Part shown: piece after piece, positions 1 to 64,000 of the stretch | How the letters are laid out: each line of letters opens with the position of its first letter | How positions within the stretch are numbered: the stretch's first letter is position 1 | IMG/VR virus record: IMGVR_UViG_3300046727_000675 | Coordinates: 1 to 64,000 of that record | DNA: 64,000 nt | DNA from: a virus | Reading direction: 5' to 3' (one strand) | The notes under the pieces: generated by a model | Databases searched by the model: none | Told to the model about the DNA's origin: nothing | Seen by the model: the letters and a program-made list of their open reading frames with translations, nothing else | Program-made: the position numbers and the translations under genes

Positions 1-1
1 G

Positions 2-1468
2 CGCCGGGGCGCCCGCACCTCCGGCGCGCGCCCCCCCCCCAACGCCGTGTCCAGCGCCGCGGCGCTGTGGGACCCGGACCGCGAGGCCGCCGTCGCCGAC
101 CACAACGACCTCGCCAACGCCAACCTGTTCGAGGAGCTCGCCGAGGGAAGGTTCCGGCACGCGGGCGCCCTGAAGACCTGGCTCGCCTGGAACGGCGTGC
201 ACTGGGACCGCGAGGCCGCCGTCGAGCTGCAGCGCGCGCTCGAGGGCGTGGCCGCGGAGGTCAAGCGCCGCGCGGAGCTGGTGCCGGACCAGCAGGCCAG
301 GACGCGCGAGCTGAAGTGGGCCGTCACCTGCGGCGAGACGTGGCGCTACGCCAGCCTCGAGAAGATGCTCACGTGGCGGCTCGACGTGCGCCTGGAGCTC
401 CTCGACAAGCGGCCGATGCTGCTCGCCTGCGGGAACGGCGTCGTGGACCTCGCGGCCGGGTCGTTCGCGCCGGGCCGGCCCGATGACTGGCTCACGCGCG
501 CCACGGACGTGATGTACGTGCCGAGGGCGAAGTGCCCGCGGTGGGACAAGTTCATGGACGAGATCATGCTCGGCGACAAGGAGATGGTCGCGTACCTTTG
601 GCGCGTGCTCGGCTACTGCCTCACCGGCGACACGAGCGAGCGGGCGTTCTTCCTGCTGCACGGGCACGGCCGGAACGGGAAGTCCACGTTCATGGAGGTG
701 CTGCACGCGATGCTGTCGCCCGGCGGCCGCGGCTACGCGCAGAAGGCGCGGTTCACAACCTTCCTGCAGAAGGGGCAGGTCAACGGCGGCGCGAACGACG
801 ACGTGGCCCACCTCGCGGGCGCGCGGCTCGTAGTCGCGGCCGAGAGCTCGGGCCGCGCGCCGCTCGACGTGCCGCTCGTCAAGGAGCTCACCGGCTCCGA
901 CACGATCAGAGCGCGCCACCTGTACGGGCGCGAGTTCGAGTTCAGGCCGAGCTTCAAGCTGTTCCTCGTCACGAACCAGGTGCCGCCGATCCACGAGTCG
1001 ACGTACGCGCTGTGGGACCGCCTGCACTACATACCGTTCAACTACCGCGTGCCGGACAAGGACGTCGACGCGCGCCTGCCGATCGCGCTAATGGGCGAGC
1101 TCGAGGGGATCCTCGCGAAGGCCGTGGCCGCGTGCCGCGAGTGGCTCGCGGACGGGCTGCAGCCGCCGGCGAAGGTGCTCAAGGCGCGCGAGGCGCTGCA
1201 GGAGGCCAACGACATGGTCGGTGAGTTCATCAGGGAGTGCTGCGAGCAGAGGGACGGCGCGCGGCAGGCGCACCCCGAGCTGTACTCGGTCTTCAACGGC
1301 TGGTCGAAGCGCGCCGGGCTCAAGACCCCGCCGACCTCGAAGCACCTCGCCGACGCGCTCGAGACGCGCGGCTGGGAGTTCCGGCGCGGCGCCGGCAACG
1401 TCCGGACGTGGCAGAACTGGGAGCTCAAGGCCGGCCAGAAGGACTTCGGACTTGACGGGCCGATCTAG
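2..1468 (+). CDS. Primase-helicase, D5/P4 type, 5' end cut by window edge
   Basis: This is the helicase half of a phage/plasmid replicative primase-helicase, which unwinds DNA at the fork and, in full-length relatives, also primes. The frame is open to the window edge. A GTG at 47 could start a 473-residue product, but the D5_N-like region begins almost at once and the upstream residues are a Pro/Arg-rich linker, so an N-terminal primase domain probably lies outside the window. Counting from that GTG, a Walker A motif GHGRNGKST lies near residues 206-214, followed by a beta strand ending AESS near 265 and the sensor-like stretch FLVTNQVPPI near 315. The C-terminus resembles the winged-helix tail of the family. 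No other gene follows it before the AT-rich island. The family call is firm; the missing N-terminus is inference. Confidence 0.85.
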   Translation, partial: RRGARTSGARPPPNAVSSAAALWDPDREAAVADHNDLANANLFEELAEGRFRHAGALKTWLAWNGVHWDREAAVELQRALEGVAAEVKRRAELVPDQQARTRELKWAVTCGETWRYASLEKMLTWRLDVRLELLDKRPMLLACGNGVVDLAAGSFAPGRPDDWLTRATDVMYVPRAKCPRWDKFMDEIMLGDKEMVAYLWRVLGYCLTGDTSERAFFLLHGHGRNGKSTFMEVLHAMLSPGGRGYAQKARFTTFLQKGQVNGGANDDVAHLAGARLVVAAESSGRAPLDVPLVKELTGSDTIRARHLYGREFEFRPSFKLFLVTNQVPPIHESTYALWDRLHYIPFNYRVPDKDVDARLPIALMGELEGILAKAVAACREWLADGLQPPAKVLKAREALQEANDMVGEFIRECCEQRDGARQAHPELYSVFNGWSKRAGLKTPPTSKHLADALETRGWEFRRGAGNVRTWQNWELKAGQKDFGLDGPI

Positions 1469-1560
1469 ACACGGCCCGCAGACCGGCCGGGGCGATCGCG
1501 CGTTTTTTAACTGCCTTTTTCCCGTAAGTCCTTTGTTTGCAGCAAATACAATTTTTCATA

Positions 1561-1642
1561 GTTAAAAAAACATGCGCTTTATTATTTGCACGTATACGAG
1601 AGCGAGTATAAGAAATAATATATAACGGCATGTTTTTTTAAC
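1561..1642. repeat. Large imperfect hairpin in the AT-rich island
   Basis: A perfect 15-bp inverted repeat (1561-1575 with 1628-1642) encloses a second 8-bp stem (1580-1587 with 1613-1620) and a third 5-bp stem (1593-1597 with 1606-1610), all nested and in register. It sits in the only strongly AT-rich stretch of the window (about 1500-1690), between the primase-helicase and the terminase genes. It could be a replication origin, a cruciform regulatory site or a two-way terminator. The rest of 1469-1743 holds only A/T runs and no credible gene. Confidence 0.7.
1585..1612 (+). promoter_or_regulatory. Candidate promoter for the packaging/late operon
   Basis: TTTGCA, a 16-nt spacer and TATAAG fit a sigma-70-like -35/-10 pair inside the loop side of the large hairpin. 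It points toward the terminase genes. The spacer is one base short of ideal and the -35 box matches 4 of 6 positions, so this is a weak call supported mainly by its location. Confidence 0.3.
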
Positions 1643-1743
1643 AATTTAACTTTCTCGTTTTTTTCTCATTTTCCTGTTTACATCCGGCCGGCACTGTGCG
1701 CTTAATAGCGCTGTCCGAAAATTTAGGAGTCGCGATCGCCCCC

Positions 1744-2229
1744 GTGACGAAAGCTCCTCAAAACACGAACGACAAGAGGAAGACCCATGATTCTCTTGGC
1801 CGTCGCCTGCCAAAGAAGCACTCCCGCCCCAATTCGAATCCTCTTCGTGGAAAAGACAGTCCCCTCTCGGCGGCCGGCGCTCCGTATCGGTGGCAGAAGG
1901 GAAAGTCGGGGAACCCGGGCGGCCGGCCGCGCAACGTCATCAGCGACGCGATCCGCGCGGTGCTCGCCGAGGAAGACCCCGAGCTCCGCGTGACCAACGC
2001 GGAGGTCATCGCGCGCGGGCTCGTGGAAGACGCGAAGGGAACGGGCATGTCGCCGGCGCAGCGCGTCGAGGCCGGCGTCGACCCGCGCGTCGCGCTCATG
2101 GCCTCGGATATGGTGCTCGATCGCACCGAGGGAAAGCCCGCGCAGTCGATGATCCTGTCGGGCGGAGAAAATCCTATCAAAGTTCAGATGGAGGAAGTGC
2201 GTGGCAAGCTGTTCTCCAAGCTTGGTTGA
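1744..2229 (+). CDS. Probable terminase small subunit (DUF5681-type)
   Basis: Likely the DNA-recognition partner of the terminase. The evidence is the motif WQKGKSGNPGGRPR near the N-terminus, typical of DUF5681 proteins that sit before large terminases, followed by a helical region, and its place directly upstream of and overlapping the large subunit by 29 nt. I chose GTG at 1744 because AGGAG lies at 1725-1729, although the 14-nt spacing is long. A GTG at 1696 would add 16 residues with no visible ribosome site. The first 40 residues are Lys/Arg-rich and the DNA there is less GC-rich than the rest of the gene. The small-terminase role is inferred from position. Confidence 0.65.
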   Translation: MTKAPQNTNDKRKTHDSLGRRLPKKHSRPNSNPLRGKDSPLSAAGAPYRWQKGKSGNPGGRPRNVISDAIRAVLAEEDPELRVTNAEVIARGLVEDAKGTGMSPAQRVEAGVDPRVALMASDMVLDRTEGKPAQSMILSGGENPIKVQMEEVRGKLFSKLG

Positions 2230-3844
2230 GAATCTCCCGCCGGTCTCGCTCGCGGACCAGTTCCGCGCGCTGACGGCGGAGGAGCGGCAGCGCCGCCTCT
2301 CGCTGCTCTCCGACGCGGAGGCGCAGGCCCTCTACTACGACTGGAAGTTCTGGGCGCGGCCGGCGCAGCTCACGCCCGCCGGCGAGTGGTACGCGTGGCT
2401 CGTGATGGCGGGGCGCGGCTTCGGCAAGACGCGGGTCGGCGCGGAGACGGTGCGGGAGTGGGTGCGGGACTTCGCGATCGTGAACCTCATCGGCCCGACG
2501 GTCGACGACGCGCGCGACGTGATGATCGAGGGCGAGTCGGGGATCCTCGCGATCTGCCCGCCGGACGAGCGGCCCGAGTACAAGAAGTCCTCGCGGCAGC
2601 TCGCGTGGCCGAACGGCGCGAAGAGCCTGATTTTCACCGCGGACGAGCCCGAGCGCCTGCGCGGCAAGCAGCACGAGAAGCTGTGGTGCGACGAGGTCGG
2701 CGCGTGGCGCTACCAGGAGTCGTGGGACCAGGCGATGTTCGGGCTGCGGCTCGGCGCCAGGCCCCAGGCCGTCGTCACGACGACGCCGAAGCCGCTGCAG
2801 CTGATCCGCGACCTCATCAAGGACAAGTCGACCTTCATCACCCGGGGCTCGACCTACGAGAACCGCGCGAACCTCGCGCCGGCCTTCTTCGCGAAGATCA
2901 TTACGAAGTACGAGGGCACGCGGCTCGGCCGGCAGGAGCTGAACGCGGAGCTGCTCGCCGACAACCCCGGCGCGCTGTGGCAGCGAAGCCAGATCGACAA
3001 GTGCCGCGTCGTCCGGCTTCCGCTCGACGTGGAGCGCAGCGTGTACGCGCTCGACCCGGCGACGACCTCGACCGAGGAGTCCGACGAGTGGGGCATCATT
3101 GGCGCGGCGCGCGACAAGCAGAACCCCCCGCACTTCTACATCTTCGACGACCGCTCCGAGATTCTCACCCCCGACGCGGCGTGCAAGCGCGCGGTCGCGG
3201 GCTACCACCTCAACAAGTCCGACCGCATCGTCGGCGAGGCGAACAACGGCGGCGACATGATCGAGGCGCTTCTGCGGCACGTGGACCTGAACGTGAGCTA
3301 CCGGAAGGTGACGGCCTCGCGCGGTAAGGTCGTGCGGGCCGAGCCGATCGCGGCGCTGTACGAGCAGGGGCGGGTGCACCACGTCGGGATGTTCGCCGCG
3401 CTGGAAGACCAGATGTGCGACTACAACCCGGCGACGGTGCAGAAAAGCCCGGATCGAATGGACGCGGCGGTGTGGGCGCTGACCGAGCTCAGCGAGGGAA
3501 TGTACACGCTGGGGGTCTTGGAGTACGCGAAGCAGGGCGGGCCGGACGCGGAGACGGGTGCCGCCGCGAAGGCGAACGGAGCGAAGCCGCCGGACCCCCG
3601 CGGCTCGGTGCCCATCACCGCGCCGGAGTCCTCCGGAAAAGTCTGCCCGGCCTGCGGGTCGGGTCTCATAAACCCGATCGCGGGCGGCCAGCTGCGCTGC
3701 AACGCCTGCGCGCACCAGTTCGGCGACGCGGTGGTCGCGGTGCCGGCGGGGCCGGGGCGCGCGAACGGGAACGCGGGGCACGGCGCGAACGGGCACGGCG
3801 CGTTGAGCCCGGCGAGCGGGCGGAAGTTCGGGGACCCGCGATGA
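2201..3844 (+). CDS. terL: Terminase large subunit
   Basis: ATP-driven packaging motor and nuclease that fills the prohead. The Walker A motif AGRGFGKT is at residues 70-77 and a Walker B LWCDE near residue 165. The C-terminal RNase H-like nuclease has acidic positions in YALDPATT near 286, in GEANNGGD near 348, and in RMDAAVWAL near 423. GTG at 2201 is preceded by GAGGAAG at 2191-2197. An unusual feature is a C-terminal extension after the nuclease: a zinc-ribbon with CPAC at 482-485 and CNAC at 500-503, then a Gly/Ala-rich tail. The last codon overlaps the next start. At 547 residues it is longer than many family members because of this tail. Confidence 0.95.
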   Translation: MASCSPSLVENLPPVSLADQFRALTAEERQRRLSLLSDAEAQALYYDWKFWARPAQLTPAGEWYAWLVMAGRGFGKTRVGAETVREWVRDFAIVNLIGPTVDDARDVMIEGESGILAICPPDERPEYKKSSRQLAWPNGAKSLIFTADEPERLRGKQHEKLWCDEVGAWRYQESWDQAMFGLRLGARPQAVVTTTPKPLQLIRDLIKDKSTFITRGSTYENRANLAPAFFAKIITKYEGTRLGRQELNAELLADNPGALWQRSQIDKCRVVRLPLDVERSVYALDPATTSTEESDEWGIIGAARDKQNPPHFYIFDDRSEILTPDAACKRAVAGYHLNKSDRIVGEANNGGDMIEALLRHVDLNVSYRKVTASRGKVVRAEPIAALYEQGRVHHVGMFAALEDQMCDYNPATVQKSPDRMDAAVWALTELSEGMYTLGVLEYAKQGGPDAETGAAAKANGAKPPDPRGSVPITAPESSGKVCPACGSGLINPIAGGQLRCNACAHQFGDAVVAVPAGPGRANGNAGHGANGHGALSPASGRKFGDPR

Positions 3845-3927
3845 GGGCCTACCTCGTCCTCGCGCTGCCGTGCCTGCTGTTCGTCCTCGTGGTGTGGCGC
3901 GTCGCGCGGTCGCGGAGGGTCTCGTGA
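3841..3927 (+). CDS. 28-residue single-pass membrane peptide
   Basis: Tiny gene whose ATG overlaps the terminase stop (ATGA), so it is probably translationally coupled. Residues 4-21 form one hydrophobic helix (LVLALPCLLFVLVVW), followed by a short Arg-rich tail, which predicts an inner-membrane peptide with the basic end in the cytoplasm. No family is recognised. Real status rests on the precise overlaps with both neighbours and the good downstream ribosome site that its end contains. Confidence 0.5.
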   Translation: MRAYLVLALPCLLFVLVVWRVARSRRVS

Positions 3928-4265
3928 ACCTCGGGCCGGGCGGCCTCTATCTCAAGCCCGAGGGCTTCGCCTTCTGGCAGAGGCTCGGTGAGGTGAAGGA
4001 CGTGGAGTTCCACGCGCCGGCCAACAAGGTGATGGCGCGCTACAACCCGATCGTCCTGCGCGAGACCGAGGAGCTCTCGGTCATCGAGCAGCTGAGGATG
4101 TACTGCGAGCACTACGGGCCGCTGAAGATTCAGTTCAACGCGTACGTCGCGCCGGGCCAGGTGTGGTTCAACGAGGGTGTCTTCATCATGAACGAGGCCT
4201 GGGCCAAGGCGCAGTTCTCGACGTTCGACGCGGCGCTGCTGAAGAGCATGGGGGTGAAGCCGTGA
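3924..4265 (+). CDS. Hypothetical protein, 113 residues
   Basis: No family recognised. GTG at 3924 overlaps the previous stop and follows GGAGGG at 3914-3919 with 4-nt spacing, so I prefer it to the longer open frame from 3870. The protein looks soluble and mixed alpha/beta, with the stretch FNAYVAPGQVWFNEG near the middle. It is the third member of the chain of overlapping genes behind the terminase. Its job is unknown. Confidence 0.7.
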   Translation: MNLGPGGLYLKPEGFAFWQRLGEVKDVEFHAPANKVMARYNPIVLRETEELSVIEQLRMYCEHYGPLKIQFNAYVAPGQVWFNEGVFIMNEAWAKAQFSTFDAALLKSMGVKP

Positions 4266-4411
4266 CCAGGCGCTCCGCGTGCGGTCATCGTTCGTCGAAG
4301 TTCATCGGCGGCGAATGCCTGTCGTGCGGTCGCGCGGTGAAATTCGAGATTGTCATTCTTATAGTTATGATTCTGATGGGAATCTTCCATGGAAGGCTGG
4401 GCGGCCTGTGA
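4262..4411 (+). CDS. Small zinc-knuckle membrane protein, 49 residues
   Basis: The start GTG overlaps the preceding stop (GTGA). The N-terminal half has C-G-H and CLSC spaced like a small metal site. The C-terminal half is a hydrophobic helix (FEIVILIVMILMGIF). It is therefore probably a membrane-anchored zinc peptide. The end overlaps the sigma-factor start by 4 nt. No family recognised. Confidence 0.55.
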   Translation: MTRRSACGHRSSKFIGGECLSCGRAVKFEIVILIVMILMGIFHGRLGGL

Positions 4412-4920
4412 CGGATTTCGCCGAGCGGCTCGACGCCCTCCGCCCGCGGCTGCGGAACACGCTGCGGCGCCATGGGTGCCGCGACTACTTCCTCGACGAC
4501 GCGGTGCAGCAGGGGGTCATGCAGGCGTGGCGCCGGCGCGGCACGTTCCGCGGCGAGGCGGCGCTCGCGACTTGGGCGACCCGCGTGACGCTGAACGAGT
4601 TCTTCATGATGGCGCGCGGGAGCAAGATGAGCCGCAACACGCGGAACATGAACGAGGCGGACGAGCTCCGGGCGGCGAGCGAGCCGGACCCGGCGCCGTC
4701 GCCGCTCGACCTGGCCGTCGCCGGCGAGGCGCGCCGCCGCCTGGTGCGCGCGATCGCGCGGCTGCCGCTCGGGCAGCGGTCGATCCTGGCGCGTCAGCTG
4801 CTGGTCGACGAGACGTACAAGGAGCTCGCGGCGAGCTTCGGCACGACCGAGTCGAACATGAAGAGCCAGGCGTTCAAGGGGCGCGCGAAGGTGCGCCGGA
4901 TGCTGGAGGCACGGGCGTGA
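4408..4920 (+). CDS. ECF-like sigma-70 family factor
   Basis: A 170-residue protein with the two-domain layout of extracytoplasmic-function sigma factors. Region 2 spans roughly residues 15-75, including DDAVQQGVMQAW and ATWATRVTLNEF. Region 4 spans roughly residues 115-165, including LPLGQRSILARQ and the helix-turn-helix ELAASFGTTESNMKS. Region 2 would contact core RNA polymerase and the -10 element; region 4 would contact the -35 element. The start is a GTG overlapping the preceding stop, with GGAAGG about 13 nt upstream. It lies in the small-gene chain behind terL, so it may redirect host polymerase to phage promoters. No anti-sigma partner is visible, although the preceding membrane zinc peptide is a speculative candidate. 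Confidence 0.85.
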   Translation: MTDFAERLDALRPRLRNTLRRHGCRDYFLDDAVQQGVMQAWRRRGTFRGEAALATWATRVTLNEFFMMARGSKMSRNTRNMNEADELRAASEPDPAPSPLDLAVAGEARRRLVRAIARLPLGQRSILARQLLVDETYKELAASFGTTESNMKSQAFKGRAKVRRMLEARA

Positions 4921-5177
4921 GGAACTTGACGTTCCAGTCCGGCGACTGCGGGTATCCGGGTCCGCTAAGTCCCGCGCTCGAGCGATCGGAGCGAGACCGC
5001 TTCAGAATACTGGAAGCGCGCGTCCTGCTGTTCGCGGCGCGCAACCGCATATCGCCCGGCGAGACTACCTTGGTGCAGGTGATGACCGGGTCCGGGCCGA
5101 AGCTTTTCCCGCAGTGGCGGCCGGCGGTGGAGTCGATCATGTCCCTGAACATCGACCTGTCGAAGGAGATAAATTGA
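4917..5177 (+). CDS. Hypothetical protein, 86 residues
   Basis: GTG overlaps the sigma-factor stop. The sequence has an N-terminal Cys/Gly-rich stretch, then a helix (RFRILEARVLLFAARNR) and a short C-terminal helix. No family recognised. The end carries AAGGAG at 5163-5168, which serves the next gene. Confidence 0.6.
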   Translation: MRNLTFQSGDCGYPGPLSPALERSERDRFRILEARVLLFAARNRISPGETTLVQVMTGSGPKLFPQWRPAVESIMSLNIDLSKEIN

Positions 5178-5371
5178 GGCGGATCGAGATCAGGACGGCC
5201 GACGCCGCGTGGCTGGCCGAGGTCGTGGTGAGGGAGATCCCCCGCGTCGGGGAGGTCGTCTTGCTCGCGGACCCGGAGCGGACGTTCAAGGTGATCGGGG
5301 TACGGCACGACCTGCGGCAGAACGCGGTGGGAAACCACCTGGTCACGGTGCTGGCGGAGGAGGCGAAGTGA
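5174..5371 (+). CDS. Hypothetical small beta-rich protein, 65 residues
   Basis: TTG at 5174 overlaps the preceding stop (TTGA) and has AAGGAG 5 nt upstream, a good case for a rare start codon. The protein is predicted to be mostly beta (RRIEIRTADAAWLAEVVV, FKVIGVRHDL, NHLVTVLAEE). Its pattern resembles small phage beta-barrel adaptor proteins, but no assignment is made. Confidence 0.65.
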   Translation: MRRIEIRTADAAWLAEVVVREIPRVGEVVLLADPERTFKVIGVRHDLRQNAVGNHLVTVLAEEAK

Positions 5372-5622
5372 AACGACGAAGCTTCATCTCATCGGTGCTC
5401 GCGTCGATCGCGGCTGTGCCATTCCTGCGCGCGGAGAAAGCGCTCGCATTCGCGGCGCCGCGGAAGATGAACATGATGCTGGTCGGAACCGGCTCCGTGT
5501 ACGGCGTCTCGCCGTTCGCGGCCGCGAACCAAAAAATACGGCTCGCGCTCGCGCGTCAAAATTTTCAACTGAAGTATTACTGCGAAGGGGCTGTTCCTGG
5601 AGCTAAGGAGGCAACCGCGTGA
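5368..5622 (+). CDS. Tat-signal small exported protein A, 84 residues
   Basis: Begins with a twin-arginine motif (KRRSFISS) followed by a hydrophobic core (VLASIAAVPFL) and an Ala-rich cleavage region, so export of a folded protein by the Tat system is predicted. The remainder is short and unrecognised, ending with a Tyr-Tyr-Cys segment. The GTG overlaps the previous stop. Its N-terminus is closely similar to that of the next protein, which indicates a tandem duplication of the signal region. Confidence 0.6.
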   Translation: MKRRSFISSVLASIAAVPFLRAEKALAFAAPRKMNMMLVGTGSVYGVSPFAAANQKIRLALARQNFQLKYYCEGAVPGAKEATA

Positions 5623-6083
5623 GGCGTCGCTCTTTCATCTCGGCCCTGGTTGTCGCGGTCGCGTCGCTCGCGTTCCTGAAGGCGGAGACCGCGGCGGGGC
5701 TGCTGGAAGGGCCGGCGGACGAGAACGAGCTGACGATCAGCTACGCCTACGAGATCGGTCGCGGCGGGTTCCTGGACGAGCCGTTCGTCGTCACGGTGAA
5801 CGGCGAGGCGATGAAGTACGGCGAGGACTTCACCGTGAAGGACGGAACGTTCACGTTCAACATTCCGCGCGACGTCAGGCGGGTGAACGCGAACGGGGCG
5901 GTCTCCGGAAGGAGCGGGTCCTCCATAAAGGTGACCGATTCGCGCGGCCTCGCGCCGCTGGACCAGGCCGAGGTCTCCGATTCGAACCGGACGCGCTGGG
6001 TCGACGCGCGGCCACGGCGGTCTTTGGAGGAGCGTTACGCGGGACGGTATCCGACTCCGAAGTTCGGGGAGAAACAGGCGTGA
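5619..6083 (+). CDS. Tat-signal small exported protein B, 154 residues
   Basis: A second twin-arginine signal (RRRSFISALVV) leads into a hydrophobic core and a mature domain predicted to be beta-sandwich (EPFVVTVNGEAMKYGEDFTV, then GTFTFNIPRDV). The pattern of short strands around NGE and DFTV resembles the small beta modules found in this phage's structural proteins. GTG overlaps the previous stop, and AAGGAG at 5605-5610 is 8 nt upstream. It may be an exported surface or virion accessory protein. The function is unknown. Confidence 0.65.
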   Translation: MRRRSFISALVVAVASLAFLKAETAAGLLEGPADENELTISYAYEIGRGGFLDEPFVVTVNGEAMKYGEDFTVKDGTFTFNIPRDVRRVNANGAVSGRSGSSIKVTDSRGLAPLDQAEVSDSNRTRWVDARPRRSLEERYAGRYPTPKFGEKQA

Positions 6084-6226
6084 CGGTACGCTTCACCTTC
6101 GAGAGCGCATTCGCCTGCCGCCAGAGCCTCTGGCTCCTGCGCGCGCTCGCCGCGATCGGGCACGAGGCGAGGCTGAACGCGTGGAGCCGGTCGTTCATGT
6201 TCGAGACCGGCTGGAGGATGTTTTGA
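6080..6226 (+). CDS. Hypothetical peptide, 48 residues
   Basis: Short gene placed by 4-nt overlaps at both ends (GTGA before, TTGA after). It encodes one helix with several aromatic and Arg residues (CRQSLWLLRALAAIGHEARL). No family is recognised. A competing longer start for the next gene at 6181 lies inside it, but the overlap pattern and the GGAGG at 6213-6217 favour keeping this peptide. Confidence 0.45.
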   Translation: MTVRFTFESAFACRQSLWLLRALAAIGHEARLNAWSRSFMFETGWRMF

Positions 6227-6885
6227 TCTTCAAGACCCCCTATGACTTCGCGAAGGAGCTCGCCGGCCGCGAGTCGCCGCACTCGTTCGACATGGACAAG
6301 GAGAAGGCCGCGGCGGCGCTGCGGGCGCTCGCCGGCCGGATCGAGAAGGACGAAGTCACGCTGCAGGCCGGCGGCGTCTACCGCCAGTCGAAGGTCGGCG
6401 AGTTCAGCATGACGGCGCTCCTGGTCGAGTACAGCGAGCGCGGGGAGGCGGTCGTCGCGCTGCACGGGCCGGGCGACAGCCTGCCGGTGGCGGTGGCGGT
6501 GGCGATCCCGGGCAGCGTGGTCGAGAATGCGACCTGCGAATACGATTTGGACGGAAGCCCCTGCGCCGCTGGGATCATCCCGTCGAAGGATTCCTACACC
6601 GGTTGGGAACACAAGAGCAAGGCCGCGTGGGGACACTTCGCCACGGACAAGAAGATCTCCGGCGACCAGTCGGGCCAGTTCCTGCCGTGTTCCGTTTGCC
6701 TGCGCGAGCCCGACGCCAACGAGGATCACTTCAAGATCGCGGGGCACAAGTACCAGGCGCTGATCGCGTTTGGGTCCCCGATCGATCGCCGCTGCCTGGT
6801 CCCCTGCGCCGCGTGCGGCAAGACGACATTAAACCCGTGGTGTCCGACACACGTCGTCACCTACGAGAACGGAAGCCGAGTTTGA
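6223..6885 (+). CDS. Hypothetical Cys-rich protein, 220 residues
   Basis: TTG at 6223 overlaps the previous stop and follows GGAGG at 6213-6217 with 5-nt spacing, so I use it rather than GTG 6181. The C-terminal third holds several metal-binding-like Cys pairs (CSVC, then CAACGK and a C-P-T-H end), consistent with one or two zinc sites. The N-terminal part is mixed alpha/beta with VAVAVAIPGS. No family recognised. It is one of a run of zinc-ribbon-like proteins in this chain. Confidence 0.65.
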   Translation: MIFKTPYDFAKELAGRESPHSFDMDKEKAAAALRALAGRIEKDEVTLQAGGVYRQSKVGEFSMTALLVEYSERGEAVVALHGPGDSLPVAVAVAIPGSVVENATCEYDLDGSPCAAGIIPSKDSYTGWEHKSKAAWGHFATDKKISGDQSGQFLPCSVCLREPDANEDHFKIAGHKYQALIAFGSPIDRRCLVPCAACGKTTLNPWCPTHVVTYENGSRV

Positions 6886-7622
6886 GCGCCTCCCCCCAGC
6901 CCGTCGTCCGCAAGCCGCACGTGGCGCAGCGCCGCGACGTGCGCGCGCGGCTCGAGCGCGACGCGGTCCGCGTCGCGGAGGCGGACGCAAGCCGGCCCTG
7001 TTCCCGCGACGGCTGCGCGTCGACCATGCTCGTCTGCCCGACGATGTGGCCCATCGCGGTGGTCGCCGTCGTCTGCTTCGCCTGCGGCCGGGTGCGGGAG
7101 TACAAGGCGGCGCCGATGATCCTTTCGCCGCTCGAGGCGGCGCGGATGTACAAGAACCGCGGATTCGTCACGAAGCGCGGCGTGTCGCACGACGCGGACA
7201 CGAAGACGTGCCCGGCGTCGGACCTCGAGACGCTGGTCGAGCTGATCGTGATGGGGCGAGACGCGGGGATGAACCCGCGCGAGATCGCCGACTCGACCGG
7301 CACGACGATCCACTACGTTGACAACATCCTGCAGCTCGTCGGCGAGAACGCGAAATGCCTGGTCGCGGCGAAGGAAGAAGAAAAAGCGCCGAGGGCGAAG
7401 CGGGACCTGTCGCGCCGCCCCGAGCTCGCGGGCGCGGGGCTGACGCCCCGCGAGGGAGAGGTCCTGGCGCTGGTGACGAAGAAACTGTCCAACGCGGCGA
7501 TCGCCGAGCGGCTGTTCATCTCGCCGTTCACCGTGCGCCACCACGTGGGGCGCCTGCTCGCGAAGCTGCGGGCGGGCTCGCGCCGCGAGTTGTGGGCGCC
7601 GCGTGCGGAGGTCGTGCAGTGA
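6882..7622 (+). CDS. LuxR-type HTH regulator with zinc-binding N-terminus
   Basis: The C-terminal 60 residues match the LuxR/GerE DNA-binding domain: LTPREGEVLALV, SNAAIAERLFIS, TVRHHVGRLLAKL. The N-terminal part has a CxxxxC and a CFACGR cluster around a hydrophobic segment. A middle region contains a second possible HTH (NPREIADSTGTTIHYVDNIL). TTG at 6882 overlaps the previous stop. There is no receiver or autoinducer domain, so the input signal is unknown. It may control phage or host transcription together with the nearby sigma factor; this is inferred from domain and position. Confidence 0.75.
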   Translation: MSASPQPVVRKPHVAQRRDVRARLERDAVRVAEADASRPCSRDGCASTMLVCPTMWPIAVVAVVCFACGRVREYKAAPMILSPLEAARMYKNRGFVTKRGVSHDADTKTCPASDLETLVELIVMGRDAGMNPREIADSTGTTIHYVDNILQLVGENAKCLVAAKEEEKAPRAKRDLSRRPELAGAGLTPREGEVLALVTKKLSNAAIAERLFISPFTVRHHVGRLLAKLRAGSRRELWAPRAEVVQ

Positions 7623-7957
7623 CCCCTTGGCTCGTCATCTTCGCGATCGCGGCGGTCTGCGGCTTCGCCGGCTGGGTGTTTAGCCCGGCGCGTCCGGCGG
7701 CGGTGAGGATCCCGAAGCGCGATCCGAACGCCCCGTGCCCGGTGTGCGGCGACACGAACGGCCGGCTCCTGGCGGTGGCGGAGAAAACGAACGACGCGAA
7801 GTCGAAGGTGCTGCTGCAGCGGGAGTGCCAGTCTTGCGGTGCGCGGTCGTACGAGCTCCCGGTCGTGAGGGATCTCACGGTCGAGAAGGCCTGGCCGGCC
7901 CGCGCGGACTTCCGGAGCAGCCTGACGAACGTCACGCCGCTGCGGAGGAAGGCTTGA
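7619..7957 (+). CDS. Membrane-anchored zinc-ribbon protein, 112 residues
   Basis: GTG overlaps the LuxR-type stop. An N-terminal transmembrane helix (residues 4-22, WLVIFAIAAVCGFAGWVF) is followed by a classic zinc ribbon with CPVCG and CQSCG about 32 residues apart. The ribbon would lie in the cytoplasm or periplasm depending on topology. Its end carries a strong GGAGG at 7944-7948. No named family. Confidence 0.7.
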   Translation: MTPWLVIFAIAAVCGFAGWVFSPARPAAVRIPKRDPNAPCPVCGDTNGRLLAVAEKTNDAKSKVLLQRECQSCGARSYELPVVRDLTVEKAWPARADFRSSLTNVTPLRRKA

Positions 7958-8025
7958 CCTGGGTCGTCGTCTTAGGATTTTTGTTGAACTACGCTCTGCA
8001 AATCTCGCTCCACAGGAGAACGCTC

Positions 8026-8325
8026 ATGACAGTCAAGGACAATCTGGACGCGATCGTCGCGCAGCTGAAGCAGAAGCTCCAGGACGCGCAGGACGCGGCG
8101 AAGGCGAACGCGGACGCGGTCACCGCCGAGCTCGGCCGCGTCAACGACACGATCGCGGCGCTGAAGACGGCGCAGCAGGGCGGCTCGGTCTCCGACGCCG
8201 ACCTGCAGGCGGCGATCGACTCGCTCTCCCCGGTGGCGGACGGGCTGGGCGCGGTGGTGACGAACCTCGGCGCGACGACCGCGGCCGCGGCGGCGGAAGA
8301 CCCGGCTCCCACGCCGGGCGCCTAG
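8026..8325 (+). CDS. Coiled-coil protein, 99 residues
   Basis: A helical protein with repeated Ala/Lys/Asp heptads (LDAIVAQLKQKLQDAQDAAK), a second helix, and a Pro/Ala tail. Coiled-coil oligomerisation is predicted. ATG at 8026 has AGGAG at 8014-8018. An in-frame TTG at 7954, which overlaps the previous stop and has GGAGGAAGG just before it, would add a 24-residue hydrophobic leader with a possible membrane helix, so a membrane-anchored form is also possible. Small proteins of this type often precede portal genes. The role is unknown. Confidence 0.65.
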   Translation: MTVKDNLDAIVAQLKQKLQDAQDAAKANADAVTAELGRVNDTIAALKTAQQGGSVSDADLQAAIDSLSPVADGLGAVVTNLGATTAAAAAEDPAPTPGA

Positions 8326-8343
8326 ACAGACTTTCAACCGAGA

Positions 8344-8369
8344 GCGAGACGGCCTGTCACGCGTCTCGC
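8344..8369 (+). terminator. Intergenic hairpin before the portal block
   Basis: Perfect 8-bp stem (8344-8351 with 8362-8369) and a 10-nt loop, followed by a pyrimidine-rich stretch but no clean T-run. It could be a weak terminator, a processing site or an attenuator between the coiled-coil gene and the portal block. Confidence 0.4.
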
Positions 8370-8401
8370 CTCAATCTTCTCCTCATGAAAGGACTTGCGC
8401 G

Positions 8402-8581
8402 ATGAGCGGAAACGACGCGAGGCTGCTGCACTCGACCGGGGTGGACGACGCGAGCCAGTTCGAGAAGGCGCCGGAGACGGTCGAGGAGTTTCTGGAGAAG
8501 TACTCGGAGGACATTCCGAAGGAAGCTTTGGAGAAAGAGACAAAAACTAAATTGTCCGCCCAGCCCGCGGGGAAAGCGTAG
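8402..8581 (+). CDS. Hypothetical acidic protein, 59 residues
   Basis: ATG at 8402 with AAAGGA about 12 nt upstream. The product is acidic and helical (ASQFEKAPETVEEFLEKYSED), followed by a Lys-rich tail. No family recognised. It sits immediately before the portal gene, where phages often keep small head-assembly proteins. Confidence 0.55.
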   Translation: MSGNDARLLHSTGVDDASQFEKAPETVEEFLEKYSEDIPKEALEKETKTKLSAQPAGKA

Positions 8582-8593
8582 CGACCTAAAAAC

Positions 8594-10819
8594 TTGGCCA
8601 GCCCGAACAATTCGATTGTCATCCGCCCGCTGACGCAGCTGGCGTCGCTGTTCTCCGACAAGAAGCCGGCGTTCGAGGCCCCGGCGGGCTACATCGAGGG
8701 CGTCGACGCCGCGAAGTGGCCGTCGCCGCTGCAGCCCGTCGCGCCGATGGGCCCCGCCGGCACCGAGCCGAAGGCCTTCCAGTTCTACGAGGGGCAGAAC
8801 CTGCAGTGGACGCCGCGCTTCGACGCGGAGTACTCCGCCGCGGACCTCAAGGCGCTCGCCACCTACCCGCTCGTCCGCATCTGCATCGAGAACGTGAAGG
8901 ACGTGATCTGCGACATGCCGTGGCAGATCCGGCCGCGCCCGACGCCGGGCGAGTCGATCAAGGAGAACGCGAAGCGCGCGGCCGGCGACAAGGCGATCCT
9001 GAAGGCGACGCGCTTCCTCGAGCGCCCCGACGGCCAGCACACGTGGGACGAGTGGCTGCGCCCGTGGCTCGACGACCTCATCGTGATCGACGCGCCCACG
9101 GTCCTGGTGCGCCGCAACTTCGGCAAGGGCACGCGGCCCGGCGGCGACGGCGACCTCCGCGAGCTGCGCGTCCTGCGCGGCGACTCGATCTCCGTGTACA
9201 TCGACCAGAACGGCTGGAGCCCGAACCCGCCGTCGATCGCGTACGCCCAAAACTGGTGGGGCCTGCCGCTCGTGGACATGACGCGCGACCAGTGCCTGTA
9301 CCGCCCGCGGAACATCGCGCCGCGCAACACGGTGGCGTCGCAGCTCTACGGCTACTCCCCGGTCGAGCAGCTCGCGCCGGAGCTGCAGATCGGGATCGCC
9401 CGTCTCGCGTTCGTCCTCGCCTACTACAAGGACGGCTCGGTGCCGGGGGTCGTGCAGGTCGCGCCGAAGGGGACGACGCCGGAGCAGATCAAGGAGGCGG
9501 CGCAGTGGATCAACTCGGACATCGCGGGGAACCTCGCGAAGCGCCGGCAGTGGAACATCATCCAGGGCTTCCAGGAGGACGGGAAGGCCGAGCAGATCAT
9601 CATGACGAAGGAGCCGCTGCTCGCCGACCTCTACGACGAGAAGCACATCCGCGAGGTGGCGTTCGGCATCGGCGTCAGCCCGCAGCGGCTGATGAAGTCG
9701 ATGAACCGCGCGTCGGCGGAGCAGTCGGACGACGCGGCGGAGACCGAGGGCACGCGGCCGTACGTGCGGTCGGTGCGCGGCCTCATGAACCACGTGCTGC
9801 AGGTGGTGATGGGGCTCGAGGAGTACGAGTTCGTCATCGACCCGGTCAAAGAGCTGGACATGGCGAAGCAGGCCGAGGCGCTGACGGCGAAGGTCGGCAA
9901 GGCGCTGATGACGCCGAACGAGGGCCGCGAGGCGCTGGGCCTCGACCGCGACCCGACGCCCGAGGCCGACAAGCTCGGCGTGATCACAGGCACGGGCTTC
10001 GTGACGCTCGAGCAGACGGCGCAGGCGGCGAACACCGCGGCGCAGGCCGCAGTTCAACCGGGAGGGAAAGATGGCGGTGATAACGCGCCGGTGGGTAAGC
10101 CGGGAGGAGCTGGAAAGGGAGCGGACGCGGGAAAGTCCGCGCGCTCGAAACCTAATGGACATGATCCAGCGGAGGATCATCGCGTACCGCGACCAGTTAA
10201 CTCGCTCGGGTTCGCCGCGGGAGCCGCGCCCGTAGCGCCTCCGGCGGTCGGCAAGTACTCCGAGGACGAGGCGCGCGACGAGCAGGGGCGGTGGACAGAG
10301 GGCGGAGAATCTTCGGCTGATGAGAAGGAGAAGTTGAGTAAAGCATTATGGAGCTGGCAGTCGGGCAGCGATGATGAAGGGGCAAAGGCCGAGCATTACA
10401 TCCAATCGGGCGAGCCGGAAGGCAGCGAGATCGTGAAGGGCATCCGGAACGAGACCTTCGGCGTGACGGCCTGGCGCGGCATGTTCGTTGAGAACGACGA
10501 CGCGATCCTTAAGCTGAAGACGGGGGACACGCTGCAGCTGATGCCGAGCTCGTTCAGCGATGACCGTAAAGTAGCCGCAAAGTTTTCAACGGGTGAGACG
10601 CTCGGGATGGAGGGCGAAAAGGGCTGGGGTGGGGTCATATTGCGCGTTAACAAGACCGCTGATGGGGCCGAGCCGCACGGCATCATGGTCGGCGACCGCG
10701 GTCATCCGGCTTGGCGGCAAGAAAATGAGATCATCACCGGCGGTCAGTTCACCGTGACGCGCGTCAACAAGTCGAAGAAGGCTACAACGCTTTTTATCTC
10801 GCAGAAGGGGATATTCTGA
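8594..10819 (+). CDS. Portal protein fused to an ADP-ribosyltransferase-like domain
   Basis: Residues 1 to about 500 are a portal protein, the 12-fold DNA gate at one head vertex. The fold is suggested by PLVRICIENVKD, the crown-like KELDMAKQAEALTAKVG and the NEGREALGLDRDP segment typical of HK97-like portals. After a Gly/Lys-rich linker comes the KYSEDEARDEQGRW module (residues 554-567). A C-terminal domain follows with a WRG arginine (R628), an SFS motif (653-655) and an ExE pair (E710, E712). That order is the R-S-E signature of arginine-specific ADP-ribosyltransferases. The start is TTG 8594 with only a weak upstream GGGGAA, so it is less certain. The enzymatic activity is inferred from motifs. 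The fusion would place the enzyme on the virion portal, for possible delivery at infection. Confidence 0.85.
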   Translation: MASPNNSIVIRPLTQLASLFSDKKPAFEAPAGYIEGVDAAKWPSPLQPVAPMGPAGTEPKAFQFYEGQNLQWTPRFDAEYSAADLKALATYPLVRICIENVKDVICDMPWQIRPRPTPGESIKENAKRAAGDKAILKATRFLERPDGQHTWDEWLRPWLDDLIVIDAPTVLVRRNFGKGTRPGGDGDLRELRVLRGDSISVYIDQNGWSPNPPSIAYAQNWWGLPLVDMTRDQCLYRPRNIAPRNTVASQLYGYSPVEQLAPELQIGIARLAFVLAYYKDGSVPGVVQVAPKGTTPEQIKEAAQWINSDIAGNLAKRRQWNIIQGFQEDGKAEQIIMTKEPLLADLYDEKHIREVAFGIGVSPQRLMKSMNRASAEQSDDAAETEGTRPYVRSVRGLMNHVLQVVMGLEEYEFVIDPVKELDMAKQAEALTAKVGKALMTPNEGREALGLDRDPTPEADKLGVITGTGFVTLEQTAQAANTAAQAAVQPGGKDGGDNAPVGKPGGAGKGADAGKSARSKPNGHDPAEDHRVPRPVNSLGFAAGAAPVAPPAVGKYSEDEARDEQGRWTEGGESSADEKEKLSKALWSWQSGSDDEGAKAEHYIQSGEPEGSEIVKGIRNETFGVTAWRGMFVENDDAILKLKTGDTLQLMPSSFSDDRKVAAKFSTGETLGMEGEKGWGGVILRVNKTADGAEPHGIMVGDRGHPAWRQENEIITGGQFTVTRVNKSKKATTLFISQKGIF
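10253..10294 (+). repeat. KYS-GRW module, copy 1 (portal)
   Basis: Encodes KYSEDEARDEQGRW at the junction between the portal body and the ADP-ribosyltransferase-like cassette. Its 42 bases match copy 2 at 40 positions, so the two are near-identical direct repeats about 650 bp apart. Confidence 0.85.
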
Positions 10820-10821
10820 CC

Positions 10822-13740
10822 GTGCAGATTGTCGAGTACAACTCGGAGCTGTTGACGGTGCCATTCGACCCGCAGCGGATGACGCGCGGGAAGACGGAGA
10901 AGCTCGCCAAGTACTCGGAGGACGAGGCGCGCGACGAGCAGGGACGGTGGAGCTCTTCCGGCGGCTCCGGCGAGAACCGCCAGTTTCTCGACATCGTCGC
11001 CGAAGACCACGGGGCGAAGGTTGACTCGAGCGGCGTGACGGGCTCATTCGAACTGAAGCGCGACGAGACGTTCTACCGCGCGGAGGCCAATCCCGATCGC
11101 GCGCGGCGCTCTGGGTTGAAGGCGAGCCTGCCGCCGGAGGTAGCGGAGGGCGCCGACAAGGAAGATCACAAGGCCCTGACCGGCGTGTACCTCACCGATA
11201 AGGAGACGGCGACCGCGTACTTGAACGGACGCCTCGATGGCAAGGGCGAGGTGATCGCGGTCCATCTTCCGGAGGGGACGAGAATCTACCAGGACCCCGT
11301 GGACGACGAGGCGATCTTCGTGCGGGAGAGCCTTCCATCGCACGCGGTCGAGGGCGGCAGGCAGATGAGGGTATTCAAGCTCTCCCACGGCGACGCGCGG
11401 ACGATCATCCACCCGGGGCGCCTAGCGCCGACGTCGATCCTGGCGAAGCACCGGCTCGAGAAGATCCTGGCCAACGCCTTCGGCAAGATGCGCCGGAAGA
11501 CGGTGCGCGCGCTGCGGCGCGAGGCGGGGATCGCGGCGAAGGCGCTGCTCTCCAAGCAGCGCAAGTTTGACTCCGTGCAGTTCAATCTCGACGAGGCGGA
11601 CGCAAAGAAGGTCCTCGCGATCGCGGTCGACGAGCAGGACTGGGACCCGAAGGGACGCGACCTCGAGCCGCACGCCACGGTGCTGTTCGGCTTTGACGGC
11701 GCGACGTTCGACCAGGTCGAGGCGCTCACGCGCGGCACGGGTGACTGCCCCGCGGAGCTCGGCGAGCTGTTCTGCTTCCCGGCCGGAGACCACGGGTCGC
11801 CGCTGGTGATCCGGTTGAAGTCGCCGGAGCTGGTCGCGCTGCACGACAGGCTGTCCGCGCTGCCGCACACGGACACGCACGATGAATACATCCCGCACGT
11901 CTGCGTCGGCTATCTTAAGCCCGAGGCGGCGGAGAAGTATGTCGGTAAAGACTATGCGGGCCAGGGTGAGACGATCGTCCTCAAGGATCTGATCTTCTCG
12001 CTGCGCGACAAGACGCGCTTGTCGTTGGAGAAGGCGCTCGAGTATCTGAAGTATAGTGAAGATCAAGCAAGAGATGAGAATGGAAGATTTGCGTCTGAAG
12101 AAGACTCTGAGGGACGCGCAAAAACAATTTTGTACCATGGAACTACCGAAGAGGTAGCAAAAAAGATTTTTGATGAAGGATTAGACGCTTCAAGAGCTCC
12201 TGGGGGAACCTTTGCCACTGATTCCAAGCTTAGCGCGTTGGGGTACGCGAAGGGAGGAGCAAAATTTGAAGCTATTGAACGGGGAATGTCGAAGGAAGAT
12301 CGTAACAATCAATTAATCGGATTGGTGATCATAAAAGACCCCGAAAAAGCGGGGTTCAAGTATCTTCAAGGAGCCCCGGGATATTATTCTTCTACTAGCA
12401 ATGTTTCTCCTAACTTTGTAGATCGTGTTGAATTTTATAGATATGGAGATATATCGTCTTCAAATCCAAAACCAGCAAAAATTATTTCTAAAAATGCGTC
12501 AAAAAATAGTGTGGAAATTTACGTTCCAATTTTACTGAAAGAAAGTAAGACTGAGAAATTTACGAAGGCACTCGACGACGCGACGCAGCAGATCCTCGAC
12601 TCGCTCGCCGCGGAGTGGGAGGCGCTGGCGAAGGCCGCCGTCCTGCCGCTGACCGACGCGTCGACCGCGGGCGCCGACGCCGGCGCGCTGCAGCTCGACA
12701 TCACCGGCGACGACATGCTCGGCCGGGTCAACACCGTGGCCCGGGAGTGGGCCGCGGACCGCGCCGCGGAGCTGGTCGGCATGCGGTTCACGGATGACGG
12801 CGACCTGGTTCCGAACCCCGACGCGCGCTGGGCGATCTCCGATACGACGCGGGAGAGGTTGCGCGACGCGATCGCGCGGGTCTTCGCGGAGGAGCAGCCG
12901 ACGCTGAAGGACATCGAGGACGCGATCGCGGACGCGGGGATCTTCGACGACAACCGCGCGACGATGATCGCCCGGACCGAGGTCAGCCGGGCGCAGGCGC
13001 AGGGGAACCTCGACGCCTGGAAGACGAGCGGGATGGTCGAAGAGGTCAACTGGGTCCTGTCCGACGATCACGATGACGATGATATCTGCAATGAGAACGA
13101 AGAGGAGAGCCCGTACGCGCTGGGCGAGGTGCCGGAGTTCCCGGCGCACCCCAACTGCATGTGCGGGCTGACGCTCGGCCGGCTGAAGGGCGAGCCGGAG
13201 GACGCGGAGAAGGTGCTGAAATACTCGGATGACGAGGATCGCGACGAAAATGGACGTTGGACCGGTGGTGCCACGCACGGAACGTCGGTGTCCGCGGCGA
13301 AGAAGATCATGAAGGAAGGAATTAAATCAGGAAAAGTTTTAGGAAATGGGCAGCTCGGCTCTGCCTATGTCTCGCGCGACCCCGTGGTGGCGTTGTCGTT
13401 CGCGAAAGAAGCTGGGATGAACGAGTACACGCGGCTTTATCCTAACGCGCGCGTCGCTGAGCTTGACAGCAAAGCGAAGGCCGCTCTCGTGGTTCTCAAG
13501 CCTGGCGTAGAAAATAATTGGACACAGGAGCCCGATCGCCAGATTTTTAGGACCGAGAAGACGATTCCGGCTTCTAAGATTGATCGTGTGGAGATTTATT
13601 CGGTGAAGTCGATCAAGGATAGCATTGGCACGGGAAGTCTTCCGACCCCGGAAAAAATTATTCGCAAGGACGCTTCATCATCTGAGGAAGACACATTTTA
13701 CATCGCGGCAATCTTTGAAGAGAATGCGGAGGAGAGCTAG
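10822..13740 (+). CDS. MuF-type minor head protein with three ADP-ribosyltransferase-like domains and a 2H phosphoesterase domain
   Basis: A 972-residue polyprotein-like minor capsid protein. In order: KYS-GRW module (30-43); ART-like region (about 80-190: FYRAE, GVYLTD, EAIFVRE); 2H phosphoesterase region (about 245-400) with HAT at 284-286 and HVC at 359-361; KYS-GRF module (410-423); ART-like region (about 435-575) with YHGT at 438-441; MuF/head-morphogenesis domain (about 580-785), with MIARTEVSRAQ near 715-725 and HPNCMC near 776-781; KYS-GRW module (800-813); ART-like region (about 817-965) with HGT at 819-821. The second and third ART-like regions share internal motifs and a similar tail, so they are paralogous. 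Their DNA, especially 12050-12560, is much more AT-rich than the neighbours, which suggests acquisition. GTG 10822 follows the portal stop by two bases. MuF assignment is firm; the catalytic roles are inferred. Confidence 0.85.
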   Translation: MQIVEYNSELLTVPFDPQRMTRGKTEKLAKYSEDEARDEQGRWSSSGGSGENRQFLDIVAEDHGAKVDSSGVTGSFELKRDETFYRAEANPDRARRSGLKASLPPEVAEGADKEDHKALTGVYLTDKETATAYLNGRLDGKGEVIAVHLPEGTRIYQDPVDDEAIFVRESLPSHAVEGGRQMRVFKLSHGDARTIIHPGRLAPTSILAKHRLEKILANAFGKMRRKTVRALRREAGIAAKALLSKQRKFDSVQFNLDEADAKKVLAIAVDEQDWDPKGRDLEPHATVLFGFDGATFDQVEALTRGTGDCPAELGELFCFPAGDHGSPLVIRLKSPELVALHDRLSALPHTDTHDEYIPHVCVGYLKPEAAEKYVGKDYAGQGETIVLKDLIFSLRDKTRLSLEKALEYLKYSEDQARDENGRFASEEDSEGRAKTILYHGTTEEVAKKIFDEGLDASRAPGGTFATDSKLSALGYAKGGAKFEAIERGMSKEDRNNQLIGLVIIKDPEKAGFKYLQGAPGYYSSTSNVSPNFVDRVEFYRYGDISSSNPKPAKIISKNASKNSVEIYVPILLKESKTEKFTKALDDATQQILDSLAAEWEALAKAAVLPLTDASTAGADAGALQLDITGDDMLGRVNTVAREWAADRAAELVGMRFTDDGDLVPNPDARWAISDTTRERLRDAIARVFAEEQPTLKDIEDAIADAGIFDDNRATMIARTEVSRAQAQGNLDAWKTSGMVEEVNWVLSDDHDDDDICNENEEESPYALGEVPEFPAHPNCMCGLTLGRLKGEPEDAEKVLKYSDDEDRDENGRWTGGATHGTSVSAAKKIMKEGIKSGKVLGNGQLGSAYVSRDPVVALSFAKEAGMNEYTRLYPNARVAELDSKAKAALVVLKPGVENNWTQEPDRQIFRTEKTIPASKIDRVEIYSVKSIKDSIGTGSLPTPEKIIRKDASSSEEDTFYIAAIFEENAEES
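10909..10950 (+). repeat. KYS-GRW module, copy 2
   Basis: Encodes KYSEDEARDEQGRW near the start of the MuF protein, just before its first ART-like region. The DNA differs from copy 1 at only two positions. Confidence 0.85.
12049..12090 (+). repeat. KYS-GRF module, copy 3
   Basis: Encodes KYSEDQARDENGRF and marks the left edge of an AT-rich ART-like cassette. The DNA begins AAGTATAGTGA, shared with copy 5. Confidence 0.85.
13219..13260 (+). repeat. KYS-GRW module, copy 4
   Basis: Encodes KYSDDEDRDENGRW after the MuF core and before the last ART-like cassette. It shares the ATGGACGTTGGACC end with copy 5. Confidence 0.85.
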
Positions 13741-13741
13741 C

Positions 13742-15703
13742 ATGCCATACTCGACCGTAGATCAGGTTCCGTCCTACGTGCCGGCGGGAAAGCGCGCGCA
13801 GTGGATGGCCGTCTGGAACTCGGCGCGCAAGGCCGCGCTGAAGGACGGGATGCCGGACAAGGACGCGGAGGCGAAGGCGTTCCGCGAGGCCAACGGCGTC
13901 GCCGGGCCCGGGTCGGAGAAGATCACGAAGTATAGTGACGACCAAGAACGCGATGATCATGGACGTTGGACCGAGGCAGCTTCAACCAAGAAAGATCATC
14001 GTGATGCTATGAAGTGGCACGACGCGAAAGCGGCGGAGGAAGAAGCTGCAGGACATCCGGTGACGGCAGATTACCACCGTGAAGCTGCAGGAAAACATCA
14101 ATATGCGGTCAGCATGGCAGGGAAAAATGGTCCTGGTGTTGACCCGGATCATTCAAAATCAGCAAATCGATCTTCAAAAGAAGCTAACCGGGCTTCTCAG
14201 TACGCGGCAAGACAAGATAAAGAAAAATCATCAGGAGGTGAAATGAAGAAGACCGAGGTGCCGGACAACGAGAAGCAGAGCCAGGTCGGGGTCGGCTACG
14301 AGAACCCGAGCTCCCGGCCGGGCGCGACGTGCGCCGGCTGCGTCCACTTCATCTCGCCCGACCGCTGCGAGCACGTGCAGGGCCCGATCGCCGCGGCGGC
14401 GTGGTGCCTGAAATTCATCAAGTGCGCTGAGGAGGAAAAGACCGTGACGACGACGCTCAAGAAGTTCATCCCGTTCGCGAAGGTGGACAACTCGATCGAC
14501 CCCGCGACCAAGCTGCCGCGCCGCGAGGTGTGGGGCATCGTCACCGCCGAGGTCCCCGACAAGGAGGACGAGGTCTGCGACTACGCGAAGTCAAAGCCGT
14601 TCTACCAGGCGGTGATCGACGAGATGTCCAAGGCCACGGACGGCAGGAACATGTTCCCGCTGCGCGAGATGCACGGGCTCTCCGCCGCGGGCAAGTGCAT
14701 TGGCTTCGAGTTCCGCGACGCCGACCGCGAGATCTTCATGGGCTTCAAGGTCGTCGACGACCAGGCCTGGAAGAAGGTCGACGAGGGCGTGTACACGGGC
14801 TTCAGCCAGGGCGGGTCGCTCGTCGGCGCGCTGGCGCCGGACCCGGTCTTCGAGGGCTGCATGCGCTACACGGCGAACCCGAGCGAGGTGTCGCTGGTCG
14901 ACAACCCGTGCCTCGCGGCCGCGCACTTCGCGTACGTGAAGGCGGACGGCTCGGTCGAGCTGCGTAAGTTCAAGCGGACGGAGGTCGCGCCGACGTCTAC
15001 GCGGCTCGAGAAGCTGGAAAAAGAAGTTGCGGATCTTCGTAAGGCGACGGGCACGGCCCCGCTCACGAAGACGGTCGACGGCGAGGCGCTCGCCGCGGAC
15101 GCGTTCGCGATCGCCGGCGACGCGAAGAAAGTTTCCACGTGGCGGCTGCCGCTCAGGTTCGCGACGAAGCAGAAGTCGGCGGCCTACGTGGCGCGCGCCG
15201 CGCTGCTCGTCAAGTTCAGCCCGAGGCTGTTCACGGACGCGGAGGCGAAGCAGGCCCTGAAGGCGATCGCGACGGCCGCGGACTGGGCGGGGGTGGACCC
15301 GCTGGCCGTCGTCCTCGAGTTCATCAAGGTGGGCGACCTCCTGCGCGGCGGGCTGCGCAAGCGCGTCAACAAGCTGGCGAAGACCCGGGACCCGGGCCAC
15401 CGGCTGAGCTTCGTGGACGCGGACCTCGGGAAGATGTCGATCGTCGCGCAGCGCCCGGCGAACGCGCAGGCGGACCTGGAGAAGGGCATGTACGAGGTCG
15501 GGCAGCTCGCCTGCCTCGTGCAGCAGCTCTCGTACCTCGTCTACGCCGCGGTGTACGAGCGCGAGCAGGAGCAGGACGGGTCGCTTCTCCCGCAGGACCT
15601 GACGGAGAACGTCGACGCGCTGCTCGACACGCTCGTCGCGATGCTCGCCGAGGAGGCGGGCGAGCTCAGCGAGGAGCTGAACTCGCGGGCCCACGGCGCC
15701 TAG
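13742..15703 (+). CDS. Prohead protease (XkdF-like) with ChaB-like N-terminus and KYS-GRW insert
   Basis: Maturation protease of the head. ATG 13742 has GGAGGAG a few bases upstream. Residues 1-58 resemble the ChaB-like segment found in phage head proteins (MPYSTVDQVPSYVP, then AFREANGVAGPG). A KYSDDQERDDHGRW module (63-76) and a helical, more AT-rich insert follow. Residues about 195-230 contain four Cys in a HiPIP-like order (CAGC, C, C). The XkdF-like protease region follows (about 245-410), with LREMHG and GVYTGFSQGG. A C-terminal helical domain completes the protein. A second in-frame ATG at 14243 with a perfect ribosome site may give a shorter protease lacking the first 167 residues. 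Protease family from known phage synteny and motifs. Confidence 0.8.
   Translation: MPYSTVDQVPSYVPAGKRAQWMAVWNSARKAALKDGMPDKDAEAKAFREANGVAGPGSEKITKYSDDQERDDHGRWTEAASTKKDHRDAMKWHDAKAAEEEAAGHPVTADYHREAAGKHQYAVSMAGKNGPGVDPDHSKSANRSSKEANRASQYAARQDKEKSSGGEMKKTEVPDNEKQSQVGVGYENPSSRPGATCAGCVHFISPDRCEHVQGPIAAAAWCLKFIKCAEEEKTVTTTLKKFIPFAKVDNSIDPATKLPRREVWGIVTAEVPDKEDEVCDYAKSKPFYQAVIDEMSKATDGRNMFPLREMHGLSAAGKCIGFEFRDADREIFMGFKVVDDQAWKKVDEGVYTGFSQGGSLVGALAPDPVFEGCMRYTANPSEVSLVDNPCLAAAHFAYVKADGSVELRKFKRTEVAPTSTRLEKLEKEVADLRKATGTAPLTKTVDGEALAADAFAIAGDAKKVSTWRLPLRFATKQKSAAYVARAALLVKFSPRLFTDAEAKQALKAIATAADWAGVDPLAVVLEFIKVGDLLRGGLRKRVNKLAKTRDPGHRLSFVDADLGKMSIVAQRPANAQADLEKGMYEVGQLACLVQQLSYLVYAAVYEREQEQDGSLLPQDLTENVDALLDTLVAMLAEEAGELSEELNSRAHGA
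13928..13969 (+). repeat. KYS-GRW module, copy 5 (protease)
   Basis: Encodes KYSDDQERDDHGRW between the ChaB-like region and the protease. The DNA shares its start with copy 3 and its end with copy 4, so it looks like a product of recombination among copies. Confidence 0.85.
14233..14245 (+). promoter_or_regulatory. Internal ribosome site and in-frame start within the protease gene
   Basis: AGGAGGT at 14233-14239 precedes ATG 14243 by the right spacing, in frame with the protease and exactly at the end of the AT-rich insert. It is among the strongest Shine-Dalgarno sequences in the window. It would yield a 486-residue protein with the Cys cluster and protease but without the ChaB-like and KYS-GRW parts. 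Confidence 0.6.
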
Positions 15704-15730
15704 GATTTTTCACGCAGTCGGAAGGATTCA

Positions 15731-15754
15731 CCCGCCGATCGGTCGCGCGGCGGG
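15731..15754 (+). terminator. Intergenic hairpin between protease and scaffold-like gene
   Basis: Seven-bp GC stem (15731-15737 with 15748-15754) and a 10-nt loop, with no T-run. Possibly an mRNA processing or stability element separating the protease from the more highly needed scaffold and capsid. Confidence 0.35.
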
Positions 15755-15779
15755 ATTCGGAAGCGAAGGAGAAACAACG

Positions 15780-16418
15780 ATGAAGATTCAACTCGAAGAC
15801 CTCGTGAAGGCGCACTCGGGCCTCGCGAGCCACTTCACGAAGGCGGCGGAGTTCCACGCCGCGGCGCACGACCTGCACAAGGCCCACGCCGCGTTCGCGA
15901 AGGCCACCGCCGACGGCATGGAGGACGGCGACGTCCACAAGGGCTACTTCACGAAGGCCGCCGGCCACCACGAGGCGCACGCCGCGCTCCACAAGGGCAT
16001 GGCGGAGCACTCCGCCGGCATGGCCGCGGGCATGAACACCAAGGCCAAGGAAGTGGACCCGAACGACAAGGACGCCGTCGCGAAGGCCGCGCGGGAAGAG
16101 GCCGAGGCCAAGGCCGCGCTCGAGGCCGCCGCGGGCGGGACCGAGTCGGCGCTCGACAAGCTGATGACGGAGACCGTCGCGCGCGTCACGAAGAAGGCGC
16201 TCGAGGCCTTCGAGAGCGATCCGGCGATCGCCGCGCGCATTCAGGAGGGCGTGTTGAGCCGCGTGAACGCGGTGTTGGGAAGCACGATCGTCCCGACCAA
16301 GGTGAAGGGCGCGTTCGAGACGGCGCCGACGCTGATCAGGCGTCCCGGCCAGCCGGACCCGTCCGCCGCGGAGGTCGAGAAGGTCGACGCGTCGCTCCAG
16401 GACCTGGTGCAGGCGTAG
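15780..16418 (+). CDS. Scaffold-like His/Ala-rich helical head protein
   Basis: Lies exactly between the protease and the major capsid gene, the usual place of a scaffold or decoration protein. The first 85 residues are rich in His, Ala and Lys with repeated short helices (HFTKAAEFHAAAHDLHKAH and a similar later copy), suggesting an internal duplication. The middle is an Ala/Glu coiled-coil and the end is Pro-containing. ATG 15780 has AAGGAG just upstream. Function inferred from position and composition. Confidence 0.65.
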   Translation: MKIQLEDLVKAHSGLASHFTKAAEFHAAAHDLHKAHAAFAKATADGMEDGDVHKGYFTKAAGHHEAHAALHKGMAEHSAGMAAGMNTKAKEVDPNDKDAVAKAAREEAEAKAALEAAAGGTESALDKLMTETVARVTKKALEAFESDPAIAARIQEGVLSRVNAVLGSTIVPTKVKGAFETAPTLIRRPGQPDPSAAEVEKVDASLQDLVQA

Positions 16419-16488
16419 CTCGCAGCGGTTTTGACCCGCGCGCCGGACGCGCCGCGGAAATTTTGGCAGCACAGGAGCTGAGAACAAA

Positions 16489-18150
16489 ATGAAGATTCCA
16501 CAGGAGCTATACGCCTACGCCACGCTCGAGAGCCGCGGGCAGATCGCGAAGGCGCTGCAGGACAAGGGGGTCGAGAGCCTCGTCAAGGCGGCTCGCGCCA
16601 TCCCGCCGAAGGAGTGGTCGCTGGACCATCCACTCGTCAAGAAGGCGGGCCGCACCCTCGTCAAGGCCGGCGTCACCACGTCGCTCGGCTTCAACTTCTT
16701 CGACCTGCGCGGCCCCGCGCTGATGATCTTCCCGCTGCTCACCCCGTTCATCCAGATGATCGGGCGGCAGGGCAAGGTCAACGCGGGCGTCGGCACGGCG
16801 GCGCACTGGAAGGCCACGCGCAACCCGAACTCGAACTACACCTACGCCGGCGTCCAGGAAGGGCAGCGCAACGCGACGGCGACCCCGGACGAGATCGACT
16901 ACCTGGCGACGTACAAGGAGCTCGGCATGGAGGGCGGCGAGACCTTCACCGCGCAGTACGCGGGCGAGGGGTACACCGACAACCTGGCCGACGAGCACTT
17001 CCGCAACCTGGCGCGCCTCCGGCTCCAGGAGGAGATGATCACCCTCTGGGGCAACTCCGGCGTCGCCACCGGCAACAACGGCTTCGCCCTCGGGCAGGCC
17101 ACCACACCGACGCTCACGCTCGGCGCGGGCACGAGCCCGTTCGGGAACGCCGCCAACGTGTACGTCGCGGTGGTCGCGATCACCGGCATGGGCGTCAACC
17201 CCGGCGGGCAGGCCGGCTACGCCGCGCCGCCGACGGTCGCGGGCGGGCTCACCACGAGCTACACCCGCACGAACGCCGACGGCACGACCATGAACGTCAG
17301 CGCCGGCGTCAGCGCGATCTCGAACGTCTCGGCCGCGCAGCTCACGAACACGACCGCGCAGCAGGTGAACGCGTCGATCCCCGCGATGAAGGGCGCCGTG
17401 GCCTACGCGTGGTACGTCGGCGTCAACGCCAACTCCACGATCGGGACCCTGAAGCTGGTCGCGATCACCGCGTGGCCGTCGGTCACGCTGAAGACGCTGC
17501 CGGCGGTGGGGGCGCAGGCCGGGAACGCGGCGGGCCTCTCCGTCGACAACTCGTTCCAGCCCACGGACTTCGACGGGCTCGGCTCGTACTCCTTCACCAA
17601 GGGGAACTGGACGGACATGAACGGCGGCTCGTTCACCCCGCAGGGCAACGGCCAGGTGGCGGAGATCGAGTCCGACCTCGCCTTCCTCTGGGACAACTAC
17701 CAGGCGCAGCCGGACGCGATCTGGTGCTCGGCGGACGTGCGCGCCGCGCTCGAGTCGGCGATCATCTTCTCGTCGACCGGGCAGAACTCGTTCATCTTCC
17801 AGTACGACCGGGCGACGCAGGACTCCGGCCTGCTGGGCGGGTTCATCGTCAGCGCCTACAAGTCGAAGTACTCGATCAGCCCGACGGGCGGCGTGGCGAT
17901 CCCCATCCGGATCCACCCGATGTTCCCGGCCGGCACGCTCGTGTACGACATCAACACGAACCCCTACCCGCACTCCAAGGTCCCGGCGGTGCGGCAGTTC
18001 CTCATGCAGCGCGACTACTACTCGATCGAGTGGCCGATCGTCACGCGCATGTGGACGTTCGGCACGTACGTCCACGAGGTGCTCGCGCACTACATGCCGT
18101 GGATCACGGCGATCCGGACCGGCGTCGGCCCGTTCGTCAAGCCGGCCTAA
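16489..18150 (+). CDS. Major capsid protein (probable)
   Basis: A 553-residue protein, the largest single-domain-like product after the protease, and probably the HK97-fold shell protein. The N-terminal half contains an N-arm (LKLV-type helices, SLGFNFFDLRGPALMIFP) and the central helical segment with DNLADEHFRNLARLRLQEEM. Between about residues 205 and 345 lies a Gly/Thr-rich insertion resembling an Ig-like surface domain (TPTLTLGAGTSPFG to KTLPAVGAQAG). The C-terminus has EWPIVTRMWTFGTYVHEVLAHY. ATG 16489 with AGGAG upstream. A hairpin follows the stop. The insertion makes it longer than minimal HK97-type capsid proteins. Confidence 0.75.
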   Translation: MKIPQELYAYATLESRGQIAKALQDKGVESLVKAARAIPPKEWSLDHPLVKKAGRTLVKAGVTTSLGFNFFDLRGPALMIFPLLTPFIQMIGRQGKVNAGVGTAAHWKATRNPNSNYTYAGVQEGQRNATATPDEIDYLATYKELGMEGGETFTAQYAGEGYTDNLADEHFRNLARLRLQEEMITLWGNSGVATGNNGFALGQATTPTLTLGAGTSPFGNAANVYVAVVAITGMGVNPGGQAGYAAPPTVAGGLTTSYTRTNADGTTMNVSAGVSAISNVSAAQLTNTTAQQVNASIPAMKGAVAYAWYVGVNANSTIGTLKLVAITAWPSVTLKTLPAVGAQAGNAAGLSVDNSFQPTDFDGLGSYSFTKGNWTDMNGGSFTPQGNGQVAEIESDLAFLWDNYQAQPDAIWCSADVRAALESAIIFSSTGQNSFIFQYDRATQDSGLLGGFIVSAYKSKYSISPTGGVAIPIRIHPMFPAGTLVYDINTNPYPHSKVPAVRQFLMQRDYYSIEWPIVTRMWTFGTYVHEVLAHYMPWITAIRTGVGPFVKPA

Positions 18151-18157
18151 CCCGTTC

Positions 18158-18174
18158 CGCCGCCTAGCGCGGCG
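18158..18174 (+). terminator. Hairpin just after the capsid gene
   Basis: Six-bp GC stem (18158-18163 with 18169-18174) with loop CTAGC, 8 nt past the capsid stop. There is no T-run directly after it, though ATAATTTTTC follows about 35 nt on. Positions 18175-18265 hold no gene. It may reduce read-through into the glycan island or stabilise the capsid message. Confidence 0.4.
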
Positions 18175-18265
18175 CTCACGTGCGGTGAAGGGGGCTGCGC
18201 ATCCTGAAAAACGCAGATAATTTTTCGATGGCCGCGGCAGGAGCGTCCGGCCGGAAAGAGGAAAG

Positions 18266-19519
18266 ATGAAGATCGCGGTGATGTACCCGAAGAACCCGTT
18301 CGCGAGCTGGTACACGCTTGGGGGCTACCGGAAGACGCTCGAGGCGATGGGCCACGAGGTCGTGGCCGTCGAGTTCCCCGGGAACAACGTCGCGGACGTC
18401 GAGCGGCTGCAGAAGCTCGCGCCGACGGCGGAGGAGCTGGGCGCCTGCGACCTGGTGCTGTCGACGTTCCACGAGTACGTCGTGCCCTGGCTGATGCCGG
18501 TCTACGGCCGCGAGGCCTGGGACCGGGTGATGGAGAAGGTCCCGGTGGTCGCGCGCTTCGACGAGTCGATGGACCGCCACGACCTGGGGCTGAACCCCGC
18601 GCGCGTCGAGGAGCTGAAGGCCTGGGCGCACGCGTGGAGCTTTCCCGCGGCGCAGGACGCGAAGCGGTACGGCGGCGCCTGGCACCCGTTCGGCGCCGAC
18701 ACGGAGATGTTCAGGCCCTACTGCCGGTGCGCGGAGCCGAAGGTGCTGGTGTCGCGCGATCGCGGCGCGTGGTGCGAGGCCTGCGGAAATTCGCTGAACT
18801 TCAAAAACGGAAAGAACCAGTCCGGGAAGTACCGCATCGGCTTCGTCGGGTCGTTCTACGAGATGCGCGCGAAGTACCTGCGCGCGCTCGCGCCGCTGCT
18901 GCCCGACGACCTGACGTTCCACGCGGGTCCGTGCTTCGTGCAGGACCTGGACGGGGTCGCGGCCGAGGCGTCGACGTTCCTCCTGGCCGAGAACTACGCG
19001 AAGCTGAAGATCTTCTTCTGCCTGCCGCCGATGAGCCGCCTGCTGGTCGCGAAGGTGTTCGAGGTGATGGCGACGGGCACGTTCCTCATGTACCCGCGCC
19101 TGCCCGGCGACGCCGGCGAGAACCTGGAGATCTTCCAGGACGGGGTGCACCTCGCGTACTACGAGCCGGGGAACCTGAAGAGGAACGCGGCGCAGATCAG
19201 GAGCTGGCTCGAGCAGGACGCGGCGCGCGAGGCGATCGCGAAAGCCGGCGGCGAGCTGGTCAGGTCGCGCAACACGCTGCGCGGGATGCTCGAGTGCCTG
19301 GTCGGCATGGCGGGCAAGAAGACCGAGAAGTACGACGCGGACGTGCCCTACCGGTTCGAGAACAAGCCCGCCGCGAAGAGCTCGTCGAGTGTGCGGATCT
19401 TCGTGCCGCCGACGTCGATTGAGCGCGGGCGAAAGAAGACGATGACGGACGCGGAGACGAAAGAGTCGCCGGCCGAGAGATATGACGCCATGCACCTGAT
19501 CGGCGGAGGCGAAAAGTGA
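18266..19519 (+). CDS. GT-B-type glycosyltransferase with internal zinc ribbon
   Basis: First gene of the glycan island. The Rossmann-like start KIAVMYPKNPFASWYTLGGYRKTLEAMGH and the C-terminal half (YRIGFVGSFYEMRAKYL, then KVFEVMATGTFLMYPRL, ENLEIFQDG) match CgeB-like GT-B glycosyltransferases, which move a sugar from a nucleotide donor. Between the two halves sits a small zinc ribbon, CRC and CEACG near residues 153-176, not usual in the family. The C-terminal 45 residues are a Ser/Lys-rich tail. It overlaps the next gene by 4 nt. Acceptor and donor unknown. Confidence 0.75.
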   Translation: MKIAVMYPKNPFASWYTLGGYRKTLEAMGHEVVAVEFPGNNVADVERLQKLAPTAEELGACDLVLSTFHEYVVPWLMPVYGREAWDRVMEKVPVVARFDESMDRHDLGLNPARVEELKAWAHAWSFPAAQDAKRYGGAWHPFGADTEMFRPYCRCAEPKVLVSRDRGAWCEACGNSLNFKNGKNQSGKYRIGFVGSFYEMRAKYLRALAPLLPDDLTFHAGPCFVQDLDGVAAEASTFLLAENYAKLKIFFCLPPMSRLLVAKVFEVMATGTFLMYPRLPGDAGENLEIFQDGVHLAYYEPGNLKRNAAQIRSWLEQDAAREAIAKAGGELVRSRNTLRGMLECLVGMAGKKTEKYDADVPYRFENKPAAKSSSSVRIFVPPTSIERGRKKTMTDAETKESPAERYDAMHLIGGGEK

Positions 19520-20289
19520 GGCCGCGCGTCTACCGGTTCCCGGACACGCGAAACTGGGGCGACGTGTTCACGTCGTTCCTGCTGCGCGAGTGGCTGGGGC
19601 TGGACTTCGACGAGACGGAGAACGCGTCGGACGCCGACGTGTTCGCCTGCGGGTCGCTGGTCGAGCGGGTCCCCGACGGGTTCACGGGCCACGTGCTGGG
19701 CTGCGGCGCGGGATATGCGTCGACGCGCCGGAACCTGCAGAACATTCAGGGGCCGGGTCTGCTGCGCGGCGCGCTCACCGCAAAGCGGTGTGGATACAAC
19801 TTCATCCGCCTCGGTGACCCCGGGCTCTTGGCGTCGCGGTTTGCCACGCCGGGGCTGAAGAGGTCCTACGGGCTCGGGGTCATCCCCCACACCGTGGACA
19901 AGAACAACGGGGAGCTCGCCTACTTCGCGGACGCGCTGGGGGCGCTGCTCATCGACATCGAGGCGGGCGTGCGCGAGGTGATCGACGCGATCGCGCAGTG
20001 CCAGCGCGTCGTGTCGTCGTCGCTCCACGGGCTCGTGATCGCCGACTCGCTGGGCGTGCCGTCCGCGTGGTGGCAGCCGCAGCCGTCGAAGCTGCTGGGC
20101 GACGGGTTCAAGTTCTACGACTACTACTCGGCGTACGGCGAGCTGGCGAGCCCGTCGCGGACGATCGAAGACGCGGTCTGCCAGACGCGCGACGTCGAGA
20201 AGAACCGGCACGACGTCTCGGAGGTATTCCAGGAGTTTGCCTACGTCATGGCGAACGGCCCCCTGGCCAAAACGGAGGCGACGGTGTGA
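19516..20289 (+). CDS. Polysaccharide pyruvyl transferase-like protein
   Basis: GTG 19516 overlaps the GT-B stop. The 257-residue product carries RNWGDVFTSFLLREW near the start and the diagnostic late motif SSSLHGLVIADSLGVPS, both typical of the CsaB/WcaK polysaccharide pyruvyl transferase family, which adds ketal-linked pyruvate from phosphoenolpyruvate to sugars. Pyruvylation adds a negative charge to surface glycans. The acceptor is unknown. It ends by overlapping the deacetylase start. Confidence 0.8.
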   Translation: MRPRVYRFPDTRNWGDVFTSFLLREWLGLDFDETENASDADVFACGSLVERVPDGFTGHVLGCGAGYASTRRNLQNIQGPGLLRGALTAKRCGYNFIRLGDPGLLASRFATPGLKRSYGLGVIPHTVDKNNGELAYFADALGALLIDIEAGVREVIDAIAQCQRVVSSSLHGLVIADSLGVPSAWWQPQPSKLLGDGFKFYDYYSAYGELASPSRTIEDAVCQTRDVEKNRHDVSEVFQEFAYVMANGPLAKTEATV

Positions 20290-20873
20290 ACAAGATCGCG
20301 CTCACCTTCGACGATGGCCCGAACGCGCGGCACACGGACGAGCTGCTGGCGGTGCTCGCGCGGCACGGGGTCAAGGCGACGTTCTTCATGATCGGGAAGT
20401 TCGCGGCGCAGCTGCCCGAGGTCGCGAGGCGCGTGGCGATCGCGGGGCACGCGATCGGGAACCATACGATGAACCATGCGCGGCTGACGGAGCTGGCGGA
20501 GGAAGACATCGCGCGAGAGATCTCCGACTGCGACGGCGAACTTGGGAAGATTGTCGGAGAACACTCGCTTTTGTTCCGCGCGCCGTTCATGCTCTCGAAC
20601 GCTGTCGTGGAGAAGATCGTCGAAGACTACGGTTTGACCCCGGTCGGGTACGATGCGGCCGGCGGCGACGGCGCGCCGCGCACCGCGGACGAGATCTTCG
20701 CGAAGGTCGTCAACGAGCTAGGCGACGGGGGCGGGACCGTGCTGCTGCATGACGGCTGCCACCACGACGTGAATGCCGACCGGTCGTCGACCATCGAGGC
20801 CGTGGACCGGCTGATCGCGCGCCGGAAGTGGAAAGACGGATTCGAGTTCGCGCTTCCGCAGGAGCTAACCTGA
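20286..20873 (+). CDS. Polysaccharide deacetylase (NodB-like)
   Basis: A 195-residue NodB-domain protein with the metal-binding and catalytic motifs in order: TFDDGP (motif 1, residues 7-12), HTMNH (motif 2) and RAPF (motif 3), ending with a LLHDG motif 5-like stretch. It would remove N- or O-acetyl groups from an oligosaccharide. GTG 20286 overlaps the previous stop. There is no signal peptide, so it acts in the cytoplasm or on intracellular precursors. Confidence 0.85.
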   Translation: MNKIALTFDDGPNARHTDELLAVLARHGVKATFFMIGKFAAQLPEVARRVAIAGHAIGNHTMNHARLTELAEEDIAREISDCDGELGKIVGEHSLLFRAPFMLSNAVVEKIVEDYGLTPVGYDAAGGDGAPRTADEIFAKVVNELGDGGGTVLLHDGCHHDVNADRSSTIEAVDRLIARRKWKDGFEFALPQELT

Positions 20874-21595
20874 TGGCGAAGGAGCTCGAGGTGAAAAGCT
20901 TAACGCCGGCGATGCGCGAGCGCTGCGAGCGGACGATCGGGTCGAACCCGTTCTTCCTGCTCGTCGCCGACGCGCTCGCGAGCGGGACCGCGCTGTCGGT
21001 CGTCCGCATGGGCGACGGCGAAAAGCGGCTGTTCGAGCACTGCGCGAGCCACGGCGGCGAGGTCGTCCCGCCCAACTCGCCGTTCGACCGCGCCTGGCTG
21101 CGACAGATGGGGTGCCTCGGCATCCCGTGCGGCGAGCTGTACGTCCGGCTGAAGCGCGCCGCGGAGGAGTGCACGTACTTCGCTCCGCAGCTGATGGGGG
21201 CGCAGCGCCCGGAGTTCGACGTCGCGGCGACGTTCAGGCCGCGCGACCGGTACGTGGACAACTGGTTCGTGCGCGAATGGGAGACGAAGCTGCAGGACGC
21301 GCTGCTGCGCGCGGCGAAGAAGGTCTGTTTCATCCACGGGGACGAGGCCGTGATTGGGAAGTTTCGAAAGAGGTTCATCGGCTCCGCGCCGAACGGGCTG
21401 CTCGCGGTCCACCAGCTGTGCTGCTGGAAGGAGTCGGACGAGGTGGTCGAACGCGTGAAGAACGACGACGCGCCGCTGGTGCTATACGCCGGCGGTCCCG
21501 CGGGCAAGTTCATCGGCCCCGCGATCGCGTCCGGCGGCGGGCGGCCGAAGGTCGTGATTGACCTTGGGCAGGCCGCGGCGAAGGAGTGGCTGTGA
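20873..21595 (+). CDS. GT-D-fold glycosyltransferase-like protein
   Basis: A 240-residue protein with the motif SVVRMGDGEKRLFE near residue 43, which fits the VRxGDGE signature of the GT-D (DUF1792) glycosyltransferase fold. Later strands (KVCFIHGDEAVIGKF, LVLYAGGPAGKFIGPAI, KVVIDLGQA) match the rest of that fold. ATG 20873 overlaps the deacetylase stop with AGGAG upstream. Donor sugar unknown. Confidence 0.7.
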   Translation: MAKELEVKSLTPAMRERCERTIGSNPFFLLVADALASGTALSVVRMGDGEKRLFEHCASHGGEVVPPNSPFDRAWLRQMGCLGIPCGELYVRLKRAAEECTYFAPQLMGAQRPEFDVAATFRPRDRYVDNWFVREWETKLQDALLRAAKKVCFIHGDEAVIGKFRKRFIGSAPNGLLAVHQLCCWKESDEVVERVKNDDAPLVLYAGGPAGKFIGPAIASGGGRPKVVIDLGQAAAKEWL

Positions 21596-23025
21596 TCTCG
21601 GTCCTGTGCCCGACTCGGGGAAGACCGAGGATGGCGGCGGATATGATCGCAAGCGCCTGCGCGACGTCGCGCGGAATGGGCCACATCGAATTTTTGCTCT
21701 ACGTTGATAATGATGATCCGTCGCTCGACGAATACCGAAAGATTCACGCGGTTCACACGCGTGGAGAAGACAGCAGTAGGGACCTGGTGACTTTGATCGT
21801 CGGCCCGCGGATGACGAAGATGACCGAGTATTGGAACATCTTGGCGCGCGCCGCGAAGGGCGATATTTTTCTGCAGGCCAACGACGACATCGCCTTCAGA
21901 ACCACGGACTGGGACAAGATGGTGCAGGACGCGTTCGACGCGTCGCCCGACAAGATCCTGCTCGCGCACGGCGACGACCTCGGCTGCGGCGGCGCCCGCG
22001 CCGGCGCGCACTGCTTCGTCCACAAAAAGTGGGTCGACGCGGTCGGGTACTTCATCGCGCCGCACTTCTCGTCCGACTACGGCGACACGTGGCTCAACGA
22101 CGTGGCGAACGAGCTCGGCCGGCGCGTGGTCCTGCCGGTCGTCATCGAGCACCTGCACGTGATCTACCGCAAGATGGAGCCCGACGCGACGTACCGGGAG
22201 CGCCTCGCGCGGCATGCGAAGGACGACGTGGACCAGCTCTACAAGGACCTGACGCCGCGCCGCGCGCTCGACGTCGCGAAGCTTCGCTCCGCAATCGCGG
22301 GCCGGCCGCTGTGGACGATCATGGTGCTCACGCAGCCGAGCCGGGAGGAGTACCTGAAGCGGCTCAAGACGCGCCTGCTTCCGCAGCTTGGAGGCGCGCC
22401 GGTCGACCTGCTGATCGAGCCGTGTGACACGCGCCTGACGGTCGGCGCGAACCGCCGGCGCATGACCGAGAAGGCCGCGGGGGAGTATGTCAGCTTCATT
22501 GACGATGATGATCTGGTCGCGGAGGACTACGTCGCGCGGGTCCTGCCGCTGCTCGACGGGGTCGACTACGTCGGCTTCCGGGTGCAGACGTTCGTCGACG
22601 ACCACGCGATCGAGCCGACGCACCACGCGCTTAAGTACGGCGGGGTCGGCTACGACGAGCGGATGAAGCGGAACTACCGTGACATCTCGCATCTGAACCC
22701 CGTGCGCCGCGAGCTCGCGCTCAGGGGCGTGATGGACGGCGGGGTCGGCGAGGACAGCCGCTGGGCCGACAGCCTGCGCGAGCAGGGGCTTTTGAAGACC
22801 GAGCACGTGGTCGACGAGAACGAGGTCATGTACTTCTACTACGCGCGCAGCCGCAAGGACGACGCGGACTACAAGTTTGTGACGATGCCGCCGGAGACGG
22901 TCGCCACCAAGTTCGACGGCATCGGCTTTGCCCGGGAGACGAAGACGTGCCCGCACTGCGGGTCGGGCGCGACGGCGCCCGGGAACGGCGCCATGATCTG
23001 CAATCAGTGCGGGAAGGGGTTCTGA
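21592..23025 (+). CDS. Two-domain GT-A glycosyltransferase with C-terminal zinc ribbon
   Basis: 477 residues. The first domain (about 1-230) starts ISVLCPTRGRP and has a DNDDPSLDEY acidic site. The second (about 240-445) starts IMVLTQPSREEY and has FIDDDDLVAEDYV, the DxD-like metal and nucleotide-sugar site. Two GT2-like catalytic units are therefore joined. The C-terminal 30 residues are a zinc ribbon, CPHC and CNQCGKGF, resembling the terminase tail. GTG 21592 overlaps the previous stop with AAGGAG at 21581-21586. It may make a disaccharide or alternate polymer. Confidence 0.75.
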   Translation: MISVLCPTRGRPRMAADMIASACATSRGMGHIEFLLYVDNDDPSLDEYRKIHAVHTRGEDSSRDLVTLIVGPRMTKMTEYWNILARAAKGDIFLQANDDIAFRTTDWDKMVQDAFDASPDKILLAHGDDLGCGGARAGAHCFVHKKWVDAVGYFIAPHFSSDYGDTWLNDVANELGRRVVLPVVIEHLHVIYRKMEPDATYRERLARHAKDDVDQLYKDLTPRRALDVAKLRSAIAGRPLWTIMVLTQPSREEYLKRLKTRLLPQLGGAPVDLLIEPCDTRLTVGANRRRMTEKAAGEYVSFIDDDDLVAEDYVARVLPLLDGVDYVGFRVQTFVDDHAIEPTHHALKYGGVGYDERMKRNYRDISHLNPVRRELALRGVMDGGVGEDSRWADSLREQGLLKTEHVVDENEVMYFYYARSRKDDADYKFVTMPPETVATKFDGIGFARETKTCPHCGSGATAPGNGAMICNQCGKGF

Positions 23026-23831
23026 TGGGAATACTGACGACCGCGTCGCGTAACTACTGGGACCGGCGCCCGTGCAACGTGGGGCACAGCCCGGCCGAGG
23101 TCGGCTCGATGGCCTGGTCGCGCGAGGTGACGTCGCGGAAGTACACGGTCGAGCCGCACATCCGGCGCTTCGCGGACTTCGACCGGTGGCGCGGGAAGGA
23201 CGTGCTTGAGGTCGGGTGCGGCATCGGCACCGACACGCTGGAGTTCCTGCGCGCCGGCGCGCGAGTCGACGCGATGGACCTGTCGCAGGCATCGATCGAC
23301 CTGGCGAAGAAGCGCTGCCGGGACTTCGGGGAACGCGTCAAGTTTATCTGCGACGACGCCCAGAACTGGGTGCCGTGGCTGAACAACCCGCACTACGACC
23401 TGGCGTACTCGTTCGGGGTTATTCACCACGTGGAACACCCGAAGACGGTTCTCGAGGCGATGCGCTCGGCGCTGAAGCCTGGCGGCGAACTGCGAGTCAT
23501 GCTCTACGCGCGGCGCAGCCTGAAGTTCCTGCTCGGCGAGCGGCCGGAGGCGCAGGCCGGGTGCCCGATCGTGAACTGGTACTCGGAGCGCGAGGCGCGG
23601 CGCCTGGTCGAGTCCGCGGGCTTCGAGATCATGAGCGTCGAGAAGACGCACATCTTCCCGTGGCGCGTCAAGGACTACGTGAACCACAGGTACGTAATGA
23701 GGTGGCCGTACCGGCTGATGAGCGAGGGGCTCTTCCGCTGGCTCGAGCGGCGCGCGGGGCACCACCTGCTGGTCATCGCGCGCAAGAAGATGGAGATCAA
23801 GTTCAAGGACTCGATCGAGGTGAACTATTGA
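23025..23831 (+). CDS. Class I SAM-dependent methyltransferase
   Basis: The SAM-binding motif I, VLEVGCGIGTDTLEFLRAG, is near residues 67-85, with the acidic end of strand 2 (VDAMDLSQASIDLA). Motif IV-like YDLAYSFGVIHHVEHP and a post-IV LKPGGELRVMLYA follow. This is the Methyltransf_11 type that often methylates sugars or small acceptors. The C-terminal 90 residues (SEREARRLVESAGFEI) are the usual lid. The start ATG overlaps the previous stop. In this island it probably decorates a glycan, though that is inferred. Confidence 0.8.
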   Translation: MGILTTASRNYWDRRPCNVGHSPAEVGSMAWSREVTSRKYTVEPHIRRFADFDRWRGKDVLEVGCGIGTDTLEFLRAGARVDAMDLSQASIDLAKKRCRDFGERVKFICDDAQNWVPWLNNPHYDLAYSFGVIHHVEHPKTVLEAMRSALKPGGELRVMLYARRSLKFLLGERPEAQAGCPIVNWYSEREARRLVESAGFEIMSVEKTHIFPWRVKDYVNHRYVMRWPYRLMSEGLFRWLERRAGHHLLVIARKKMEIKFKDSIEVNY

Positions 23832-24172
23832 GGCTGACGGAGCTCGAGCCGAAGTTCCTGAAGGTCACCGTGCCGAACAAGGAGTACGCCTACGTCGAGA
23901 CCATCGCGGAGGCGGACGGGGTAGACTTCCTCTGCCCCGAGTGCTTCCGCAGGCGCGGCGAGGCCCGCGGCGTCCATGGGGTCATCTGCTGGCGGCCGGC
24001 GGTGCCGTTGACGGAGAACATCGGCCCGGGGCGGTGGGAGCTGACGGGAAACAACTTTGAGGACCTGACGCTGGTCGCCGGGTCGAGTTCGGTGAAGCTG
24101 ACGGGCGGCTGCAACGCGCACTTTCTAATCGCGAATGGGGAGATCCAGTTCTGTGACGACTCAGGAAAATAG
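23828..24172 (+). CDS. DUF6527-like small protein
   Basis: A 114-residue protein with CPECF, a middle GRWELTGNNFEDLTL, then CNAHFLIANGEIQFCDD. That arrangement resembles the DUF6527 family (small Cys/His proteins seen in phages and ubiquitin-like operons). TTG 23828 overlaps the methyltransferase stop. The assignment is by remembered motif pattern only. The role is unknown; it may bind a metal. Confidence 0.5.
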   Translation: MRLTELEPKFLKVTVPNKEYAYVETIAEADGVDFLCPECFRRRGEARGVHGVICWRPAVPLTENIGPGRWELTGNNFEDLTLVAGSSSVKLTGGCNAHFLIANGEIQFCDDSGK

Positions 24173-25433
24173 CTTCGGGCGGGGGATCGCGGTCTGCGGG
24201 CTCGGCCGCCTGGGCGCGCCGGTGGCGGCGGCGTTCGCCGCGTCGGACGTGCCGGTGATCGGGCTCGACGTGGACGAGGCGAAGGTCCGCCACGTCAACG
24301 AGCGGCGCGCGCCGACGGTCGAGCCGGACCTGCAGGCCTACCTGGACCTGTTCCAGGTTCGCAACAACCTACGGGCGACCGCGGACCCGGCGATGGCCGT
24401 GGCGTCGTCGGACGCCTGCATCTTCGTGACGCCGACTCCGTCGCTTGACGACGGGAACTTCAACCACGACCTTCTGCTCGCGGCGGTCGAGTCGATCGCG
24501 CAGCAGGTGCGGAACCAGAAGCGCCGCAACTATCTGTTCATCGTCAGCTCCACCGTGGCCCCGAAGACGATGCAGAAGCGCGTGCGCCCCGTGATCGAGC
24601 GCCACCTCGGACGCGTCCCGTTCCTCCTGGCCTACAAGCCGGAGTTCATCGCGCTCGGGACGGTGCTGCGCGACCTGCACTACGCCGACGTGATGCTGAT
24701 CGGCGAGGACTCGGAGGAGGCGGGCGACCGGGTCGAGGGGCTCTACCGGCTGATGGCGCTCGGCCCCGTGAACGTGCGGCGCATGAGCCTGGTCGAGGCC
24801 GAGCTGGCGAAGATCAGCCTCAACTGCGCGGTCACGATGAAGATCAGCTTCGCGAACCAGGTCGGGCTCGTCGCGCGGCGGCTCGGCGCGGATCCACACC
24901 GGGTGCTCGCCGCCGTGGCCTGCGACAAGCGGATCGGACCCGGCGCGCTGCGCGCGGGGCTGCCGTACGGCGGACCGTGCTTTCCGCGCGACAACCGGAT
25001 GTTCCGCTTCGTCGCGGCGACCTACGGGGTGCAGGTTCCGCTCGCGATCGCGACGGACGTGGTGAACAAGATGGTGCTCGATGACATCCTGGAGAATCTG
25101 CTCGGGCGCGGCGGCGCCATCGGCATCCTCGGCCTGGCCTACAAGCCGGGCACGCCGGTGCTCGACGAGTCGCCGGGGCGGTGGTGGCTGCGCGCGCTGA
25201 CGCAGAAACACCGGACGGCGCGCGCGCACGACCCCGTGGCGCCCCACCCGCACTCGCTCGAGGACGTGCTGAGCTGCCAGACGGTGGTGGTGGCCACGGC
25301 CTGGCCGGAGTACGAGTCCCTGACTCTGCTGGCCGACGCGGTCCTGATCGACCCGTTCGGCGCCGTGAAGGAAGTGAGACGGCACGCGCGGGCACGAGTC
25401 GCGCCGCAGCCGGTGATGGAGATGGCGGAATGA
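24153..25433 (+). CDS. UDP-sugar / GDP-mannose 6-dehydrogenase-like protein
   Basis: Two-step NAD-dependent oxidation of a nucleotide sugar to its uronic acid is the family role. An N-terminal Rossmann motif (GIAVCGLGRLGAPVAAAF), the PTPSLDDG stretch and the catalytic Cys in YGGPCFPRD are present. The C-terminal domain has GILGLAYKPGTP, the UDP-binding part. GTG 24153 follows GGGGAG at 24137-24142. A longer ATG at 24135 is possible. This supplies an activated uronic sugar to the transferases beside it. Whether the substrate is UDP-glucose, UDP-HexNAc or GDP-mannose cannot be told. Confidence 0.85.
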   Translation: MTTQENSFGRGIAVCGLGRLGAPVAAAFAASDVPVIGLDVDEAKVRHVNERRAPTVEPDLQAYLDLFQVRNNLRATADPAMAVASSDACIFVTPTPSLDDGNFNHDLLLAAVESIAQQVRNQKRRNYLFIVSSTVAPKTMQKRVRPVIERHLGRVPFLLAYKPEFIALGTVLRDLHYADVMLIGEDSEEAGDRVEGLYRLMALGPVNVRRMSLVEAELAKISLNCAVTMKISFANQVGLVARRLGADPHRVLAAVACDKRIGPGALRAGLPYGGPCFPRDNRMFRFVAATYGVQVPLAIATDVVNKMVLDDILENLLGRGGAIGILGLAYKPGTPVLDESPGRWWLRALTQKHRTARAHDPVAPHPHSLEDVLSCQTVVVATAWPEYESLTLLADAVLIDPFGAVKEVRRHARARVAPQPVMEMAE

Positions 25434-26212
25434 GCATCAAGGGAAAGAGCCTGCACCTGCTGACGCCCATGTATGGCGGGGTCAACACGGTGAACTATTT
25501 CGACGCGTTCCAGAAGCTGGTGATCGCGGTGCAGAAGTACGGCATCCCGTTCTGGTACTCGAACATCTGGAACGAGTCGCTGGTCACCCGCGCGCGGAAC
25601 AAGCTCGCCGACACGTACCTGAAGGAGGGCGAGGCGACGCACGCCGTGTACATCGACGCGGACATCGGGTTCGACGCGGACGAGCTGCTGTCGATGCTCG
25701 AGCGCGAGGACGAGGACATCATCGTCGCGCCGTGCTCGAAGAAGAGCGTGCGCTGGGACCGGGTGCAGCGCATGATCCGGAAGAACCCGGGGCGCGAGTA
25801 CACGGGCGAGGAGCTCCGCCGCGCCGGCGGCGACCTGGTCTTCAACTTCGAGGCGTTCGAGGGAGAGCGCACCTGGGACCTGCAGAAGATGTGGGACCTT
25901 CGCAACGGCGGCACGGGCATCATGATGATCCGCCGAGGAGTGTTCGAGAAGTTTAAGCAGGAGTACCCCGACCGGTGGTACGAGCCGCGGTCGGACGACA
26001 CGGTGCTCCCGGGGCCGATCCACGACTTCTTCCGCGCGGGCATCAACCCGGACACGCGCGAGTACGACTCGGAGGACTACTGCTTCTGCATCGACTGCAA
26101 GCGGATCGGCTTCAGCGTCCGTCTGTGCCCGTGGGTGCGGACGACGCACATGGGGTCGAACCTGTTCTACGGCGACCTGCCGGCGGTCTCGAAGCTGGCG
26201 GGGGAGCTGTGA
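25430..26212 (+). CDS. GT-A glycosyltransferase-like protein
   Basis: A 260-residue protein with YIDADIGFDADELLSML, whose DxD is the metal site of GT-A transferases, and ARNKLADTYLKEGE before it. Late residues DYCFCIDCKRIGFSV and WVRTTHMGS are typical of GT2-like proteins in phages. It overlaps the dehydrogenase stop. It closes the glycan island. Donor and acceptor unknown. Confidence 0.75.
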   Translation: MSIKGKSLHLLTPMYGGVNTVNYFDAFQKLVIAVQKYGIPFWYSNIWNESLVTRARNKLADTYLKEGEATHAVYIDADIGFDADELLSMLEREDEDIIVAPCSKKSVRWDRVQRMIRKNPGREYTGEELRRAGGDLVFNFEAFEGERTWDLQKMWDLRNGGTGIMMIRRGVFEKFKQEYPDRWYEPRSDDTVLPGPIHDFFRAGINPDTREYDSEDYCFCIDCKRIGFSVRLCPWVRTTHMGSNLFYGDLPAVSKLAGEL

Positions 26213-26278
26213 TGAGCTCGCAGAATTTTTCGCGGCACGAGCGCGGAGTTTAGGAAGATTGACCCAGGAGGAACGACC

Positions 26279-27001
26279 ATGAACGCAGAACCGATCTTCA
26301 CCGACGACCGAGGGAGGCCGATCAAGGAACCTCGCAAGACGCTGCGGGCGAAATTCAGCGGGCTGAATCCAACGCAGAAGGCGTTCGTCGGAATGGTGAT
26401 CTTGTTCCTCACCGCGCCGATTCTGATGGCGGCGGTGACGCAGATCGACCTGTCCACGCAGGCCAAGGGGACGCTGGCGACCAGCAACGGAGGCACGGGC
26501 ACCACGTCGACGCTCTCGGGCGTCGTGCGCGGCGGCAGCGCGTATACCGCGGCCGAGCTCTCGGGCGACGCCACCACCTCCGGGTCCAACGCCGTGACCG
26601 TGGTGAAGGTGAACGGAACGACCGTCCCGACCAACGCGGCCGCCGACCAGGTCATCCGCACCACCTCCTCCGGCGTCGCGACCTGGGGAACCCTCGCCGA
26701 CACCTCCGCGGGCGGGCTGGCCGAGACGTACAACACCTCCACCCACGCGTTCGGCACCATCTCGGTCTTGTCGGGGTCGTTCGCGGACAATGAGACTCCG
26801 TCCGGCACGATCGACGGGTCCAACACCGTGTTCACGCTGGCGCACACGCCCAGCCCGGCCGCGTCGCTCACTTGCATGAAGAACGGCCAGTGGCAGATCG
26901 CGGGCGGCGCGGACTTCACGCTCGCCACCGCGACGATCACCTACACGGCGGGCGGCAAGCCGCTGACGGGCGACGCGATCCGCTGCAATTACCGGTTCTA
27001 G
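26279..27001 (+). CDS. Membrane-anchored fibre-like protein, 240 residues
   Basis: A cytoplasmic N-terminus of about 33 residues and one membrane helix (QKAFVGMVILFLTAPILMAAV) precede a Gly/Thr/Ser-rich ectodomain with the NGGTGTT motif common in phage fibre and structural proteins. The last 60 residues (TIDGSNTVFTLAHTPSPAAS to DAIRCNYRF) are a small beta module also seen at the N-terminus of the head-tail connector in this window. ATG 26279 has AGGAGG upstream. Either a tail-fibre relative or an exported surface protein. Confidence 0.6.
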   Translation: MNAEPIFTDDRGRPIKEPRKTLRAKFSGLNPTQKAFVGMVILFLTAPILMAAVTQIDLSTQAKGTLATSNGGTGTTSTLSGVVRGGSAYTAAELSGDATTSGSNAVTVVKVNGTTVPTNAAADQVIRTTSSGVATWGTLADTSAGGLAETYNTSTHAFGTISVLSGSFADNETPSGTIDGSNTVFTLAHTPSPAASLTCMKNGQWQIAGGADFTLATATITYTAGGKPLTGDAIRCNYRF

Positions 27002-27013
27002 CGATTTCGAGCG

Positions 27014-28048
27014 ATGAAGAAGACACCCAAACTCGTCCTATACCTGACGTCGATCCTGACGCTGGTGTTCTGCGCCGCCGCGACCACGCTGATCGACGCG
27101 GCGCACCAGCTGACGGGGACCGTCGGCGTCGCCAACGGCGGCACCGGCCTCGCCACGCTCACGGCGAACCAAATCTACAAGGGCAACGGCACCTCGGCGA
27201 TCGCGGTCACGACGTGCGACGACGGCGGGACCACGGCGAACACGCTGACCTGCACGGACACGGCGGGGATAGTCGCGCCCTCGTTCGCCCCGTCGGGAAC
27301 CACGGCGACGTTCATGGACTTCGCGCAGGGATCGGATTCCTCCGCGGCGGCGCTGTGCGCGACGGCGAACAGCATCTGCTTCCAAGGTCCGACGAGCGTC
27401 ACGAAGCAGCTTCGCACGTGGGCGGGCACCCCGGCGACGGGGATCGAGCATTGGACGAACACGAGCGGCTCGATGCCTGAGACCATCAGCGCCGTGGACC
27501 TGGCCAGCGCCGACGTGACAGGGATACTCCCCGCGGCCAACGGGGGCGTGGGCACCCAGCTTACGATGTCGACGATCCCGTTCTACGCCCAGTCCAGCAC
27601 GCAGGCTTACTCTTCGCTGACCACCCGGGAGGCCTACTACTTCGAGGTCACCAAGCCGATCACCGTCAACAAGATGTACTGGTGGATCTCGACGAATACC
27701 ACGACGGGCACGGTCAAGAACTGCGTCTACACCGCGAACGGGGCGACGAAGGTCATCGACGTCACCACGACGCCGACCGGAAGCACGGGGGTGCAGACCG
27801 CGACCGTGTCCGCGGTCTTATTGAACCCCGGCGGATATTACATGGTCCTCGGGTGCGCTACCACCTGCAGCCACACGGCGGTGGCCGCGCCGGTCGAGGC
27901 GACGAGCACGATGTACGGCGCGGGCACGCCGGCCGGGAAGACGGTTTGGCACGGGACGGTCAGCCACACTAGCGGGACGTGCAACACCACGCTGGGCACG
28001 GTAACGGGCGCCGTCGACAAGACGATAGGATTCAGACTGGACAACTGA
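27014..28048 (+). CDS. Exported fibre-like protein, 344 residues
   Basis: N-terminal signal peptide or anchor (KKTPKLVLYLTSILTLVFCAAATT), then GTVGVANGGTGL and a second ANGGVG motif, then a beta-rich Cys-containing domain (residues about 200-344) with CTTCSH and a DKTIGFRLDN end. The NGGTG pattern is the same as in the preceding gene. The combination of a signal peptide with fibre-like repeats is unusual for a virion protein and could mean it is displayed on the cell. Confidence 0.6.
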   Translation: MKKTPKLVLYLTSILTLVFCAAATTLIDAAHQLTGTVGVANGGTGLATLTANQIYKGNGTSAIAVTTCDDGGTTANTLTCTDTAGIVAPSFAPSGTTATFMDFAQGSDSSAAALCATANSICFQGPTSVTKQLRTWAGTPATGIEHWTNTSGSMPETISAVDLASADVTGILPAANGGVGTQLTMSTIPFYAQSSTQAYSSLTTREAYYFEVTKPITVNKMYWWISTNTTTGTVKNCVYTANGATKVIDVTTTPTGSTGVQTATVSAVLLNPGGYYMVLGCATTCSHTAVAAPVEATSTMYGAGTPAGKTVWHGTVSHTSGTCNTTLGTVTGAVDKTIGFRLDN

Positions 28049-28049
28049 G

Positions 28050-28796
28050 ATGAGAGAACTTCTAGCGATTGTCATGTGCCTCGCCGCGGTTCTTCCGCAG
28101 GGCATCGGCGGCAAGGCCGGCGGGATGGGCGGCAAGGCCGGCGGCGTCGGGGGCGGAAGCAACTGGCACGTCGTCAATTACTGCGACAACATCGGCGGGG
28201 TCGTCGGGACCTGCACGGTCGGGACCTGCACCACCAGCACGTGCACCTTGACCGTCGCGGCGATCAAAGCCGGGGACCTGGTCTTCACGGCGCTGGTGAG
28301 CGGCGTCGTGAGCAACACGATTTCGACCGACGTGATTTCGGGGGAGAGCTTCTCGAACTGCGCGGCGGGGTTCCAGGTCAGCCTGGCCGGAACCGGAAGC
28401 AACGACTGCCGCTACGTCCTCGCGGCGGCGGGCGGGGGAACGTCCGTGACGATGACGCCGACCACGACCGGCGGCGGCGGAAACGTCTACGCGATCGTCG
28501 AGGTCGGCCCGGTCGTCGGCCATGTCCCCTCCGTCGACGGCTCCCCGGTGAGCACGACGAACGCGTCGTGCTCGTCGTGCGTCACGGCCACGTTCACGCC
28601 CTCGGCGAACGACGTCGTGTTCCAGGTGATCGGGTCCAGCCAGACCCCGACGGCGATCTCCGGGGCATATCTGAATCCGGACGGCGTCACCGGCAGCATC
28701 ATGGGGATCGGCGCGAACCTGACGGCGGCGCAGGCGCCGACCTGGACGGTGTCTCCCTCGGGAGGCGCCGTCATGTCAACGATAGGATTCAAATGA
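28050..28796 (+). CDS. Exported Gly-rich beta-sandwich protein, 248 residues
   Basis: A short signal peptide (MRELLAIVMCLAAVLPQG), a Gly-rich linker (GGKAGGMGG repeated), then a beta-sandwich with many Cys and Thr. The pattern AIKAGDLVFTALVSGVV and YLNPDGVTGSIMGIGANL is shared with the tail-hub insertion and with the protein at 44084. Its last codons overlap the next gene. Confidence 0.6.
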   Translation: MRELLAIVMCLAAVLPQGIGGKAGGMGGKAGGVGGGSNWHVVNYCDNIGGVVGTCTVGTCTTSTCTLTVAAIKAGDLVFTALVSGVVSNTISTDVISGESFSNCAAGFQVSLAGTGSNDCRYVLAAAGGGTSVTMTPTTTGGGGNVYAIVEVGPVVGHVPSVDGSPVSTTNASCSSCVTATFTPSANDVVFQVIGSSQTPTAISGAYLNPDGVTGSIMGIGANLTAAQAPTWTVSPSGGAVMSTIGFK

Positions 28797-29164
28797 GCGG
28801 GCGGTCCAAGTACTCTTGGTGGAGGTCGAAAGTGCGGCAGCGCGCCCGGCTTCGCAAGCGCGAAGTCCAGCTGGACGCCGAAATTTTTAAGCTCTGCATG
28901 GAGATCCAGAGCGAATTGTTCGGCGCGGCGGTGTCTCTCCTGAGCCCCGCCGAGTTCAGGGTCTACGAGCTGGTCCGCGTCGGCCGCGCGAACAAGGAGA
29001 TCGGCAGCGCCCTGAACATCTCGGAGCGCACCGTAAAGTTCCACGTCTCCGCCATGCTGGCCAAGTTCGGGGTGGCCAAACGCCAAGAGCTGCAGAGGAA
29101 CGAGATAGTCTCGATCTCGTCGATGGAAAACGTGGTTCCGATTCAGGGGAAAAAAGCAGGCTAA
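28793..29164 (+). CDS. LuxR-type HTH protein, 123 residues
   Basis: The second LuxR/GerE-type DNA-binding protein in the window. A basic N-terminal helix (RSKVRQRARLRKREVQ) precedes the HTH: LLSPAEFRVYELVRVGRANKEIGSALNISERTVKFHVSAML occupies about residues 48-90. ATG overlaps the preceding stop. It lies between exported fibre genes, far from any obvious regulated promoter, so its target is unclear. Confidence 0.75.
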   Translation: MSGRSKYSWWRSKVRQRARLRKREVQLDAEIFKLCMEIQSELFGAAVSLLSPAEFRVYELVRVGRANKEIGSALNISERTVKFHVSAMLAKFGVAKRQELQRNEIVSISSMENVVPIQGKKAG

Positions 29165-29186
29165 ATCGAAGTCCAAGGAGAAAAAC

Positions 29187-29726
29187 ATGAAGACAACGTT
29201 GAAGATTTGCATCGCACTGGTTCTTGTGGCCTGCGCGACGGCGGCGCAGGCCGCCCCGAGGCTGACGGGGCTTCCGCTCGCGCGAAGGGAAGCGCTCGCC
29301 GTCCCGAGCTTGAAGGGCGTCGTGCCGGTCGCAGCCGAACGGCCGGTTCTGAGCCTGAAAACGGCGGAACCTCCGGCCGGCGCGTGCCCCGGCTCCGCCG
29401 TGCACTGCGTCATCTCGACGTGGACGGCCTCGAGCGACGGCGCGGCGAACCCGACGCTCGCCTACAACTTCTACCTCTGGCCGGTAGGCGGAACGGCGCC
29501 GGTCTGCACGGCGACGGGTCCGTGCACGGGCGCCGCGCCCGTGAACGCGGCCCCGGTCGCCGCGGGGTGCTCGGCCGCGTGCGGGTTCACGGATACGGCG
29601 GTCGTTCCGGGCAAGTTCAACGCCGCGGTGACGGCGATCCTCAACGGCGTCGAGTCTTTTCTCTCGAACGTGATCTTCGTCACGATCGCCCCAGCGGCCC
29701 CGGTGCTGAGCGGATCGGGGCAGTAG
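29187..29726 (+). CDS. Exported beta-sandwich protein, 179 residues
   Basis: A clear Sec signal peptide (KTTLKICIALVLVACATAAQA) with an AQA-type cleavage site, and a mature part with several Cys and a fibronectin-III-like strand order (WTASSDGAANPTLAYNFYL, then AVTAILNGVESFLSNVIFV). AAGGAG lies just before ATG 29187. No family named. Probably a periplasmic or surface protein. Confidence 0.6.
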   Translation: MKTTLKICIALVLVACATAAQAAPRLTGLPLARREALAVPSLKGVVPVAAERPVLSLKTAEPPAGACPGSAVHCVISTWTASSDGAANPTLAYNFYLWPVGGTAPVCTATGPCTGAAPVNAAPVAAGCSAACGFTDTAVVPGKFNAAVTAILNGVESFLSNVIFVTIAPAAPVLSGSGQ

Positions 29727-29727
29727 C

Positions 29728-30147
29728 GTGGATCCCCGCGGCGAGCGGTACGTGGACAGGCATCCGGAGGCGGAGCACTCGCCGGACGTCGCGGCCGTGA
29801 TGCTCCGCGGCGAGCCGCGCTGGAACGTCATCGTCTTTCTGTTCGTCGTCCTGGCGGCCGCGATCGCGCTGGCCGCCTTCGGGTGCGGGAACCAGCCGCC
29901 GCCGGTCGTGACGGTCCACGGCGCGAGCCTGACGTGGACCGACGCCGACGCGGCGAGCGTGAGCGGCTACAACGTCTACCGCAGCGCGGCGAGTGGCGGG
30001 CCTTATTCGCTGCTGGGCTCGACCTCCGCGCTGAAGTACCTGGACGCGTCCGCTCCGGCGGGGTCGACGTTCTTCTACATCGTGACATCGGTCGAGGCGG
30101 GCGCGGAGAGCGCGCGCTCGAACGAGGTCAGCGTGACGGTACCATAG
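29728..30147 (+). CDS. Lipoprotein-like fibronectin type III protein, 139 residues
   Basis: An N-terminal 30-residue cytoplasmic stretch, a membrane helix (WNVIVFLFVVLAAAIALAAFGCGN) ending in a lipobox-like AAFGC, then one fibronectin type III domain: SLTWTDADAASVSGYNVYRS and FFYIVTSVEAGAESARSNEV. The FN3 fold is confident; lipidation is inferred from the LAAFGC pattern. It could also be a signal anchor. Confidence 0.7.
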   Translation: MDPRGERYVDRHPEAEHSPDVAAVMLRGEPRWNVIVFLFVVLAAAIALAAFGCGNQPPPVVTVHGASLTWTDADAASVSGYNVYRSAASGGPYSLLGSTSALKYLDASAPAGSTFFYIVTSVEAGAESARSNEVSVTVP

Positions 30148-30157
30148 GAGAAAAAGC

Positions 30158-31282
30158 GTGACGCCGATCCTAGACCAGTTCACCGGGGACGGAACCACCC
30201 AGATCTTCGCGCTGACGCGCGCGCCCCGCCCCGGCGCGCCCGTGCTCGTGTGGTGGAACGGCCTCCTGCAGTCGACGCCGGCCGACTACGTCGTCGCGGG
30301 GCAGGCCGTCGCGCTGACGCTGGTCCCCGCGCTCGGCGACCCGGTGCAGGTCGAGTACTACCCGGCCGTCACGGCGTCGGGCACGTTCGCCGCGCCGGTC
30401 GATCTCACGAGCCTCGACGCGGTGAAGCAGCGCGCCGAGCTCGACCCGAAGAAGGCCTACGACGACGACGTGGAGATCCAGGCCGCGATCACGGGGTTCA
30501 GCCGGTACGTGCTGAACAAGTCCGGCGTCGCGACCCTGAACTCGGTCGCGTCGCTGCTCGAGACCTACGACGGGAACGGCAACGAGCGGCTGTTCCTGCG
30601 CTCGCGGCCGATCCTGACCCTCTCGCCCGTCACCGTCAGCGGCGTCACGATCCCCGTGTCCACGGGCTTCGGGGTCTGGGGCGTGTTCGTCGAGGACTCG
30701 AAGAAGTCGATCGCGATGCGCTCCGGGCCGGCCGGCGGCACGCGGTTCCAGGGCGGCTGGGTCGCGCCCGGGGCCTATGGCGGGTGGGGCGGGAAGGTGC
30801 GCGGCCCGAACTTCCTGCTCGGGACCGGCAACGTCCAGGTGCCTTACACGGCGGGATACCCGCCGCAGCCCGTCGAGAACGAGCCGCAGACGGTCGCGGA
30901 CCAGACGATCGTCCTCGCCGAGTCTCCGTGGGTCGCGGATGGCGGAGTGGTCTACGCGTCGAACCTCGTCCCGCTCGCCGCGGTGGCGGGCTCTCCCGCC
31001 GCGGGCCAGTACGTCGTGGCGGACGGGCTCTACGCGTTCAACGCCGCGGACAACGGGCAGAAGATCTTCGTCTCCTACTCGGTGGCGCGCGCGCCGGAGG
31101 ACCTCGAGTACGCGGCGCGCTGCGCGTGCGCGATCAACTACAAGCGCAAGAGCTGGCAGGATCAGGCGAGCCGCACCGTGTCGAGCGCGGGGAGCTCCGC
31201 GACGACGCGGTACCGCGACTGGGAGTGGCCGCCCGAGGTCCAGTGCGTGATCGACTACTACATCCGGAGGAGCGTCACGTGA
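30158..31282 (+). CDS. Head-tail connector protein with inserted beta modules
   Basis: Starts the connector/tail block. The core TSLDAVKQRAELDPKKAYDDDVEIQAAI resembles phage gp6-like connector helices that bind below the portal. It is preceded by a beta module (FTGDGTTQIFAL to VQVEYYP, about residues 7-68). A second module occupies about residues 244-320 (AAGQYVVADGLYAFNAAD, then KIFVSYSVA); the same AAGQY module is in the tail tube protein. At 374 residues it is about twice the usual connector length. GTG 30158. Confidence 0.7.
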   Translation: MTPILDQFTGDGTTQIFALTRAPRPGAPVLVWWNGLLQSTPADYVVAGQAVALTLVPALGDPVQVEYYPAVTASGTFAAPVDLTSLDAVKQRAELDPKKAYDDDVEIQAAITGFSRYVLNKSGVATLNSVASLLETYDGNGNERLFLRSRPILTLSPVTVSGVTIPVSTGFGVWGVFVEDSKKSIAMRSGPAGGTRFQGGWVAPGAYGGWGGKVRGPNFLLGTGNVQVPYTAGYPPQPVENEPQTVADQTIVLAESPWVADGGVVYASNLVPLAAVAGSPAAGQYVVADGLYAFNAADNGQKIFVSYSVARAPEDLEYAARCACAINYKRKSWQDQASRTVSSAGSSATTRYRDWEWPPEVQCVIDYYIRRSVT

Positions 31283-31869
31283 TCCAGCTTTCGTTCAACG
31301 GCACGGACAAGCGCGTGGAGCTGGCGATCCGGGAGAAGGGGCCGGCGGTGCGCGCGGAGCTCAATGCCGAGATGGGGCGCATGATGCTCGAGCTCCTGCG
31401 CCGCGTGCAACAGAAGCTGTCGGGCGAGGTGCTACACGTGAGGAGCGGGAAGCTCCTCGGATCGGCCCACGTCGAGCCGACCGTGTCCACCGCGACGTCG
31501 ATCGTCGGCCGCGTCACGGCGGCCGCCGGGCCGGCGTTCTACGGGAAGTTCCACGAGAACGGCGGCACGCGCTGGTACGACATCGTGCCGGTGAACAAGA
31601 AGGCGCTGGCGTTCTTCCCGGGCGGGTCGTTCGGCGCGGGGTTCGGGCAGACCGGGATCCGCCAGCTGCGCTTCGTGCAGGGGAAGAACCGCGGCTCGCT
31701 GCGGCCGGGGCAGTACGACGCGTTCGCGAAGGCCGGCGGGATCGTGGTGATGAAGGTGCACCACCCGCCGCTGCCGGTGCGGAGCTTCATGCGCTCGTCG
31801 CTCGCCGAGCTGCGGGACAGGATCACGCGGCAGCTGCACGCGGCCGCCGCGCGCGGGGTGAGGAGCTAG
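31279..31869 (+). CDS. HK97 gp10-like head closure / tail protein
   Basis: 196 residues with the family signature of HK97 gp10-like neck proteins: AELNAEMGRMMLELLRRVQQKLSGE, then VRSGKLLGSAHV, and FYGKFHENGGTRWY leading to PVRSFMRSSL. These proteins bridge the connector to the tail terminator. GTG overlaps the connector stop. Confidence 0.75.
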   Translation: MIQLSFNGTDKRVELAIREKGPAVRAELNAEMGRMMLELLRRVQQKLSGEVLHVRSGKLLGSAHVEPTVSTATSIVGRVTAAAGPAFYGKFHENGGTRWYDIVPVNKKALAFFPGGSFGAGFGQTGIRQLRFVQGKNRGSLRPGQYDAFAKAGGIVVMKVHHPPLPVRSFMRSSLAELRDRITRQLHAAAARGVRS

Positions 31870-32370
31870 ATGCCGGCGATCGTGAAATACGACGACCCGA
31901 CGTACCTGGAGGCCGTGTACGCGGCGCTGTTCGCGAAGCTGCAGACGGCGGCGCTCCCGGCGGGGTTCCAGTTCCAGTCGGCGCTGCGCGTCAGCGTCTG
32001 CCCTGACGAGGTCCCCGCGGCGGAGCAGCCCGCGCTGCGGCTCGCGCCGGGTCCGCTGCACGTCGAGCAGAAGAGCGTGATGGGGCCGACGAAGTGGGTG
32101 TTCACGGCGATGGCGGTCGTCTACATCCGCGCCGACGGCGCGGCCGCGGCGACGGGGCAGCAGAACCCGCTGCCGGCGACGATCGTCAACTACTTCGTCT
32201 GGGCGCTGACCCAGGCGCTGGCCGGCGGCGACGCCTACAACGCGACGAAGCAGACGCTGGGCGGGCTCGTCGAGAACTGCTGGGCCGAGGGGGAGATCAC
32301 TCCGGAGACCGAGGGCGAGCAGATCGTGTTCGGGGTGCCGATCCTGATGCTGCCGGGGCCGGTGGCGTGA
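31870..32370 (+). CDS. Tail terminator / completion protein (probable)
   Basis: A 166-residue protein with helix-rich start (DPTYLEAVYAALFAKLQ), a beta core (QPALRLAPGPLHVEQKS, KWVFTAMAVVYIRADG) and a late helix. Size, order and fold pattern fit minor tail proteins that cap the tube. ATG follows the previous stop directly. Assignment rests on synteny. Confidence 0.6.
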   Translation: MPAIVKYDDPTYLEAVYAALFAKLQTAALPAGFQFQSALRVSVCPDEVPAAEQPALRLAPGPLHVEQKSVMGPTKWVFTAMAVVYIRADGAAAATGQQNPLPATIVNYFVWALTQALAGGDAYNATKQTLGGLVENCWAEGEITPETEGEQIVFGVPILMLPGPVA

Positions 32371-32408
32371 GAGTTTATCGGATGTTAATGTTTTAGGAGG
32401 TTTACTCA

Positions 32409-33170
32409 GTGAATATACAATTCGGTAGCGGGGTTCTCTACGGAAAGCCGTCGGCGGGAAACTTGCCGGCGAACCCGACTCCCTTCAAGTTCGGCGTGCT
32501 GCAGGAGTGCAACGTCGACTTCAAGGGCGACCTGAAGAAGCTCTTCGGGCAGTACCAGCTCCCCGTGGCGACCGCGCGCGGGAAGCTCGAGGTCAACATC
32601 AAGGGGAAGCTCGCCGTGTTCGACATCGGCATGCTGAACCAGGTCTACTTCGCGCAGACCCAGACCCCGGGCTACAACAAGGTCTCGGACGGCGGCATCG
32701 GCGCGGCGCAGGCCGTGAACGCCACGACGAACACGGCGACCGTGTCCAACACCCCGATCGTCGAGGACTGGGGCGTGCAGGACGGCGTGACCGGGCAGAA
32801 CCTGGTCTACTCGGGCGGCGGCGCGCCGGCGGCCGGGCAGTACAACGTCAACCTGACGAGCGGCGTGTACACGTTCAACAGCGGCGACGGCCGCACCTCG
32901 GTGCGCATCAGCTACACCTACGCGTCGAACGTGACGGGGCAGGTGACGGTGTCCCTGGCCAACCAGCTGATGGGGTACGCCCCGGAGCTGTCGATGCTGC
33001 TCTACGACAACTTCCGGTCGAAGTACCTGGCGCTGGAGCTCAACGACGTGACGCTCGGCTCGATCTCGATGCCGACGAAGCTCGAGGACTTCTGGATCTC
33101 GGACTTCGACGGCTCGGCGAACGCGGACGCGTCGAACAACCTCGGCAAGCTGATGGCCGACCTCGCCTAG
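32409..33170 (+). CDS. Major tail tube protein (probable)
   Basis: GTG 32409 has the strong AGGAGG at 32395-32400. 253 residues, mostly beta (GKLEVNIKGKLAVFDIGML, VTVSLANQLMGYAPELSMLL), with an inserted AAGQYNVNLTSGVYTFNSGDG module, closely similar to one in the connector. It lies directly before the tail chaperones, as tube genes do. A hairpin encloses its stop. Confidence 0.7.
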   Translation: MNIQFGSGVLYGKPSAGNLPANPTPFKFGVLQECNVDFKGDLKKLFGQYQLPVATARGKLEVNIKGKLAVFDIGMLNQVYFAQTQTPGYNKVSDGGIGAAQAVNATTNTATVSNTPIVEDWGVQDGVTGQNLVYSGGGAPAAGQYNVNLTSGVYTFNSGDGRTSVRISYTYASNVTGQVTVSLANQLMGYAPELSMLLYDNFRSKYLALELNDVTLGSISMPTKLEDFWISDFDGSANADASNNLGKLMADLA

Positions 33171-33180
33171 CCTGGCGAGG
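33161..33180 (+). terminator. Hairpin with the tail-tube stop codon in its loop
   Basis: Perfect 7-bp stem (33161-33167 with 33174-33180), loop TAGCCT containing the stop. A second GC-rich imperfect stem follows at about 33191-33230. There is no T-run, so partial termination or mRNA protection is more likely than full termination. Confidence 0.4.
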
Positions 33181-33243
33181 AGCGGCAATTGAGAGGGCGG
33201 GGGCGGCAGGACCGGCCCCCGCGCCCCTCGGAAAAGGAAGACC

Positions 33244-33582
33244 ATGGAAGAGCGGGTCAAGTACGACGGGGAAAGAATCAAGCTGGGCGACCGCGAGTTC
33301 GTCATCCCGTGCCTGACAGTGAAGCAGGCCAAGAGGATGTGGACGCAGATCACGGAGCTCGACAAGGGGATCACCGAGCAGAACCTGCCGGAGAAGTACT
33401 CGTCAGCGGTCGAGGTCATCCACGCGGCGCTCTCGCGCAACTACCCGGACTTGAAGGTGGACGAGCTCGAGGAGCTGCTCGACGTGAGGAACCTGCGGGC
33501 GGCGATGCTCGCCGTGATGGGGCGATCGGGGCTCAAGCCGCGCCCGGGGGACGAGCCGGCGGCGGGACCCACCGCGTCCTGA
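33244..33582 (+). CDS. Tail assembly chaperone, upstream part (G-like)
   Basis: 112 residues, alpha-helical (REFVIPCLTVKQAKRMWTQI, SSAVEVIHAALSRNYPDL, DELEELLDVRNLRAAMLAV). Its place between tube and tape measure fits the lambda-G-like chaperone. A CCCGGGG heptamer at 33543-33549 near its end may redirect some ribosomes into the next frame. ATG 33244 has AAAGGAAG upstream. Confidence 0.75.
   Translation: MEERVKYDGERIKLGDREFVIPCLTVKQAKRMWTQITELDKGITEQNLPEKYSSAVEVIHAALSRNYPDLKVDELEELLDVRNLRAAMLAVMGRSGLKPRPGDEPAAGPTAS
33543..33549 (+). promoter_or_regulatory. Candidate -1 frameshift slippery heptamer
   Basis: C CCG GGG in the frame of the upstream chaperone fits X XXY YYZ. Shifting back one base continues without a stop into the downstream frame to 33881. 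A 6-bp stem (33554-33559 with 33590-33595) begins 4 nt after it. This is the expected place for a G-GT fusion. Confidence 0.55.
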
Positions 33583-33881
33583 GCTGGGCCCGGCTGTACG
33601 GGCTCATCATCACCGCCACCGGCTGGACGTTCGAGTACGTGGACGACATCGACCTGCCCCGCGCGCTGGAGCTTGCCGGGTTCGCCGGGGAGGAGTCAAG
33701 GGCGGTCCGCGGGGAGTTTCGCGGCGACGCGGCCGAGAGTCCGCGGAGCGAGATCGACCCGGCGGCCGTCTCGAAGCTCTCGACGATGCCGGGGCTGGGC
33801 GGCATGCACCAGCTGACCGACGCGGCGCGCGAGGCGATCGCGTGGGCCGAGCGGATGAAGGAGAAGCACAAGATCTCGTAG
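33549..33881 (+). CDS. Tail assembly chaperone, downstream part (T-like), made by frameshift
   Basis: Reads on from the slippery site in the -1 frame and encodes about 110 residues: VLSWARLYGLIITATGWTFEY, then DLPRALELAGF, and a C-terminal helix AAREAIAWAERMKEKHK. There is no convincing independent start just before the T-like part. The fusion (33244-33549 plus 33549-33881) would be 212 residues. Homologous arrangements in lambda-like tails recruit the tape measure. The need for frameshifting is inferred. Confidence 0.6.
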   Translation, partial: GRAGGGTHRVLSWARLYGLIITATGWTFEYVDDIDLPRALELAGFAGEESRAVRGEFRGDAAESPRSEIDPAAVSKLSTMPGLGGMHQLTDAAREAIAWAERMKEKHKIS

Positions 33882-33888
33882 AGACCCT

Positions 33889-36783
33889 ATGGCGACCAAC
33901 GACACGGTTCTAGAGGTAGGCGCGCTCATCGACCTTGGGCAGTTCACCCCCGGGGTTCAGACGATGGCGTCGGAGACCCACGCCGCGACCGAGGAGATGA
34001 ACACCGACTTCGACCGCGTGGTCAGCGGGTCGAAGAAGCTCGGCTACAGCATGACCGAGGCGCGCCACACGGTGGTCGGCCTCGGCGAGGAGATCGGCGT
34101 CCACGTCCCGCGCGTCATCTCGACCTTCATCGCGTCGATCGGGCCGATCGGGTCGATCCTCGCGGCCGCGTTCGCGCCGATCGCGCTCATCGGGATCGTG
34201 CAGCTCCTCGGGCAGGTCGGGCAGAAGCTCGCCGAGCTCAGCGAGCAGGAGGAGAAGACCAGGACCGACGTCGCGAACTTCGACCGCGAGATGAACGCGT
34301 CGGCCGAGGCGCTCGACCGGGTGAAGGAGAAGGCCGCGGAGCTCGCCGGGGGGCCGCTCGCAGGCCTGGCGGCCGAGATGGCGCTCGCCGGCGACAAGAC
34401 CCTCGACATCTCGAAGTACGTCGAGGAGCTGAACAAGAGGCTGGCCGACTCGCCGGGGTTCTGGCGCTCCGTCGGCGGCGCGATCGGCGGCGCGGCCGTC
34501 GACGCGTGGCACCTGTTCGACGACGCCGCGGACGACGCGGAGCGCACGTCGAAGGACTTCAACCAGGAGCTGGCCAACTCGGTCAAGCAGTCGCGCGACC
34601 TGGGCGGGGCGATCGACCTGATGGCGGGGCGGCTTCGGTCCCTGAAGGACGCAAAGGCCGGGGTGAACCTCGCCGCGTACACCGTCGCGCAGGACGAGGA
34701 GTTCGACCGGCAGATCAAGATCACGGCGCAGGCCCTCGCGCACCTGAAGGAGATGCAGGCGAAGTTCGACCAGGAGAAGGCGAACCAGGCCAGCGAGGCG
34801 AGCCTGAAGCTCCTGAGCGAGCAGGAGAAGTCCGTCCTAAAGCAGAACGAGCTGGAGTCCGCCCGCGTCGCATTGCTGCGCAGGCTCGGGCTGCAGACAG
34901 AGGAGGAGACGCGCTCCAGCCTCCTGCGTCTCGAGGACGAGCGCTTCCGGATCGCGTCGGCCGGGGTCGCCCGCCAACGCGTCCTTCTCGAGCAGCAGGC
35001 GAAGGCGCAGCCCGGCGTGGACTTCGCCCAGGCGCGCGCGGGGCAGGACGCGCAGGCCGCGGAGCTCTTCCAGGAGCACGAGAAGAAGAGGTTCGAGATC
35101 TCAAGCGCGACGGACGACAAGATCACCGCGCGGGACAACGCGCTGGCGCTTCAACGCGTGACCGGGGCGAAGGAGGTGGCCGCCGCGGTGGCGGCCGCCG
35201 CGACCGCGGAGGTCGAGCGCGAGTTCCAGGCGCGCGAGGTCACAGCCGAGCGCGAGACCCAGGTGCTGCGGGCGCAGGCGGAGAAGCGGCAGCGGGCGGA
35301 GCAGGACGTGCTGGACGAGCAGTTCCGGCAGGCGCAGGCCCGCGGCGAGGTCGGGGAGAAGGACCGGCAGGAGATCGACGACAAGCGCCGCGCCCACCTG
35401 GTCGCCAGCCAGGCGGAGCTCGACAAGATCGACGCGGACGGGAAGAAGAACAGCGAGGCGAGGTTCGCCGAGAACGTGGACCGGCAGCTGGCGCTGTCGC
35501 GCGAAAGCCTGGCCGAGCAGGAGCGGCTCCTGACGGCGGCGATCGCGGCCTATGTCGCGGCCTACGGCGCCGACGGCGAGGCCTACGAGAAGCTGGTCCA
35601 GAAGAAGAGCGAGCTGACCCTGCGGCTGGCCGACGCGCAGCGCGCCGAGCGGGCGCTCGAGCTCGACGCGGCCCTGGCGCATCAGCGCGCGCTTCTCTCG
35701 ATCGAGCGCGCCGGCATCGAAACGCGGCAGGCGGTGGGCCTCCTGAGCCCCGGCCGCGCGGAGGCGCAGCTGGAAGCTGTGTCGCAGGTCGAGATCGCGG
35801 CCGAGAGACGGACGCTGCTGGCGAAGCAGGCCCTCTGGGAAAAGGGCTCCGCGGAGTACGCGCGGATCCAGAAGGAGCTCGAGGCGCTGAATGATCAGGG
35901 GCTGAGGCTCCAGGCCGAGGACGAGAACCGCGCGTTGCACGAGCGGATGGCGCGGTGGAAGACGTTCAGCGGGCAGCTCGCGGGGGACTTCTCGAACGCG
36001 ATCGGGCAGATGATCCAGCGGCAGCGCACCGCGAGCGAGGCCTTCCGCGAGCTTGTCGGGAGCATGGTCACGCAGTTCGTGCAGGGGCTGGTGAGGATGG
36101 CCGTGCAGCACGCCCTGACCGAGCTCCTCATGCTGACCAGCACCGCGAAGACGCAGACGGCGCAGACGGCCGCGGTGGGGGCCGCGCAAACGGCGCAGAC
36201 GGCCGCGATCGTCGCGGCGCAGACGGCGCAGACGGCCGCGATCGTCGCGGCGGGCAAGGCCCAGAAGGCGAGCGGCGCGGCGTCCGAGCCCGGCGACGGC
36301 TCCGCGGCGACGGACGAAGGAGCCGGCGCGGGGCCGACCGCGGCCGGGCTCGGGGCCAAGCCGACCGCAATCAGCCACGCCTACCAGGACGCGGCGAAGG
36401 CGTTCCACTGGGTCATGGGCGCCGTTCCTCCTCCGATCAGCTTCGCGCTCGCGCCCATCGTGGCGGCCGGCGTGTTCTCCGCGGAGATGGCGTTCGCGAG
36501 CGGCATCATCGCCTCGGCGGCCGGCGGGTTCGAGGTGCCGCACGACCAGCTCGCGTTCCTCCACAAGGAGGAGAAGGTGCTGCCGCGCGGAATCTCCCAG
36601 GGCTTCAACCGCATCATCGAGCAGGGCGGCGCGGGCGGCGCGACGAGCGTGACGCACCACCACAACTACAACATCACCGTGCCCCAGGGGCCGAACCGGG
36701 CGGAGACCCTCAGGATGGTGCACGACGAGCTTGTGCCGATGATCCGGTCGGCCTCGCGGAAAGGGCTTCTCCCCAGCGCATGA
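33889..36783 (+). CDS. Tape measure protein
   Basis: 964 residues, the length ruler of the tail. A coiled-coil-rich middle with Ala/Glu/Gln/Arg, hydrophobic segments near residues 85-115 (VISTFIASIGPIGSILAAAF) and near 850-880 (ISFALAPIVAAGVFSAEMAF), and a C-terminus with GGFEVPHDQLAFLHKEEKVLP, a feature common at the tail end of tape measures. A 33-base tandem repeat near 36151 encodes AQTAQTAAIVA units. It is placed directly after the chaperones. The 4-nt overlap with the next gene suggests coupling. Confidence 0.9.
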   Translation: MATNDTVLEVGALIDLGQFTPGVQTMASETHAATEEMNTDFDRVVSGSKKLGYSMTEARHTVVGLGEEIGVHVPRVISTFIASIGPIGSILAAAFAPIALIGIVQLLGQVGQKLAELSEQEEKTRTDVANFDREMNASAEALDRVKEKAAELAGGPLAGLAAEMALAGDKTLDISKYVEELNKRLADSPGFWRSVGGAIGGAAVDAWHLFDDAADDAERTSKDFNQELANSVKQSRDLGGAIDLMAGRLRSLKDAKAGVNLAAYTVAQDEEFDRQIKITAQALAHLKEMQAKFDQEKANQASEASLKLLSEQEKSVLKQNELESARVALLRRLGLQTEEETRSSLLRLEDERFRIASAGVARQRVLLEQQAKAQPGVDFAQARAGQDAQAAELFQEHEKKRFEISSATDDKITARDNALALQRVTGAKEVAAAVAAAATAEVEREFQAREVTAERETQVLRAQAEKRQRAEQDVLDEQFRQAQARGEVGEKDRQEIDDKRRAHLVASQAELDKIDADGKKNSEARFAENVDRQLALSRESLAEQERLLTAAIAAYVAAYGADGEAYEKLVQKKSELTLRLADAQRAERALELDAALAHQRALLSIERAGIETRQAVGLLSPGRAEAQLEAVSQVEIAAERRTLLAKQALWEKGSAEYARIQKELEALNDQGLRLQAEDENRALHERMARWKTFSGQLAGDFSNAIGQMIQRQRTASEAFRELVGSMVTQFVQGLVRMAVQHALTELLMLTSTAKTQTAQTAAVGAAQTAQTAAIVAAQTAQTAAIVAAGKAQKASGAASEPGDGSAATDEGAGAGPTAAGLGAKPTAISHAYQDAAKAFHWVMGAVPPPISFALAPIVAAGVFSAEMAFASGIIASAAGGFEVPHDQLAFLHKEEKVLPRGISQGFNRIIEQGGAGGATSVTHHHNYNITVPQGPNRAETLRMVHDELVPMIRSASRKGLLPSA
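36151..36250 (+). repeat. Tandem repeat in the tape measure gene
   Basis: About three copies of a 33-base unit, encoding AQTAQTAAIVA-like units of 11 residues. Hendecad spacing is compatible with an extended coiled coil. Copy-number change here could alter tail length. Confidence 0.7.
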
Positions 36784-37709
36784 GCAACGACGTCTATCCC
36801 TCCCCGTTCCGCGGGCTCGCGTTCACCGTGACCAAGACCCCGCAGTTCTCGAACATCCTGCAGTCCTCGGCCTCGCTCGCGGAGGTCACGATCGCGCAGA
36901 CGGCGAACCCGGTCTGGGCCTGGCAGCTCGTCTACGAGGTGCTGTTCAACGACGCGCGCTCCACGGCGGGGTTCTCGCCGTACACCGACCTGCAGGAGCT
37001 GATGGGGTTCTTCCTCAAGCAGCAGGGGCGGTTCTCGAACTTCCTCTACCTCGACCCCGACGACAACGCCGTGGGCCCGGCGATCTCCTCCAACGGGGCG
37101 AACCTCGCCCCCGCGGCCACGGGGACCCCGAGCGCGACGGCCGCCCTGCAGCTCGTGAACGACGGCGCCGGGAACTACTACACCCCGTTGCAGCGGAACC
37201 TGGGCGGGCAGTTCTATGAGGACGTCACGGACCTGAACGCGGCCGGGACCTACGGCGGCGCGGCGCAGGCGATCTACGTCAACGGGGCGCTAGCGAAGGG
37301 GTACCTCGTGGCGGGCCCGGGCCTCGCGATCCCCGGCCACTCGTTCGGCGGGTTGTACGTCCCGTGGGCCTGGCGCGCGGGGCACGCGTACGCGCTCGGC
37401 GACACGATCATCGACCCCGCCGGACACCTGCAGAAGGCGACGACGGCCGGAACGTCCGGGGGGACGATCCCGACGTTCAACGACGCGGGCAGCACGACCC
37501 CCGACGGCGTCGGGACCCTGGTCTGGACGGACCAGGGCGCCGCGGCCGGTGTCACGGGGCAGTTCTCGTTCTACTTCCGCGTGCGCTTCGACGCGGACCA
37601 GCAGGACTTCGAGAAATTCGTCTACAACCTCTGGACGATCGGGGGCAGCGAGGGGCGGAACGGGAGCGGGTCGCTGAAGCTGGTGACGAGCCGGGTGCCG
37701 CTGATATGA
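36780..37709 (+). CDS. Distal tail protein, DUF2460 / GTA type
   Basis: 309 residues. The N-terminus FTVTKTPQFSNILQSSASL, followed by WAWQLVYEVLFND and LQELMGFFLKQQGRFSNFLYLDPDD, fits DUF2460 proteins of gene transfer agent-like tails. A large insertion between about residues 115 and 265 includes a Trp-rich unit (WRAGHAYALGDTIID, then GHLQKATTAGTSGG). ATG overlaps the tape measure stop. Confidence 0.8.
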   Translation: MSNDVYPSPFRGLAFTVTKTPQFSNILQSSASLAEVTIAQTANPVWAWQLVYEVLFNDARSTAGFSPYTDLQELMGFFLKQQGRFSNFLYLDPDDNAVGPAISSNGANLAPAATGTPSATAALQLVNDGAGNYYTPLQRNLGGQFYEDVTDLNAAGTYGGAAQAIYVNGALAKGYLVAGPGLAIPGHSFGGLYVPWAWRAGHAYALGDTIIDPAGHLQKATTAGTSGGTIPTFNDAGSTTPDGVGTLVWTDQGAAAGVTGQFSFYFRVRFDADQQDFEKFVYNLWTIGGSEGRNGSGSLKLVTSRVPLI

Positions 37710-38905
37710 GGAGCTTCACGGGGGGAGACGGGTCGGACACCACCGCGGCGGTCCTCGCGTGGCTGGCGGCCCACCGCGCCCTCATCCCGGCCGACCTCTA
37801 TCTCATCGGGGACCTCGACGACCCCCAGGCGCTGGCGCTCACCAGCTGGGAGTCGCCGCTCTGCTGGCCGATCTGGGGGACGAAGGACCCCGTGACGGGG
37901 CTCCTGCGGTTCCTCCCCGCCGTCGTCGAGCGGGGGGACATCGAGAGCAAGATCGGGCTCGCGGTCTCGGACCTCGAGCTCACCTGGACGCCCCTGAACA
38001 CCGCGTACAGCGAGTCGATCGAGACGGCGAGCCCGTACCAGCTCGCGCAGCTCGGGTTCTTCGACAACAAGCTTTTTCGGTGCTGGACGACGCTCATGCC
38101 GACGCCGGGCGACGCCAGCACCTTCGGCGCCGCGGCGATGTTCGGCGGGCGCGTGGGGCAGTCGAAGACCGACCGCGGCAAGATCGTGTTCACCGTCAAC
38201 AGCTTCCTCGACGTGGTGAACGAGATGGTCCCGACGAACGTGATCGAGCTGACGAACGCGCTCGCGGGGTACGCCGGCGCGACCCCGCCCGCGGGGATGG
38301 ACGCGATCCCGCAGTTCGCCGTCGTCGCGGGCAGCGGGGGAAGCCCGCTGACCGCCGGCACGATCATCGGGGACGAGACGGGCCCGAACGCGCACCAGCT
38401 GTTCGCGCGGGACGCGCTGCGCGGCGGGTTCCTGATCTTCAACGCCGGCGCCGGCGCGACGCTCGCGCGGCAGCTCGCGCGGATCGCCTCGAACGACGTG
38501 GTCGTCATCGGCCTGAACCACTACAACCGGTTCATCCTCTACGACCCGCTGCCGTGGGCCCCGACGGTCGGGGTCGACACGTTCTTCGTGAGCGGCGCGG
38601 CGCCGGTCAACACGGGGGCGATCACCTCCGCGGAGATCGACAACCCCGGGACCGGCTTCACCGTCGGAGACCGGCTGTCGGTCAGCGATGGGCACGCGGG
38701 GACGGCCGCGGTGATCGAGGTCATGGCGGTCGGCGGGGGCGGCGCGATCGCCGCGGTCCAGGTCGTCGACGGCGGCCAGGGGTACATCCCGACGACGGGC
38801 GCCGCCGCCTCGGGCGGGACGGGCGCCGGCGCGACGTTCGACATCGGCGTGGTTCCAGAGGGGCAGGGGTTTCCGTACGTCCCCGCCCCGCAGACGGGGG
38901 TCTGA
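37706..38905 (+). CDS. Tail protein, DUF2163 / BR0599-like
   Basis: Second member of the gene-transfer-agent-like tail set: ADLYLIGDLDDPQALALTSWESPL, then LRFLPAVVERGDIESKIGLAVSDLELTW, matches the DUF2163 N-terminal region. The C-terminal third holds two copies of a Gly-rich beta unit (NPGTGFTVGDRLSV and DGGQGYIPTTG). 399 residues. ATG overlaps the DUF2460 stop. It forms part of the baseplate hub. Confidence 0.8.
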   Translation: MRSFTGGDGSDTTAAVLAWLAAHRALIPADLYLIGDLDDPQALALTSWESPLCWPIWGTKDPVTGLLRFLPAVVERGDIESKIGLAVSDLELTWTPLNTAYSESIETASPYQLAQLGFFDNKLFRCWTTLMPTPGDASTFGAAAMFGGRVGQSKTDRGKIVFTVNSFLDVVNEMVPTNVIELTNALAGYAGATPPAGMDAIPQFAVVAGSGGSPLTAGTIIGDETGPNAHQLFARDALRGGFLIFNAGAGATLARQLARIASNDVVVIGLNHYNRFILYDPLPWAPTVGVDTFFVSGAAPVNTGAITSAEIDNPGTGFTVGDRLSVSDGHAGTAAVIEVMAVGGGGAIAAVQVVDGGQGYIPTTGAAASGGTGAGATFDIGVVPEGQGFPYVPAPQTGV

Positions 38906-38906
38906 G

Positions 38907-39395
38907 TTGATCGAGCTCGCGAACGACGGGATCTTGAAGAGACGCGCGGCGATCGTCGCGGAGGCGCGGTCGTGGGCCGGAACGCCGTACGTCGTGGGCG
39001 GCCGCGTCAAGGGCGCGGGCTGCGACTGCGGCTCGTTCCTCATCTCGGTGGCCGTGGCCTGCGGGCTGGTGACGGACGAGCAGCTCGCGCCGTACTCGAT
39101 GGACTGCTGGCAGCACTGGAAGGACGAGGTGTACTTCAAGCGGATCATGCGCGACACGGTCAAGGTGCTCGAGGGGGTGGTGTACCGCACGACGGAGATC
39201 CTCCCGGGGTCCCTGGTCCTCACGCGCACGGCCACGAGCAGTCACTTCAACCACGGCGGGATCGTCACCGCCTGGCCGCTGATCATGCACCAGCCGGGGC
39301 CCACGGCGCGCGAGGCCGACGCGACGAGCCACCACCTGTGGGCGTACCACCCGCTGGCCGTGTTCGACTTCAACGCGCTGCGGGGAGGCGCGTAG
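38907..39395 (+). CDS. NlpC/P60-family tail peptidase
   Basis: 162 residues with the papain-like signature: RSWAGTPYVVGG, catalytic Cys in KGAGCDCGSFL, and a His in SHFNHGGIV. In gene-transfer-agent-like tails this enzyme sits at the tip and cuts cell-wall peptides during entry. The start TTG 38907 lies one base after the previous stop; the stop is shared with the next start. Confidence 0.85.
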   Translation: MIELANDGILKRRAAIVAEARSWAGTPYVVGGRVKGAGCDCGSFLISVAVACGLVTDEQLAPYSMDCWQHWKDEVYFKRIMRDTVKVLEGVVYRTTEILPGSLVLTRTATSSHFNHGGIVTAWPLIMHQPGPTAREADATSHHLWAYHPLAVFDFNALRGGA

Positions 39396-42300
39396 TGTTC
39401 GGCGGGAAGTCCAACGCGCTCCACCGCGCCTACCTCGCGGGGCTGCAGGCGCAGACCAGCGTGTACGGCGCGACGATCCCGGTCTACTACGGCCGCACGC
39501 GCGGGAACCCGCTCGTTACCTGGGCCGCGAACCTGCGCGAAGGGTCGTCACTCACGCAAAAAAAATCTTCACTTTTTTTCCATCCGACGACCTACGTCCG
39601 CAACGCGGACTACCTGATCGGTCACAACCCGATCGTCAACCTGCTGCAGATGTGGTGGAACAACAACAAGCTCAGCCTGAACTTCGTCAAGTACACGGCG
39701 CTGATCACCTACCCGTTCGCGAACTCGAACGGCCACGTCACCATCCCCGACGCGGAGTTCTACTGCGTGCTCGCCGTGACGGCGAACGTCGCCTACGACG
39801 AGACGTTCGACGACTACGGGGGGCAGGGGCCGAACCACGTGACGGGCGTCTTCGAGGCGCCGCTGTGGAACGTGAACTACGCCGGGCCGGACCCGACCGA
39901 CCAGAACGGCTACCGCCAGTACCCCGCCGTGTACCAGTGGCTCCCGGGGTCGGGGCCGACGGTGAACTTCCCGCCGGGCGCGGTGTCGCTCATCCCGAAC
40001 ATCGTGCCCGACGGCGCGAGCTTCGACGTCAACATCTACTACGCGCAGCTCTCGCCGGGCGCGTGGAACTTCCACAGCAAGCATTCAAGGGGGATATTCG
40101 TCCCGTGCAACGCGCTGCGCTTCGGCTTCGAGTCGGTGCTCGGCAGCGACGCGTTCGTCTACACGGACGACGGCGCGCCGGCCGAGCAGCAGATCCAGTA
40201 CCCGGCCTACGCGGGAATGGGGTCATCGTTCGAGGACTGCGGGGTGTCGGGCGTCGCGCCGCCGCTCCTGGCGGAGGTGCTCGGCTCGTTCCCGGTCAAC
40301 GACCCCGACGGCGACGCGGACCACGCCGACATGATCGAGGACATCTTCAAGTCCGGCCCGGCGCAGGCGGGCTCGGGCGCGCCGGCCGCGTACGGCGACC
40401 TCCACCACGGGCTCGGGTGCCTCGACTTCCCCGGCACGATCCAGAAGAAGGTCGTCTACGGCGGCGTCCAGCCGTGGCTCGACAACGTGACCTTCGACCT
40501 CGCGAACACGAAGGGGAACTACCTGTTCTGCCAGCTCGTGCAGGACACCCTGGTGCCGCAGGACGTGGGGATCTCGGACACCGCCGGGAACGCCTGGACC
40601 CCGCTGTACCCGCCGACGCTCTCGAAGCAGCTGTGGTACTGCGTGGCGAAGGCCGCGCAGTCGAACAAGATCACCTTCACGAACATCGATCGGTTCATGT
40701 CCGTCACGCTGCTCGAGATCGGGGGCCTCGACACGCTCGACGGCGCCCCGGCCTACGCGGCCGGCACCGGGGGGAAGTACCAGGCGACGGTCACGCCGAC
40801 GAACAGGCCGGGCGAGGACGCGCTGATCCTGTCGTTCGTCTCCGTGGACCCGGGGCAGGGGCCGATCCCCGCGCCGCCGTTCCACTGGGAGCGCAGCGTC
40901 AACGGGGGAGACTCGGTCGCCGCGCCGTCGCTCGCGATCGACTTGTACCGCACCAAGTTCCCGAAGGCCTACCCGCTCTCCTACTCCTTCGGGGGCGGGG
41001 CCCACTGGAACGTGGTCCTGCTGTGCCTCAAGAACTCCGAGCCGAACACGTTCACCTCGCCGCTCGGCGACATCCTCGATGACGCGACGATGCGGCAGGC
41101 GCGGCTCCAGGCGCGGGCGTACGGGCTCAACGGCTCGCTGGTGATGGACTCGCAGAAGAAGGCCTCGGACTGGCTCGAGGAGCTGTACCGGGTGCTGAAC
41201 GCGGCGCCGGTCTGGAGCGGGTTCAGGCTGAAGTCGATCCCGTACGCGGAGCAGAGCTTCGCGGGGCGCGGCGCGGTCTACGTCTCGCCGACGGCCGCGG
41301 GGCCGGTCATCGACCTGACGGAGGACGACTTCATCGCCGACGAGACCAACCCGCCGGTGACGGTGACGCGCAAGGCGCAGGTCGACGCGCCGAACCTCCA
41401 CCAGATCCAGGCGCCGAACCGCGACTCGAACTACGACGTGAGCGTGACCGCCGAGGCGGACAACGGGTCGATGACCCTGTACGGGACGCGCAAGGACTCG
41501 CCGAAGGCGTTCGCCTCGATCCAGACCACGCGGGTCGCGCGCATGATCCTCGGCATCATCTCCCGCGAGCAGAACATCATCCGCAACGCGTACTCGTTCA
41601 GGCTGCAGGCCCGCGTCGGCATCCCGCTCGAGGCCATGGACCTGGTCATGATCCCGAAGCAGGCCGTGCAGCCCGCGCCGGACCCCGCCCGCCCGGTCGC
41701 CGGCGCGATCGCGCTGCGGCTCACGAGCGTGAAGACGGACGGCAAGTACGGGGTCGCCTGCGAGGCGGAGCCGTTCATCTACGGGCTGCGCACCCCGCTC
41801 CCGCTCACGGTCTCGGTCGCGAACCCGAACCTGCCCGCCTTCGGCGGCGCCCCGCCGGACGTCAACGTCCCGGTCATCTTCGAGGCGGTGCCCGCGATCG
41901 CGGGGAAGACGAACCTCGGCGAGCTCTGGCTCGTCCTGTCGGCCGCCGGGAACTATGGCGGCTGCGTCGCGTACATGTCCACGGACGGCGGGGCGAGCTA
42001 CCCGCTCCTCGGCCCGAACGGAGGGGGAATCATCACGGGCAGCGCGACGACCGGGGTCTCCACCGCCGACTGGCCGGCCGGCGCCGACCCGGACACGGCG
42101 AACGACCTGCCCGTGGACCTGACCGAGTCCGCCGGCGCGCTCGCCTCCTTCCAGGTCTCGGACGAGGACAACTTTGTCTACCCGTGCTACATCGCGGGCG
42201 GCGGCGCGAACCCGATTCCGTACGGGCTGCTGGCCTACGCGATCGCGAACCTCACCGCGCCGAACAAGTACACGCTGAAGGCGACGGGCGGCGGGACCAA

Positions 42301-42604
42301 CCACCTTCGGCGCTCCGTGTTCGGCGCCCCCTGCCCGAGCCCCGACGTGGACCACCCGAACGGCTCGCGGTTCGCGTTCCTCGACCCGAACAATCCGGCG
42401 CCGGCGGGGATCCTGCGGCTCCCGCTGAACCCCGCGTGGATCGGCGTCACGCTGCACTTCAAGTTCACATCGTTCAACGCCGTCCACGGCGGCGTCCAGG
42501 ACGTGGCCACCGTGACGGACTACACCTTCACCCCGACCGGGGTCCCGGGCGGCGTCAACCCGTCGGGGATCGGCCCCGTCGTGGGGCTGGTGAACGGAGC
42601 CTAG
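39395..42604 (+). CDS. Tail hub / tip attachment protein (large GTA-like tail protein)
   Basis: 1069 residues. N-terminus LHRAYLAGLQAQTSVYGATIPVYYG and the central YRVLNAAPVWSGFRLKSIPY, DLTEDDFIADETNPPVTV, then RVARMILGIISREQNIIRNAYSF are typical of the phage tail hub that follows NlpC/P60 genes. A beta-sandwich insertion near residues 360-550 has WLDNVTFDLANTKGNYLFC, similar to the proteins at 28050 and 44084. GTG 39395 has GGGGAGG upstream. It likely contacts the receptor. Confidence 0.8.
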   Translation: MFGGKSNALHRAYLAGLQAQTSVYGATIPVYYGRTRGNPLVTWAANLREGSSLTQKKSSLFFHPTTYVRNADYLIGHNPIVNLLQMWWNNNKLSLNFVKYTALITYPFANSNGHVTIPDAEFYCVLAVTANVAYDETFDDYGGQGPNHVTGVFEAPLWNVNYAGPDPTDQNGYRQYPAVYQWLPGSGPTVNFPPGAVSLIPNIVPDGASFDVNIYYAQLSPGAWNFHSKHSRGIFVPCNALRFGFESVLGSDAFVYTDDGAPAEQQIQYPAYAGMGSSFEDCGVSGVAPPLLAEVLGSFPVNDPDGDADHADMIEDIFKSGPAQAGSGAPAAYGDLHHGLGCLDFPGTIQKKVVYGGVQPWLDNVTFDLANTKGNYLFCQLVQDTLVPQDVGISDTAGNAWTPLYPPTLSKQLWYCVAKAAQSNKITFTNIDRFMSVTLLEIGGLDTLDGAPAYAAGTGGKYQATVTPTNRPGEDALILSFVSVDPGQGPIPAPPFHWERSVNGGDSVAAPSLAIDLYRTKFPKAYPLSYSFGGGAHWNVVLLCLKNSEPNTFTSPLGDILDDATMRQARLQARAYGLNGSLVMDSQKKASDWLEELYRVLNAAPVWSGFRLKSIPYAEQSFAGRGAVYVSPTAAGPVIDLTEDDFIADETNPPVTVTRKAQVDAPNLHQIQAPNRDSNYDVSVTAEADNGSMTLYGTRKDSPKAFASIQTTRVARMILGIISREQNIIRNAYSFRLQARVGIPLEAMDLVMIPKQAVQPAPDPARPVAGAIALRLTSVKTDGKYGVACEAEPFIYGLRTPLPLTVSVANPNLPAFGGAPPDVNVPVIFEAVPAIAGKTNLGELWLVLSAAGNYGGCVAYMSTDGGASYPLLGPNGGGIITGSATTGVSTADWPAGADPDTANDLPVDLTESAGALASFQVSDEDNFVYPCYIAGGGANPIPYGLLAYAIANLTAPNKYTLKATGGGTNHLRRSVFGAPCPSPDVDHPNGSRFAFLDPNNPAPAGILRLPLNPAWIGVTLHFKFTSFNAVHGGVQDVATVTDYTFTPTGVPGGVNPSGIGPVVGLVNGA

Positions 42605-43120
42605 ATGCCGACGCCCCCGACGCCCACGAGCTTCAACTTCTCGGACACGAACCCCGCGGCGCCAGCCGGCCGGGTCAACGGCAAGTGGCTCGCGTCCGCG
42701 CCGTACCCGCTCGTCGTGCTGGTCAACAACGTGCCGGTGACGATGCAGTTCCGCGACTTTTCCGTCGACCTCCCGGACGTGGGCTCGGGGAGTGTGATCG
42801 GTTTTGTGATGAATAGCGGGGCGACGGGGACAAACGTCGGTGCTATGATGATTGCGCCGCACGCGGGCGCAATCACGAAGGTCAAGCTGGTGACGAAGGC
42901 GTCGGACGCGGCGATCGACCTCACGTTCGACATAAAACAAAACGGCGTATCAATTTTCACCGCGCCGCTGACCGTGGCTCACGGCACCGCATCCGGCACT
43001 CTTACCACGTTCGCGGGAGTGCTGACCAGCTCCCCGCTCGCGATCGCGGCGGACGACATATTCACGATCGACATCACCAGCGGCGCCGCGACCTGGCAGT
43101 TCACGGTTCAAATTGAATAG
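42605..43120 (+). CDS. Tail-associated beta protein, 171 residues
   Basis: Pro-rich start, then a beta-sandwich with VVLVNNVPVTMQFRDFSVDL and GAITKVKLVTKASDAAIDLTFDI. The later part looks like a trimeric-fibre or jelly-roll unit. ATG directly follows the hub stop. It probably sits at the tail tip. No family named. Confidence 0.6.
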   Translation: MPTPPTPTSFNFSDTNPAAPAGRVNGKWLASAPYPLVVLVNNVPVTMQFRDFSVDLPDVGSGSVIGFVMNSGATGTNVGAMMIAPHAGAITKVKLVTKASDAAIDLTFDIKQNGVSIFTAPLTVAHGTASGTLTTFAGVLTSSPLAIAADDIFTIDITSGAATWQFTVQIE

Positions 43121-43129
43121 GGGTAACCC

Positions 43130-44083
43130 ATGTCGACACAGCAGCTTCAACTGGTAGAAGACTCCTCCTCTCTCGCGAACTACAAAGCGTGGGCGCAGGC
43201 GATCAGCGACTGGTTCCGCACCGTCGGCTACACGAACACGACGGACACCGGGCAGCTCAACGGCGCAGGCGGCGGGGTGGGCGGCGCGGCGGGGTGGGCG
43301 GCGCTCGGCGCGGCCCCTGGCTCCGCCGCGTTCTTCTACGAGATCTTCCAGTCCAACGGCAGCGGACTGACGACGTTCTACGTCAAGCTGGAGTACGGGA
43401 ACATCGCGGGGACCAATTCCCCGACCATCGCGATAACGCTGGGCACGGGCACGAACGGGTCGGGGACGCTCACGGGATTCGTGACGACGCGGCACCGCAC
43501 GGCGTCCGCTTCATTCACCCCCGCGAGCGCGACGACGCCGTACGAGTGCGATTTCACCGGGGATGGCGCGAACGACCGCATCGGCGTGATGATGTGGCGA
43601 AATGCGGTAATCAATAGCCAAGTCGGTCTTATCGCGATCGAACGCTCCATCAACGCGTCCGGCGTGTACACGTCGGGGTACGTGACGGTGTACGTGATCA
43701 ACGGAAGTGAAACCGGAACGAGCGCGTCGGGCACTATGGAGACGATCGTCTTCGGCGTGGGCGTCGCTCCTACCCCTTTTGACAGAGGATTTTCCGCAGG
43801 GGCGACCGGTTGGCCTGTGAGATCGTTTTCGCCGACTACCGGCGGCACTCTCGCTTTTAACGGCTCGATTCCAGTCGATACGATCGCGCCGTTCGTGGGT
43901 TTCATTGATTACCCCGGTACGATGGTCGCCAGCATGTTTGGCGCGGACTTCGCCGAGGGAGTGCCGTTCCAGATAACGCTGTACGGAAGCACCAGAACGT
44001 ATATGGTCAGTAAGAACGGAGGATTTGCGACATCCGGTGTTGCACTCGGCGGACTGCTGGCAACCGCGATGAGATACGACTAA
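43130..44083 (+). CDS. Tail fibre-like protein, 317 residues
   Basis: N-terminus with a Trp-containing helix (SLANYKAWAQAISDWFRTVGYT) as seen in phage tail-tip proteins that bind the baseplate. The rest is Gly/Thr-rich beta (AAFFYEIFQSNGSGLTTFYV, RHRTASASFTP). No enzymatic motif. ATG 43130 has GGGG upstream. Function inferred from position. Confidence 0.6.
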   Translation: MSTQQLQLVEDSSSLANYKAWAQAISDWFRTVGYTNTTDTGQLNGAGGGVGGAAGWAALGAAPGSAAFFYEIFQSNGSGLTTFYVKLEYGNIAGTNSPTIAITLGTGTNGSGTLTGFVTTRHRTASASFTPASATTPYECDFTGDGANDRIGVMMWRNAVINSQVGLIAIERSINASGVYTSGYVTVYVINGSETGTSASGTMETIVFGVGVAPTPFDRGFSAGATGWPVRSFSPTTGGTLAFNGSIPVDTIAPFVGFIDYPGTMVASMFGADFAEGVPFQITLYGSTRTYMVSKNGGFATSGVALGGLLATAMRYD

Positions 44084-45127
44084 ATGGCGATTGCACCTGT
44101 CAACGGGTCGACGGTCAACAACGGAGCCACGCCGGGGGTGTCTTTATCTTTCGGCGCGATCTCCATCGCGGCCGGAGGCGACATCGTCGTCGCGGTCGCG
44201 ATCCTGACGACGACCGTTTCCGTCACCGGGATCACCGATACCGCGCTCAACACCTACACGCTCAAGTCGTCCGTCAACAACGGAGCAAACGTCCGCGTGG
44301 AGATATGGGAGGCGCACAACGTGACCGGCAACGCGGCGGACGTCATCGTCGTTGCGCTGAGCGGCGCGACGCTCGCGGCGGCGGCGTTCGAGCAGTACTC
44401 CGGCGTGAGCGCGGTGGGGAATATCGGCGCGACCGCGACCGGGAGCGGATTCACCGCCGAGGGGGACGTCGCCACGCAGGACGGGAACAACTGGTCGGTG
44501 TGCGCGATCGCGGCGGCTACGTCCTCCGGAGACACGCTCACCGCGGACATGGGCGCCAAGAGGCAGGCGTCGGTCCCCGCCGCGACCGCCGCCGCCATCG
44601 CGCTCGTGGATAATTCCAGCATCGGGATCGTCTCCGCGCTGCGCGGCGACGTGATGATCTCCGCGTCCCGCCAGTGGGCGGCGGCGGCGATCGAGCTCCG
44701 CAGCGGCGGCGGCGCGATCAATTTCACTTCCGCGAGCATCCCGACGCCGACGGGCAGCGCGGCGTCGTTCGCGAAGCATCAGGTTACGAAAGCAACGGCG
44801 GGGCCGATTAGCAGCGGCGGTGGCCCATCCACTCCGGTGCCGGTCGCCCAAGTGTTAAAGGGCGGCGTGATTGGTTCTGCGTACACGGAGACAATATCGA
44901 CTCAGGGCGGCGTCGCGCCGTACGCGTACGCGGTAGTCTCCGGCGCGCTTCCTACCGGAGCTACACTTAATACGTCGTCAGGCGTGATCAGCGGCGCGAC
45001 TCTTACCGCCGCCGGGACTTTCAGCTTCACGATTCAGGTCACCGACGCCAACGGCGCGATAGGCACGACCGCGTTCCAGATAATCGTAAGCGCTCCGGTC
45101 GCGAGCAACTACGGGTTCGTGAGCTAG
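44084..45127 (+). CDS. Tail fibre-like protein with C-terminal Ig-like domain
   Basis: 347 residues. The N-terminal 210 residues form a beta unit (SVTGITDTALNTYTLKSSV, VRVEIWEAHNVTGNAADVIVV) shared with other adhesion-type proteins here. The C-terminal 90 residues match a He_PIG-type Ig-like domain (SQGGVAPYAYAV-like order with LPTGATLNTSSGVISG and FTIQVTDANGA). ATG follows TAA directly. Likely receptor- or polysaccharide-binding. Confidence 0.7.
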   Translation: MAIAPVNGSTVNNGATPGVSLSFGAISIAAGGDIVVAVAILTTTVSVTGITDTALNTYTLKSSVNNGANVRVEIWEAHNVTGNAADVIVVALSGATLAAAAFEQYSGVSAVGNIGATATGSGFTAEGDVATQDGNNWSVCAIAAATSSGDTLTADMGAKRQASVPAATAAAIALVDNSSIGIVSALRGDVMISASRQWAAAAIELRSGGGAINFTSASIPTPTGSAASFAKHQVTKATAGPISSGGGPSTPVPVAQVLKGGVIGSAYTETISTQGGVAPYAYAVVSGALPTGATLNTSSGVISGATLTAAGTFSFTIQVTDANGAIGTTAFQIIVSAPVASNYGFVS

Positions 45128-45142
45128 CCGCGCGGGCCCGGC

Positions 45143-45163
45143 CCCGCCGCTAGTCGCGGCGGG
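45143..45163. terminator. Hairpin after the tail fibre gene
   Basis: Perfect 8-bp GC stem (45143-45150 with 45156-45163), loop TAGTC, 16 nt past the fibre stop. It also overlaps the end of the possible minus-strand gene, so it could act in both directions. No T-run. Confidence 0.45.
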
Positions 45164-45266
45164 CGGCGAGCCAGGCGCGCAGGAAGATCAGGCCCAGCGT
45201 GACGGCGCCGACGGCGACGAAGCCGGCGGCGACCAGCCGGGCGAACGAGTTGAGGTCGATGTTCAT
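45150..45266 (-). CDS. Possible minus-strand membrane peptide, 38 residues
   Basis: The only minus-strand gene I can support, and weakly. It encodes one hydrophobic helix (LVAAGFVAVGAVTLGLIFL) with a basic C-terminus and fills a 190-nt gap. Its end lies in the hairpin loop. No ribosome site is clear; an earlier ATG at 45278 would add four residues. It may be noise in GC-rich DNA. The rest of 45128-45317 shows nothing else. Confidence 0.3.
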   Translation of the reverse strand: MNIDLNSFARLVAAGFVAVGAVTLGLIFLRAWLAARRD

Positions 45267-45317
45267 GACGAGGATCATACACGGTTTCACGAAGGAAGTA
45301 CACGGCCGAGGAGGCGC

Positions 45318-45794
45318 ATGACGGACAACAACTTCTGGCAGTTCAACTTCAGCTCCATGATCGCGCTGATCAGCGCCTCCGTGACGATCGTCGGCTGGCT
45401 CTACTTCGGGATCACGTGGAAGGCGGACATCGACCGCAAGATGAAGATCATCTGGGAGATGTTCGTCGAGCCGATGATGAAGAAGGCGTTCTCCGACCAG
45501 CTGATCATGCGCAACAGCCCGCTGCGGCTCGACGTCACGGTCCTCGAGAGGCACCCGGTGTACGAGAAGATCAAGGCATTCTACGTCGCCGACGGCCAGA
45601 AGCTCGACGACTGGGAGCTGCTGAGCCAGATCAAGCGGCGCTTCGGGCCGGAGCTCGCCGCCGCGGCGCGCGCCGAGGGGAAGACCGAGGAGGGGTTCGA
45701 GGTCGCGGCGCTGTTCCTGGTGCGGCCGAAGATCGAGCTGTTCAACGAGCTCGACGCCAACCACAACTGGGGAAAGAAGGACGACGATGGCTAG
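45318..45794 (+). CDS. Membrane protein, 158 residues
   Basis: One transmembrane helix at residues 12-33 (FSSMIALISASVTIVGWLYFG), then a long cytoplasmic helical region with RKMKIIWEMFVEPMMKKAF. Located directly before the endolysin gene, so it could take part in lysis, but no holin signature is seen. The end overlaps the endolysin start by 8 nt. Confidence 0.6.
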   Translation: MTDNNFWQFNFSSMIALISASVTIVGWLYFGITWKADIDRKMKIIWEMFVEPMMKKAFSDQLIMRNSPLRLDVTVLERHPVYEKIKAFYVADGQKLDDWELLSQIKRRFGPELAAAARAEGKTEEGFEVAALFLVRPKIELFNELDANHNWGKKDDDG

Positions 45795-46266
45795 GTTCGA
45801 GGACGCGATCGACTACGTGCTGGCGAACGAGGGCGGGCTCGAGGTGAATGACGCCGACGCGGGCGGCACGACCAACTTCGGGCTCGCGCAGCGCGACCAC
45901 CCGGACGTGGACGTGCGCGCGCTGACGCGGGACCAGGCCGTCGAGCTCTACCGGACGGGGTACTGGCGGTTCGACGGGGTCCGGGACCAGCGCGTGGCCA
46001 CCAAGCTGTTCGATGAGTACGTGAACGGGCCGGTGCGCGCGGTGCGGTGCGCGCAGCTCGCGCTCGCGCACCTGCAGGCCGGCCCGGTCGTGCCGGACGG
46101 GAAGTACGGGCGGCAGACCGAGGACCACCTGAACGCGTCCGACCCCGGGAAGTTCGTGGACGAGTACAAGGCGTGGCTCGTCAAGACGCGCCACGACGAG
46201 GTCGCGGCGAAGCCCGACCAGCAGGTGTTCCTGCTCGGCTGGCTGCGCCGCGACGTGAAGGGATAG
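45787..46266 (+). CDS. Endolysin, glycoside hydrolase 108-like
   Basis: 159 residues, the lysozyme-like cell-wall hydrolase. AIDYVLANEGGLEVNDADAGGTTNFGLAQRD carries the family EGG glutamate and the GGTTNFG motif, and YRTGYWRFDGV with VNGPVRAV fits the second half, which includes the C-terminal peptidoglycan-binding-like part. There is no signal peptide, so it needs a holin. It is placed with membrane proteins on both sides. Confidence 0.85.
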   Translation: MARFEDAIDYVLANEGGLEVNDADAGGTTNFGLAQRDHPDVDVRALTRDQAVELYRTGYWRFDGVRDQRVATKLFDEYVNGPVRAVRCAQLALAHLQAGPVVPDGKYGRQTEDHLNASDPGKFVDEYKAWLVKTRHDEVAAKPDQQVFLLGWLRRDVKG

Positions 46267-46275
46267 GGGGAAAAT

Positions 46276-46692
46276 ATGAGGACGGGCATCTGGATTCACC
46301 TGGCGATCAGCGCGGCGTGGCTCGCCGCGTTCTTCTACATCGCGCGGAACCTCACGATGAAGGGCTGGCAGGACTTCCTCGACTCGCTGTCGACCTCGGG
46401 CGGGAACGTGGTCACGCTGTTCTTCTGCTCGATGGGCTCCGGGCTCCTGTGGTGGACGGTGTACAACCAGCACGGGTCCGACGGCCAGGCTGTGATGGCC
46501 ACGTTCGGGATCTTCGGCGGCTTCACCGGAGCGCTGCTCCAGGCGCAGAAGGGGAACGCCAGCCGGCAGCAGATGATGGACCGCGCCGGCGTGCCGGCGC
46601 CGCCGGCGGTGGTCCCGCTGAAGAACCCGACCGACGTCACGGTCGTGGCCACGGGGGCGACGACCGACCCGGCGGCGGGCGGCGGGTCGTGA
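46276..46692 (+). CDS. Holin-like membrane protein, 138 residues
   Basis: Three predicted membrane helices at about 5-27, 44-63 and 72-91, followed by a Pro/Ala/Thr-rich soluble tail. Size, helix number and position just after the endolysin fit a class I holin, which would release the endolysin by forming holes in the inner membrane. ATG 46276. Confidence 0.6.
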   Translation: MRTGIWIHLAISAAWLAAFFYIARNLTMKGWQDFLDSLSTSGGNVVTLFFCSMGSGLLWWTVYNQHGSDGQAVMATFGIFGGFTGALLQAQKGNASRQQMMDRAGVPAPPAVVPLKNPTDVTVVATGATTDPAAGGGS

Positions 46693-47357
46693 GGCGCGCG
46701 CTCGACGCCGCGAAGCTCGTGGCGCTCCTGGCCGCGACGGCGCTGTGCGCCTACACGGTCGCGCTCGAGCGCTCGGCGAAGGCCGGGGCGGCCGCGTTGG
46801 CGCCGAAGTTTGCGGCGCTGCCGGCGGACGTGCACGCGCTGGTGCTGCCGACGCAGAAGCTCGAGGCGACCTGGGCCGCGGCGGGCCTGACATTCGCGCA
46901 GACCGCCGCGAAGGAGCGCGACGCGTTCGCGGCGCAGCAGGACAGCTACCTGCGCTTGACCAACCGCGGAGTGAACGTGCTCGACGCGGCGGCGACGGCC
47001 ACCTTGAAGTTCGGCGAGGCCGCCGACTCCTTGAAGACGATCGCCCCGGCGGTGACGGCGCAGGTGGAGCAGGTCGGCGCGGATGTCCGCGTGACGCTGA
47101 CGGCCACGCGGGCGATGGCCGAGGCGGTGACGGCGGACCTGAACGACCCGGCGATCAAGGCGAGCCTCGCGAACGTCGAGGGGCTGACTGCGGCGCTGAA
47201 GACCGCCGCGGAGCACGGCGACAAGGTGATGCTGGACGTGGAGAAGGTCGCGGACCACTACGAGCTGAAGATCGACACCCCCGCGACCGCGGGGCAGAAG
47301 TTCCGGGCCGGGGCGATCGTCGTCGCGCGGATCCTGGGAGACTTCATGAAGTTCTGA
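46689..47357 (+). CDS. Membrane-anchored coiled-coil protein, 222 residues
   Basis: GTG overlaps the holin-like stop. One N-terminal membrane helix (AAKLVALLAATALCAYTVAL) is followed by about 180 residues of helices rich in Ala, Val, Thr and Glu (TAQVEQVGADVRVTLTATRAMAEAV). Long periplasmic helices with an N-terminal anchor are a spanin-like layout, but no lipoprotein partner is seen. Function unknown. Confidence 0.55.
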   Translation: MRRALDAAKLVALLAATALCAYTVALERSAKAGAAALAPKFAALPADVHALVLPTQKLEATWAAAGLTFAQTAAKERDAFAAQQDSYLRLTNRGVNVLDAAATATLKFGEAADSLKTIAPAVTAQVEQVGADVRVTLTATRAMAEAVTADLNDPAIKASLANVEGLTAALKTAAEHGDKVMLDVEKVADHYELKIDTPATAGQKFRAGAIVVARILGDFMKF

Positions 47358-47444
47358 CGCGCGAGTTTCTCGGGCGACCGCGGGCCGAGGCCGGCGGCGC
47401 CCCCGGAAAGAAGGAGCATCAATTGAGCAAAGGAGAGTTGAGCC

Positions 47445-47870
47445 ATGAGCTGGTTAAAGAAGATCGGCCACGTCCTGGGAAAGATCCTGCACGTGGTCGC
47501 CACTGACGCAAAGCCCGTCGCGGACATCGTCGCGCCGGTGCTCGAAACGCTGTTCCCCGGGCTCGCGGTCATGATCCAGGCCGGCGACAGCCTGATCTCG
47601 AAGATCGCGAAGCAGGCGCTCGTCGCCGAGACCACGGTGCAGGCGGTGGAGGCCGCGCCGACCGGCCCCGCGAAGCTGCAGGCGGTGCTCGCGAACGTCA
47701 CGCCGGACATCGACGCCTGGGTCGAGAACGCCTTCCCGGGCTCCGCGAAGCTGACGGACATCGAGCGGGCGGGGCTGGTCAACGCGATCGTCGCGATCCT
47801 CAACAAGGTCGCGCCGCAGGAGCTGATCCCCGTGACGCCGGCCGCGCTTCCTGCGTCCCCCAAGGCCTAG
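47445..47870 (+). CDS. Amphipathic lysis-block protein, 141 residues
   Basis: Starts SWLKKIGHVLGKILHVVATD, an amphipathic or membrane-active helix, then a hydrophobic stretch (VADIVAPVLETLFPGLAVMIQAG). This pattern recurs in small proteins near phage endolysins and may be a pinholin-like or regulatory protein. ATG 47445 has GGAGAG upstream. It is the last gene of the late operon before the terminator. Confidence 0.5.
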   Translation: MSWLKKIGHVLGKILHVVATDAKPVADIVAPVLETLFPGLAVMIQAGDSLISKIAKQALVAETTVQAVEAAPTGPAKLQAVLANVTPDIDAWVENAFPGSAKLTDIERAGLVNAIVAILNKVAPQELIPVTPAALPASPKA

Positions 47871-47893
47871 TTACTCAGACATAACAATCTGAC

Positions 47894-47920
47894 CGGGGTG
47901 CCCTCGGGGGCACCCCGTTT
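47894..47920 (+). terminator. Rho-independent terminator of the late operon
   Basis: A perfect 10-bp stem (47894-47903 with 47908-47917), loop TCGG, followed by TTTCCTCC. The strongest terminator in the window, 24 nt after the last late gene and just before the next promoter. Confidence 0.85.
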
Positions 47921-47950
47921 CCTCCCGGTGCCGCCCGCCTGAAAATAGCT

Positions 47951-47980
47951 GTATACAATCTCCGGCGGATGTTGTATACT
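47951..47980 (+). promoter_or_regulatory. Sigma-70-like promoter with overlapping operator, copy A
   Basis: TATACA (47952-47957), a 17-nt spacer and TATACT (47975-47980). An inverted repeat GTATACAA (47951-47958) and TTGTATAC (47972-47979) covers both boxes, so a dimeric repressor could block it. CAGT followed by CGGCGGGGC begins at 47986, likely near the transcript start, and is conserved in copy B (38 of 48 bases identical). Confidence 0.75.
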
Positions 47981-48040
47981 TGCCTCAGTTCGGCGGGGCG
48001 GCTCGGTCTAAGCCCATCGCCAATGAACGGGAGGAAGAAG

Positions 48041-48334
48041 ATGAACAAGGCCACGCAGGACGTATCCAAGCTCCTCGGCGTACCGCTCGAGGAGGCCGCA
48101 AGAATCCAAAACAAGATGATAGAGAACGAGCTCGACTTCTCGGAGTGCTCGCGCCGCGAGTTCAACAAGGCCGCGATCGTCGCGCACGTGCAGTTGACGA
48201 TCGACGACTGTCGAACGGCGCTCGCCACGAATTTCGATGCTCCGGCCGATCGCATCCTCAGCTTCCACGGCTCTAAAGTAAAGCTCACCTCAAACGAAAT
48301 GCGCGAACTGCTGCGCGAGGCGGTGCAATCGTGA
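48041..48334 (+). CDS. Hypothetical early protein, 97 residues
   Basis: First gene after promoter A. ATG 48041 has GGGAGG at 48029-48035. A helical protein with KLLGVPLEEAARIQNKMIE and a central CSRREFNKAA. No family named. Being first behind a strong promoter, it may be a regulator or host-takeover protein, but this is only position-based. Confidence 0.7.
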   Translation: MNKATQDVSKLLGVPLEEAARIQNKMIENELDFSECSRREFNKAAIVAHVQLTIDDCRTALATNFDAPADRILSFHGSKVKLTSNEMRELLREAVQS

Positions 48335-49017
48335 AAAAAACAGACAATCTGAAAGTTGGAACTGAGGTTTACATCGGCCGCTACACCGGCCATGGCCGCG
48401 AGTACGCGAAGGCGACCGTGGTCAAGGTCACCCCGAAGGGATTCGCCGACGTCAAGATCGGCGCGTCCGAGTTCATCATACGGTTCAACCCGGACGGCGA
48501 CGAGCCCGGACGTCGCCTGCTGTCGTGGTCGATCGACGCTGAGATGACGGTCGCGCAGCGCGTGCAGTACGTCGCGCGGGAGGAGCGCGAGCGCGCAGCG
48601 CGGAAGATCGTGCGAGGCCTCGCGATCGGTAAGATCCATGACTTCGAGGACAGGCAGGGGATGCTCAATGCGATCGGCATCTTGCGCCGCGACCTCGACG
48701 CGGCGCACGCCGCGGTCCTCGCGATCGAAGCCGGACTTACGGCCGTCTCGCCGCTCATGCTCGCCCGCAAGTTCTCCGAGCTCCTGCTCGCCGAGATCGG
48801 CGCCGCGTCGCTGCGCGCCGCCGTCGAGCGCAACGGGCGCCCCGAGTACAAGGAGCACGACTCCTGCGCGACGCACGACTTCTGCGACGCCAACATGGTC
48901 ATGCTCGCGGCCTTCGAGTCGCTCGGCACGCCGGTGAACAACGACGCGCCCCAGCTCTGGAACGACGCATGGACGCAGGCCAAGCTCAACGGGTTCTTCA
49001 TGGAGGCGTCGTCGTGA
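48331..49017 (+). CDS. Hypothetical early protein, 228 residues
   Basis: GTG overlaps the previous stop. The first 45 residues may form a small beta barrel (KVGTEVYIGRYTGHGREYAKA, VVKVTPKGFADVKIG). The rest is helical, with EYKEHDSCATHDFCDANMVM, a Cys/His cluster that could bind a metal. No family recognised. Overlaps the TOPRIM gene by 4 nt. Confidence 0.65.
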   Translation: MKKTDNLKVGTEVYIGRYTGHGREYAKATVVKVTPKGFADVKIGASEFIIRFNPDGDEPGRRLLSWSIDAEMTVAQRVQYVAREERERAARKIVRGLAIGKIHDFEDRQGMLNAIGILRRDLDAAHAAVLAIEAGLTAVSPLMLARKFSELLLAEIGAASLRAAVERNGRPEYKEHDSCATHDFCDANMVMLAAFESLGTPVNNDAPQLWNDAWTQAKLNGFFMEASS

Positions 49018-49910
49018 AGATCAGGTACAGGGACTTCAGGTTCAAGCCGTCCACGCTCGCGACGATCGAGAAGGCCAACGAGATCATCGCCGAGTACGCG
49101 GCGCAGGGCTTCGACCTCACGCTGCGGCAGCTCTACTACCAGTTCGTGTCGCGCGACCTCATCCCCAACACGATGAGGAGCTACAAGGCGCTCGGCGGGG
49201 TCGTGAACGACGGGCGCCTCGCCGGCCTCATCGACTGGGGCTCGATCGTCGACCGCACGCGCGAGGTGCGGCGGCTCCCGCACTGGAGCTCGCCGGCCGA
49301 GATCGTCGCCGCGTGCGCCTCGCAGTTCAACGTCGACCGCTGGGCGGGGCAGCCGTACCGGCCGGAGGTGTGGATCGAGAAGGACGCGCTGGTCGGCATG
49401 TTCGAGCGCACCTGCAGCGGCCTCGACGTCCCGCTGCTCAGCTGCCGCGGGTACACCTCGCAGTCCGAGATGTGGGGATCGGCGCAGCGGCTGCGCGGGT
49501 ACCGCGCGGCGCGGCAGGTGCCCGTGATCCTGCACTTCGGCGACCACGACCCGAGCGGCCGCGACATGAGCCGCGACATCACCGACCGGCTCGAGCTGTT
49601 CACGGGCGGCGCCCTGCGGTTCGAGCGCCTCGCGCTGAACATGGACCAGGTCGAGGATTACGCGCCGCCGCCGAACCCGGCCAAGGTCACCGACTCCCGC
49701 GCCGCGGCATACATCGCCGAGTTCGGCCACGAGAGCTGGGAGCTGGACGCGCTCGACCCGTCGGTGCTCGACGGGCTCGTGCGCGGCGCGATCGAGCGGT
49801 TCATCGACCGCGGAAAGATGGACGCGGCCGAGGCCCTGCAGGCCGAGCACCGCGCAACGCTGACGAAGATTTCGGACCGGTTCGACGACGTGCAGGAGTT
49901 CTTGGAGTAG
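49014..49910 (+). CDS. Topo VI-A / Spo11-like TOPRIM protein (Mini-A-like)
   Basis: 298 residues. LTLRQLYYQF (Y41/Y42) resembles the catalytic-Tyr region of the winged-helix domain of topoisomerase VI subunit A and Spo11. PEVWIEKDALVGMF carries the TOPRIM glutamate (E122) and LHFGDHDPSGRDM the DxD (D177, D179). This order is that of Topo VI-A, and the short length without a partner subunit resembles the Mini-A group of mobile elements. If active it would break DNA with a Tyr-linked end. No GHKL ATPase subunit is nearby. Its role in replication or recombination is inferred. Confidence 0.7.
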   Translation: MKIRYRDFRFKPSTLATIEKANEIIAEYAAQGFDLTLRQLYYQFVSRDLIPNTMRSYKALGGVVNDGRLAGLIDWGSIVDRTREVRRLPHWSSPAEIVAACASQFNVDRWAGQPYRPEVWIEKDALVGMFERTCSGLDVPLLSCRGYTSQSEMWGSAQRLRGYRAARQVPVILHFGDHDPSGRDMSRDITDRLELFTGGALRFERLALNMDQVEDYAPPPNPAKVTDSRAAAYIAEFGHESWELDALDPSVLDGLVRGAIERFIDRGKMDAAEALQAEHRATLTKISDRFDDVQEFLE

Positions 49911-49996
49911 CTTCACCGGCGCCGGCGGACCGCGGGGGACCACCCGCGCGGCATCCCGCCAACAGGGCGCCGCGATTCGTAAAGAGGAGAAACACC

Positions 49997-51133
49997 ATGG
50001 CCATGATTCATCACGGAAGCGACACGTACCCCGAGGCGGTCTCGAAGGCCGCCAAGCACTTCAGGCAGAAGCTCGACGGCATGTTCCACGCCTCCGAGCG
50101 CCGCGTGACGGCGGTCATCGAACAGGTCGAGCGCGACGTGCCCGAGGACATGATCGTCGCGGGCCGCAAGCTCGAGTTCGAGGCCCACGACTTCGACAAG
50201 GAGCACGGCGGCACGACGCTGCTGGTGCACGCGCCGGGGCAGGCGCCGCTCACGCTGCACGCGAACGCGGTCGAGCAGGTCTCGTACAAGGCGAAGGTGC
50301 GGAACCTGCCGGCGTTCGTGAACGACCTCTCCGCGCGCGGGGAGTGGGGCAAGAAGCTCGTCGCGCGCAACCTCAACGAGATCTACCGCAAGATGAACGG
50401 CGACCGCTTCCTGCTGCGCTCGGTGCGCGGCGAGCTGCGCGGGTTCCTCAGCGACCAGTACCGCCGGCTCGACTCGCGGCCGCTGCTCGACGCGTTCGTC
50501 GGCACGATGAAGCAGTACGGCGCCCGCCCGACCGACGGATTCGCGCTGCAGACGAAGATCAAGGTGCGCTGCTTCCTGCCGATGGTCTTCGAGCCGTTCC
50601 CGGGCGAGATCATGGCGTTCGGCGCGGAGCTGAGCGACTCCGACTACGGCGACGGCGCGCTGCGGCTCTCGGGCATCGTGCTCCGCATGTACTGCACGAA
50701 CCTCGCCTGCCTCGAGGACGTCATCCACCAGGTGCACCTCGGCAAGCGCCTGCCGGAGAACGTCCGCTTCTCCGAGCAGACGCTCGCGCTCGACACGAGG
50801 GCGATGGCCTCGGCGATCGGCGACATGGCCTCGTCGGTGCTCGGCCCCGGCGCGGTCGAGGACTACTGCGCGCTCGTCCGCTCTGCGAACGAGGAGCACG
50901 TCGAGCCCGGCGCGATCACGGCCTGGGTGAAGAAGAACCTCTCGAAGCCGGAGGGCGAGAAGCTCGTCGAGAAGTTCGCGAGCCCGGACGTCGAGCTTCT
51001 GCCGCCGGGGCAGACGCGGTGGCGGTGGTCGAACGCGCTCTCGTGGCTCGCGAACGAGACGACGGACGAGCGCCGCAAGCTCGACCTGCAGGACTACGCC
51101 GGCGCGATCGCGCGTCCGCGGCAGAGGGCGTAG
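49997..51133 (+). CDS. DUF932-like phage protein, 378 residues
   Basis: Central residues RFLLRSVRGELRGFLSDQYRRLD and RPLLDAFVGTMK resemble the DUF932 (phage/plasmid-like) family, whose function is unsettled and may involve DNA or replication. The N-terminus has a helical segment; the C-terminus has WVKKNLSKPEGEKLVEKFA. ATG 49997 has AGAGGAGA at 49984-49991. A hairpin follows the stop. Family call is moderate. Confidence 0.6.
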   Translation: MAMIHHGSDTYPEAVSKAAKHFRQKLDGMFHASERRVTAVIEQVERDVPEDMIVAGRKLEFEAHDFDKEHGGTTLLVHAPGQAPLTLHANAVEQVSYKAKVRNLPAFVNDLSARGEWGKKLVARNLNEIYRKMNGDRFLLRSVRGELRGFLSDQYRRLDSRPLLDAFVGTMKQYGARPTDGFALQTKIKVRCFLPMVFEPFPGEIMAFGAELSDSDYGDGALRLSGIVLRMYCTNLACLEDVIHQVHLGKRLPENVRFSEQTLALDTRAMASAIGDMASSVLGPGAVEDYCALVRSANEEHVEPGAITAWVKKNLSKPEGEKLVEKFASPDVELLPPGQTRWRWSNALSWLANETTDERRKLDLQDYAGAIARPRQRA

Positions 51134-51186
51134 GATCCCAGCTTCGGGGCCACGGTCGCCGCCGCGGCCCCGGAGAAGTGATCCTA
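51131..51186 (+). terminator. Two-stem hairpin after the DUF932-like gene
   Basis: Outer stem TAGGATC (51131-51137) with GATCCTA (51180-51186), and inner stem CGGGGCC (51145-51151) with GGCCCCG (51166-51172). The outer stem includes the stop codon. No long T-run follows, only GGATAAAAAAG. It could attenuate transcription or protect the message. Confidence 0.45.
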
Positions 51187-51206
51187 CGATCGAAGGGATA
51201 AAAAAG

Positions 51207-51482
51207 ATGAGCGAAAAATTGAGCTGGCGGCGTGACCGCCACGAGCACCGCGCGATGAACTTACGCGTCCAGGCGAATGTGGCCGACGCGGAGAGAAACA
51301 ATTTTTTGGTCCAATCACAAGCGTATGCAGGTCAGGAGCTTGACCACGTTGTGGCCGAGCGCAGGTTCCGCCTCGAGCGGTCGCAGCGGGCGGCCCGCCG
51401 GAACCGGTGGCTGCTCGCGAACGCGTGGTGGCTGATCGCCGCCGCCGTCGCGGGCGCCGTGTTCCTGGTCGCGGGGCGCTGA
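51207..51482 (+). CDS. C-terminal-anchored membrane protein, 91 residues
   Basis: A basic and helical N-terminal domain (EKLSWRRDRHEHRAMNLRV) and one C-terminal membrane helix (WWLIAAAVAGAVFLVAG). It would be a tail-anchored protein with its bulk in the cytoplasm. No family named. ATG 51207 preceded by GGGATAAAAAAG. Confidence 0.6.
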   Translation: MSEKLSWRRDRHEHRAMNLRVQANVADAERNNFLVQSQAYAGQELDHVVAERRFRLERSQRAARRNRWLLANAWWLIAAAVAGAVFLVAGR

Positions 51483-51484
51483 CC

Positions 51485-52573
51485 GTGCTGATCGACCATG
51501 TCGTCCATGGGTACCACGAGTCGGCGCAGGGTTGCCATGACATTGCGCTCACCGAGCCTGACCCGAAAAAGCGCGTCGACCTCGAGCTCCATGCGGAGTA
51601 TGAGCAGAAGGTCGCACGGGAGATCAACGTCAGTGTCCGCTACTGGCTTGACGTGCGCGAGCTCGAGCGCCTAAAGGGCGCGCGCTTCAAGGGCCTGGCG
51701 TTCCCGCCGGTCATTCACGACGGAATCTTCATCGAGTTCAACGGACGGCTGACGTTCGGCTTCCGTCCATGGGCGCGTCCCGACGTGTTGATCGCCGACA
51801 GCAAGACTAAGGTGCGGGCGCCGCTTCAGGAGATCGCGCCGCGCGCGTTCACGAATGACCTGCCGACGACCGAGTACCGCGGTGTCTACATCCGCCGGTA
51901 TGTTCCGCCGCACCACTACGTAGACTGGCCTGAGGAGCCCGTGGTGCGCGTCACCTGGTTCGAGACGCCGCGTTCGGTGCTCGACCGGCAAACAGGCAAA
52001 ACCTACCCGTGTCTCGACAACTACTCGGCGTCGTTCACCCAATCTTCTTGGCCGAACCGTTTTGACCCTTACAAGATTCTCGACAACGACGAACTTGTCC
52101 ATTCCGGCGAGCGCGAGCACGGCGAGCGCCTGTTCCGCACCGCGGTGAACCTGCTCTACTTCCTCGCCGCGGAGAACGTCGTGCGCGTGCGCATCCGGCC
52201 GGAGATGCGCCGCGGCCCGCGCGCCCGCGAGCTGAAGGGGCTCCCGAAGTCCGACCGGCCGTACTACGTCACGCCGTTCCAGCTGCCGCGCTACAAATAC
52301 TTGCACCGGTCGGCGCCGACCGGCGCGCGCGTCAGCGTGTGCTTCGACGTACGCGGGTTCTTCCGCACGCTGACGAACGACCGCTACGGGAAGAACGAGG
52401 ACGGCACGTGCCGCGTCATCTGGGTCGCGCCGCACCGGCGCGGGCTCGGGAACCCGTACCGGCCGCAGGTGCGCCGCGGCGCGATCGACTCGCTGTTCCT
52501 GGACTACGACAAGTTCATCGCCGGCGAGGAGCGCCGCGCGCGGGAGGGGGCGAGGCGTGCGAAGCCGAATTGA
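51485..52573 (+). CDS. Hypothetical protein with C-terminal WVxPHxRG motif, 362 residues
   Basis: A soluble mixed alpha/beta protein. Late motifs are AVNLLYFLAAENVVRVRI, SVCFDVRGFFRTL and RVIWVAPHRRGLGNP. This order of a helix then an RG-F-R and a W-x-x-P-H-x-R-G resembles a widespread phage family that includes the AcrVA2-like proteins, but I cannot confirm it here. GTG 51485 lies two bases after the previous stop. Function unknown. Confidence 0.6.
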   Translation: MLIDHVVHGYHESAQGCHDIALTEPDPKKRVDLELHAEYEQKVAREINVSVRYWLDVRELERLKGARFKGLAFPPVIHDGIFIEFNGRLTFGFRPWARPDVLIADSKTKVRAPLQEIAPRAFTNDLPTTEYRGVYIRRYVPPHHYVDWPEEPVVRVTWFETPRSVLDRQTGKTYPCLDNYSASFTQSSWPNRFDPYKILDNDELVHSGEREHGERLFRTAVNLLYFLAAENVVRVRIRPEMRRGPRARELKGLPKSDRPYYVTPFQLPRYKYLHRSAPTGARVSVCFDVRGFFRTLTNDRYGKNEDGTCRVIWVAPHRRGLGNPYRPQVRRGAIDSLFLDYDKFIAGEERRAREGARRAKPN

Positions 52574-52844
52574 AGAGCCGCGGCCGTGCGCGGCAACCGT
52601 GTACCACGGCGGCTTCCACCGGACTCATTGCCGGAACGACGCACGACCCGGGATCGTGTTCTGCGCCGTCCACGACCCGAAGAACATGAAACTCCGCCGC
52701 GATCGCAGCGAACAATTATGGGAGAATAAGCACCGCGCATTCCAGGCGCCATGGCTCGCGCTCGAGAAAGCGCGGCGGCGCATCAGGCGGCTCGAGCGCC
52801 TGGTCCGCCGGCTCGGCGGCCAGGTGCCGCCGGAGCGGAAATAA
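52557..52844 (+). CDS. Cys/His zinc-finger-like protein, 95 residues
   Basis: The N-terminal half has C-x11-H-C and CAVHDP, together a possible Cys2His2-like site (HRTHCRNDARPGIVFCAVHDP region). The C-terminal half is an Arg/Leu-rich helix (KARRRIRRLERLVRRLGG) that might bind nucleic acid. It overlaps the preceding gene by 17 nt. No family named. Confidence 0.6.
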   Translation: MRSRIEEPRPCAATVYHGGFHRTHCRNDARPGIVFCAVHDPKNMKLRRDRSEQLWENKHRAFQAPWLALEKARRRIRRLERLVRRLGGQVPPERK

Positions 52845-52846
52845 CA

Positions 52847-52876
52847 GTTTACAAGATCCGCCGATTGTTGTATACT
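52847..52876 (+). promoter_or_regulatory. Sigma-70-like promoter with overlapping operator, copy B
   Basis: TTTACA (52848-52853), a 17-nt spacer and TATACT (52871-52876). The half-sites GTTTACAA and TTGTATAC are an inverted repeat with one mismatch. CAGT with CGGCGGGGC follows at 52882 at the same distance as in copy A. It drives the gene at 52936 and probably the modification block after it. Confidence 0.75.
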
Positions 52877-52935
52877 GACCCCAGTCCGGCGGGGCCCGAG
52901 GGCCCGGCGCCAGGGGACGAACAGGAGGAAAGACG

Positions 52936-53397
52936 ATGAACAGAAACACGGTGTACGTCGAGCTCGACTTTGCCGATGCTGACGACGCCACGCGGCCGGC
53001 GGTCGATCGTGCCATGGCGATCGCGAGGCGCGCCGCGAGGCTCGGCTGTGCGATTGTCGGCTATAATCATGAAGGACCGGGCGGCGGATGGCCGTCAGCC
53101 GCGTTCATGTGCCCGAACAGGAGCGTGGCCGATGCGTTGGTCACGCGTTTCTATGGCAACAAAGGCCGGGAGCCACTCGACTCATACATCGTCTTTGAGC
53201 CGCTTGACGCGGCGGAGGTGGCAAAGTCGCTCGACACCGCCATCGAGAACGGTTACGACGTGCTCGATGGGTGGACGGCGGCGGAGATCGCTGACGACCT
53301 CGCCTCGTACGATGCCGGCTTCGAGGGCGTGGACCCGCGAGCGATCGCGCCGCATGCGCAGTCATGGCTTGACGCGCGAAGGGCGGCGGTCCGATGA
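52936..53397 (+). CDS. Hypothetical early protein, 153 residues
   Basis: ATG 52936 has AGGAGGAA upstream and is the first gene after promoter B. Mixed alpha/beta with TVYVELDFADADDATRPAVDRAM and GCAIVGYNHEGPGGGWP. It may be a small globular phage regulator. No family recognised. The end overlaps the next gene by 4 nt. Confidence 0.65.
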   Translation: MNRNTVYVELDFADADDATRPAVDRAMAIARRAARLGCAIVGYNHEGPGGGWPSAAFMCPNRSVADALVTRFYGNKGREPLDSYIVFEPLDAAEVAKSLDTAIENGYDVLDGWTAAEIADDLASYDAGFEGVDPRAIAPHAQSWLDARRAAVR

Positions 53398-54044
53398 GCG
53401 TCGCTCCCTGGAAGCAGCCGGAGGAAGTCCCCATCTATATGCTGAAGGACGGGCAGCGGTTCCGCCTGAACTTCCTGGACGTGGGATCCGACCGGGTCGT
53501 GACGGGCACGCTCATCAGCGTCAACAAGTGCTCGGCGCACGTGGCGCTCGACGGGACCGGCGTCCGGTCGTTCACGGCGCACGGGGAGGACGGCGAGGAG
53601 CGCGAGGTCACGATGCCGGGGCGGGCGCACGAGACGTACTGGGCGCCGAACGCGCTGGTCGAGCCGGTGGACGAGTTTGTACCGTTGGAGCAGTTCGCAG
53701 ACAAAGGAGGCCAAACAATGGCCAAGATCAAGAAGACACCGAAGGAGAAGAAGGCGAAGGAGCCGAAGCAGCTGCTGACCACGCGGTACGAGGTCACGGC
53801 GAAGTCGGCGGTGAACGCCGGGTACGCGGATCCGGAGAAGAAGACGCAGGCCGCGCTGATCTACCGCTTCGTGCGGGACGCGAAGACGCCCCCGACGTTC
53901 GCGGAGATCCTCGCCGGCATCGACAAGCGCAGCCTCAAGACGGAGTCCAAGAAGCTCGAGAACAACTTCCGCTGGTACATCAACGACCTGCGCAAGAAGG
54001 GGTTCGTCAAGTCCGTCGAGGAGCGCGAGCCCGCCGCCGCCTGA
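53394..54044 (+). CDS. Hypothetical protein with winged-helix-like C-terminus
   Basis: 216 residues in two parts. The first 100 form a beta-rich unit (DGQRFRLNFLDVGSDRVVTG, CSAHVALDGTGVRSF). The second part, after the Lys-rich AKIKKTPKEKKAKEPK, resembles a winged helix (ALIYRFVRDAKTPPTFAEIL, WYINDLRKKGFVK) similar to the C-terminus of the methyltransferase at 54975. An internal in-frame ATG at 53718 has AAAGGAGG at 53703-53710 and could give a 108-residue C-terminal protein. Confidence 0.65.
   Translation: MSVAPWKQPEEVPIYMLKDGQRFRLNFLDVGSDRVVTGTLISVNKCSAHVALDGTGVRSFTAHGEDGEEREVTMPGRAHETYWAPNALVEPVDEFVPLEQFADKGGQTMAKIKKTPKEKKAKEPKQLLTTRYEVTAKSAVNAGYADPEKKTQAALIYRFVRDAKTPPTFAEILAGIDKRSLKTESKKLENNFRWYINDLRKKGFVKSVEEREPAAA
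53703..53720 (+). promoter_or_regulatory. Internal ribosome site and in-frame start
   Basis: AAAGGAGG (53703-53710) and ATG 53718, 7 nt apart, in frame with the gene that starts at 53394. It would make the winged-helix-like half on its own. Confidence 0.5.
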
Positions 54045-54108
54045 GCAGGATCGCGGCCCGCGGCAGGCTCCTTTATGAGGGGGGCCTGACGAGGCCCACG
54101 ATCCGACT

Positions 54109-54978
54109 ATGACCGGACACACCGCCGTCCCCGCGCCCGACCGCCGCGCGCTCGCGTCGTTCTGGGCGTTCGCGCTCGAGCGGCAGGCCGTCTGGCAGCG
54201 CCGCGCCCGCGGCCTGCCGCCGCCCTGGACCGACGACCCGGTCCTGCGCGCGCACAGGTTCACCAACATCTACCGGGAGCTCGACCGCGGCACGATCGCC
54301 GCGCACCGCTACTACGCCGCCGAGGCGCGCCGGGGGAGCCCGCGCGACCTCGCGTGGCGCGCCGTGTGCTTCCGGCTGTTCAACCGCGCCGCGACGCTCC
54401 AGGAGGTCGACTTCCCGTCGTGCGCCGCGTGGCCGCGGATGCGCCGCGGCGCGCTCGACGCGCTGCGGGCCAGGTCCGCCGCCGGCCGGCCGCTGTACAC
54501 GGGCGCCCACCAGGTGCGCGCGTGCACCGTGGACTGGGCCGGCGAGCTGCTCGACTCGGCGCACGCGTTCCTGCAGGGATGGGACTTCCGCGAGCGCGGC
54601 GCCGCCGCGTTCTACGCGGGCCTCAAGGAGGTCCGCTTCATGGGCGAGTTCCTCGGCCACCAGGTGTGCCGCGACCTCGCCGAGGAGGGCGCGCTCTCCG
54701 GCGGCCGCGACTGGTGCGTGGTCGGCCCCGGCGCGAGGGCCGGCCTGCGCCTGCTGTACGGCGCCGGCCTGCCGCGCGCCGCCGAGCCCGCCGCGATCGC
54801 GGCGCTGCTCGAGACGCAGTCGGTCCGCGCGCTCGTCGCCGCCGGAGGCCGCCGCATGCGGGCGCCGGAGGCGGAGCACGCGCTCTGCGAGTTCTTCAAG
54901 TACGACCGGATCCGGAGCAGCGCCGGCTTCGCGCGCACCAAGGGCGGCCCGTTCCGCCCGAGCGAGGAGCCGCTGTGA
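54109..54978 (+). CDS. Alpha-glutamyl/putrescinyl thymine pyrophosphorylase or HMU-kinase-helical-type protein
   Basis: 289 residues, all helical. RFTNIYRELDRGTIAAHRYY and WRAVCFRLFNRAATLQEV match the pattern of the HMUDK_hel family (the helical domain of 5-hydroxymethyl-dU DNA kinases and of alpha-glutamyl/putrescinyl thymine pyrophosphorylases), which act in making hypermodified pyrimidines in phage DNA. It has no P-loop of its own, so the kinase step must come from another gene. It is followed directly by DNA methyltransferase, Vsr and kinase genes. A short structured gap (54045-54108) with a GGATCG/CGATCC stem precedes it. Family from motif memory; chemistry inferred. Confidence 0.7.
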   Translation: MTGHTAVPAPDRRALASFWAFALERQAVWQRRARGLPPPWTDDPVLRAHRFTNIYRELDRGTIAAHRYYAAEARRGSPRDLAWRAVCFRLFNRAATLQEVDFPSCAAWPRMRRGALDALRARSAAGRPLYTGAHQVRACTVDWAGELLDSAHAFLQGWDFRERGAAAFYAGLKEVRFMGEFLGHQVCRDLAEEGALSGGRDWCVVGPGARAGLRLLYGAGLPRAAEPAAIAALLETQSVRALVAAGGRRMRAPEAEHALCEFFKYDRIRSSAGFARTKGGPFRPSEEPL

Positions 54979-56453
54979 GGGTCATCGCCATCAACAGCTA
55001 CGCCGGATCGCTGCTGATCGCGGCGCGCATGGCCGGCGCCGAGGTCCTGTGGTCGCTCGAGGACCACGGCTACGCGAGGGAGACGCAGCGCGCCAACTTC
55101 CCGGGCGTGCCGTACCGGGCGGAGCCGCCCTGGCCCGACGAGGACCTGGCCGACGTCCCGGTCATCGCGCACCCGCCGTGCGCCGCGTTCTCCGTGCAGA
55201 ACACCGGCGCGCGCCAGGCCGCGTCCCGCGGCGTCGAGGGCGGCCACTTCAAGAGCACGAAGGCCGTCGTCGACTACGCGGTCGGCCGCGGCTCGCCGGC
55301 CGTGATGATCGAGTCGGTGCCCGGCGCCTACGAGGGCACGCGCGGGTTCTACGACGGCATCGCGGCGGCGTCCGGGTACGGCGTCTACAGGATCCTGCAG
55401 AACGCCGCTGCGTTCGGCGTCCCGCAGTGGCGGCCGCGGTTCTGGTGCGTGCTGCTGCGCCCGGACCTCGCGGCGCGGCCGTTCGTCGTGCACCACCGGC
55501 CGGAGATGCGCACCGTCGCCGAGATACTCGAAGGCATCGATCCCGATGGCCCGGCCGTGAAGGCCGTCGTGCACGACTTCGACCGCACGGTCCGATCGCT
55601 TCGCGCCGCCGGCATCGCCGATGACGAGGCGGCCGCGCTGCTGCGCGGCGAGCACGGATATGGCCACCTGCACCGCGGCCTGCGAGCCGGCTTCGGCGTA
55701 AAGCTCACGACCGAGAACCGCACCGCGACGCTAAAGAAGTACGTGGGCATCAGCTTCAACTCCCAGATACCGCACATCCTGGACCCGACCGGCTCCTGCG
55801 CGACGCTCATCAGGACGAGCATCTGGATACACAACGAGCGGCCGCTGCCGGCCGCCGGCTACTGCCGTCTGATGGGCTACCCCGACGGCTACGTCTTCAG
55901 GCCGGAGTCGGAGCGCCTCGCGCTCCTGTCCCGCGGCGTCGTGCCGGCGGTCGCGGCATGGCTGCTCGACACGGTCCGCCGCCACCTCGAGGACCGGCCG
56001 CCGGACTCCGTCGAATACGGCGACTTCCTGTTCAACATGAAGCCGGGAGACACGGCGAACATGCTCATCACCGACGACGAGTTCCGGCAGACGAAACTGG
56101 ACATGGAGTCGCGCGACTCGCACGAGGATACGGCGAAGCGAGAACGATCGCCGCGCGCCGCGAGGCAGGCCGCGGCGCCGCGCGAGCCGCGCATCGGCGC
56201 CAGGTGGCGGCTCGCGAAGATCCCGGCGGCTCGCATGGAGTACGTGCGGAAGCTTATGTCGAGGGACTGCCGCACGCACAACGCGGCAGTGGCGAAGGCG
56301 CTCTCCGGCGAGCGCGGCGGGATCGCGTTCGACGAGATCATGGCCCGCGCAAGGGCCGACGGCTGGGAGACGACCAGCCCGAACCCGAGGGGCATCCTCA
56401 AGTGGCACCTGGACCTGCTGCGTAAGATGGGGATCGTGGAGGAGGCGAAGTGA
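54975..56453 (+). CDS. C5-cytosine DNA methyltransferase with winged-helix C-terminal extension
   Basis: 492 residues. Motif I INSYAGSLLIAARMAG, motif IV AHPPCAAFSVQN with the catalytic Cys, motif VI IESVPG (E kept, N replaced by S), motif VIII VPQWRPRFWCVL, and motif X-like GVVPAVAAWLLDTV. The last 100 residues add a winged-helix-like region (IAFDEIMARARADGW, then ILKWHLDLLRKMGIVEE). GTG overlaps the preceding stop. A phage C5 methyltransferase may protect DNA from host restriction or mark replicated DNA. Confidence 0.85.
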   Translation: MRVIAINSYAGSLLIAARMAGAEVLWSLEDHGYARETQRANFPGVPYRAEPPWPDEDLADVPVIAHPPCAAFSVQNTGARQAASRGVEGGHFKSTKAVVDYAVGRGSPAVMIESVPGAYEGTRGFYDGIAAASGYGVYRILQNAAAFGVPQWRPRFWCVLLRPDLAARPFVVHHRPEMRTVAEILEGIDPDGPAVKAVVHDFDRTVRSLRAAGIADDEAAALLRGEHGYGHLHRGLRAGFGVKLTTENRTATLKKYVGISFNSQIPHILDPTGSCATLIRTSIWIHNERPLPAAGYCRLMGYPDGYVFRPESERLALLSRGVVPAVAAWLLDTVRRHLEDRPPDSVEYGDFLFNMKPGDTANMLITDDEFRQTKLDMESRDSHEDTAKRERSPRAARQAAAPREPRIGARWRLAKIPAARMEYVRKLMSRDCRTHNAAVAKALSGERGGIAFDEIMARARADGWETTSPNPRGILKWHLDLLRKMGIVEEAK

Positions 56454-56800
56454 CGCGGTCCGAGATCATGTCGCGGATCCGGTCGGTCAGCGCGCTCGAG
56501 GCCGAGGCCCGGCCGATCGCGTCCCGCCGCGCGGGCTGCCGGCTGCGGCACCAGCCGAAGGGGATCCACGGCCGCCCGGACTACGCGAACAAGGCGAGGC
56601 TCACCGCGGTGTTCGTCCACGGCTGCTGGTGGCACCGCTGCCCCGCGCACTTCAAGGCGCCGAAAACAAACAGGAAATTCTGGGCAAGGAAGTTCGCGCG
56701 GAACGTCGCGCGGCACCGCGAGGTGTCCCGCGCGCTGCGGCGCCGCGGGTGGCGCGTCTTGACGATATGGGAGCACGAGGTAAGGGGGAGGAAGCCGTGA
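56450..56800 (+). CDS. vsr: Very short patch repair endonuclease (Vsr)
   Basis: 116 residues with the Vsr signature: MTRSEIMSRIRSVSALEAEA, HGRPDYANKARLTAVFVHGCWWHRCPAHFKAPK, KFWARKFARNV and VLTIWEHEV (zinc-binding and active-site residues in the HGCWWHRCPAH segment). Vsr nicks beside T:G mismatches formed when 5-methylcytosine deaminates. GTG overlaps the methyltransferase stop, as in the host dcm-vsr pair. The co-location is strong support for the methyltransferase being active. Confidence 0.9.
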   Translation: MTRSEIMSRIRSVSALEAEARPIASRRAGCRLRHQPKGIHGRPDYANKARLTAVFVHGCWWHRCPAHFKAPKTNRKFWARKFARNVARHREVSRALRRRGWRVLTIWEHEVRGRKP

Positions 56801-57717
56801 AGACGATCGTACTCGAGGGGCCCGACGGGAGTGGCAAGACGACGCTCGCGGCCGCGCTCGAGAGGCTCGGCTACGCCCGCGCGCACCGCGGGGTCCCGAA
56901 GCCGGGCCTGACCCCGGAGGGGATGATGTGGACGTACCTCGCGCCGCTGCTGCCGGCGCGGGGGAGCGACGGCCTGCGGGTGTTCGACCGCCTGCACCTC
57001 GGAGAGACCGTGTACGGCCCCGTCATGCGCGGCGGCTCGCAGCTCACGGAGCTGGGCGCGGCGCTCATCGACTCGTACGTCGAGGCGATCGACGGGCAGG
57101 TCGTCGTGTGCCTGCCGCCGTGGCGGTTCGTGCTCGCGAACTGGCTGCGCACCAAGAAGGACCAGTACGTGCGGACGCCGCGGCAGCTGCTGCGGATATA
57201 CCAGGGCTACCAGCGGCTGCTGTTCGGCGCGAAAAAGAACCGCGACTACCTCCACTTCGACTACACGCGGCACGGGGCGGCGACGGTCGCGGCCGCGCTG
57301 CGGGCGCTCTCCGGGTTCCCGCTGCCCGCGGACTGCGCCGGCTCGCAGCGGCCGCGGTTCGTCTTCGTCGGGGACCGCGCCGGGCGCGACGGACCCGACC
57401 TCCCGTTCATGTCGTGCGACGGGCCGGCCGGCTGGCTCCACGGGTGCCTCGCCGACGCCGGCTACCAGTGGCACGAGACCGCGTTCGCCAACGCGCTCGA
57501 CCCCGGCGGGCTCCCGCACAACCTGTCGCAGCTCGCGACGCGGTTTCCGGCGCGGCCGAGGTTCGTGGCGCTCGGCGCCGAGGCCGACCGCGGGCTGAAC
57601 GCGGCGCTGATCGAGCACCACGCGCTGGGGCACCCGCGGGACGCGGCCGGGAGCAGGGGACGCGCGCGGTACGTGCGCGCGCTGGCGGACATCCGCCGGG
57701 GGACGAGGACGCGATGA
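56797..57717 (+). CDS. P-loop nucleotide kinase with UDG-like C-terminal domain
   Basis: 306 residues. Walker A LEGPDGSGKTT at the N-terminus is of the thymidylate-kinase type, with VFDRLHLGETVYGPVM and a VVVCLPPWRFVLANWLRTKKDQYV lid-like region. From about residue 185 a separate domain has RFVFVGDRAGRDG, then NALDPGGLPHNL, and RFVALGAEADRGLNAAL followed by HALGHP, an order like the uracil-DNA-glycosylase fold. In the modification block it may phosphorylate the modified deoxynucleotide (T4 gp1-like), and the UDG-like part may read or process a modified base. GTG overlaps the Vsr stop. Confidence 0.7.
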   Translation: MKTIVLEGPDGSGKTTLAAALERLGYARAHRGVPKPGLTPEGMMWTYLAPLLPARGSDGLRVFDRLHLGETVYGPVMRGGSQLTELGAALIDSYVEAIDGQVVVCLPPWRFVLANWLRTKKDQYVRTPRQLLRIYQGYQRLLFGAKKNRDYLHFDYTRHGAATVAAALRALSGFPLPADCAGSQRPRFVFVGDRAGRDGPDLPFMSCDGPAGWLHGCLADAGYQWHETAFANALDPGGLPHNLSQLATRFPARPRFVALGAEADRGLNAALIEHHALGHPRDAAGSRGRARYVRALADIRRGTRTR

Positions 57718-57914
57718 TGGAAAAATACGGAAACATAGTGGTGATGGCGCCGTTCATTTTATTTTGGCTTTGTATGATGTTTGAGCGTCTTCCCGCGCGC
57801 TGTTGCTACTGCCGGCGGTGGAGTTGGATGTTCAAGATGCAGGACGTAGTATTTTCAGGAAACGGACCTGAGTCTTGCGAGGCGGGACGTTGCCATCCTG
57901 GATGCGCGCGATGA
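57714..57914 (+). CDS. Small Cys-rich membrane protein, 66 residues
   Basis: ATG overlaps the kinase stop. One membrane helix (IVVMAPFILFWLCMMF) and then CCYC and C-x5-C-x3-C at the C-terminus, suggesting a metal-binding membrane peptide. The DNA is less GC-rich than the flanking genes. No family named. Its end overlaps the next gene. Confidence 0.5.
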   Translation: MMEKYGNIVVMAPFILFWLCMMFERLPARCCYCRRWSWMFKMQDVVFSGNGPESCEAGRCHPGCAR

Positions 57915-58786
57915 TCATCCGGGGCGGGGACGTCTACGAGGCGTGGCGGCAGCTGCTGTGGCAGCTCACGGTGAACGGCCGCGAGGTGTCGCCGCGCGGG
58001 CTCGCGACCAAGGAGATTCTCGGGGTGCAGCTCCGCATCGACGACGCCTACCACAACATCATCGCCGACCCGGTTCGGAGGCTCAACTTCCGCTTCCTCG
58101 TGGCCGAGATGATCTGGATGGCGGCGGGGCTCGACGACCTCGCGCCGCTGACGCGCTACAACAGGGAGATGGCGAAGTTCTCGGACGACGGCGCGAGGCT
58201 CGCCGGCGCCTACGGGCCGCGGCTCGCGCAGCAGTGGACCTACGTCGTCGACACGCTGCTGTACGACGCAAGCTCGCGCGGCGCGGTGAGCGGAATCTGG
58301 CGCTGGCCGCAGGGGCGGTCGAAGGACGTCCCGTGCACGCTTTCCATGCAGTGGCTCATCCGCGCCGGGCTCCTCGAGACGATCGTGACGATGCGCAGCT
58401 CCGACGCCTGGCTCGGGATCCCGTACGACGTGGCCTCGTTCACCTTCCTCTCGAACCTGCTCTGCTGCTCGCTGAACGAGACGCGCCCCGAGCTGAACCT
58501 GCGGCTGGGCGGCCTCATCATGAACCTCGGCTCGTCGCACCTCTACGGGCCGAACTGGGAGGCCGCGTACAAGATCGCGGACCTGGGGCTCGGCCGCTCC
58601 GTCAAGAGCCCCCCGATCATCGAGTCGGCGCCGCTCGCGGCCGTCGCGCAGAGCCTGGTGAACGACGCCGATCCCGCGTGGGACCTGCTGGAGGGCCCGT
58701 GGCTGTCGTGGGCGCGCTGCCTGCGGGCCGGCACCAGCGAGAAGGCGCGGGTCATCCTCGAGGAGCTGGAGGACGGCCGTGCGTGA
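57911..58786 (+). CDS. Thymidylate-synthase-family dCMP hydroxymethylase-like enzyme
   Basis: 291 residues with the thymidylate synthase fold: glutamate E66 in the VAEMIWMAAG segment, catalytic Cys C142 in VPCTLS, R162 and D165 in RSSD, and H210/Y212 in SSHLYG. At the residue equivalent to E. coli ThyA Asn177 there is Asp (D173, in IPYDVASF). In T4 dCMP hydroxymethylase this Asp sets dCMP specificity, so I infer the substrate is dCMP rather than dUMP. Methylene-tetrahydrofolate would be the one-carbon donor. Adjacent genes encode a kinase and a dCMP deaminase. ATG 57911 overlaps the preceding stop. Confidence 0.75.
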   Translation: MIIRGGDVYEAWRQLLWQLTVNGREVSPRGLATKEILGVQLRIDDAYHNIIADPVRRLNFRFLVAEMIWMAAGLDDLAPLTRYNREMAKFSDDGARLAGAYGPRLAQQWTYVVDTLLYDASSRGAVSGIWRWPQGRSKDVPCTLSMQWLIRAGLLETIVTMRSSDAWLGIPYDVASFTFLSNLLCCSLNETRPELNLRLGGLIMNLGSSHLYGPNWEAAYKIADLGLGRSVKSPPIIESAPLAAVAQSLVNDADPAWDLLEGPWLSWARCLRAGTSEKARVILEELEDGRA

Positions 58787-59237
58787 GAGCCGCGAGGCGT
58801 ACTTCGTCAAGATGCTGGGGCTCGTCGCCGCGCGCTCGACCTGCGCGCGGCGCGCGGTCGGGGCGATCATCACCGACGTCCAGGGCCACGTGCTGTCGAT
58901 GGGCTACAACGGCGTGCCGTCCGGGGTCGCTCACTGCGTGGCCGGCGAGCGCACGTGCGACGGCTTCCAGGACCCGAAGGGCGACGTCCGGCGGTGCCTC
59001 GCGGTGCACGCCGAGCAGAACGCGCTGCTGCAGTGCTCGCGGCTGGACCTGGCGCACACGGTCTACGTCAGCTGCACGCCGTGCTTCGCGTGCGCGAAGA
59101 TGATCCTGAACACGCCGATCGCGCGCGTCGTCGCCGTCGCGCCGTACGTCGGCGACGACCTCGGGCAGGAGCTGCTGGTGAGACGGGAGAGGCTTTTCTA
59201 CTATGACGCAGACGCAGACCTCGCTGTCCTTTACTGA
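58779..59237 (+). CDS. dCMP deaminase-family protein
   Basis: 152 residues. The zinc and catalytic site is VHAEQNAL (H, A, E) and CTPCFACAK (PCxxC). It converts dCMP to dUMP, or in this setting could act on hydroxymethyl-dCMP to give the dUMP form. GTG overlaps the hydroxymethylase-like gene by 8 nt. Function from family; the altered substrate is a hypothesis. Its 3' end overlaps the polymerase by 35 nt. Confidence 0.9.
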   Translation: MRESREAYFVKMLGLVAARSTCARRAVGAIITDVQGHVLSMGYNGVPSGVAHCVAGERTCDGFQDPKGDVRRCLAVHAEQNALLQCSRLDLAHTVYVSCTPCFACAKMILNTPIARVVAVAPYVGDDLGQELLVRRERLFYYDADADLAVLY

Positions 59238-61068
59238 CGGGACAAGCTTCGGCCCCGCCGGGGACCGCGGACCGCGGCGCCAGGGGTCGGGGCTGAGGCC
59301 CGACGCGCTGCCGGACCAGTTCCCGGAGGGCGCGTGGCCCGCGATCGACGTGGAGTCGGACGGGCTCGGCCGCGACGCGCTGCCGGTCGGCATCGTCGTC
59401 GCGACGGCCGACGAGTCGCGCTACTTCCCGTTCGGGCACGCGGAGGGGCGGCAGCATGACCCGAAGGCCGTGCGCGTGTGGTGCGAGGAGCACCTGGCCG
59501 GCGAGGACCTGATCTTCCGCAACGCGAAGGGCGACCTCGACTGGCTGCGCCGGTGGGGGCTCGACCTCGAGGCGCTCGGCGCGCGGCCGCACGAGATCCA
59601 GCACCCCGCCGCGCTGCTCGACGACCGCCGCCGCAAGTTCAAGCTCGAGGACCTGGCGCAGGACCGCCTGGGCCGCGGCAAGCTGGCGCCGCCGCCGGGC
59701 AAGATCCACGAGTTGCCGGCCGACGTGGTCGCGCCGTACGCGCGCGAGGACGGGCGTCTGACCCGCGAGTGCTGGTTCAGCTACCTGCCGGACATCGAGC
59801 GCGAGGGGCTCGGCGAGGTGCTGGCGCTCGAGGACGGCTTGATCTGGTCGACCATGGCGATGGAGCGCGCCATGGCGCCGATCGACGCGCCGAAGCTCGA
59901 GCGGTGGATAGCCGAGGTGACGGCCGAGCACCAGAAGCGGCTGATGGACATCTGGCGCCTGACCAAGTTGCGCGTGAACCCGGACTCGGGCCGGGACATG
60001 CGCAAGTTCTTACAGAACTTCGGCGTCGCGCACACGGGCTTCACGACCGAGAAGGGGAACGAGGCCTTCACCGAGGAAGCGCTGCTGCGCCACTCGGGAC
60101 GCTATGAAGGAGACGGAAAAGATCGAAGATGGGTTATCACGAACCCGGCGGTCCACGCCGCGCTCGAGGCGCGGCAGCTCGCGTCGCTGCTCTCGAAGTA
60201 CCTGCTGAAATACCGGGACGCGCTGCTGCCCGGCGGCCTCCTGCCGTACCAGCTGCACCAGCTGCGCGGCGACGAGAACGGCACGATCACCGGGCGCTAC
60301 GCGTCGTCGAAGGTGAACATCCAGCAGGTCTACAAGCCGGATAAGCAGCCGGCCCTGACGCAGCGGTGGGTCATCCGCGAGCTGTTCCTCGCCGGCGAGG
60401 GCGCGGACCTGCTCGACGCCGACGCGAGCCAGATCGAGTACCGGCTGTTCGCGCACAACTCGTCGGTGCCGCCGCCGCACTCGACGCGCCTCATCGAGGC
60501 CTACAACGACGACCCGGACACGGACTTCCACCAGCTCGTGACCGACGAGATCCTGCAGAACGTAATGGAGCGCGTGTACGCGAAGAACTGGAACTTCCGC
60601 AAGCTCTACGGCGGCGGCGTGGCCAAGTCGGCCGCGATGACGGGTCTTCCGCTCGAGCGGTGCAAGGAGATGGACGCGCAGTACGACCGCCGCTTCCCCG
60701 AGGCCACGCGCCTGCTGCGCTTCTGCGAGCGGCTCGCCGAGCGGCGCGGGTACGTGAAAACGATCTCCGGCCGGCGGTCGCGCTTCCAGGAGGGCGACCG
60801 GTTCTACAAGGCGCTGAACTCGGTGCTGCAGGGGTCAGCGGCGGACATCATGAAGAAGAAGATCCTGCGGCTGTACAACGAGCGCAAGACCCTCGAGATC
60901 GTCCTGCGCGCGACGGTGCACGACGAGGTGTGGGGCGATCGAAAAAATAAGAGCAAGAAGTCAGCGAGGCTGCTCGAAGAGTGCTTCGCCGTGCAGGAGT
61001 ACAAGCTCAACGTGCCGATCACGTGGAGCATCGGCTACGGCAAGAACTGGGCGGAGGCGATGACGTGA
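59203..61068 (+). CDS. DNA polymerase family A with 3'-5' exonuclease
   Basis: 621 residues. The exonuclease has AIDVESDG (Exo I), IFRNAKGDLDWL (Exo II) and YAREDGRLT (Exo III). Polymerase motif A is DADASQIEYRLFA, motif B is AKNWNFRKLYGG with F at the place of E. coli Phe762, and motif C is VHDEVWG. This is the replicative polymerase of the phage. There is no 5'-3' exonuclease. ATG 59203 lies inside the deaminase gene. The sequence is intact. Confidence 0.95.
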   Translation: MTQTQTSLSFTDGTSFGPAGDRGPRRQGSGLRPDALPDQFPEGAWPAIDVESDGLGRDALPVGIVVATADESRYFPFGHAEGRQHDPKAVRVWCEEHLAGEDLIFRNAKGDLDWLRRWGLDLEALGARPHEIQHPAALLDDRRRKFKLEDLAQDRLGRGKLAPPPGKIHELPADVVAPYAREDGRLTRECWFSYLPDIEREGLGEVLALEDGLIWSTMAMERAMAPIDAPKLERWIAEVTAEHQKRLMDIWRLTKLRVNPDSGRDMRKFLQNFGVAHTGFTTEKGNEAFTEEALLRHSGRYEGDGKDRRWVITNPAVHAALEARQLASLLSKYLLKYRDALLPGGLLPYQLHQLRGDENGTITGRYASSKVNIQQVYKPDKQPALTQRWVIRELFLAGEGADLLDADASQIEYRLFAHNSSVPPPHSTRLIEAYNDDPDTDFHQLVTDEILQNVMERVYAKNWNFRKLYGGGVAKSAAMTGLPLERCKEMDAQYDRRFPEATRLLRFCERLAERRGYVKTISGRRSRFQEGDRFYKALNSVLQGSAADIMKKKILRLYNERKTLEIVLRATVHDEVWGDRKNKSKKSARLLEECFAVQEYKLNVPITWSIGYGKNWAEAMT

Positions 61069-61220
61069 CACGGCTTAGGCTTAAGAAGATAAAATGTCTC
61101 TCTGCCCGCAAGAACCGGCGCGGCGGCGCGTGCGTTTGCCGGCGCGAAGTGTCCCATGACGGCGATTGCCGGTGCTCGCGCTGCAAAAAAACATGGAATA
61201 GAAAGAGAGGAACAAACTGA
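61065..61220 (+). CDS. Basic zinc-finger-like peptide, 51 residues
   Basis: GTG overlaps the polymerase stop. Lys/Arg-rich with a Cys cluster: CVC, C and CRCSRCKK, ending WNRKRG. It could bind nucleic acid. The DNA is less GC-rich than its neighbours. No family recognised. Confidence 0.55.
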   Translation: MTRLRLKKIKCLSARKNRRGGACVCRREVSHDGDCRCSRCKKTWNRKRGTN

Positions 61221-61221
61221 C

Positions 61222-62493
61222 ATGGCGACAGAACCCCTGATCAACTGCCCGAAGTGCGGCGCCGAGATCGCGGTGACCGAGGCCCTCGCGGGCCCGATCG
61301 TCAAGCGGCTCGAGGCCGAGACGAAGAAGAAGCTCGACCTGCAGGCCGACGCGCTGAAGAAGCGCGAGCAGGCGCTCGCGGCGGGCGAGGCGGCCGTCGA
61401 GCAGACGGTGCGGCAGCGGCTCGCGGCCGAGTCCCAGCGCGTCGAGGCCGGGCTGCGCGCGGAGATCAGCGGCGAGCTCGGCGCGTCGTACGAGAAGTCG
61501 AAGAAGCTCGCCGAGGACGCGCTCGCCGCGGAGCGCCGGCGGGCCGAGGGCCGCGAGGCCGAGCTGCGCGGGCTGACGGCGAAGCTCGCCGAGGCCCAGG
61601 AGGCGCAGGCCGGGGCGGAGCGGGCCCGGCGCGACTTCGAGGAGAAGACGCGCGAGCTGAACCTCACCGTGGAGCGCCGCGTCACCGAGGAAGCCGACCG
61701 GCTGCGGTCGCGGCTCACGGAGGAGATCACCGGCGCCGAGCGGACGAAGCTCGCCGAGAAGCAGCACACGATCGACCAGATGGCGTCGCAGATCGAAGAC
61801 CTGAAGAAGCGCGCCGAGCAGGGCAGCCAGCAGCTGCAGGGCGAGGCCCAGGAGCTCGTGCTCGAGTCGGACCTTCGCCTGGCGTTCCCGACCGACGAGG
61901 TCGAGCCGGTCGGCAAGGGCGTCCACGGCGCCGACTGCGTGCAGCGCGTGGTCACGGTCGCTGGCGCCGCGGGCAGGATCCTGTGGGAGTCGAAGCGCAC
62001 GAAGAACTGGGGGCCGGATTGGCTCGCGAAGCTGCGCGACGACTGGCGGAGCTCGGGCGCCGACGTGGCGGTGATCGTGTCGCAGGCGCTGCCGGAGGGG
62101 GTCGCGACGTTTGCGCTGGTCGAGGGCGTCTGGGTGTGCGCCCCGGCCTACGCGGTGCCTCTGGCCGCCGCGCTGCGCCAGGCCATCACGGGGATCGCGA
62201 AGGCGCGCGCGGCGCAGGCCGGTCAGCGCACGAAGGCGGAGCTCGTCTACGCGTACCTGACCGGCGACGGCTTCCGCCACCGGATCGAGGCGATCGTCGA
62301 GCGGTTCGGCGGGCTGCGCGAGGACCTGGAGAAGGAGGAGAAATTCATGACCAAGCAGTTCGCGAAGCGGCGCGAGACGCTGGCGCAGGCCGTGACGAGC
62401 CTCGGCGGCCTCTACGGCGACTTGGAGGGCATCGCCGGCGCGGCGGTCGCCGAGCTCCCGGCGCTGTCGCTCGGGACGGGGGAGGAATCATAA
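61222..62493 (+). CDS. DUF2130-family protein, coiled coil and nuclease-like domain
   Basis: 423 residues. N-terminal zinc ribbon (NCPKCGAE), a long coiled coil (about residues 30-210, Ala/Glu/Arg/Leu-rich), then the DUF2130 core ILWESKRTKNWGPDWLAKLRDD and AVIVSQALPEG. The E-x-K with later D resembles a PD-(D/E)xK-type nuclease. C-terminus with KEEKFMTKQFAKRRE. ATG 61222 after AGGAAC. It may act in DNA processing; nuclease activity is inferred. Confidence 0.75.
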   Translation: MATEPLINCPKCGAEIAVTEALAGPIVKRLEAETKKKLDLQADALKKREQALAAGEAAVEQTVRQRLAAESQRVEAGLRAEISGELGASYEKSKKLAEDALAAERRRAEGREAELRGLTAKLAEAQEAQAGAERARRDFEEKTRELNLTVERRVTEEADRLRSRLTEEITGAERTKLAEKQHTIDQMASQIEDLKKRAEQGSQQLQGEAQELVLESDLRLAFPTDEVEPVGKGVHGADCVQRVVTVAGAAGRILWESKRTKNWGPDWLAKLRDDWRSSGADVAVIVSQALPEGVATFALVEGVWVCAPAYAVPLAAALRQAITGIAKARAAQAGQRTKAELVYAYLTGDGFRHRIEAIVERFGGLREDLEKEEKFMTKQFAKRRETLAQAVTSLGGLYGDLEGIAGAAVAELPALSLGTGEES

Positions 62494-62494
62494 T

Positions 62495-62725
62495 ATGGAG
62501 AAAAAGTGGAGATTCAAACGGTGGTATCCCAAGACAATCGGTGGGAAGATTATTCTGACGGGCAGGGTAACCGCCACGCCGTGCTTGGGGCGAACCGTTC
62601 TGTGGATGACCGCCGGAGGTCTGAATACCCATTTCAAATTTGAGCTTCCTGTGTCTTCGCGTCACTTTCGGCATGGCGACACGGTGACCATCGTGGTGTC
62701 GCGCGATCGCAGGAGAAAAAGATGA
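62495..62725 (+). CDS. Hypothetical small beta-rich protein, 76 residues
   Basis: ATG 62495 immediately after the DUF2130 stop. Basic, beta-rich (KIILTGRVTATPCLGRTVL, HFRHGDTVTIVVSRDRR). The DNA is less GC-rich than the flanks. No family named. Overlaps the MazG-like gene by 4 nt. Confidence 0.6.
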   Translation: MEKKWRFKRWYPKTIGGKIILTGRVTATPCLGRTVLWMTAGGLNTHFKFELPVSSRHFRHGDTVTIVVSRDRRRKR

Positions 62726-63009
62726 CCAGCAACGAGCGCGAGCGGATCGCCCTGGACCTCGCCCAGGAGGAGTGCGCCGAGCTGGCCGTGGTCATCTCGA
62801 AGGTGAAGCGCTTCGGGATCCTGTCCGACAACGACGGCAGGATGCCGGCGAACAACCGCGCGCTGCTCATCCAGGAGATGGCCGACGTCGAGTACTTCAT
62901 CAACTTCATGCGCCGCGAGTACAAGGTCGACGAGGACGAGTTCAGGGACGCGTACCACAGGAAGTGCCAGAAGGTGAACAAATATCTGTACCCGGAGGAG
63001 AAGACATGA
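62722..63009 (+). CDS. MazG-like nucleotide pyrophosphohydrolase
   Basis: 95 residues, all helical: LAQEECAELAVVISKVKRFG (E-E-x-x-E metal-binding helix) and IQEMADVEYFINFMRREY (E-x-x-D motif) fit the all-alpha NTP pyrophosphohydrolase superfamily. In modified-base phages such enzymes can remove dCTP or other competing dNTPs. ATG overlaps the previous stop. Confidence 0.8.
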   Translation: MTSNERERIALDLAQEECAELAVVISKVKRFGILSDNDGRMPANNRALLIQEMADVEYFINFMRREYKVDEDEFRDAYHRKCQKVNKYLYPEEKT

Positions 63010-63380
63010 TGCTACAGACCGAAGTTTCAATTCCCCAGGAGCTGCTGAAGCGGTTCGACGCGCTGACCGCGAAGATCGGCGAGGCCGGCGGCACGGCCTG
63101 GGGCTGGTACGTGCGGCAGTCCGTGATTGACGGAGCAGAGGCGCTGGCCGTGGCGGGCGTTCTTCTCGCCGCCGCCGTCTTTTGTCTGTGGTTCGGGACA
63201 AAACTTCGCCGGACCGCGGACAAGGTGACGATCGACAGCGGCAGGTCCTTGCACGAGGTGTGGTGGCTCGGAAGCGCGATCGCGGGCGCGGCCGCAGTGT
63301 TCTTCACCGCTAACGGCCTCGACCTGCTGCTGAACCCGTCCTACTGGGCGCTGCAGCGTCTTCTTGGAACGAGGTGGTGA
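63006..63380 (+). CDS. Membrane protein with two helices, 124 residues
   Basis: ATG overlaps the MazG-like stop. Two predicted membrane segments (ALAVAGVLLAAAVFCLWFG near 46-66, VWWLGSAIAGAAAVFFTAN near 86-104). A cytoplasmic N-terminal helical part. No family named. It is not next to the endolysin, so I do not call it a holin. Confidence 0.55.
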   Translation: MMLQTEVSIPQELLKRFDALTAKIGEAGGTAWGWYVRQSVIDGAEALAVAGVLLAAAVFCLWFGTKLRRTADKVTIDSGRSLHEVWWLGSAIAGAAAVFFTANGLDLLLNPSYWALQRLLGTRW

Positions 63381-63383
63381 CCG

Positions 63384-63602
63384 ATGGCCCTTCGTAATGA
63401 ATCCGGCGAAGACAACGACTCGCGCGTCGCCGAGGCGCGCGACATCATGAGGATCGTCGAGGACGAGACCGAGAAGCTGTCGGGGCGCGAGACGCAGTTC
63501 GTCGAGTCGATCGCCGACCAGCTGACATTCGCGGTTCCGAGCATCAGCGCAAAACAAATCTTCTGGCTGCGCGACATCAAGGACAAGGTGGTGGGATCGT
63601 GA
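63384..63602 (+). CDS. Hypothetical acidic protein, 72 residues
   Basis: ATG 63384, with GGTGGTGACCG upstream. Acidic start, then a helical stretch ARDIMRIVEDETEKLSGRETQ and ISAKQIFWLRDIKDKV. Looks like a small regulatory or assembly peptide. Its end overlaps the next gene by 4 nt. Confidence 0.55.
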   Translation: MALRNESGEDNDSRVAEARDIMRIVEDETEKLSGRETQFVESIADQLTFAVPSISAKQIFWLRDIKDKVVGS

Positions 63603-63784
63603 AGATCAAGCGGCATCCGGTCCAGCCGGAAGACGTGAAGCTCGCCTATGACCTGACCATGTCGCTTGGCTCGCCGTCCGACGGCGCGTTCCACTGCCTG
63701 ATGGCGTCGCACCTGAACCTGATCCTGGGGCGTCGCACCCTGCTCTCGCGGGTGAAACGATTTTTCACGAGGAGACAACCATGA
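63599..63784 (+). CDS. Hypothetical protein, 61 residues
   Basis: GTG overlaps the previous stop. HPVQPEDVKLAYDLTMSLG is likely a helix, then HCLMASHLNLILGRRTLLSR. Basic C-terminus. No family named. It ends with the 4-nt overlap to the last gene. Confidence 0.5.
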   Translation: MKIKRHPVQPEDVKLAYDLTMSLGSPSDGAFHCLMASHLNLILGRRTLLSRVKRFFTRRQP

Positions 63785-64000
63785 AGGTCGGCACAAAGTC
63801 CGTCCTGTACGGCGCGCACTGCTTCCTGCTCCACCCGTGGTTCGTCGCCGCGGGCTGGCGCCGGCTCTACGGCTTCCCGTGGGATCCGCGCCTGTGGGTG
63901 GCGTTCTTCGTCCATGACCTCGGCTACTGGGGCAAGCCAAACATGGACGGGCCGGAGGGCGAGCTTCACCCGTTCCTGGGCGCGAAGATCATGGGACGTC
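63781..64000 (+). CDS. HD-like phage protein, 3' end beyond window
   Basis: First 73 residues of a protein with HCFLLHPWFVAAGWRRLYGF and DPRLWVAFFVHDLGYWGKP, then HPFLGAKIM. The H and HD positions suggest a metal-dependent phosphohydrolase-like domain (HD-type, not proven). The gene is cut by the window edge. ATG overlaps the previous stop. Confidence 0.6.
   Translation, partial: MKVGTKSVLYGAHCFLLHPWFVAAGWRRLYGFPWDPRLWVAFFVHDLGYWGKPNMDGPEGELHPFLGAKIMGR

What the first reader, a model, noticed from the sequence alone, without database searches (positions are those of the whole stretch)
10253..13969. Five-copy KYSxDxxRDExGRW module joining phage head proteins to variable cassettes
Seen directly: five 14-residue modules (10253, 10909, 12049, 13219, 13928) in the portal, MuF and protease proteins. 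Copies 1 and 2 match at 40 of 42 bases, although flanking sequence differs. Copies 3 and 5 share one end and copies 4 and 5 the other, as if recombined. After them lie ART-like domains or a helical insert. A possible reading is that this short DNA is a recombination joint that lets the phage swap effector cassettes at fixed points of its head proteins.
Basis: partly seen in the sequence, partly recalled or inferred. Interest (0 to 1): 0.85.

Follow-up and report, generated by a model that had tools for sequence, protein, structure and literature searches.

The report
Junction peptide for phage-head payload cassettes
A short conserved peptide marks the exact place where phage head proteins are joined to swappable enzyme or toxin domains, so phages appear to exchange the payloads fused to their head proteins much as bacteria swap the tips of their competition toxins.

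Summary
The five modules are real, at the stated coordinates. They belong to a widespread junction peptide: 169 non-redundant short-form copies plus a longer form, KYxPDQPRxPAGxxxGGQ[W/F]. It links head proteins (portal, MuF, prohead protease), or a bacterial N-terminal domain, to at least 39 Pfam families, mostly ADP-ribosyltransferases and other toxins. Cassette turnover at fixed points is confirmed: upstream DNA often stays 89-97% identical almost to the module, then changes. Some contigs carry orphan portal or protease ends in tandem, each with module plus a different tail. In the window, blind composition break-points fall within one codon of modules 3, 4 and 5.

The DNA-joint reading fails for this module form. 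The 40/42 match is what codon bias predicts; nine copies in one phage agree as protein but are near random at synonymous codons. The module is conserved as a peptide, the header of each cassette. A processing or packaging signal is my best guess; its recogniser is unknown. New variant of polymorphic-toxin/polyvalent systems; no description found.

The parts
8594..10819 (+). Portal gene with C-terminal module 1 and cassette 1
   Evidence: Pfam Phage_portal E=7.7e-18, residues 94-449; PHROG 2662 portal
10253..10294 (+). Module copy 1, KYSEDEARDEQGRW
10295..10816 (+). Cassette 1 at the portal C-terminus; ART-like by eye (WRG...SFS...ENEI), no family match
10822..13740 (+). MuF gene with modules 2, 3 and 4 and their cassettes
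   Evidence: Phage_Mu_F E=8.9e-4, below cut-off; MuF-containing PHROGs down to E=7.5e-15
10909..10950 (+). Module copy 2, KYSEDEARDEQGRW
10951..12048 (+). Cassette 2: unassigned N-terminal part, then 2H phosphoesterase (about 11635-11940)
   Evidence: PF13563 E=3.8e-6; Acb1 E=1.4e-4, below cut-off; PHROG 755 RNA ligase E=1.4e-11
12049..12090 (+). Module copy 3, KYSEDQARDENGRF; GC3 falls from 0.90 to 0.29 one codon into it
12091..12570 (+). Cassette 3, AT-rich insert (GC 0.39) with weak ART-PolyVal match
12904..13164 (+). MuF domain
13219..13260 (+). Module copy 4, KYSDDEDRDENGRW; GC3 break exactly at its first codon
13261..13737 (+). Cassette 4 at the C-terminus of the MuF protein; no family match
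13742..15703 (+). Protease-like gene (XkdF/S78_2-like, distant) carrying module 5 and its insert
   Evidence: 30% identity to capsid maturation proteases of Streptomyces phages, 39% to a Brevundimonas phage protein; Peptidase_S78_2 only E=0.17
13928..13969 (+). Module copy 5, KYSDDQERDDHGRW; GC3 break one codon into it
13970..14242 (+). Cassette 5, AT-rich insert, helical by eye, inside the protease-like gene

Best explanation
The module is the N-terminal header of exchangeable payload cassettes fused to phage head proteins, conserved as a peptide and not as DNA. Shown by sequence: one peptide, in a short and a long form, sits between a head domain (or a short leader, or a bacterial N-terminal domain) and many unrelated effector domains; tails turn over at this point; head-gene ends with module and alternative tails are stored as orphan copies in tandem. 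Inferred: tails are exchanged mainly by homologous recombination in the head-gene DNA upstream, or by illegitimate joining near the module. Inferred: the head domain puts the payload into the prohead, and the module plus the following Gly/Ser linker is a recognition site used there. The most likely version is a processing site for a phage-specific factor such as the maturation protease, freeing the payload for ejection with the DNA (about 0.4). Next come a docking or packaging signal (about 0.3) and an insulating linker (about 0.2). The stated confidence refers to the cassette-header and peptide-level part, not to the processing step.
For: 39 Pfam families follow the short form, led by ADP-ribosyltransferases and Zeta toxin, and 14 follow the long form. 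Upstream are portal, MuF, S78 and XkdF head proteins. The same upstream family carries different tails, e.g. the MuF cluster that includes window copy 4 has nine members and six tail types; short and long forms interchange in the same upstream and downstream families. Upstream DNA at 89-97% identity ends close to the module in phage pairs. L014: full portal gene plus two orphan portal ends, homology ending 2-3 bases into the module, with Ntox37 and glutamine-deamidase-like tails and small ORFs between. L172 and L162 repeat this with portal, L209 with an S78 protease. Window composition break-points at 12052, 13219 and 13931, found without knowledge of the modules; none of 200,000 random placements put three of five within one codon. 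Within a phage the variable module positions agree (0.654 against 0.401 between phages, permutation p<0.001) while synonymous codons are near random (L006: nine copies, 13.4/14 residues alike, codons 0.52 observed against 0.46 expected). W13-T14 against F13-[G/A]14 covary (p=3e-20). A cultured relative, Brevundimonas phage Polewnik, has portal joined directly to MuF and a protease-like protein without the first 241 residues, and no module: a cassette-free state.
Against: No recogniser is identified and no cleavage data exist. Cassettes 3 and 5 have a module only at their N-terminal end and continue into MuF or protease, so cleavage at the modules alone would not free them. Nitrospirillum carries the same module in chromosomal proteins; no head-gene family stood out in those neighbourhoods, though only the 25 most frequent Pfam families of a pooled scan were visible, so a prohead protease is unlikely to be the universal recogniser. 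Fourteen residues is long for a protease site. Within-phage likeness could also come from exchange restricted to phage lineages. In bacterial arrays the module stays partly with the upstream side (homology ends +17 to +60).
Confidence: 0.75

Rival explanations
1. DNA recombination joint: the 42 bases are the shared homology through which cassettes are exchanged.
For: Exchange boundaries lie at or near the module. Long-form modules share more codons between unrelated contexts than expected (0.480 against 0.361).
Against: Copy 1/2 identity is explained by codon bias. Short-form codons are near random. In swapped phage pairs the module is less alike than the DNA before it. Long head-gene repeats offer far better homology. 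Cassettes 3 and 5 lack a second module at their far end.
Confidence: 0.1
2. Docking or packaging signal: the peptide binds a head component (scaffold, portal or capsid) and is not cut.
For: Rows of stand-alone small ORFs in L022 and L063 have only a short leader, the module and a payload. Lineage-specific sequence fits a binding partner. The Gly-rich linker after the motif resembles cargo-loading tags (from general knowledge).
Against: Most copies are already fused to a head protein and would not need docking. Structure prediction gave no confident contact between the MuF domain and the module (low confidence).
Confidence: 0.3
3. Passive spacer inherited with cassettes: a flexible, tolerated linker without a partner.
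For: Followed by Gly/Ser-rich sequence; predicted with very low confidence, as for disorder, next to MuF.
Against: The peptide is held across GC-rich and AT-rich cassettes while its codons change; W-T/F-[G/A] covariation. The apparent invariance of R, D and G is partly built in by the search pattern and is not counted.
Confidence: 0.15
4. The module is the N-terminal part of one effector (ART) domain family.
For: ADP-ribosyltransferase families are the most frequent tails.
Against: Dozens of unrelated families follow it, and it also precedes a helical insert in front of a protease and chromosomal toxins.
Confidence: 0.01

Closest known systems
MuF polymorphic toxins of temperate phages (Jamet et al. 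2017, PMC5576092; Bxa, PMC11699363)
   Same: Toxin domains, ADP-ribosyltransferases among them, fused to the MuF head protein beside the portal gene; proposed delivery with the phage DNA.
   Different: Here one conserved junction peptide is used, payloads also sit on portal and protease, cassettes lie at several internal points, and the window genes show no immunity gene. The parts of those papers read here describe no junction motif.
Polyvalent proteins of phages and conjugative elements (Iyer et al. 2017, PMC5512222)
   Same: Multidomain proteins next to portal-terminase genes, with ART, 2H and other effector domains, predicted to be packaged and injected.
   Different: No shared junction peptide or orphan cassette array was found in the passages read; here the same peptide heads cassettes in different head proteins.
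Polymorphic toxin systems with junction or pre-toxin regions and orphan tips (CdiA with PT-VENN, Rhs; Zhang et al. 2012, PMC3482391)
   Same: Constant N-terminal part, junction region, variable toxin, tandem orphan copies with small ORFs between; some of the same toxin families (CdiA-CT RNase A, Ntox37).
   Different: The constant part is a phage portal or prohead protease, and the junction peptide is not among the pre-toxin domains in the passages read.
T4 internal proteins such as Alt with a capsid-targeting sequence cut by the prohead protease (PMC9958956, listed; details from general knowledge)
   Same: Idea of enzymes loaded into the head by a short peptide and injected.
   Different: No sequence likeness tested; here the peptide sits between fused domains.

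Membership tests
MuF polymorphic toxin (Jamet 2017) | MuF domain encoded directly downstream of the portal gene | tested here: met
   Portal 8594-10819, MuF gene 10822-13740
MuF polymorphic toxin (Jamet 2017) | Recognisable toxin domain C-terminal to MuF | tested here: inconclusive
   Cassette 4 follows MuF but matches no Pfam family or solved structure by sequence
MuF polymorphic toxin (Jamet 2017) | Small ORF (putative immunity gene) directly downstream | tested here: not met
   The protease-like gene starts directly after the MuF stop codon
MuF polymorphic toxin (Jamet 2017) | Carried by a temperate phage | not tested
   No integrase search was made
Polyvalent protein (Iyer 2017) | Several effector-type domains in one protein beside portal-terminase genes | tested here: met
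   2H phosphoesterase plus weak ART-PolyVal plus MuF in one ORF beside the portal
Polymorphic toxin system with orphan tips (CDI/Rhs type) | Constant region followed by variable C-terminal toxins at one boundary | tested here: met
   Met in related loci; in the window only by composition
Polymorphic toxin system with orphan tips (CDI/Rhs type) | Tandem orphan copies with alternative tails | tested here: met
   L014, L172, L162, L209; not in the window
Polymorphic toxin system with orphan tips (CDI/Rhs type) | Cognate immunity genes | tested here: inconclusive
   Small ORFs lie between copies in L014; function not tested
Capsid-targeting-sequence cargo (T4 Alt type) | Peptide directs packaging and is cut by the prohead protease | not testable with these tools
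   Needs virion proteomics

The most novel reading that the evidence does not exclude
A dedicated head-cargo junction peptide, in two loop-length forms and shared by many phages and some alphaproteobacterial genomes, is recognised by a trans-acting phage factor and acts as a general code for attaching, loading or releasing arbitrary enzymes with phage head proteins; phages keep orphan cassette arrays behind portal and protease genes to change payload.
Probability: 0.4. Interest if true: 0.88.

Novelty: new variant of a known kind. Interest (0 to 1): 0.72.

Why it matters
It gives a simple sequence handle for finding payloads that phages probably carry in their heads, including unknown toxins and anti-defence enzymes. 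It makes the open question of how head-fused effectors are attached, exchanged and released directly testable. It also shows that phage portal and protease genes can carry orphan cassette arrays like those known for bacterial contact-dependent toxins.

Tried and rejected
DNA-joint reading: rejected for the short form by codon tests and by break-point position. Close relatives of cassettes 4 and 5 and of the portal in IMG/VR: only contigs of the same phage. Short-peptide tblastn against phage and plasmid records: one weak match each for one short and one long query in phages, none for a second short query and none in plasmids, so cultured-phage records hardly contain the module at this sensitivity. 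Sequence matches of cassettes 1, 3 and 4 to solved structures: nothing convincing. Structure predictions of MuF-module-cassette 4 (mean pLDDT 50) and of the Nitrospirillum N-terminal domain (58) were too poor to use; the fold search with the first gave no match better than E about 1. Literature search for motif strings in 5.39 million open papers: none, which does not exclude papers outside that library or motifs shown in figures. A general GC3 test over all loci did not show the module siding with the downstream part (17 of 35 cases with a large shift), so siding with the cassette is shown only for the window and for phage pairs.

Full report
OBSERVATION. The window is bases 1-64000 of an 87,304-base IMG/VR virus record. 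Five in-frame copies of the module lie at 10253, 10909, 12049, 13219 and 13928 in three adjacent head genes: portal (Phage_portal E=7.7e-18), MuF gene (MuF-containing PHROGs down to 7.5e-15) and a protease-like gene. A degenerate DNA pattern for the motif matches these five places and no other in the record, and its reversed control matches none. So the repeat is real and confined to head genes.

DNA OR PROTEIN. Copies 1 and 2 match at 40 of 42 bases. Both lie in GC-rich coding sequence, and for the same peptide the local codon usage predicts 11.0 of 14 identical codons, with 12 or more at P=0.37. Copy 3 shares only 2-3 of 11 same-residue codons with copies 1 and 2. Over all copies in the window, codon identity is 0.47 against 0.50 expected. 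The same holds in related contigs. In L006 nine copies agree at 13.4 of 14 residues but at 0.52 of synonymous codons (expected 0.46). Across 13,853 short-form pairs with unrelated flanks the figures are 0.413 and 0.387. The module is therefore kept as a peptide. Within a contig the variable residues agree far more than between contigs (0.654 against 0.401, permutation p<0.001). This suggests co-adaptation to a phage-specific partner, or exchange within lineages.

CASSETTE BOUNDARIES. A segmentation of third-position GC, blind to the module, finds breaks at 12052, 13219 and 13931, which are one, zero and one codon from the starts of modules 3, 4 and 5. Cassettes 3 and 5 end at 12570 and 14242, cassette 4 at the stop codon. 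None of 200,000 random placements put three of five modules that close. Modules 3, 4 and 5 thus appear to have arrived with the sequence downstream of them. Modules 1 and 2 show no such break (18 and 236 codons from the nearest).

HOW WIDESPREAD. A pattern scan of IMG/VR returned 89 stretches and of bacterial genomes 21 stretches, mostly Alphaproteobacteria; after removing duplicates there are 169 copies. The consensus is K-Y-S-[PED]-D-Q-[PEA]-R-D-[DE]-[HRQ]-G-R-[WF], followed by T-S-G-G-G or similar; R, D, G and several other positions were fixed or nearly fixed by the search itself. Position 13 and the next residue, which the search did not constrain, covary: W with T, F with G or A (p=3e-20). 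The same contigs hold a longer form, KY[SN]PDQPR[VAE]PAGxxxGGQ[WF]T, and a scan for it returned 82 stretches. Short and long forms occur after the same upstream families and before the same downstream families, so I treat them as two versions of one junction.

WHAT LIES ON EITHER SIDE. Of 150 downstream segments after the short form, members match 39 Pfam families: ADPrib_exo_Tox (13), Zeta_toxin (6), ART (5), ART-PolyVal (4), and single or few matches to Ntox37, CdiA-CT RNase A, Pesticin, glutamine deamidase, PI3/4-kinase, acetyltransferase and SprT families. Alt-like RNA polymerase ADP-ribosyltransferase PHROGs also appear, as do nicotinate-nucleotide adenylyltransferase and Dps-like models. 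Long-form tails match 14 families, led by CdiA-CT RNase A. Upstream segments match portal, MuF, S78 and XkdF protease and other head families. In Nitrospirillum and relatives the upstream part is a different, uncharacterised domain in chromosomal genes. In a pooled scan of the neighbourhoods of these and other bacterial loci only the 25 most frequent Pfam families were visible; terminase and portal genes were among them, but most were ordinary chromosomal genes.

CASSETTE TURNOVER IN RELATIVES. All-against-all comparison found 106 pairs alike only upstream, 60 alike only downstream and 30 alike on both sides. At DNA level, swapped phage pairs such as L050/L062, L025/L087 and L029/L040 keep 89-97% identity upstream, lose it within about 15 bases of the module start, and have modules only 57-79% identical. 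L062/L070 is the reverse case: tail and module shared, upstream unrelated. L062, L083, L085 and L070 together show two leaders and two tails in all four combinations; the likeness of the L085 and L070 leaders is judged by eye because they are short. The nine-member MuF cluster containing window copy 4 has six tail types (alignment of eight). End points are not always at the same base: over 67 short-form pairs they range from hundreds of bases upstream to about 100 downstream, and in Nitrospirillum they lie mostly at +17 to +60.

ORPHAN ARRAYS. L014 has a complete portal gene, then two partial portal genes made of the same C-terminal portion, 740-782 bp at 94-98% identity, the shared DNA ending 2-3 bases into the module. 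The two orphans end in Ntox37 and a glutamine-deamidase-like domain, with a small ORF before each. L172 and L162 repeat this with portal and CdiA-CT RNase A tails, and L209 with an S78 prohead protease; L183 and L222 look the same by their shared C-terminal sequence. This is the layout known from orphan toxin tips of CDI and Rhs systems. The head-gene repeat, not the module, is the obvious substrate for recombination (inference).

CASSETTE-FREE RELATIVE. Brevundimonas phage Polewnik has a portal 34% identical to the window portal, fused directly to a MuF domain (29% identity to the window MuF), and a protease-like protein 39% identical that lacks the first 241 residues of the window protein, including module 5; neither protein contains the module. 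So this head architecture does not need modules or cassettes.

MECHANISM. I propose that head domains carry payloads into the prohead, and that the module is a recognition peptide there, most likely for processing that frees the payload. Polyproteins with several modules in one ORF (L056, six in 2262 codons, running off the contig end; L006, L049, L076) fit this, as does a phage-specific peptide. Against it, cassettes 3 and 5 run on into MuF and protease without a second module, some carriers are bacterial, and no cleavage data exist. Docking is nearly as likely. Structure prediction did not help.

NOVELTY. MuF toxins, polyvalent proteins and polymorphic toxins are described (PMC5576092, PMC5512222, PMC3482391, PMC11699363). 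I found no description of this junction peptide or of orphan arrays behind portal or protease genes in the searched library. It is a new variant of a known kind.

Noticed in passing
L022 1-5594 and L063 4979-8559: Rows of small ORFs (about 110-190 residues) share a 35-residue leader (like EYxxYLxxxxxxGGxxGxxAxxxL) followed by the module and unrelated domains, without a head domain.
   Followed up: partly
L066 3788-6115 (- strand): A portal like the window's (49% over the upstream segment) carries two modules in tandem, 21 residues apart, as if a cassette had been lost or inserted between them.
   Followed up: no
L006 (36 kb contig 3300032285_002215): Nine cassettes, each headed by the module, in two polyproteins of 892 and 1497 codons.
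   Followed up: partly
L024 170-2557: Portal-module-Pesticin (lysozyme-like) fusion.
   Followed up: no
L096-L107, L109, L116-L135: Nitrospirillum and related chromosomes hold paralogues with one N-terminal domain of unknown function, the module and different C-terminal domains, some in tandem.
   Followed up: partly
L013 and L049: Module-headed nucleotidyltransferase-like domains by eye; two downstream segments match nicotinate-nucleotide adenylyltransferase models, possibly NAD-related anti-defence payloads.
   Followed up: no
window 11635-11940: 2H phosphoesterase domain with a sub-threshold Acb1 (anti-CBASS) match between modules 2 and 3.
   Followed up: partly

What the first reader, a model, noticed from the sequence alone, without database searches (positions are those of the whole stretch)
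54109..59237. Candidate pyrimidine hypermodification pathway
Seen together: HMUDK_hel/thymine-pyrophosphorylase-type protein, C5 methyltransferase, Vsr, kinase with UDG-like tail, hydroxymethylase-like thymidylate synthase, dCMP deaminase, DNA polymerase and, further on, a MazG-like enzyme. This matches the known logic of phages that replace or decorate a base (synthesis of modified dNMP, kinase, removal of normal dNTP, post-replicative addition). The mix of a dCMP-type hydroxymethylase with a thymine-type pyrophosphorylase is not, to my knowledge, a standard combination.
Basis: partly seen in the sequence, partly recalled or inferred. Interest (0 to 1): 0.85.

Follow-up and report, generated by a model that had tools for sequence, protein, structure and literature searches.

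The report
Phage cytosine-modification operon with odd methyltransferase
This virus of bacteria carries a compact gene set that very probably replaces cytosine in its DNA with hydroxymethylcytosine and then decorates it, using an unstudied virus-only relative of DNA methyltransferases whose cofactor pocket has been rebuilt; this matters because it points to an untested way of chemically altering DNA.

Summary
All eight named genes are present; those at 54109-57717 overlap by 4 bp each, so they form one operon. The base modified is most probably cytosine, not thymine. The thymidylate-synthase homologue has Asp at E. coli position 177 (dCMP signature, as in T4 gp42 and MilA), and the record separately carries ThyX for dTMP. 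Stenotrophomonas phage AXL3, with related kinase, hydroxymethylase and deaminase genes, has DNA cut only by A/T-site enzymes (published).

HMUDK_hel with a dCMP-type enzyme is indeed unusual: 59 of 60 HMUDK_hel loci carry the dUMP type. The thymidine-pathway partners (PF18748 kinase, amino acid:DNA transferase) were not found.

The main new point is the "C5 methyltransferase". It belongs to a family found here only in viral contigs (28 sequences). Base chemistry residues are fully kept (Cys81, Glu119, Arg163, Arg165), but the SAM pocket is remade: Trp41 to Asp (27/28), GxGG loop lost, Asn304 to Lys/Arg (27/27). All 24 family records with a thymidylate-synthase homologue have the dCMP type; none encodes CmoA, arguing against plain methylation and against CmoX. 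I propose it works on hydroxymethylcytosine in DNA; that step is inferred.

The parts
54109..54978 (+). HMUDK_hel protein (289 aa), helical domain named after 5-hmdU DNA kinase; weak resemblance to HhH DNA glycosylases
   Evidence: PF18723 E 8e-42; phrog_2396; AlphaFold pLDDT 85, best PDB matches are AlkA-type glycosylases but not significant, E 0.29
54975..56453 (+). C5-cytosine-methyltransferase homologue with remodelled SAM pocket (HPPC motif; HhaI W41->D, N304->R); the last ~130 aa are an extension not seen in the closest relatives
   Evidence: PF00145 E 1e-11; residue table against M.HhaI and relatives
56450..56800 (+). Vsr-type endonuclease, GRPD and HGCWWH motifs present
   Evidence: PF03852 E 9e-11; TIGR00632 E 4e-26, 91.7 bits against cut-off 97.85; sequence
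56797..57717 (+). P-loop nucleotide kinase (residues ~1-180) fused to a UDG-superfamily domain (~183-306); proposed (hydroxymethyl-)dCMP kinase
   Evidence: phrog_761; AlphaFold pLDDT 87, kinase part matches YorR, dNK and TMK folds; UDG part by homologues; whole-length match in two viral proteins
57911..58786 (+). dCMP hydroxymethylase (thymidylate-synthase superfamily; Cys146, Ser167, Asp177 in E. coli numbering)
   Evidence: PF00303 E 9e-17; best PDB match MilA CMP hydroxymethylase E 3e-23; alignment with T4 gp42, SPO1 gp29, E. coli ThyA
58779..59237 (+). dCMP deaminase (dCMP to dUMP, feeding ThyX)
   Evidence: PF00383 E 1e-16; phrog_174 E 4e-33
59203..61068 (+). Family A DNA polymerase
   Evidence: PF00476 E 5e-43; phrog_17 E 6e-71
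62722..63009 (+). MazG-like nucleoside triphosphate pyrophosphohydrolase (candidate dCTP remover; a second PRA-PH/MazG protein lies outside the window at record 64995-65447)
   Evidence: phrog_4856 E 9e-18; second copy PF01503 E 2e-10

Best explanation
A phage cytosine-hypermodification operon. The TS homologue turns dCMP into 5-hydroxymethyl-dCMP; the P-loop kinase (with the host) raises it to the triphosphate; MazG/PRA-PH enzymes remove dCTP; dCMP deaminase and ThyX keep dTTP supplied; the phage PolA copies the genome with hmC. HMUDK_hel and the atypical C5-transferase then act on hmC in DNA. Shown by sequence: gene identities, dCMP-type active site, remodelled C5-transferase pocket, conserved linkage. 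Inferred: hydroxymethylation rather than methylation, kinase substrate, dCTP removal, and all post-replicative steps. For the C5-transferase I propose that Cys81 adds to C6 of hmC, the hydroxyl (possibly first phosphorylated) leaves, and a small nucleophile or cofactor held by Asp41 and Lys/Arg304 is joined to the exposed methylene.
For: Asp177 and Cys-Thr at 146-147 as in T4 gp42, against Asn177 in SPO1, YuA and E. coli. Asp177 is the published marker of modified-cytosine contigs, in which PRA-PH and dCMP deaminase genes co-occur (PMC8670742). ThyX in the same record. AXL3, with a related kinase-UDG, D177 TS, deaminase and ThyX, resists 35 of 37 enzymes and is cut only by TasI and Tru1I, whose sites are A/T only (PMC7504290). 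The C5-homologue family keeps Cys81, Glu119, Arg163 and Arg165 in 28/28 but has Asp41 in 27/28 and Lys/Arg304 in 27/27. 24/24 family records with a TS have D177; Fisher p 4e-20 against HMUDK_hel loci, relatedness ignored. Precedent: engineered M.SssI couples thiols to 5hmC in DNA (PMC7176277).
Against: No virion DNA has been analysed. A dCMP methylase cannot be excluded from sequence: T4 gp42 keeps the Trp80 that the other hydroxymethylases here lack. Vsr beside the C5-homologue would fit ordinary 5mC formation, although Vsr is not conserved in the family. Glu40 and part of motif I remain, so SAM or a SAM analogue might still bind. HMUDK_hel has no shown activity on hmC, and the 5-hmdU DNA kinase tested in vitro does not act on hmC (PMC6457204).
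Confidence: 0.7

Rival explanations
1. Thymidine hypermodification of the M6/ViI type: the TS homologue makes 5-hmdUMP, and HMUDK_hel with the kinase-UDG protein phosphorylates 5-hmdU in DNA for later decoration.
For: HMUDK_hel is clearly PF18723, and nearly all its relatives sit beside dUMP-type enzymes; a P-loop kinase is nearby.
Against: TS has Asp177; ThyX handles dTMP; no PF18748 kinase and no PF18724 transferase in the record, which looks near-complete.
Confidence: 0.08
2. CmoX-type carboxymethylation: the C5-homologue transfers a carboxymethyl group from Cx-SAM to cytosine, independently of the hydroxymethylase.
For: Lys/Arg at HhaI N304, the CmoX Arg350 position that binds the carboxyl group (PMC12783734); PPC motif.
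Against: No CmoA in 27 of 27 records; SPPC is HPPC; the residue after Glu40 that stacks on adenine (Phe48 in CmoX) is Asp; the GxGG loop is lost, whereas CmoX-like TurkishDelight gp123 keeps it; the constant partner is a dCMP hydroxymethylase, whose product already occupies C5.
Confidence: 0.1
3. Plain 5-methylcytosine system: the TS homologue or the C5-homologue makes 5mC, and Vsr repairs the T:G mismatches that follow deamination.
For: C5-homologue and Vsr overlap by 4 bp, as in bacterial dcm-vsr pairs (general knowledge).
Against: SAM pocket remodelled in all relatives; Vsr found only in the window among the 28 records or loci scanned; best PDB match of the TS homologue is a hydroxymethylase.
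Confidence: 0.08
4. Ordinary nucleotide metabolism without a modified genome.
For: dCMP deaminase, kinase, ThyX, MazG and PolA are common in phages with normal DNA (general knowledge).
Against: A dCMP-type TS homologue has no role in normal dTMP synthesis; conserved linkage to the C5-homologue.
Confidence: 0.04

Closest known systems
T4 dCMP hydroxymethylase pathway (gp42, dNMP kinase, dCTPase, glucosyltransferases)
   Same: dCMP-type TS homologue, kinase, deaminase and pyrophosphatase logic
   Different: No relative of T4 beta-glucosyltransferase found by sequence; PolA replication; a C5-transferase homologue and HMUDK_hel sit where decorating enzymes would be expected
Stenotrophomonas phage AXL3 gp27-gp31
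   Same: Kinase-UDG, D177 TS homologue, dCMP deaminase, NTP-PPase, ThyX; DNA resistant to G/C-site enzymes
   Different: AXL3 has a Methyltransf_23 protein next to the NTP-PPase in the stretch examined; no C5-homologue or HMUDK_hel was detected there
M6/YuA thymidine hypermodification
   Same: HMUDK_hel protein, TS homologue and PolA in one cluster
   Different: TS is dUMP type (Asn177); has PF18748 kinase, amino acid:DNA transferase, radical SAM and PLP genes, of which the first two were searched for and are missing here
CmoX 5-carboxymethylcytosine system (Synechococcus phage S-B43)
   Same: C5-MTase homologue with PPC and a basic residue at HhaI N304
   Different: No CmoA; adenine-binding residues and glycine loop altered; linked to a dCMP hydroxymethylase
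M.HhaI-type DNA cytosine-5 methyltransferases
   Same: Catalytic Cys81, Glu119, Arg163, Arg165
   Different: Trp41 to Asp, Asn120 to Ser, Asn304 to Lys/Arg, GxGG lost

Membership tests
dCMP hydroxymethylase (TS superfamily) | Catalytic Cys (E. coli C146) and Asp at position 177 | tested here: met
dCMP hydroxymethylase (TS superfamily) | Deoxyribose-type Ser167 rather than the Ala of CMP-preferring MilA | tested here: met
   MRSSD motif aligns with E. coli QRSCD; meaning of the residue from PMC5175136
dCMP hydroxymethylase (TS superfamily) | Adds water (hydroxymethyl), not hydride (methyl) | not testable with these tools
   Trp80 segment missing as in SPO1 and YuA enzymes, but T4 gp42 keeps it; needs an assay
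M6-type thymidine hypermodification | dUMP-type hydroxymethylase (Asn177) | tested here: not met
   Asp177
M6-type thymidine hypermodification | PF18748 5-hmdU DNA kinase and PF18724 amino acid:DNA transferase | tested here: not met
   No match in the 87-kb record
HMUDK_hel (PF18723) | Profile match over the full domain | tested here: met
   144 bits against cut-off 25, profile positions 3-276 of 281
Canonical C5-MTase (SAM-dependent) | Catalytic residues Cys81, Glu119, Arg165 | tested here: met
   28 of 28
Canonical C5-MTase (SAM-dependent) | Motif I FxGxGG, aromatic or hydrophobic adenine stacker at 41, Asn304 in motif X | tested here: not met
   NSYAGS, Asp41, Arg304
CmoX | SPPC motif and Arg350 equivalent | tested here: not met
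   Arg present, but SPPC is HPPC
CmoX | CmoA Cx-SAM synthase in the same phage | tested here: not met
   0 of 27 family records; a host CmoA cannot be excluded
UDG superfamily (kinase tail) | Profile match and GE/PF, N, HP motifs | tested here: met
   4 of 8 tails match PF03167; window tail itself below threshold, motifs kept with Glu to Asp in the first
Vsr endonuclease | Profile match and catalytic Asp/His motifs | tested here: met
   PF03852 over cut-off; GRPD and HGCWWH present; NCBIfam TIGR00632 slightly under its cut-off

The most novel reading that the evidence does not exclude
The C5-homologue family is a new enzyme class: a methyltransferase fold that no longer methylates but uses its Cys-C6 adduct to swap the hydroxyl of hmC in DNA for another group, with a non-SAM or altered cofactor held by Asp41 and Lys/Arg304. 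HMUDK_hel would have been recruited several times from thymine to cytosine chemistry.
Probability: 0.3. Interest if true: 0.87.

Novelty: new variant of a known kind. Interest (0 to 1): 0.62.

Why it matters
A phage enzyme that derivatises hydroxymethylcytosine without canonical SAM would add a reaction to DNA-modification chemistry that so far is known to me only as an artificial activity of C5 methyltransferases. It would also give a sequence-based, testable link between dCMP hydroxymethylases and an unassigned decorating step, extend HMUDK_hel from thymine to cytosine pathways, and offer possible tools for labelling hmC. The dCMP reading would also explain the so far unexplained restriction resistance of the published phage AXL3.

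Tried and rejected
CmoX assignment: attractive because of Arg304, rejected for lack of CmoA and altered cofactor residues. Near DNA match to known phages: none. PDB search with HMUDK_hel: only weak, implausible matches to IMP dehydrogenase; fold search: glycosylases on top but not significant. Cellular relatives of the C5-homologue: none confirmed in one genome-contig scan. One close-relative scan with the kinase gave a single contig. PDB search with the phrog_14998 profile: nothing, so calling it a glycosyltransferase is unproven. A single origin of cytosine-linked HMUDK_hel: not supported, at least three origins are forced by well-supported branches, with the caution that these rows are long branches. 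Key papers (Lee 2018/2021, Iyer 2013) could not be read; statements on them are from memory or from citing papers. Malformed calls that gave nothing: 4, 5, 24, 65, 77, 78, 90.
Full report
What is there. The window is the first 64,000 bases of an 87,304-base virus record. The ORF cut by the two record ends is homologous to the N- and C-terminal parts of one protein in relatives and stays in frame across the join, so the record looks near-complete. HMUDK_hel, C5-homologue, Vsr and kinase-UDG overlap by 4 bp each; TS homologue, dCMP deaminase and PolA overlap by 8 and 35 bp, with a gap of about 190 bases between kinase and TS.

Which base. The TS homologue keeps Cys146 and Ser167 and has Asp at E. 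coli position 177. T4 gp42 (dCMP) also has Asp; SPO1 gp29, YuA gp17 and E. coli ThyA (dUMP) have Asn. The best PDB match is the CMP hydroxymethylase MilA, E 3e-23. Asp177 was found to separate modified-cytosine from unmodified contigs in the MetaGPA study (PMC8670742). The record has its own ThyX for dTMP, so dCMP deaminase plus ThyX can supply dTTP while the TS homologue works on dCMP. A direct link to phenotype comes from phage AXL3: it has a kinase-UDG, a D177 TS homologue, dCMP deaminase, NTP-PPase and ThyX; its DNA was cut by only two of 37 enzymes, both with A/T-only sites (PMC7504290). Cytosine modification is therefore the best reading; hydroxymethylation rather than methylation is inferred.

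Is the mix unusual. I collected HMUDK_hel loci from viral contigs and known phages. After merging near-identical contigs, 61 clusters had a TS homologue; one was unreadable at the position, 59 were Asn177 and one (L013) was Asp177. Two further contigs, G015/L134 and G022/L141, emerged from the C5-homologue family. In a tree of 74 HMUDK_hel proteins the four cytosine-linked ones are not one group; well-supported branches force at least three origins, all on long branches, where placement is unsure.

The C5 methyltransferase is not ordinary. Its relatives form a family of 28 sequences including the window. Against M.HhaI all keep Cys81, Glu119, Arg163, Arg165 and Glu40. All have Asn120 to Ser; 27 of 28 have Trp41 to Asp; all 27 readable ones have Asn304 to Lys or Arg; in the nine sequences examined residue by residue the FxGxGG loop reads NSYAGS or close to it. 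So base flipping and covalent catalysis appear intact while cofactor binding is changed. Asn304 to Arg is the mark of CmoX, which uses carboxy-SAM (PMC12783734), but CmoX keeps the adenine-binding residues and comes with CmoA; no CmoA is present in any of 27 records, and the CmoX-like TurkishDelight gp123 keeps FSGCGG, Phe41 and SPPC.

Linkage. Of 27 family records, 24 have a TS homologue and all 24 are Asp177. Against the HMUDK_hel loci the difference has p 4e-20 by Fisher's test, without correction for relatedness. Kinase, dCMP deaminase, PolA and a PRA-PH/MazG protein recur with it; the UDG tail is degenerate or absent in some. Near the C5-homologue sits either a phrog_14998 protein of unknown function (L122, L126, L127, L132, L142; a few kb away in L120) or HMUDK_hel (window, L134). 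This suggests a slot for alternative decorating enzymes.

Proposed mechanism. dCMP becomes hm-dCMP, is phosphorylated, replaces dCTP and enters DNA. If all cytosines carry hydroxymethyl, a C5 transferase cannot methylate C5; it must act on hmC or on residual cytosine. C5 methyltransferases are known to couple thiols to hmC and to remove its hydroxymethyl group in vitro (PMC7176277; PMC11347137). A family that keeps the covalent chemistry but changes the cofactor pocket could be an evolved version of that activity. HMUDK_hel may be a DNA-glycosylase-like base-flipping domain, but the fold match is not significant, and the 5-hmdU DNA kinase tested in vitro does not phosphorylate hmC (PMC6457204), so its role here is open: partner in phosphorylating hmC, or a flipping or targeting subunit.

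What is not shown. No chemistry has been measured. The kinase substrate, dCTP removal, the C5-homologue reaction and the role of Vsr are inferences. The family sample depends on short peptide patterns, so frequencies are estimates.

Noticed in passing
L004 (phage AXL3) 8938-9747: AXL3 gp28, published as thymidylate synthase, has Asp177 and is probably a dCMP hydroxymethylase; this would explain the reported resistance to all tested G/C-site enzymes.
   Followed up: partly
L159 (Streptomyces phage TurkishDelight) 769-5633: gp121-gp125 look like a CmoX/CmoY-type locus: ParB-like proteins, C5-MTase with SPPC and Arg at HhaI 304, asparagine-synthetase-like protein, methyltransferase.
   Followed up: partly
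window 18266-26209: Sugar gene cluster among structural genes: glycosyltransferases, pyruvyl transferase, UDP-glucose dehydrogenase.
   Followed up: partly
L042 8200-9992: UDP-glucose dehydrogenase-like gene followed by a phrog_14998 protein directly upstream of the C5-homologue; candidate sugar-transfer pair for hmC.
   Followed up: partly
L002 4359-4907 (record 66359-66907): MT-A70 adenine methyltransferase domain in the same virus record.
   Followed up: no
window 61156-62493: DUF2130 protein (PF09903, E 1e-63) inside the replication region.
   Followed up: no
window 53394-54044 and about 56080-56450: A small C-terminal domain occurs in the gene before the operon and appears again as the C-terminal extension of the C5-homologue; relatives carry it in a separate upstream gene.
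   Followed up: partly
L038 11092-11823 and L040 11098-11889: Kinase genes whose UDG tail is degenerate, so the tail is not required for the kinase in all phages.
   Followed up: no

What the first reader, a model, noticed from the sequence alone, without database searches (positions are those of the whole stretch)
57911..58786. Asp at the ThyA Asn177 position points to dCMP, not dUMP
Seen: the spacing C142-R162-D165-D173 equals C146-R166-D169-N177 of E. coli ThyA, and position 173 is Asp. Known: the T4 hydroxymethylase has Asp there and the Asn-to-Asp change switches synthase specificity toward dCMP. This suggests hydroxymethylcytosine or methylcytosine nucleotide production.
Basis: partly seen in the sequence, partly recalled or inferred. 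Interest (0 to 1): 0.7.

Follow-up and report, generated by a model that had tools for sequence, protein, structure and literature searches.

The report
Phage enzyme making 5-hydroxymethyl-cytosine nucleotides
This virus of bacteria carries an enzyme that looks like the thymidine-making enzyme but is rebuilt to modify cytosine, most likely adding a hydroxymethyl group so that the virus can hide its DNA from bacterial defences; the kind of enzyme is known, but here it sits beside an unusual set of DNA-decorating genes.

Summary
The ORF at 57911-58786 has the thymidylate synthase (TS) fold, with C142-R162-D165-D173 spaced exactly as C146-R166-D169-N177 of E. coli ThyA. The Asp is no chance: 87 sequences with Thr at ThyA position 147 all carry Asp at 177, and 20 with Asn at 147 all carry Asn at 177. 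The dCMP reading is supported and can be narrowed to hydroxymethylation. The protein has Asp three residues before the catalytic Cys (D139), the published water-activating residue of T4 dCMP hydroxymethylase. It lacks the TS tail and keeps folate-binding Asp165 and the deoxyribose-selecting Arg and Ser. Its best solved relative is CMP hydroxymethylase MilA (Z 30, against 22 for TS). Xp12-related enzymes (inferred methylases) and the RB69 5-hydroxy-dCMP synthase differ at these sites. The phage encodes ThyX separately, and a MazG-like pyrophosphatase, kinase and dCMP deaminase complete a T4-like precursor route that recurs in about 80 virus contigs. AXL3, a cultured phage with the same module, has DNA cut only by enzymes with A/T-only sites. 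No activity was tested. The enzyme is a new member of a known kind. The odd part is a neighbouring HMUDK_hel (hmU-type hypermodification) gene and a variant cytosine methyltransferase.

The parts
57911..58786 (+). Predicted dCMP hydroxymethylase (TS superfamily); C142 nucleophile, E66, D139 water activator, T143, R162, S163, D165, D173
   Evidence: residue roles from PMC6400193 and PMC5175136
58779..59237 (+). dCMP deaminase (dCMP to dUMP, feeding ThyX)
   Evidence: Pfam PF00383 E 1.3e-16; phrog_174 dCMP deaminase E 4e-33; present in 73 of 80 related loci
56797..57717 (+). Thymidylate-kinase-like nucleotide kinase (inferred hm-dCMP kinase) with a C-terminal domain carrying UDG-like motifs
   Evidence: phrog_761 E 4e-9; model pLDDT 93.9, best PDB match 3kb2 Z 17.1 over residues 2-178; within 1.5 kb upstream in 74 of 80 loci; C-terminal motifs
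59203..61068 (+). Family A DNA polymerase (would incorporate hm-dCTP)
   Evidence: PF00476 E 4.5e-43
54109..54978 (+). HMUDK_hel / alpha-GPT-type hypermodification protein (possible tailoring enzyme of hydroxymethyl base in DNA)
   Evidence: PF18723 E 7.8e-42; conserved PPWTxDP, R..D, GPG, CE.K motifs
54975..56453 (+). DNA C5-cytosine methyltransferase-like protein, variant motifs HPPCxxFS and ESV
   Evidence: PF00145 E 1.3e-11; relatives in 13 of 80 related loci; motifs
56450..56800 (+). Vsr-like mismatch endonuclease
   Evidence: PF03852 E 8.8e-11; TIGR00632 E 4e-26, just under its cut-off
62722..63009 (+). MazG-like NTP pyrophosphohydrolase (second copy at G000:64995-65447, outside the window)
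   Evidence: phrog_4856 E 9e-18; second copy PF01503 E 2.3e-10

Best explanation
The protein is a 5,10-methylene-tetrahydrofolate-dependent dCMP 5-hydroxymethylase. Shown by sequence: the catalytic Cys142, the dCMP-reading Asp173 with Thr143, deoxyribose-selecting Arg123 and Ser163, folate-contacting Glu66 and Asp165, and the water-activating Asp139. Inferred mechanism: Cys142 attacks C6 of dCMP, Asp173 protonates N3, the methylene of the folate is passed to C5, tetrahydrofolate leaves, and Asp139 activates a water that adds to the exocyclic methylene, giving 5-hydroxymethyl-dCMP with no reduction step. Inferred pathway: the MazG-like enzyme degrades dCTP to dCMP, the hydroxymethylase converts dCMP, the TMPK-like kinase and host kinase raise it to the triphosphate, and the phage PolA builds it into DNA. 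The dCMP deaminase plus the phage's own ThyX supply dTMP. The result would be phage DNA in which cytosine is partly or fully replaced by 5hmC, possibly decorated further by the neighbouring HMUDK_hel and C5-methyltransferase-like proteins.
For: (1) D173 and T143 co-vary as T/D in 87 of 87 relatives, with T4 gp42 and MilA of the same type. MetaGPA independently found positions 177 and 147 the two best markers of cytosine-modified phage contigs (PMC8670742). (2) D139 equals T4 Asp145, the published signature of hydroxymethylation; it is Asp in 87/87 T/D and 20/20 N/N enzymes, Leu in TS, and Asn in 11/11 Pamexvirus-type enzymes. T4 D145N makes no 5hm-dCMP (PMC6400193). (3) No TS C-terminal tail, Met at Trp80. 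(4) Best PDB relatives: MilA by sequence (85 bits against 41 for TS) and by predicted structure (Z 30 against 22; model pLDDT 93.7). (5) NCBIfam TS equivalog cut-offs not reached (50 of 327, 43 of 108 bits). (6) ThyX in the same phage (PF02511 E 3e-39; TIGR02170 over cut-off) and in 14 of 50 records searched, the window's own included. Two further contigs carry a normal H/N ThyA beside the T/D enzyme. (7) Conserved module TMPK 74/80, dCMP deaminase 73/80, MazG 64/80. (8) Phage AXL3, same module plus ThyX, has DNA cut by only 2 of 37 enzymes, both with A/T-only sites (PMC7504290). (9) Tree: T/D, N/N, P/D, H/N each need a single change; window inside T/D.
Against: No activity or DNA analysis. 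T4's Ser94, given as a co-signature, is Gly99 here; but SPO1 and YuA dUMP hydroxymethylases also lack it (Ala, Gly) and T4 S94A keeps about 25% activity. T4 gp42 itself keeps Trp at position 80, so loss of Trp80 is only supportive. The HMUDK_hel neighbour is best known from hmU phages. A C5-methyltransferase-like gene is hard to place if every cytosine is already hydroxymethylated. AXL3 digestion does not by itself separate C from G modification. Support for T/D as one clade is modest (72/64).
Confidence: 0.85

Rival explanations
1. It is a 5-methyl-dCMP synthase like that of phage Xp12: same dCMP specificity, but the methylene is reduced to methyl using the folate, giving 5mC in DNA.
For: Asp at 177 alone does not separate the two; ThyA N177D makes 5-methyl-dCMP (PMC8670742). 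Phage Xp12 has 5mC and belongs to the genus of PaMx28. A Vsr-like gene fits 5mC biology.
Against: The 11 Pamexvirus-type (Xp12-related) enzymes have Pro at 147, Asn in place of Asp139, Trp80 and a TS-like tail, and 9 of 11 loci carry an adjacent DHFR found with a dedicated profile; the window phage and the T/D loci have none of these. They group with true ThyA at 100/99, apart from the window. The Xp12 sequence itself was not in the collections.
Confidence: 0.06
2. It is a flavin-dependent 5-hydroxy-dCMP synthase like that of RB69-type phages (PDB 9iqc, 9iqu), giving 5-hydroxycytosine.
For: RB69-type enzymes share T147 and D177 and rank just after MilA in structure (Z 24 and 23.5).
Against: The RB69 enzyme has Asn for ThyA D169, Glu for Asp139 and Phe for Y209; the window protein keeps Asp165, Asp139 and Tyr212. 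It aligns better to MilA (32% against 20-22% identity).
Confidence: 0.05
3. It is an ordinary thymidylate synthase making dTMP, as AXL3 gp28 was annotated.
For: Pfam and AXL3 annotation; a dCMP deaminase next door.
Against: Asp177 and Thr147, no TS tail, NCBIfam TS cut-offs not reached, ThyX present in the same genome.
Confidence: 0.02
4. The enzyme makes hm-dCMP, but the adjacent deaminase turns it into hm-dUMP, so that the DNA carries 5hmU, the usual substrate of HMUDK_hel proteins.
For: HMUDK_hel is next door; 19 of 20 N/N (hmU-type) loci carry it, though most of these were fetched through it.
Against: The deaminase occurs in 73 of 80 T/D loci, nearly all without HMUDK_hel, so its usual role is dUMP supply. 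AXL3 DNA resistance follows G/C-containing sites. No YuA-type hmU DNA kinase, second GPT or PLP enzyme was found in the phage.
Confidence: 0.05

Closest known systems
MilA, CMP 5-hydroxymethylase (PDB 5jnh, 5b6d)
   Same: Best solved relative by sequence and structure; Thr after catalytic Cys, Asp at the 177 position, Asp three before the Cys
   Different: MilA has Lys133 and Ala176 for ribose; the window protein has Arg123 and Ser163, the dCMP state; phage context instead of antibiotic synthesis
Phage T4 gp42 dCMP hydroxymethylase
   Same: Same substrate-reading Asp, same Thr, same water-activating Asp, no TS tail; same pathway logic with dCTPase, kinase and dCMP deaminase
   Different: About 23% identical, Ser94 is Gly here, Trp82 is Met; T4 decorates with glucosyltransferases, here HMUDK_hel and a C5-methyltransferase-like protein
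AXL3-type nucleotide module (Stenotrophomonas phage AXL3 gp27-gp31, ThyX gp50)
   Same: Same order TMPK-like, hydroxymethylase, dCMP deaminase, plus MazG and ThyX; DNA resists enzymes with G/C in their sites
   Different: AXL3 has a SAM methyltransferase gene in the slot and no HMUDK_hel next to the module; annotated there as dTMP synthesis
MetaGPA cytosine-modified phage contigs (PMC8670742)
   Same: TS homologues with Asp177 and changed 147, with dCMP deaminase and phosphoribosyl-ATP pyrophosphohydrolase domains
   Different: Those studied further used a carbamoyltransferase; HMUDK_hel not reported in the passages read

Membership tests
Pyrimidine nucleotide hydroxymethylases (TS superfamily) | TS fold with catalytic Cys, Glu58 and Tyr94 equivalents | tested here: met
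   C142, E66, Y101 aligned; predicted fold Z 30 to MilA
Pyrimidine nucleotide hydroxymethylases (TS superfamily) | Asp three residues before the catalytic Cys (T4 Asp145) | tested here: met
   D139; Asp in 87/87 T/D and 20/20 N/N, Leu in TS, Asn in P/D
Pyrimidine nucleotide hydroxymethylases (TS superfamily) | No TS C-terminal tail over the folate | tested here: met
   C-terminus lacks the PxPxV/APVAI tail
dCMP hydroxymethylase, T4 gp42 type | Asp at ThyA Asn177 | tested here: met
   D173
dCMP hydroxymethylase, T4 gp42 type | Ser or Thr at T4 Ser94, two before the Tyr | tested here: not met
   Gly99; so not filed in the narrow gp42 subfamily, only in the wider hydroxymethylase group
dCMP hydroxymethylase, T4 gp42 type | Makes 5hm-dCMP from dCMP and CH2-THF | not testable with these tools
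   Needs enzyme assay
CMP hydroxymethylase (MilA, BcmA) | Lys133 and Ala176 (ribose preference) | tested here: not met
   Arg123 and Ser163
Thymidylate synthase ThyA | Asn177, His147 and C-terminal tail; curated TS cut-off | tested here: not met
   Asp173, Thr143, no tail; NCBIfam cut-offs not reached
5-methyl-dCMP synthase, Xp12-related | Pro147, Asn before Cys, Trp80, TS-like tail, adjacent DHFR | tested here: not met
   the clade's methylase role is inferred from Xp12 kinship
5-hydroxy-dCMP synthase, RB69 type | Asn at ThyA D169 and Glu before Cys (as in RB69 ORF048c, 9iqc) | tested here: not met
   Asp165 and Asp139 in the window protein; compared with one enzyme only
dUMP hydroxymethylase (SPO1 gp29, YuA gp17) | Asn at both 147 and 177 | tested here: not met
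   Thr143 and Asp173
HMUDK_hel / alpha-GPT family (neighbour 54109-54978) | PF18723 match over the cut-off with conserved motifs | tested here: met
   144 bits against cut-off 25; motifs

The most novel reading that the evidence does not exclude
The phage makes 5hmC at the nucleotide level and then builds a hypermodified cytosine in its DNA with an HMUDK_hel/alpha-GPT-type protein, possibly together with the variant C5-methyltransferase, a chemistry so far known from hydroxymethyluracil phages.
Probability: 0.3. Interest if true: 0.75.

Novelty: new member of a known kind. Interest (0 to 1): 0.42.

Why it matters
Many phage genes annotated 'thymidylate synthase', AXL3 gp28 among them, are probably cytosine hydroxymethylases, and four residues (three before the Cys, 147, 169, 177) sort the superfamily into thymidylate synthase, hmU, hmC, inferred mC and hoC makers. 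The module predicts 5hmC-type DNA in many uncultured phages, which matters for restriction escape, sequencing bias and enzyme discovery. The pairing of a dCMP hydroxymethylase with an HMUDK_hel protein points to an untested cytosine hypermodification.

Tried and rejected
A scan of viral contigs with the single window protein found nothing; an alignment was needed. The Pfam DHFR search found none in 50 T/D records but also missed most Xp12-type DHFRs, so the absence was re-tested with a profile of those divergent DHFRs on G000 and the fetched loci only. Xp12 (MT664984) is not in the phage collection. A dedicated cytosine clade of HMUDK_hel proteins was looked for and not found: T/D-linked ones are scattered on long branches. 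No YuA-type hmU DNA kinase, second GPT or PLP enzyme was found in the phage. The fold search of the kinase model was filled by thymidylate kinases, so its C-terminal half stays unassigned. Papers describing the 5-hydroxy-dCMP synthase and the alpha-GPT prediction are not held; the former was read only through PMC13390438 and the PDB titles.

Full report
The window is bases 1-64000 of an 87,304-base virus record. It is a tailed phage, nearly all genes on the + strand, about 67% G+C. The gene in question lies in a nucleotide-metabolism and replication stretch: HMUDK_hel protein, C5-methyltransferase-like protein, Vsr-like endonuclease, kinase, the TS-like protein, dCMP deaminase, family A DNA polymerase, then DUF2130 and MazG-like proteins. 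Beyond the window the record encodes a second MazG-like protein (64995-65447) and ThyX (71053-71718).

The protein aligns to ThyA with C142, R162, D165 and D173 at the positions of C146, R166, D169 and N177, and D173 shares its column with the specificity Asp of T4 gp42 and MilA. The pattern is unique in the record's six frames. Among relatives from phages and IMG/VR, position 147 and position 177 never vary independently: Thr goes with Asp (87), Asn with Asn (20), His with Asn (3), Pro with Asp (1 in this set, 11 in a wider one), and one Leu with Asp. The same two positions were found by others to separate cytosine-modified from unmodified phage contigs (PMC8670742).

Substrate. Asp at 177 reads cytosine (T4 D179N loses activity, PMC6400193). 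Ser163 and Arg123 match the deoxyribose-preferring enzymes and not MilA's Ala and Lys (PMC5175136). So dCMP, not CMP or dUMP.

Product. The TS superfamily offers three cytosine products. Hydroxymethylation needs the Asp three residues before the catalytic Cys, which activates water; T4 D145N is dead for it (PMC6400193). The window protein has it (D139), as do all T/D and N/N relatives; true ThyA has Leu, and all 11 Pamexvirus-type proteins, the kin of 5mC phage Xp12, have Asn. Those proteins also keep Trp80 and a TS-like tail, nine of the eleven loci carry an adjacent DHFR, and they group with ThyA in the tree. The window protein lacks all of these. The RB69 5-hydroxy-dCMP synthase shares Thr and Asp at 147 and 177 but has Asn for D169 and Glu for the water-activating Asp. 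The window protein keeps both Asp residues. T4's Ser94 is Gly here, so it is not filed in the narrow gp42 subfamily; SPO1 and YuA hydroxymethylases lack that Ser too.

Structure. An AlphaFold model from 40 window and IMG/VR sequences has mean pLDDT 93.7. The best solved matches are MilA entries (Z 30.0-30.3, about 270 residues, 32% identity), then the RB69-type dCMP hydroxylase (Z 24.0 and 23.5), then thymidylate synthases (Z 21-22).

Context. In 80 related IMG/VR loci the kinase is within 1.5 kb upstream in 74, a dCMP deaminase is present in 73, and MazG in 64. ThyX is in 14 of 50 records searched, the window's own included, and two contigs carry a normal ThyA as well, so the T/D protein is not the phage's thymidylate synthase. 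Stenotrophomonas phage AXL3 has the same module and ThyX, and its DNA was cut by only two of 37 enzymes, both with A/T-only sites (PMC7504290). Its authors read the cluster as dTMP synthesis; the residues here suggest hm-dCMP synthesis instead.

What is unusual. HMUDK_hel proteins are known from hydroxymethyluracil phages. Here one sits in the same gene run as a dCMP hydroxymethylase; the pairing was seen in 5 of 50 T/D records, and the proteins fall in no single T/D clade. No YuA-type hmU kinase accompanies it. A C5-methyltransferase-like protein with conserved variant motifs recurs in the same branch of T/D phages. What these do with hydroxymethylated cytosine is unknown; a tailoring role is inference.

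Overall: observation confirmed, interpretation supported and narrowed, enzyme of a known kind, surroundings worth a test.

Noticed in passing
54109-54978: HMUDK_hel (5-hmdU DNA kinase helical domain / alpha-GPT family) protein beside a predicted dCMP hydroxymethylase, in a genome without a detectable YuA-type hmU DNA kinase.
   Followed up: partly
54975-56453: C5-cytosine methyltransferase-like protein with clade-wide variant motifs (HPPCxxFS, ESV instead of ENV), recurring near T/D hydroxymethylases; followed by a Vsr-like endonuclease.
   Followed up: partly
57350-57717 (C-terminal part of the kinase): About 120 residues with motifs resembling uracil-DNA glycosylases (VGD, PF, LG..A, HP..RF), on the kinase ORF in 55 of 56 loci where it was found; no Pfam match and its fold was not tested alone.
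   Followed up: partly
L018 (hydroxymethylase-like ORF from 4764): A relative with Leu at 147 and Asp at 177, Thr in place of Asp139, in a contig that carries the closest relative of the window's HMUDK_hel protein; product unclear.
   Followed up: no
18266-26212: Block of sugar genes (glycosyltransferases, pyruvyl transferase, polysaccharide deacetylase, UDP-glucose/GDP-mannose dehydrogenase, methyltransferase) after the capsid genes.
   Followed up: no
8594-13740: A short peptide, KYS(E/D)DEARDE(Q/N)GR(W/F), recurs several times in two neighbouring structural-module ORFs.
   Followed up: no
L004 (AXL3 gp28): Annotated thymidylate synthase has the T/D and Asp-before-Cys pattern, so is probably a dCMP hydroxymethylase.
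   Followed up: partly
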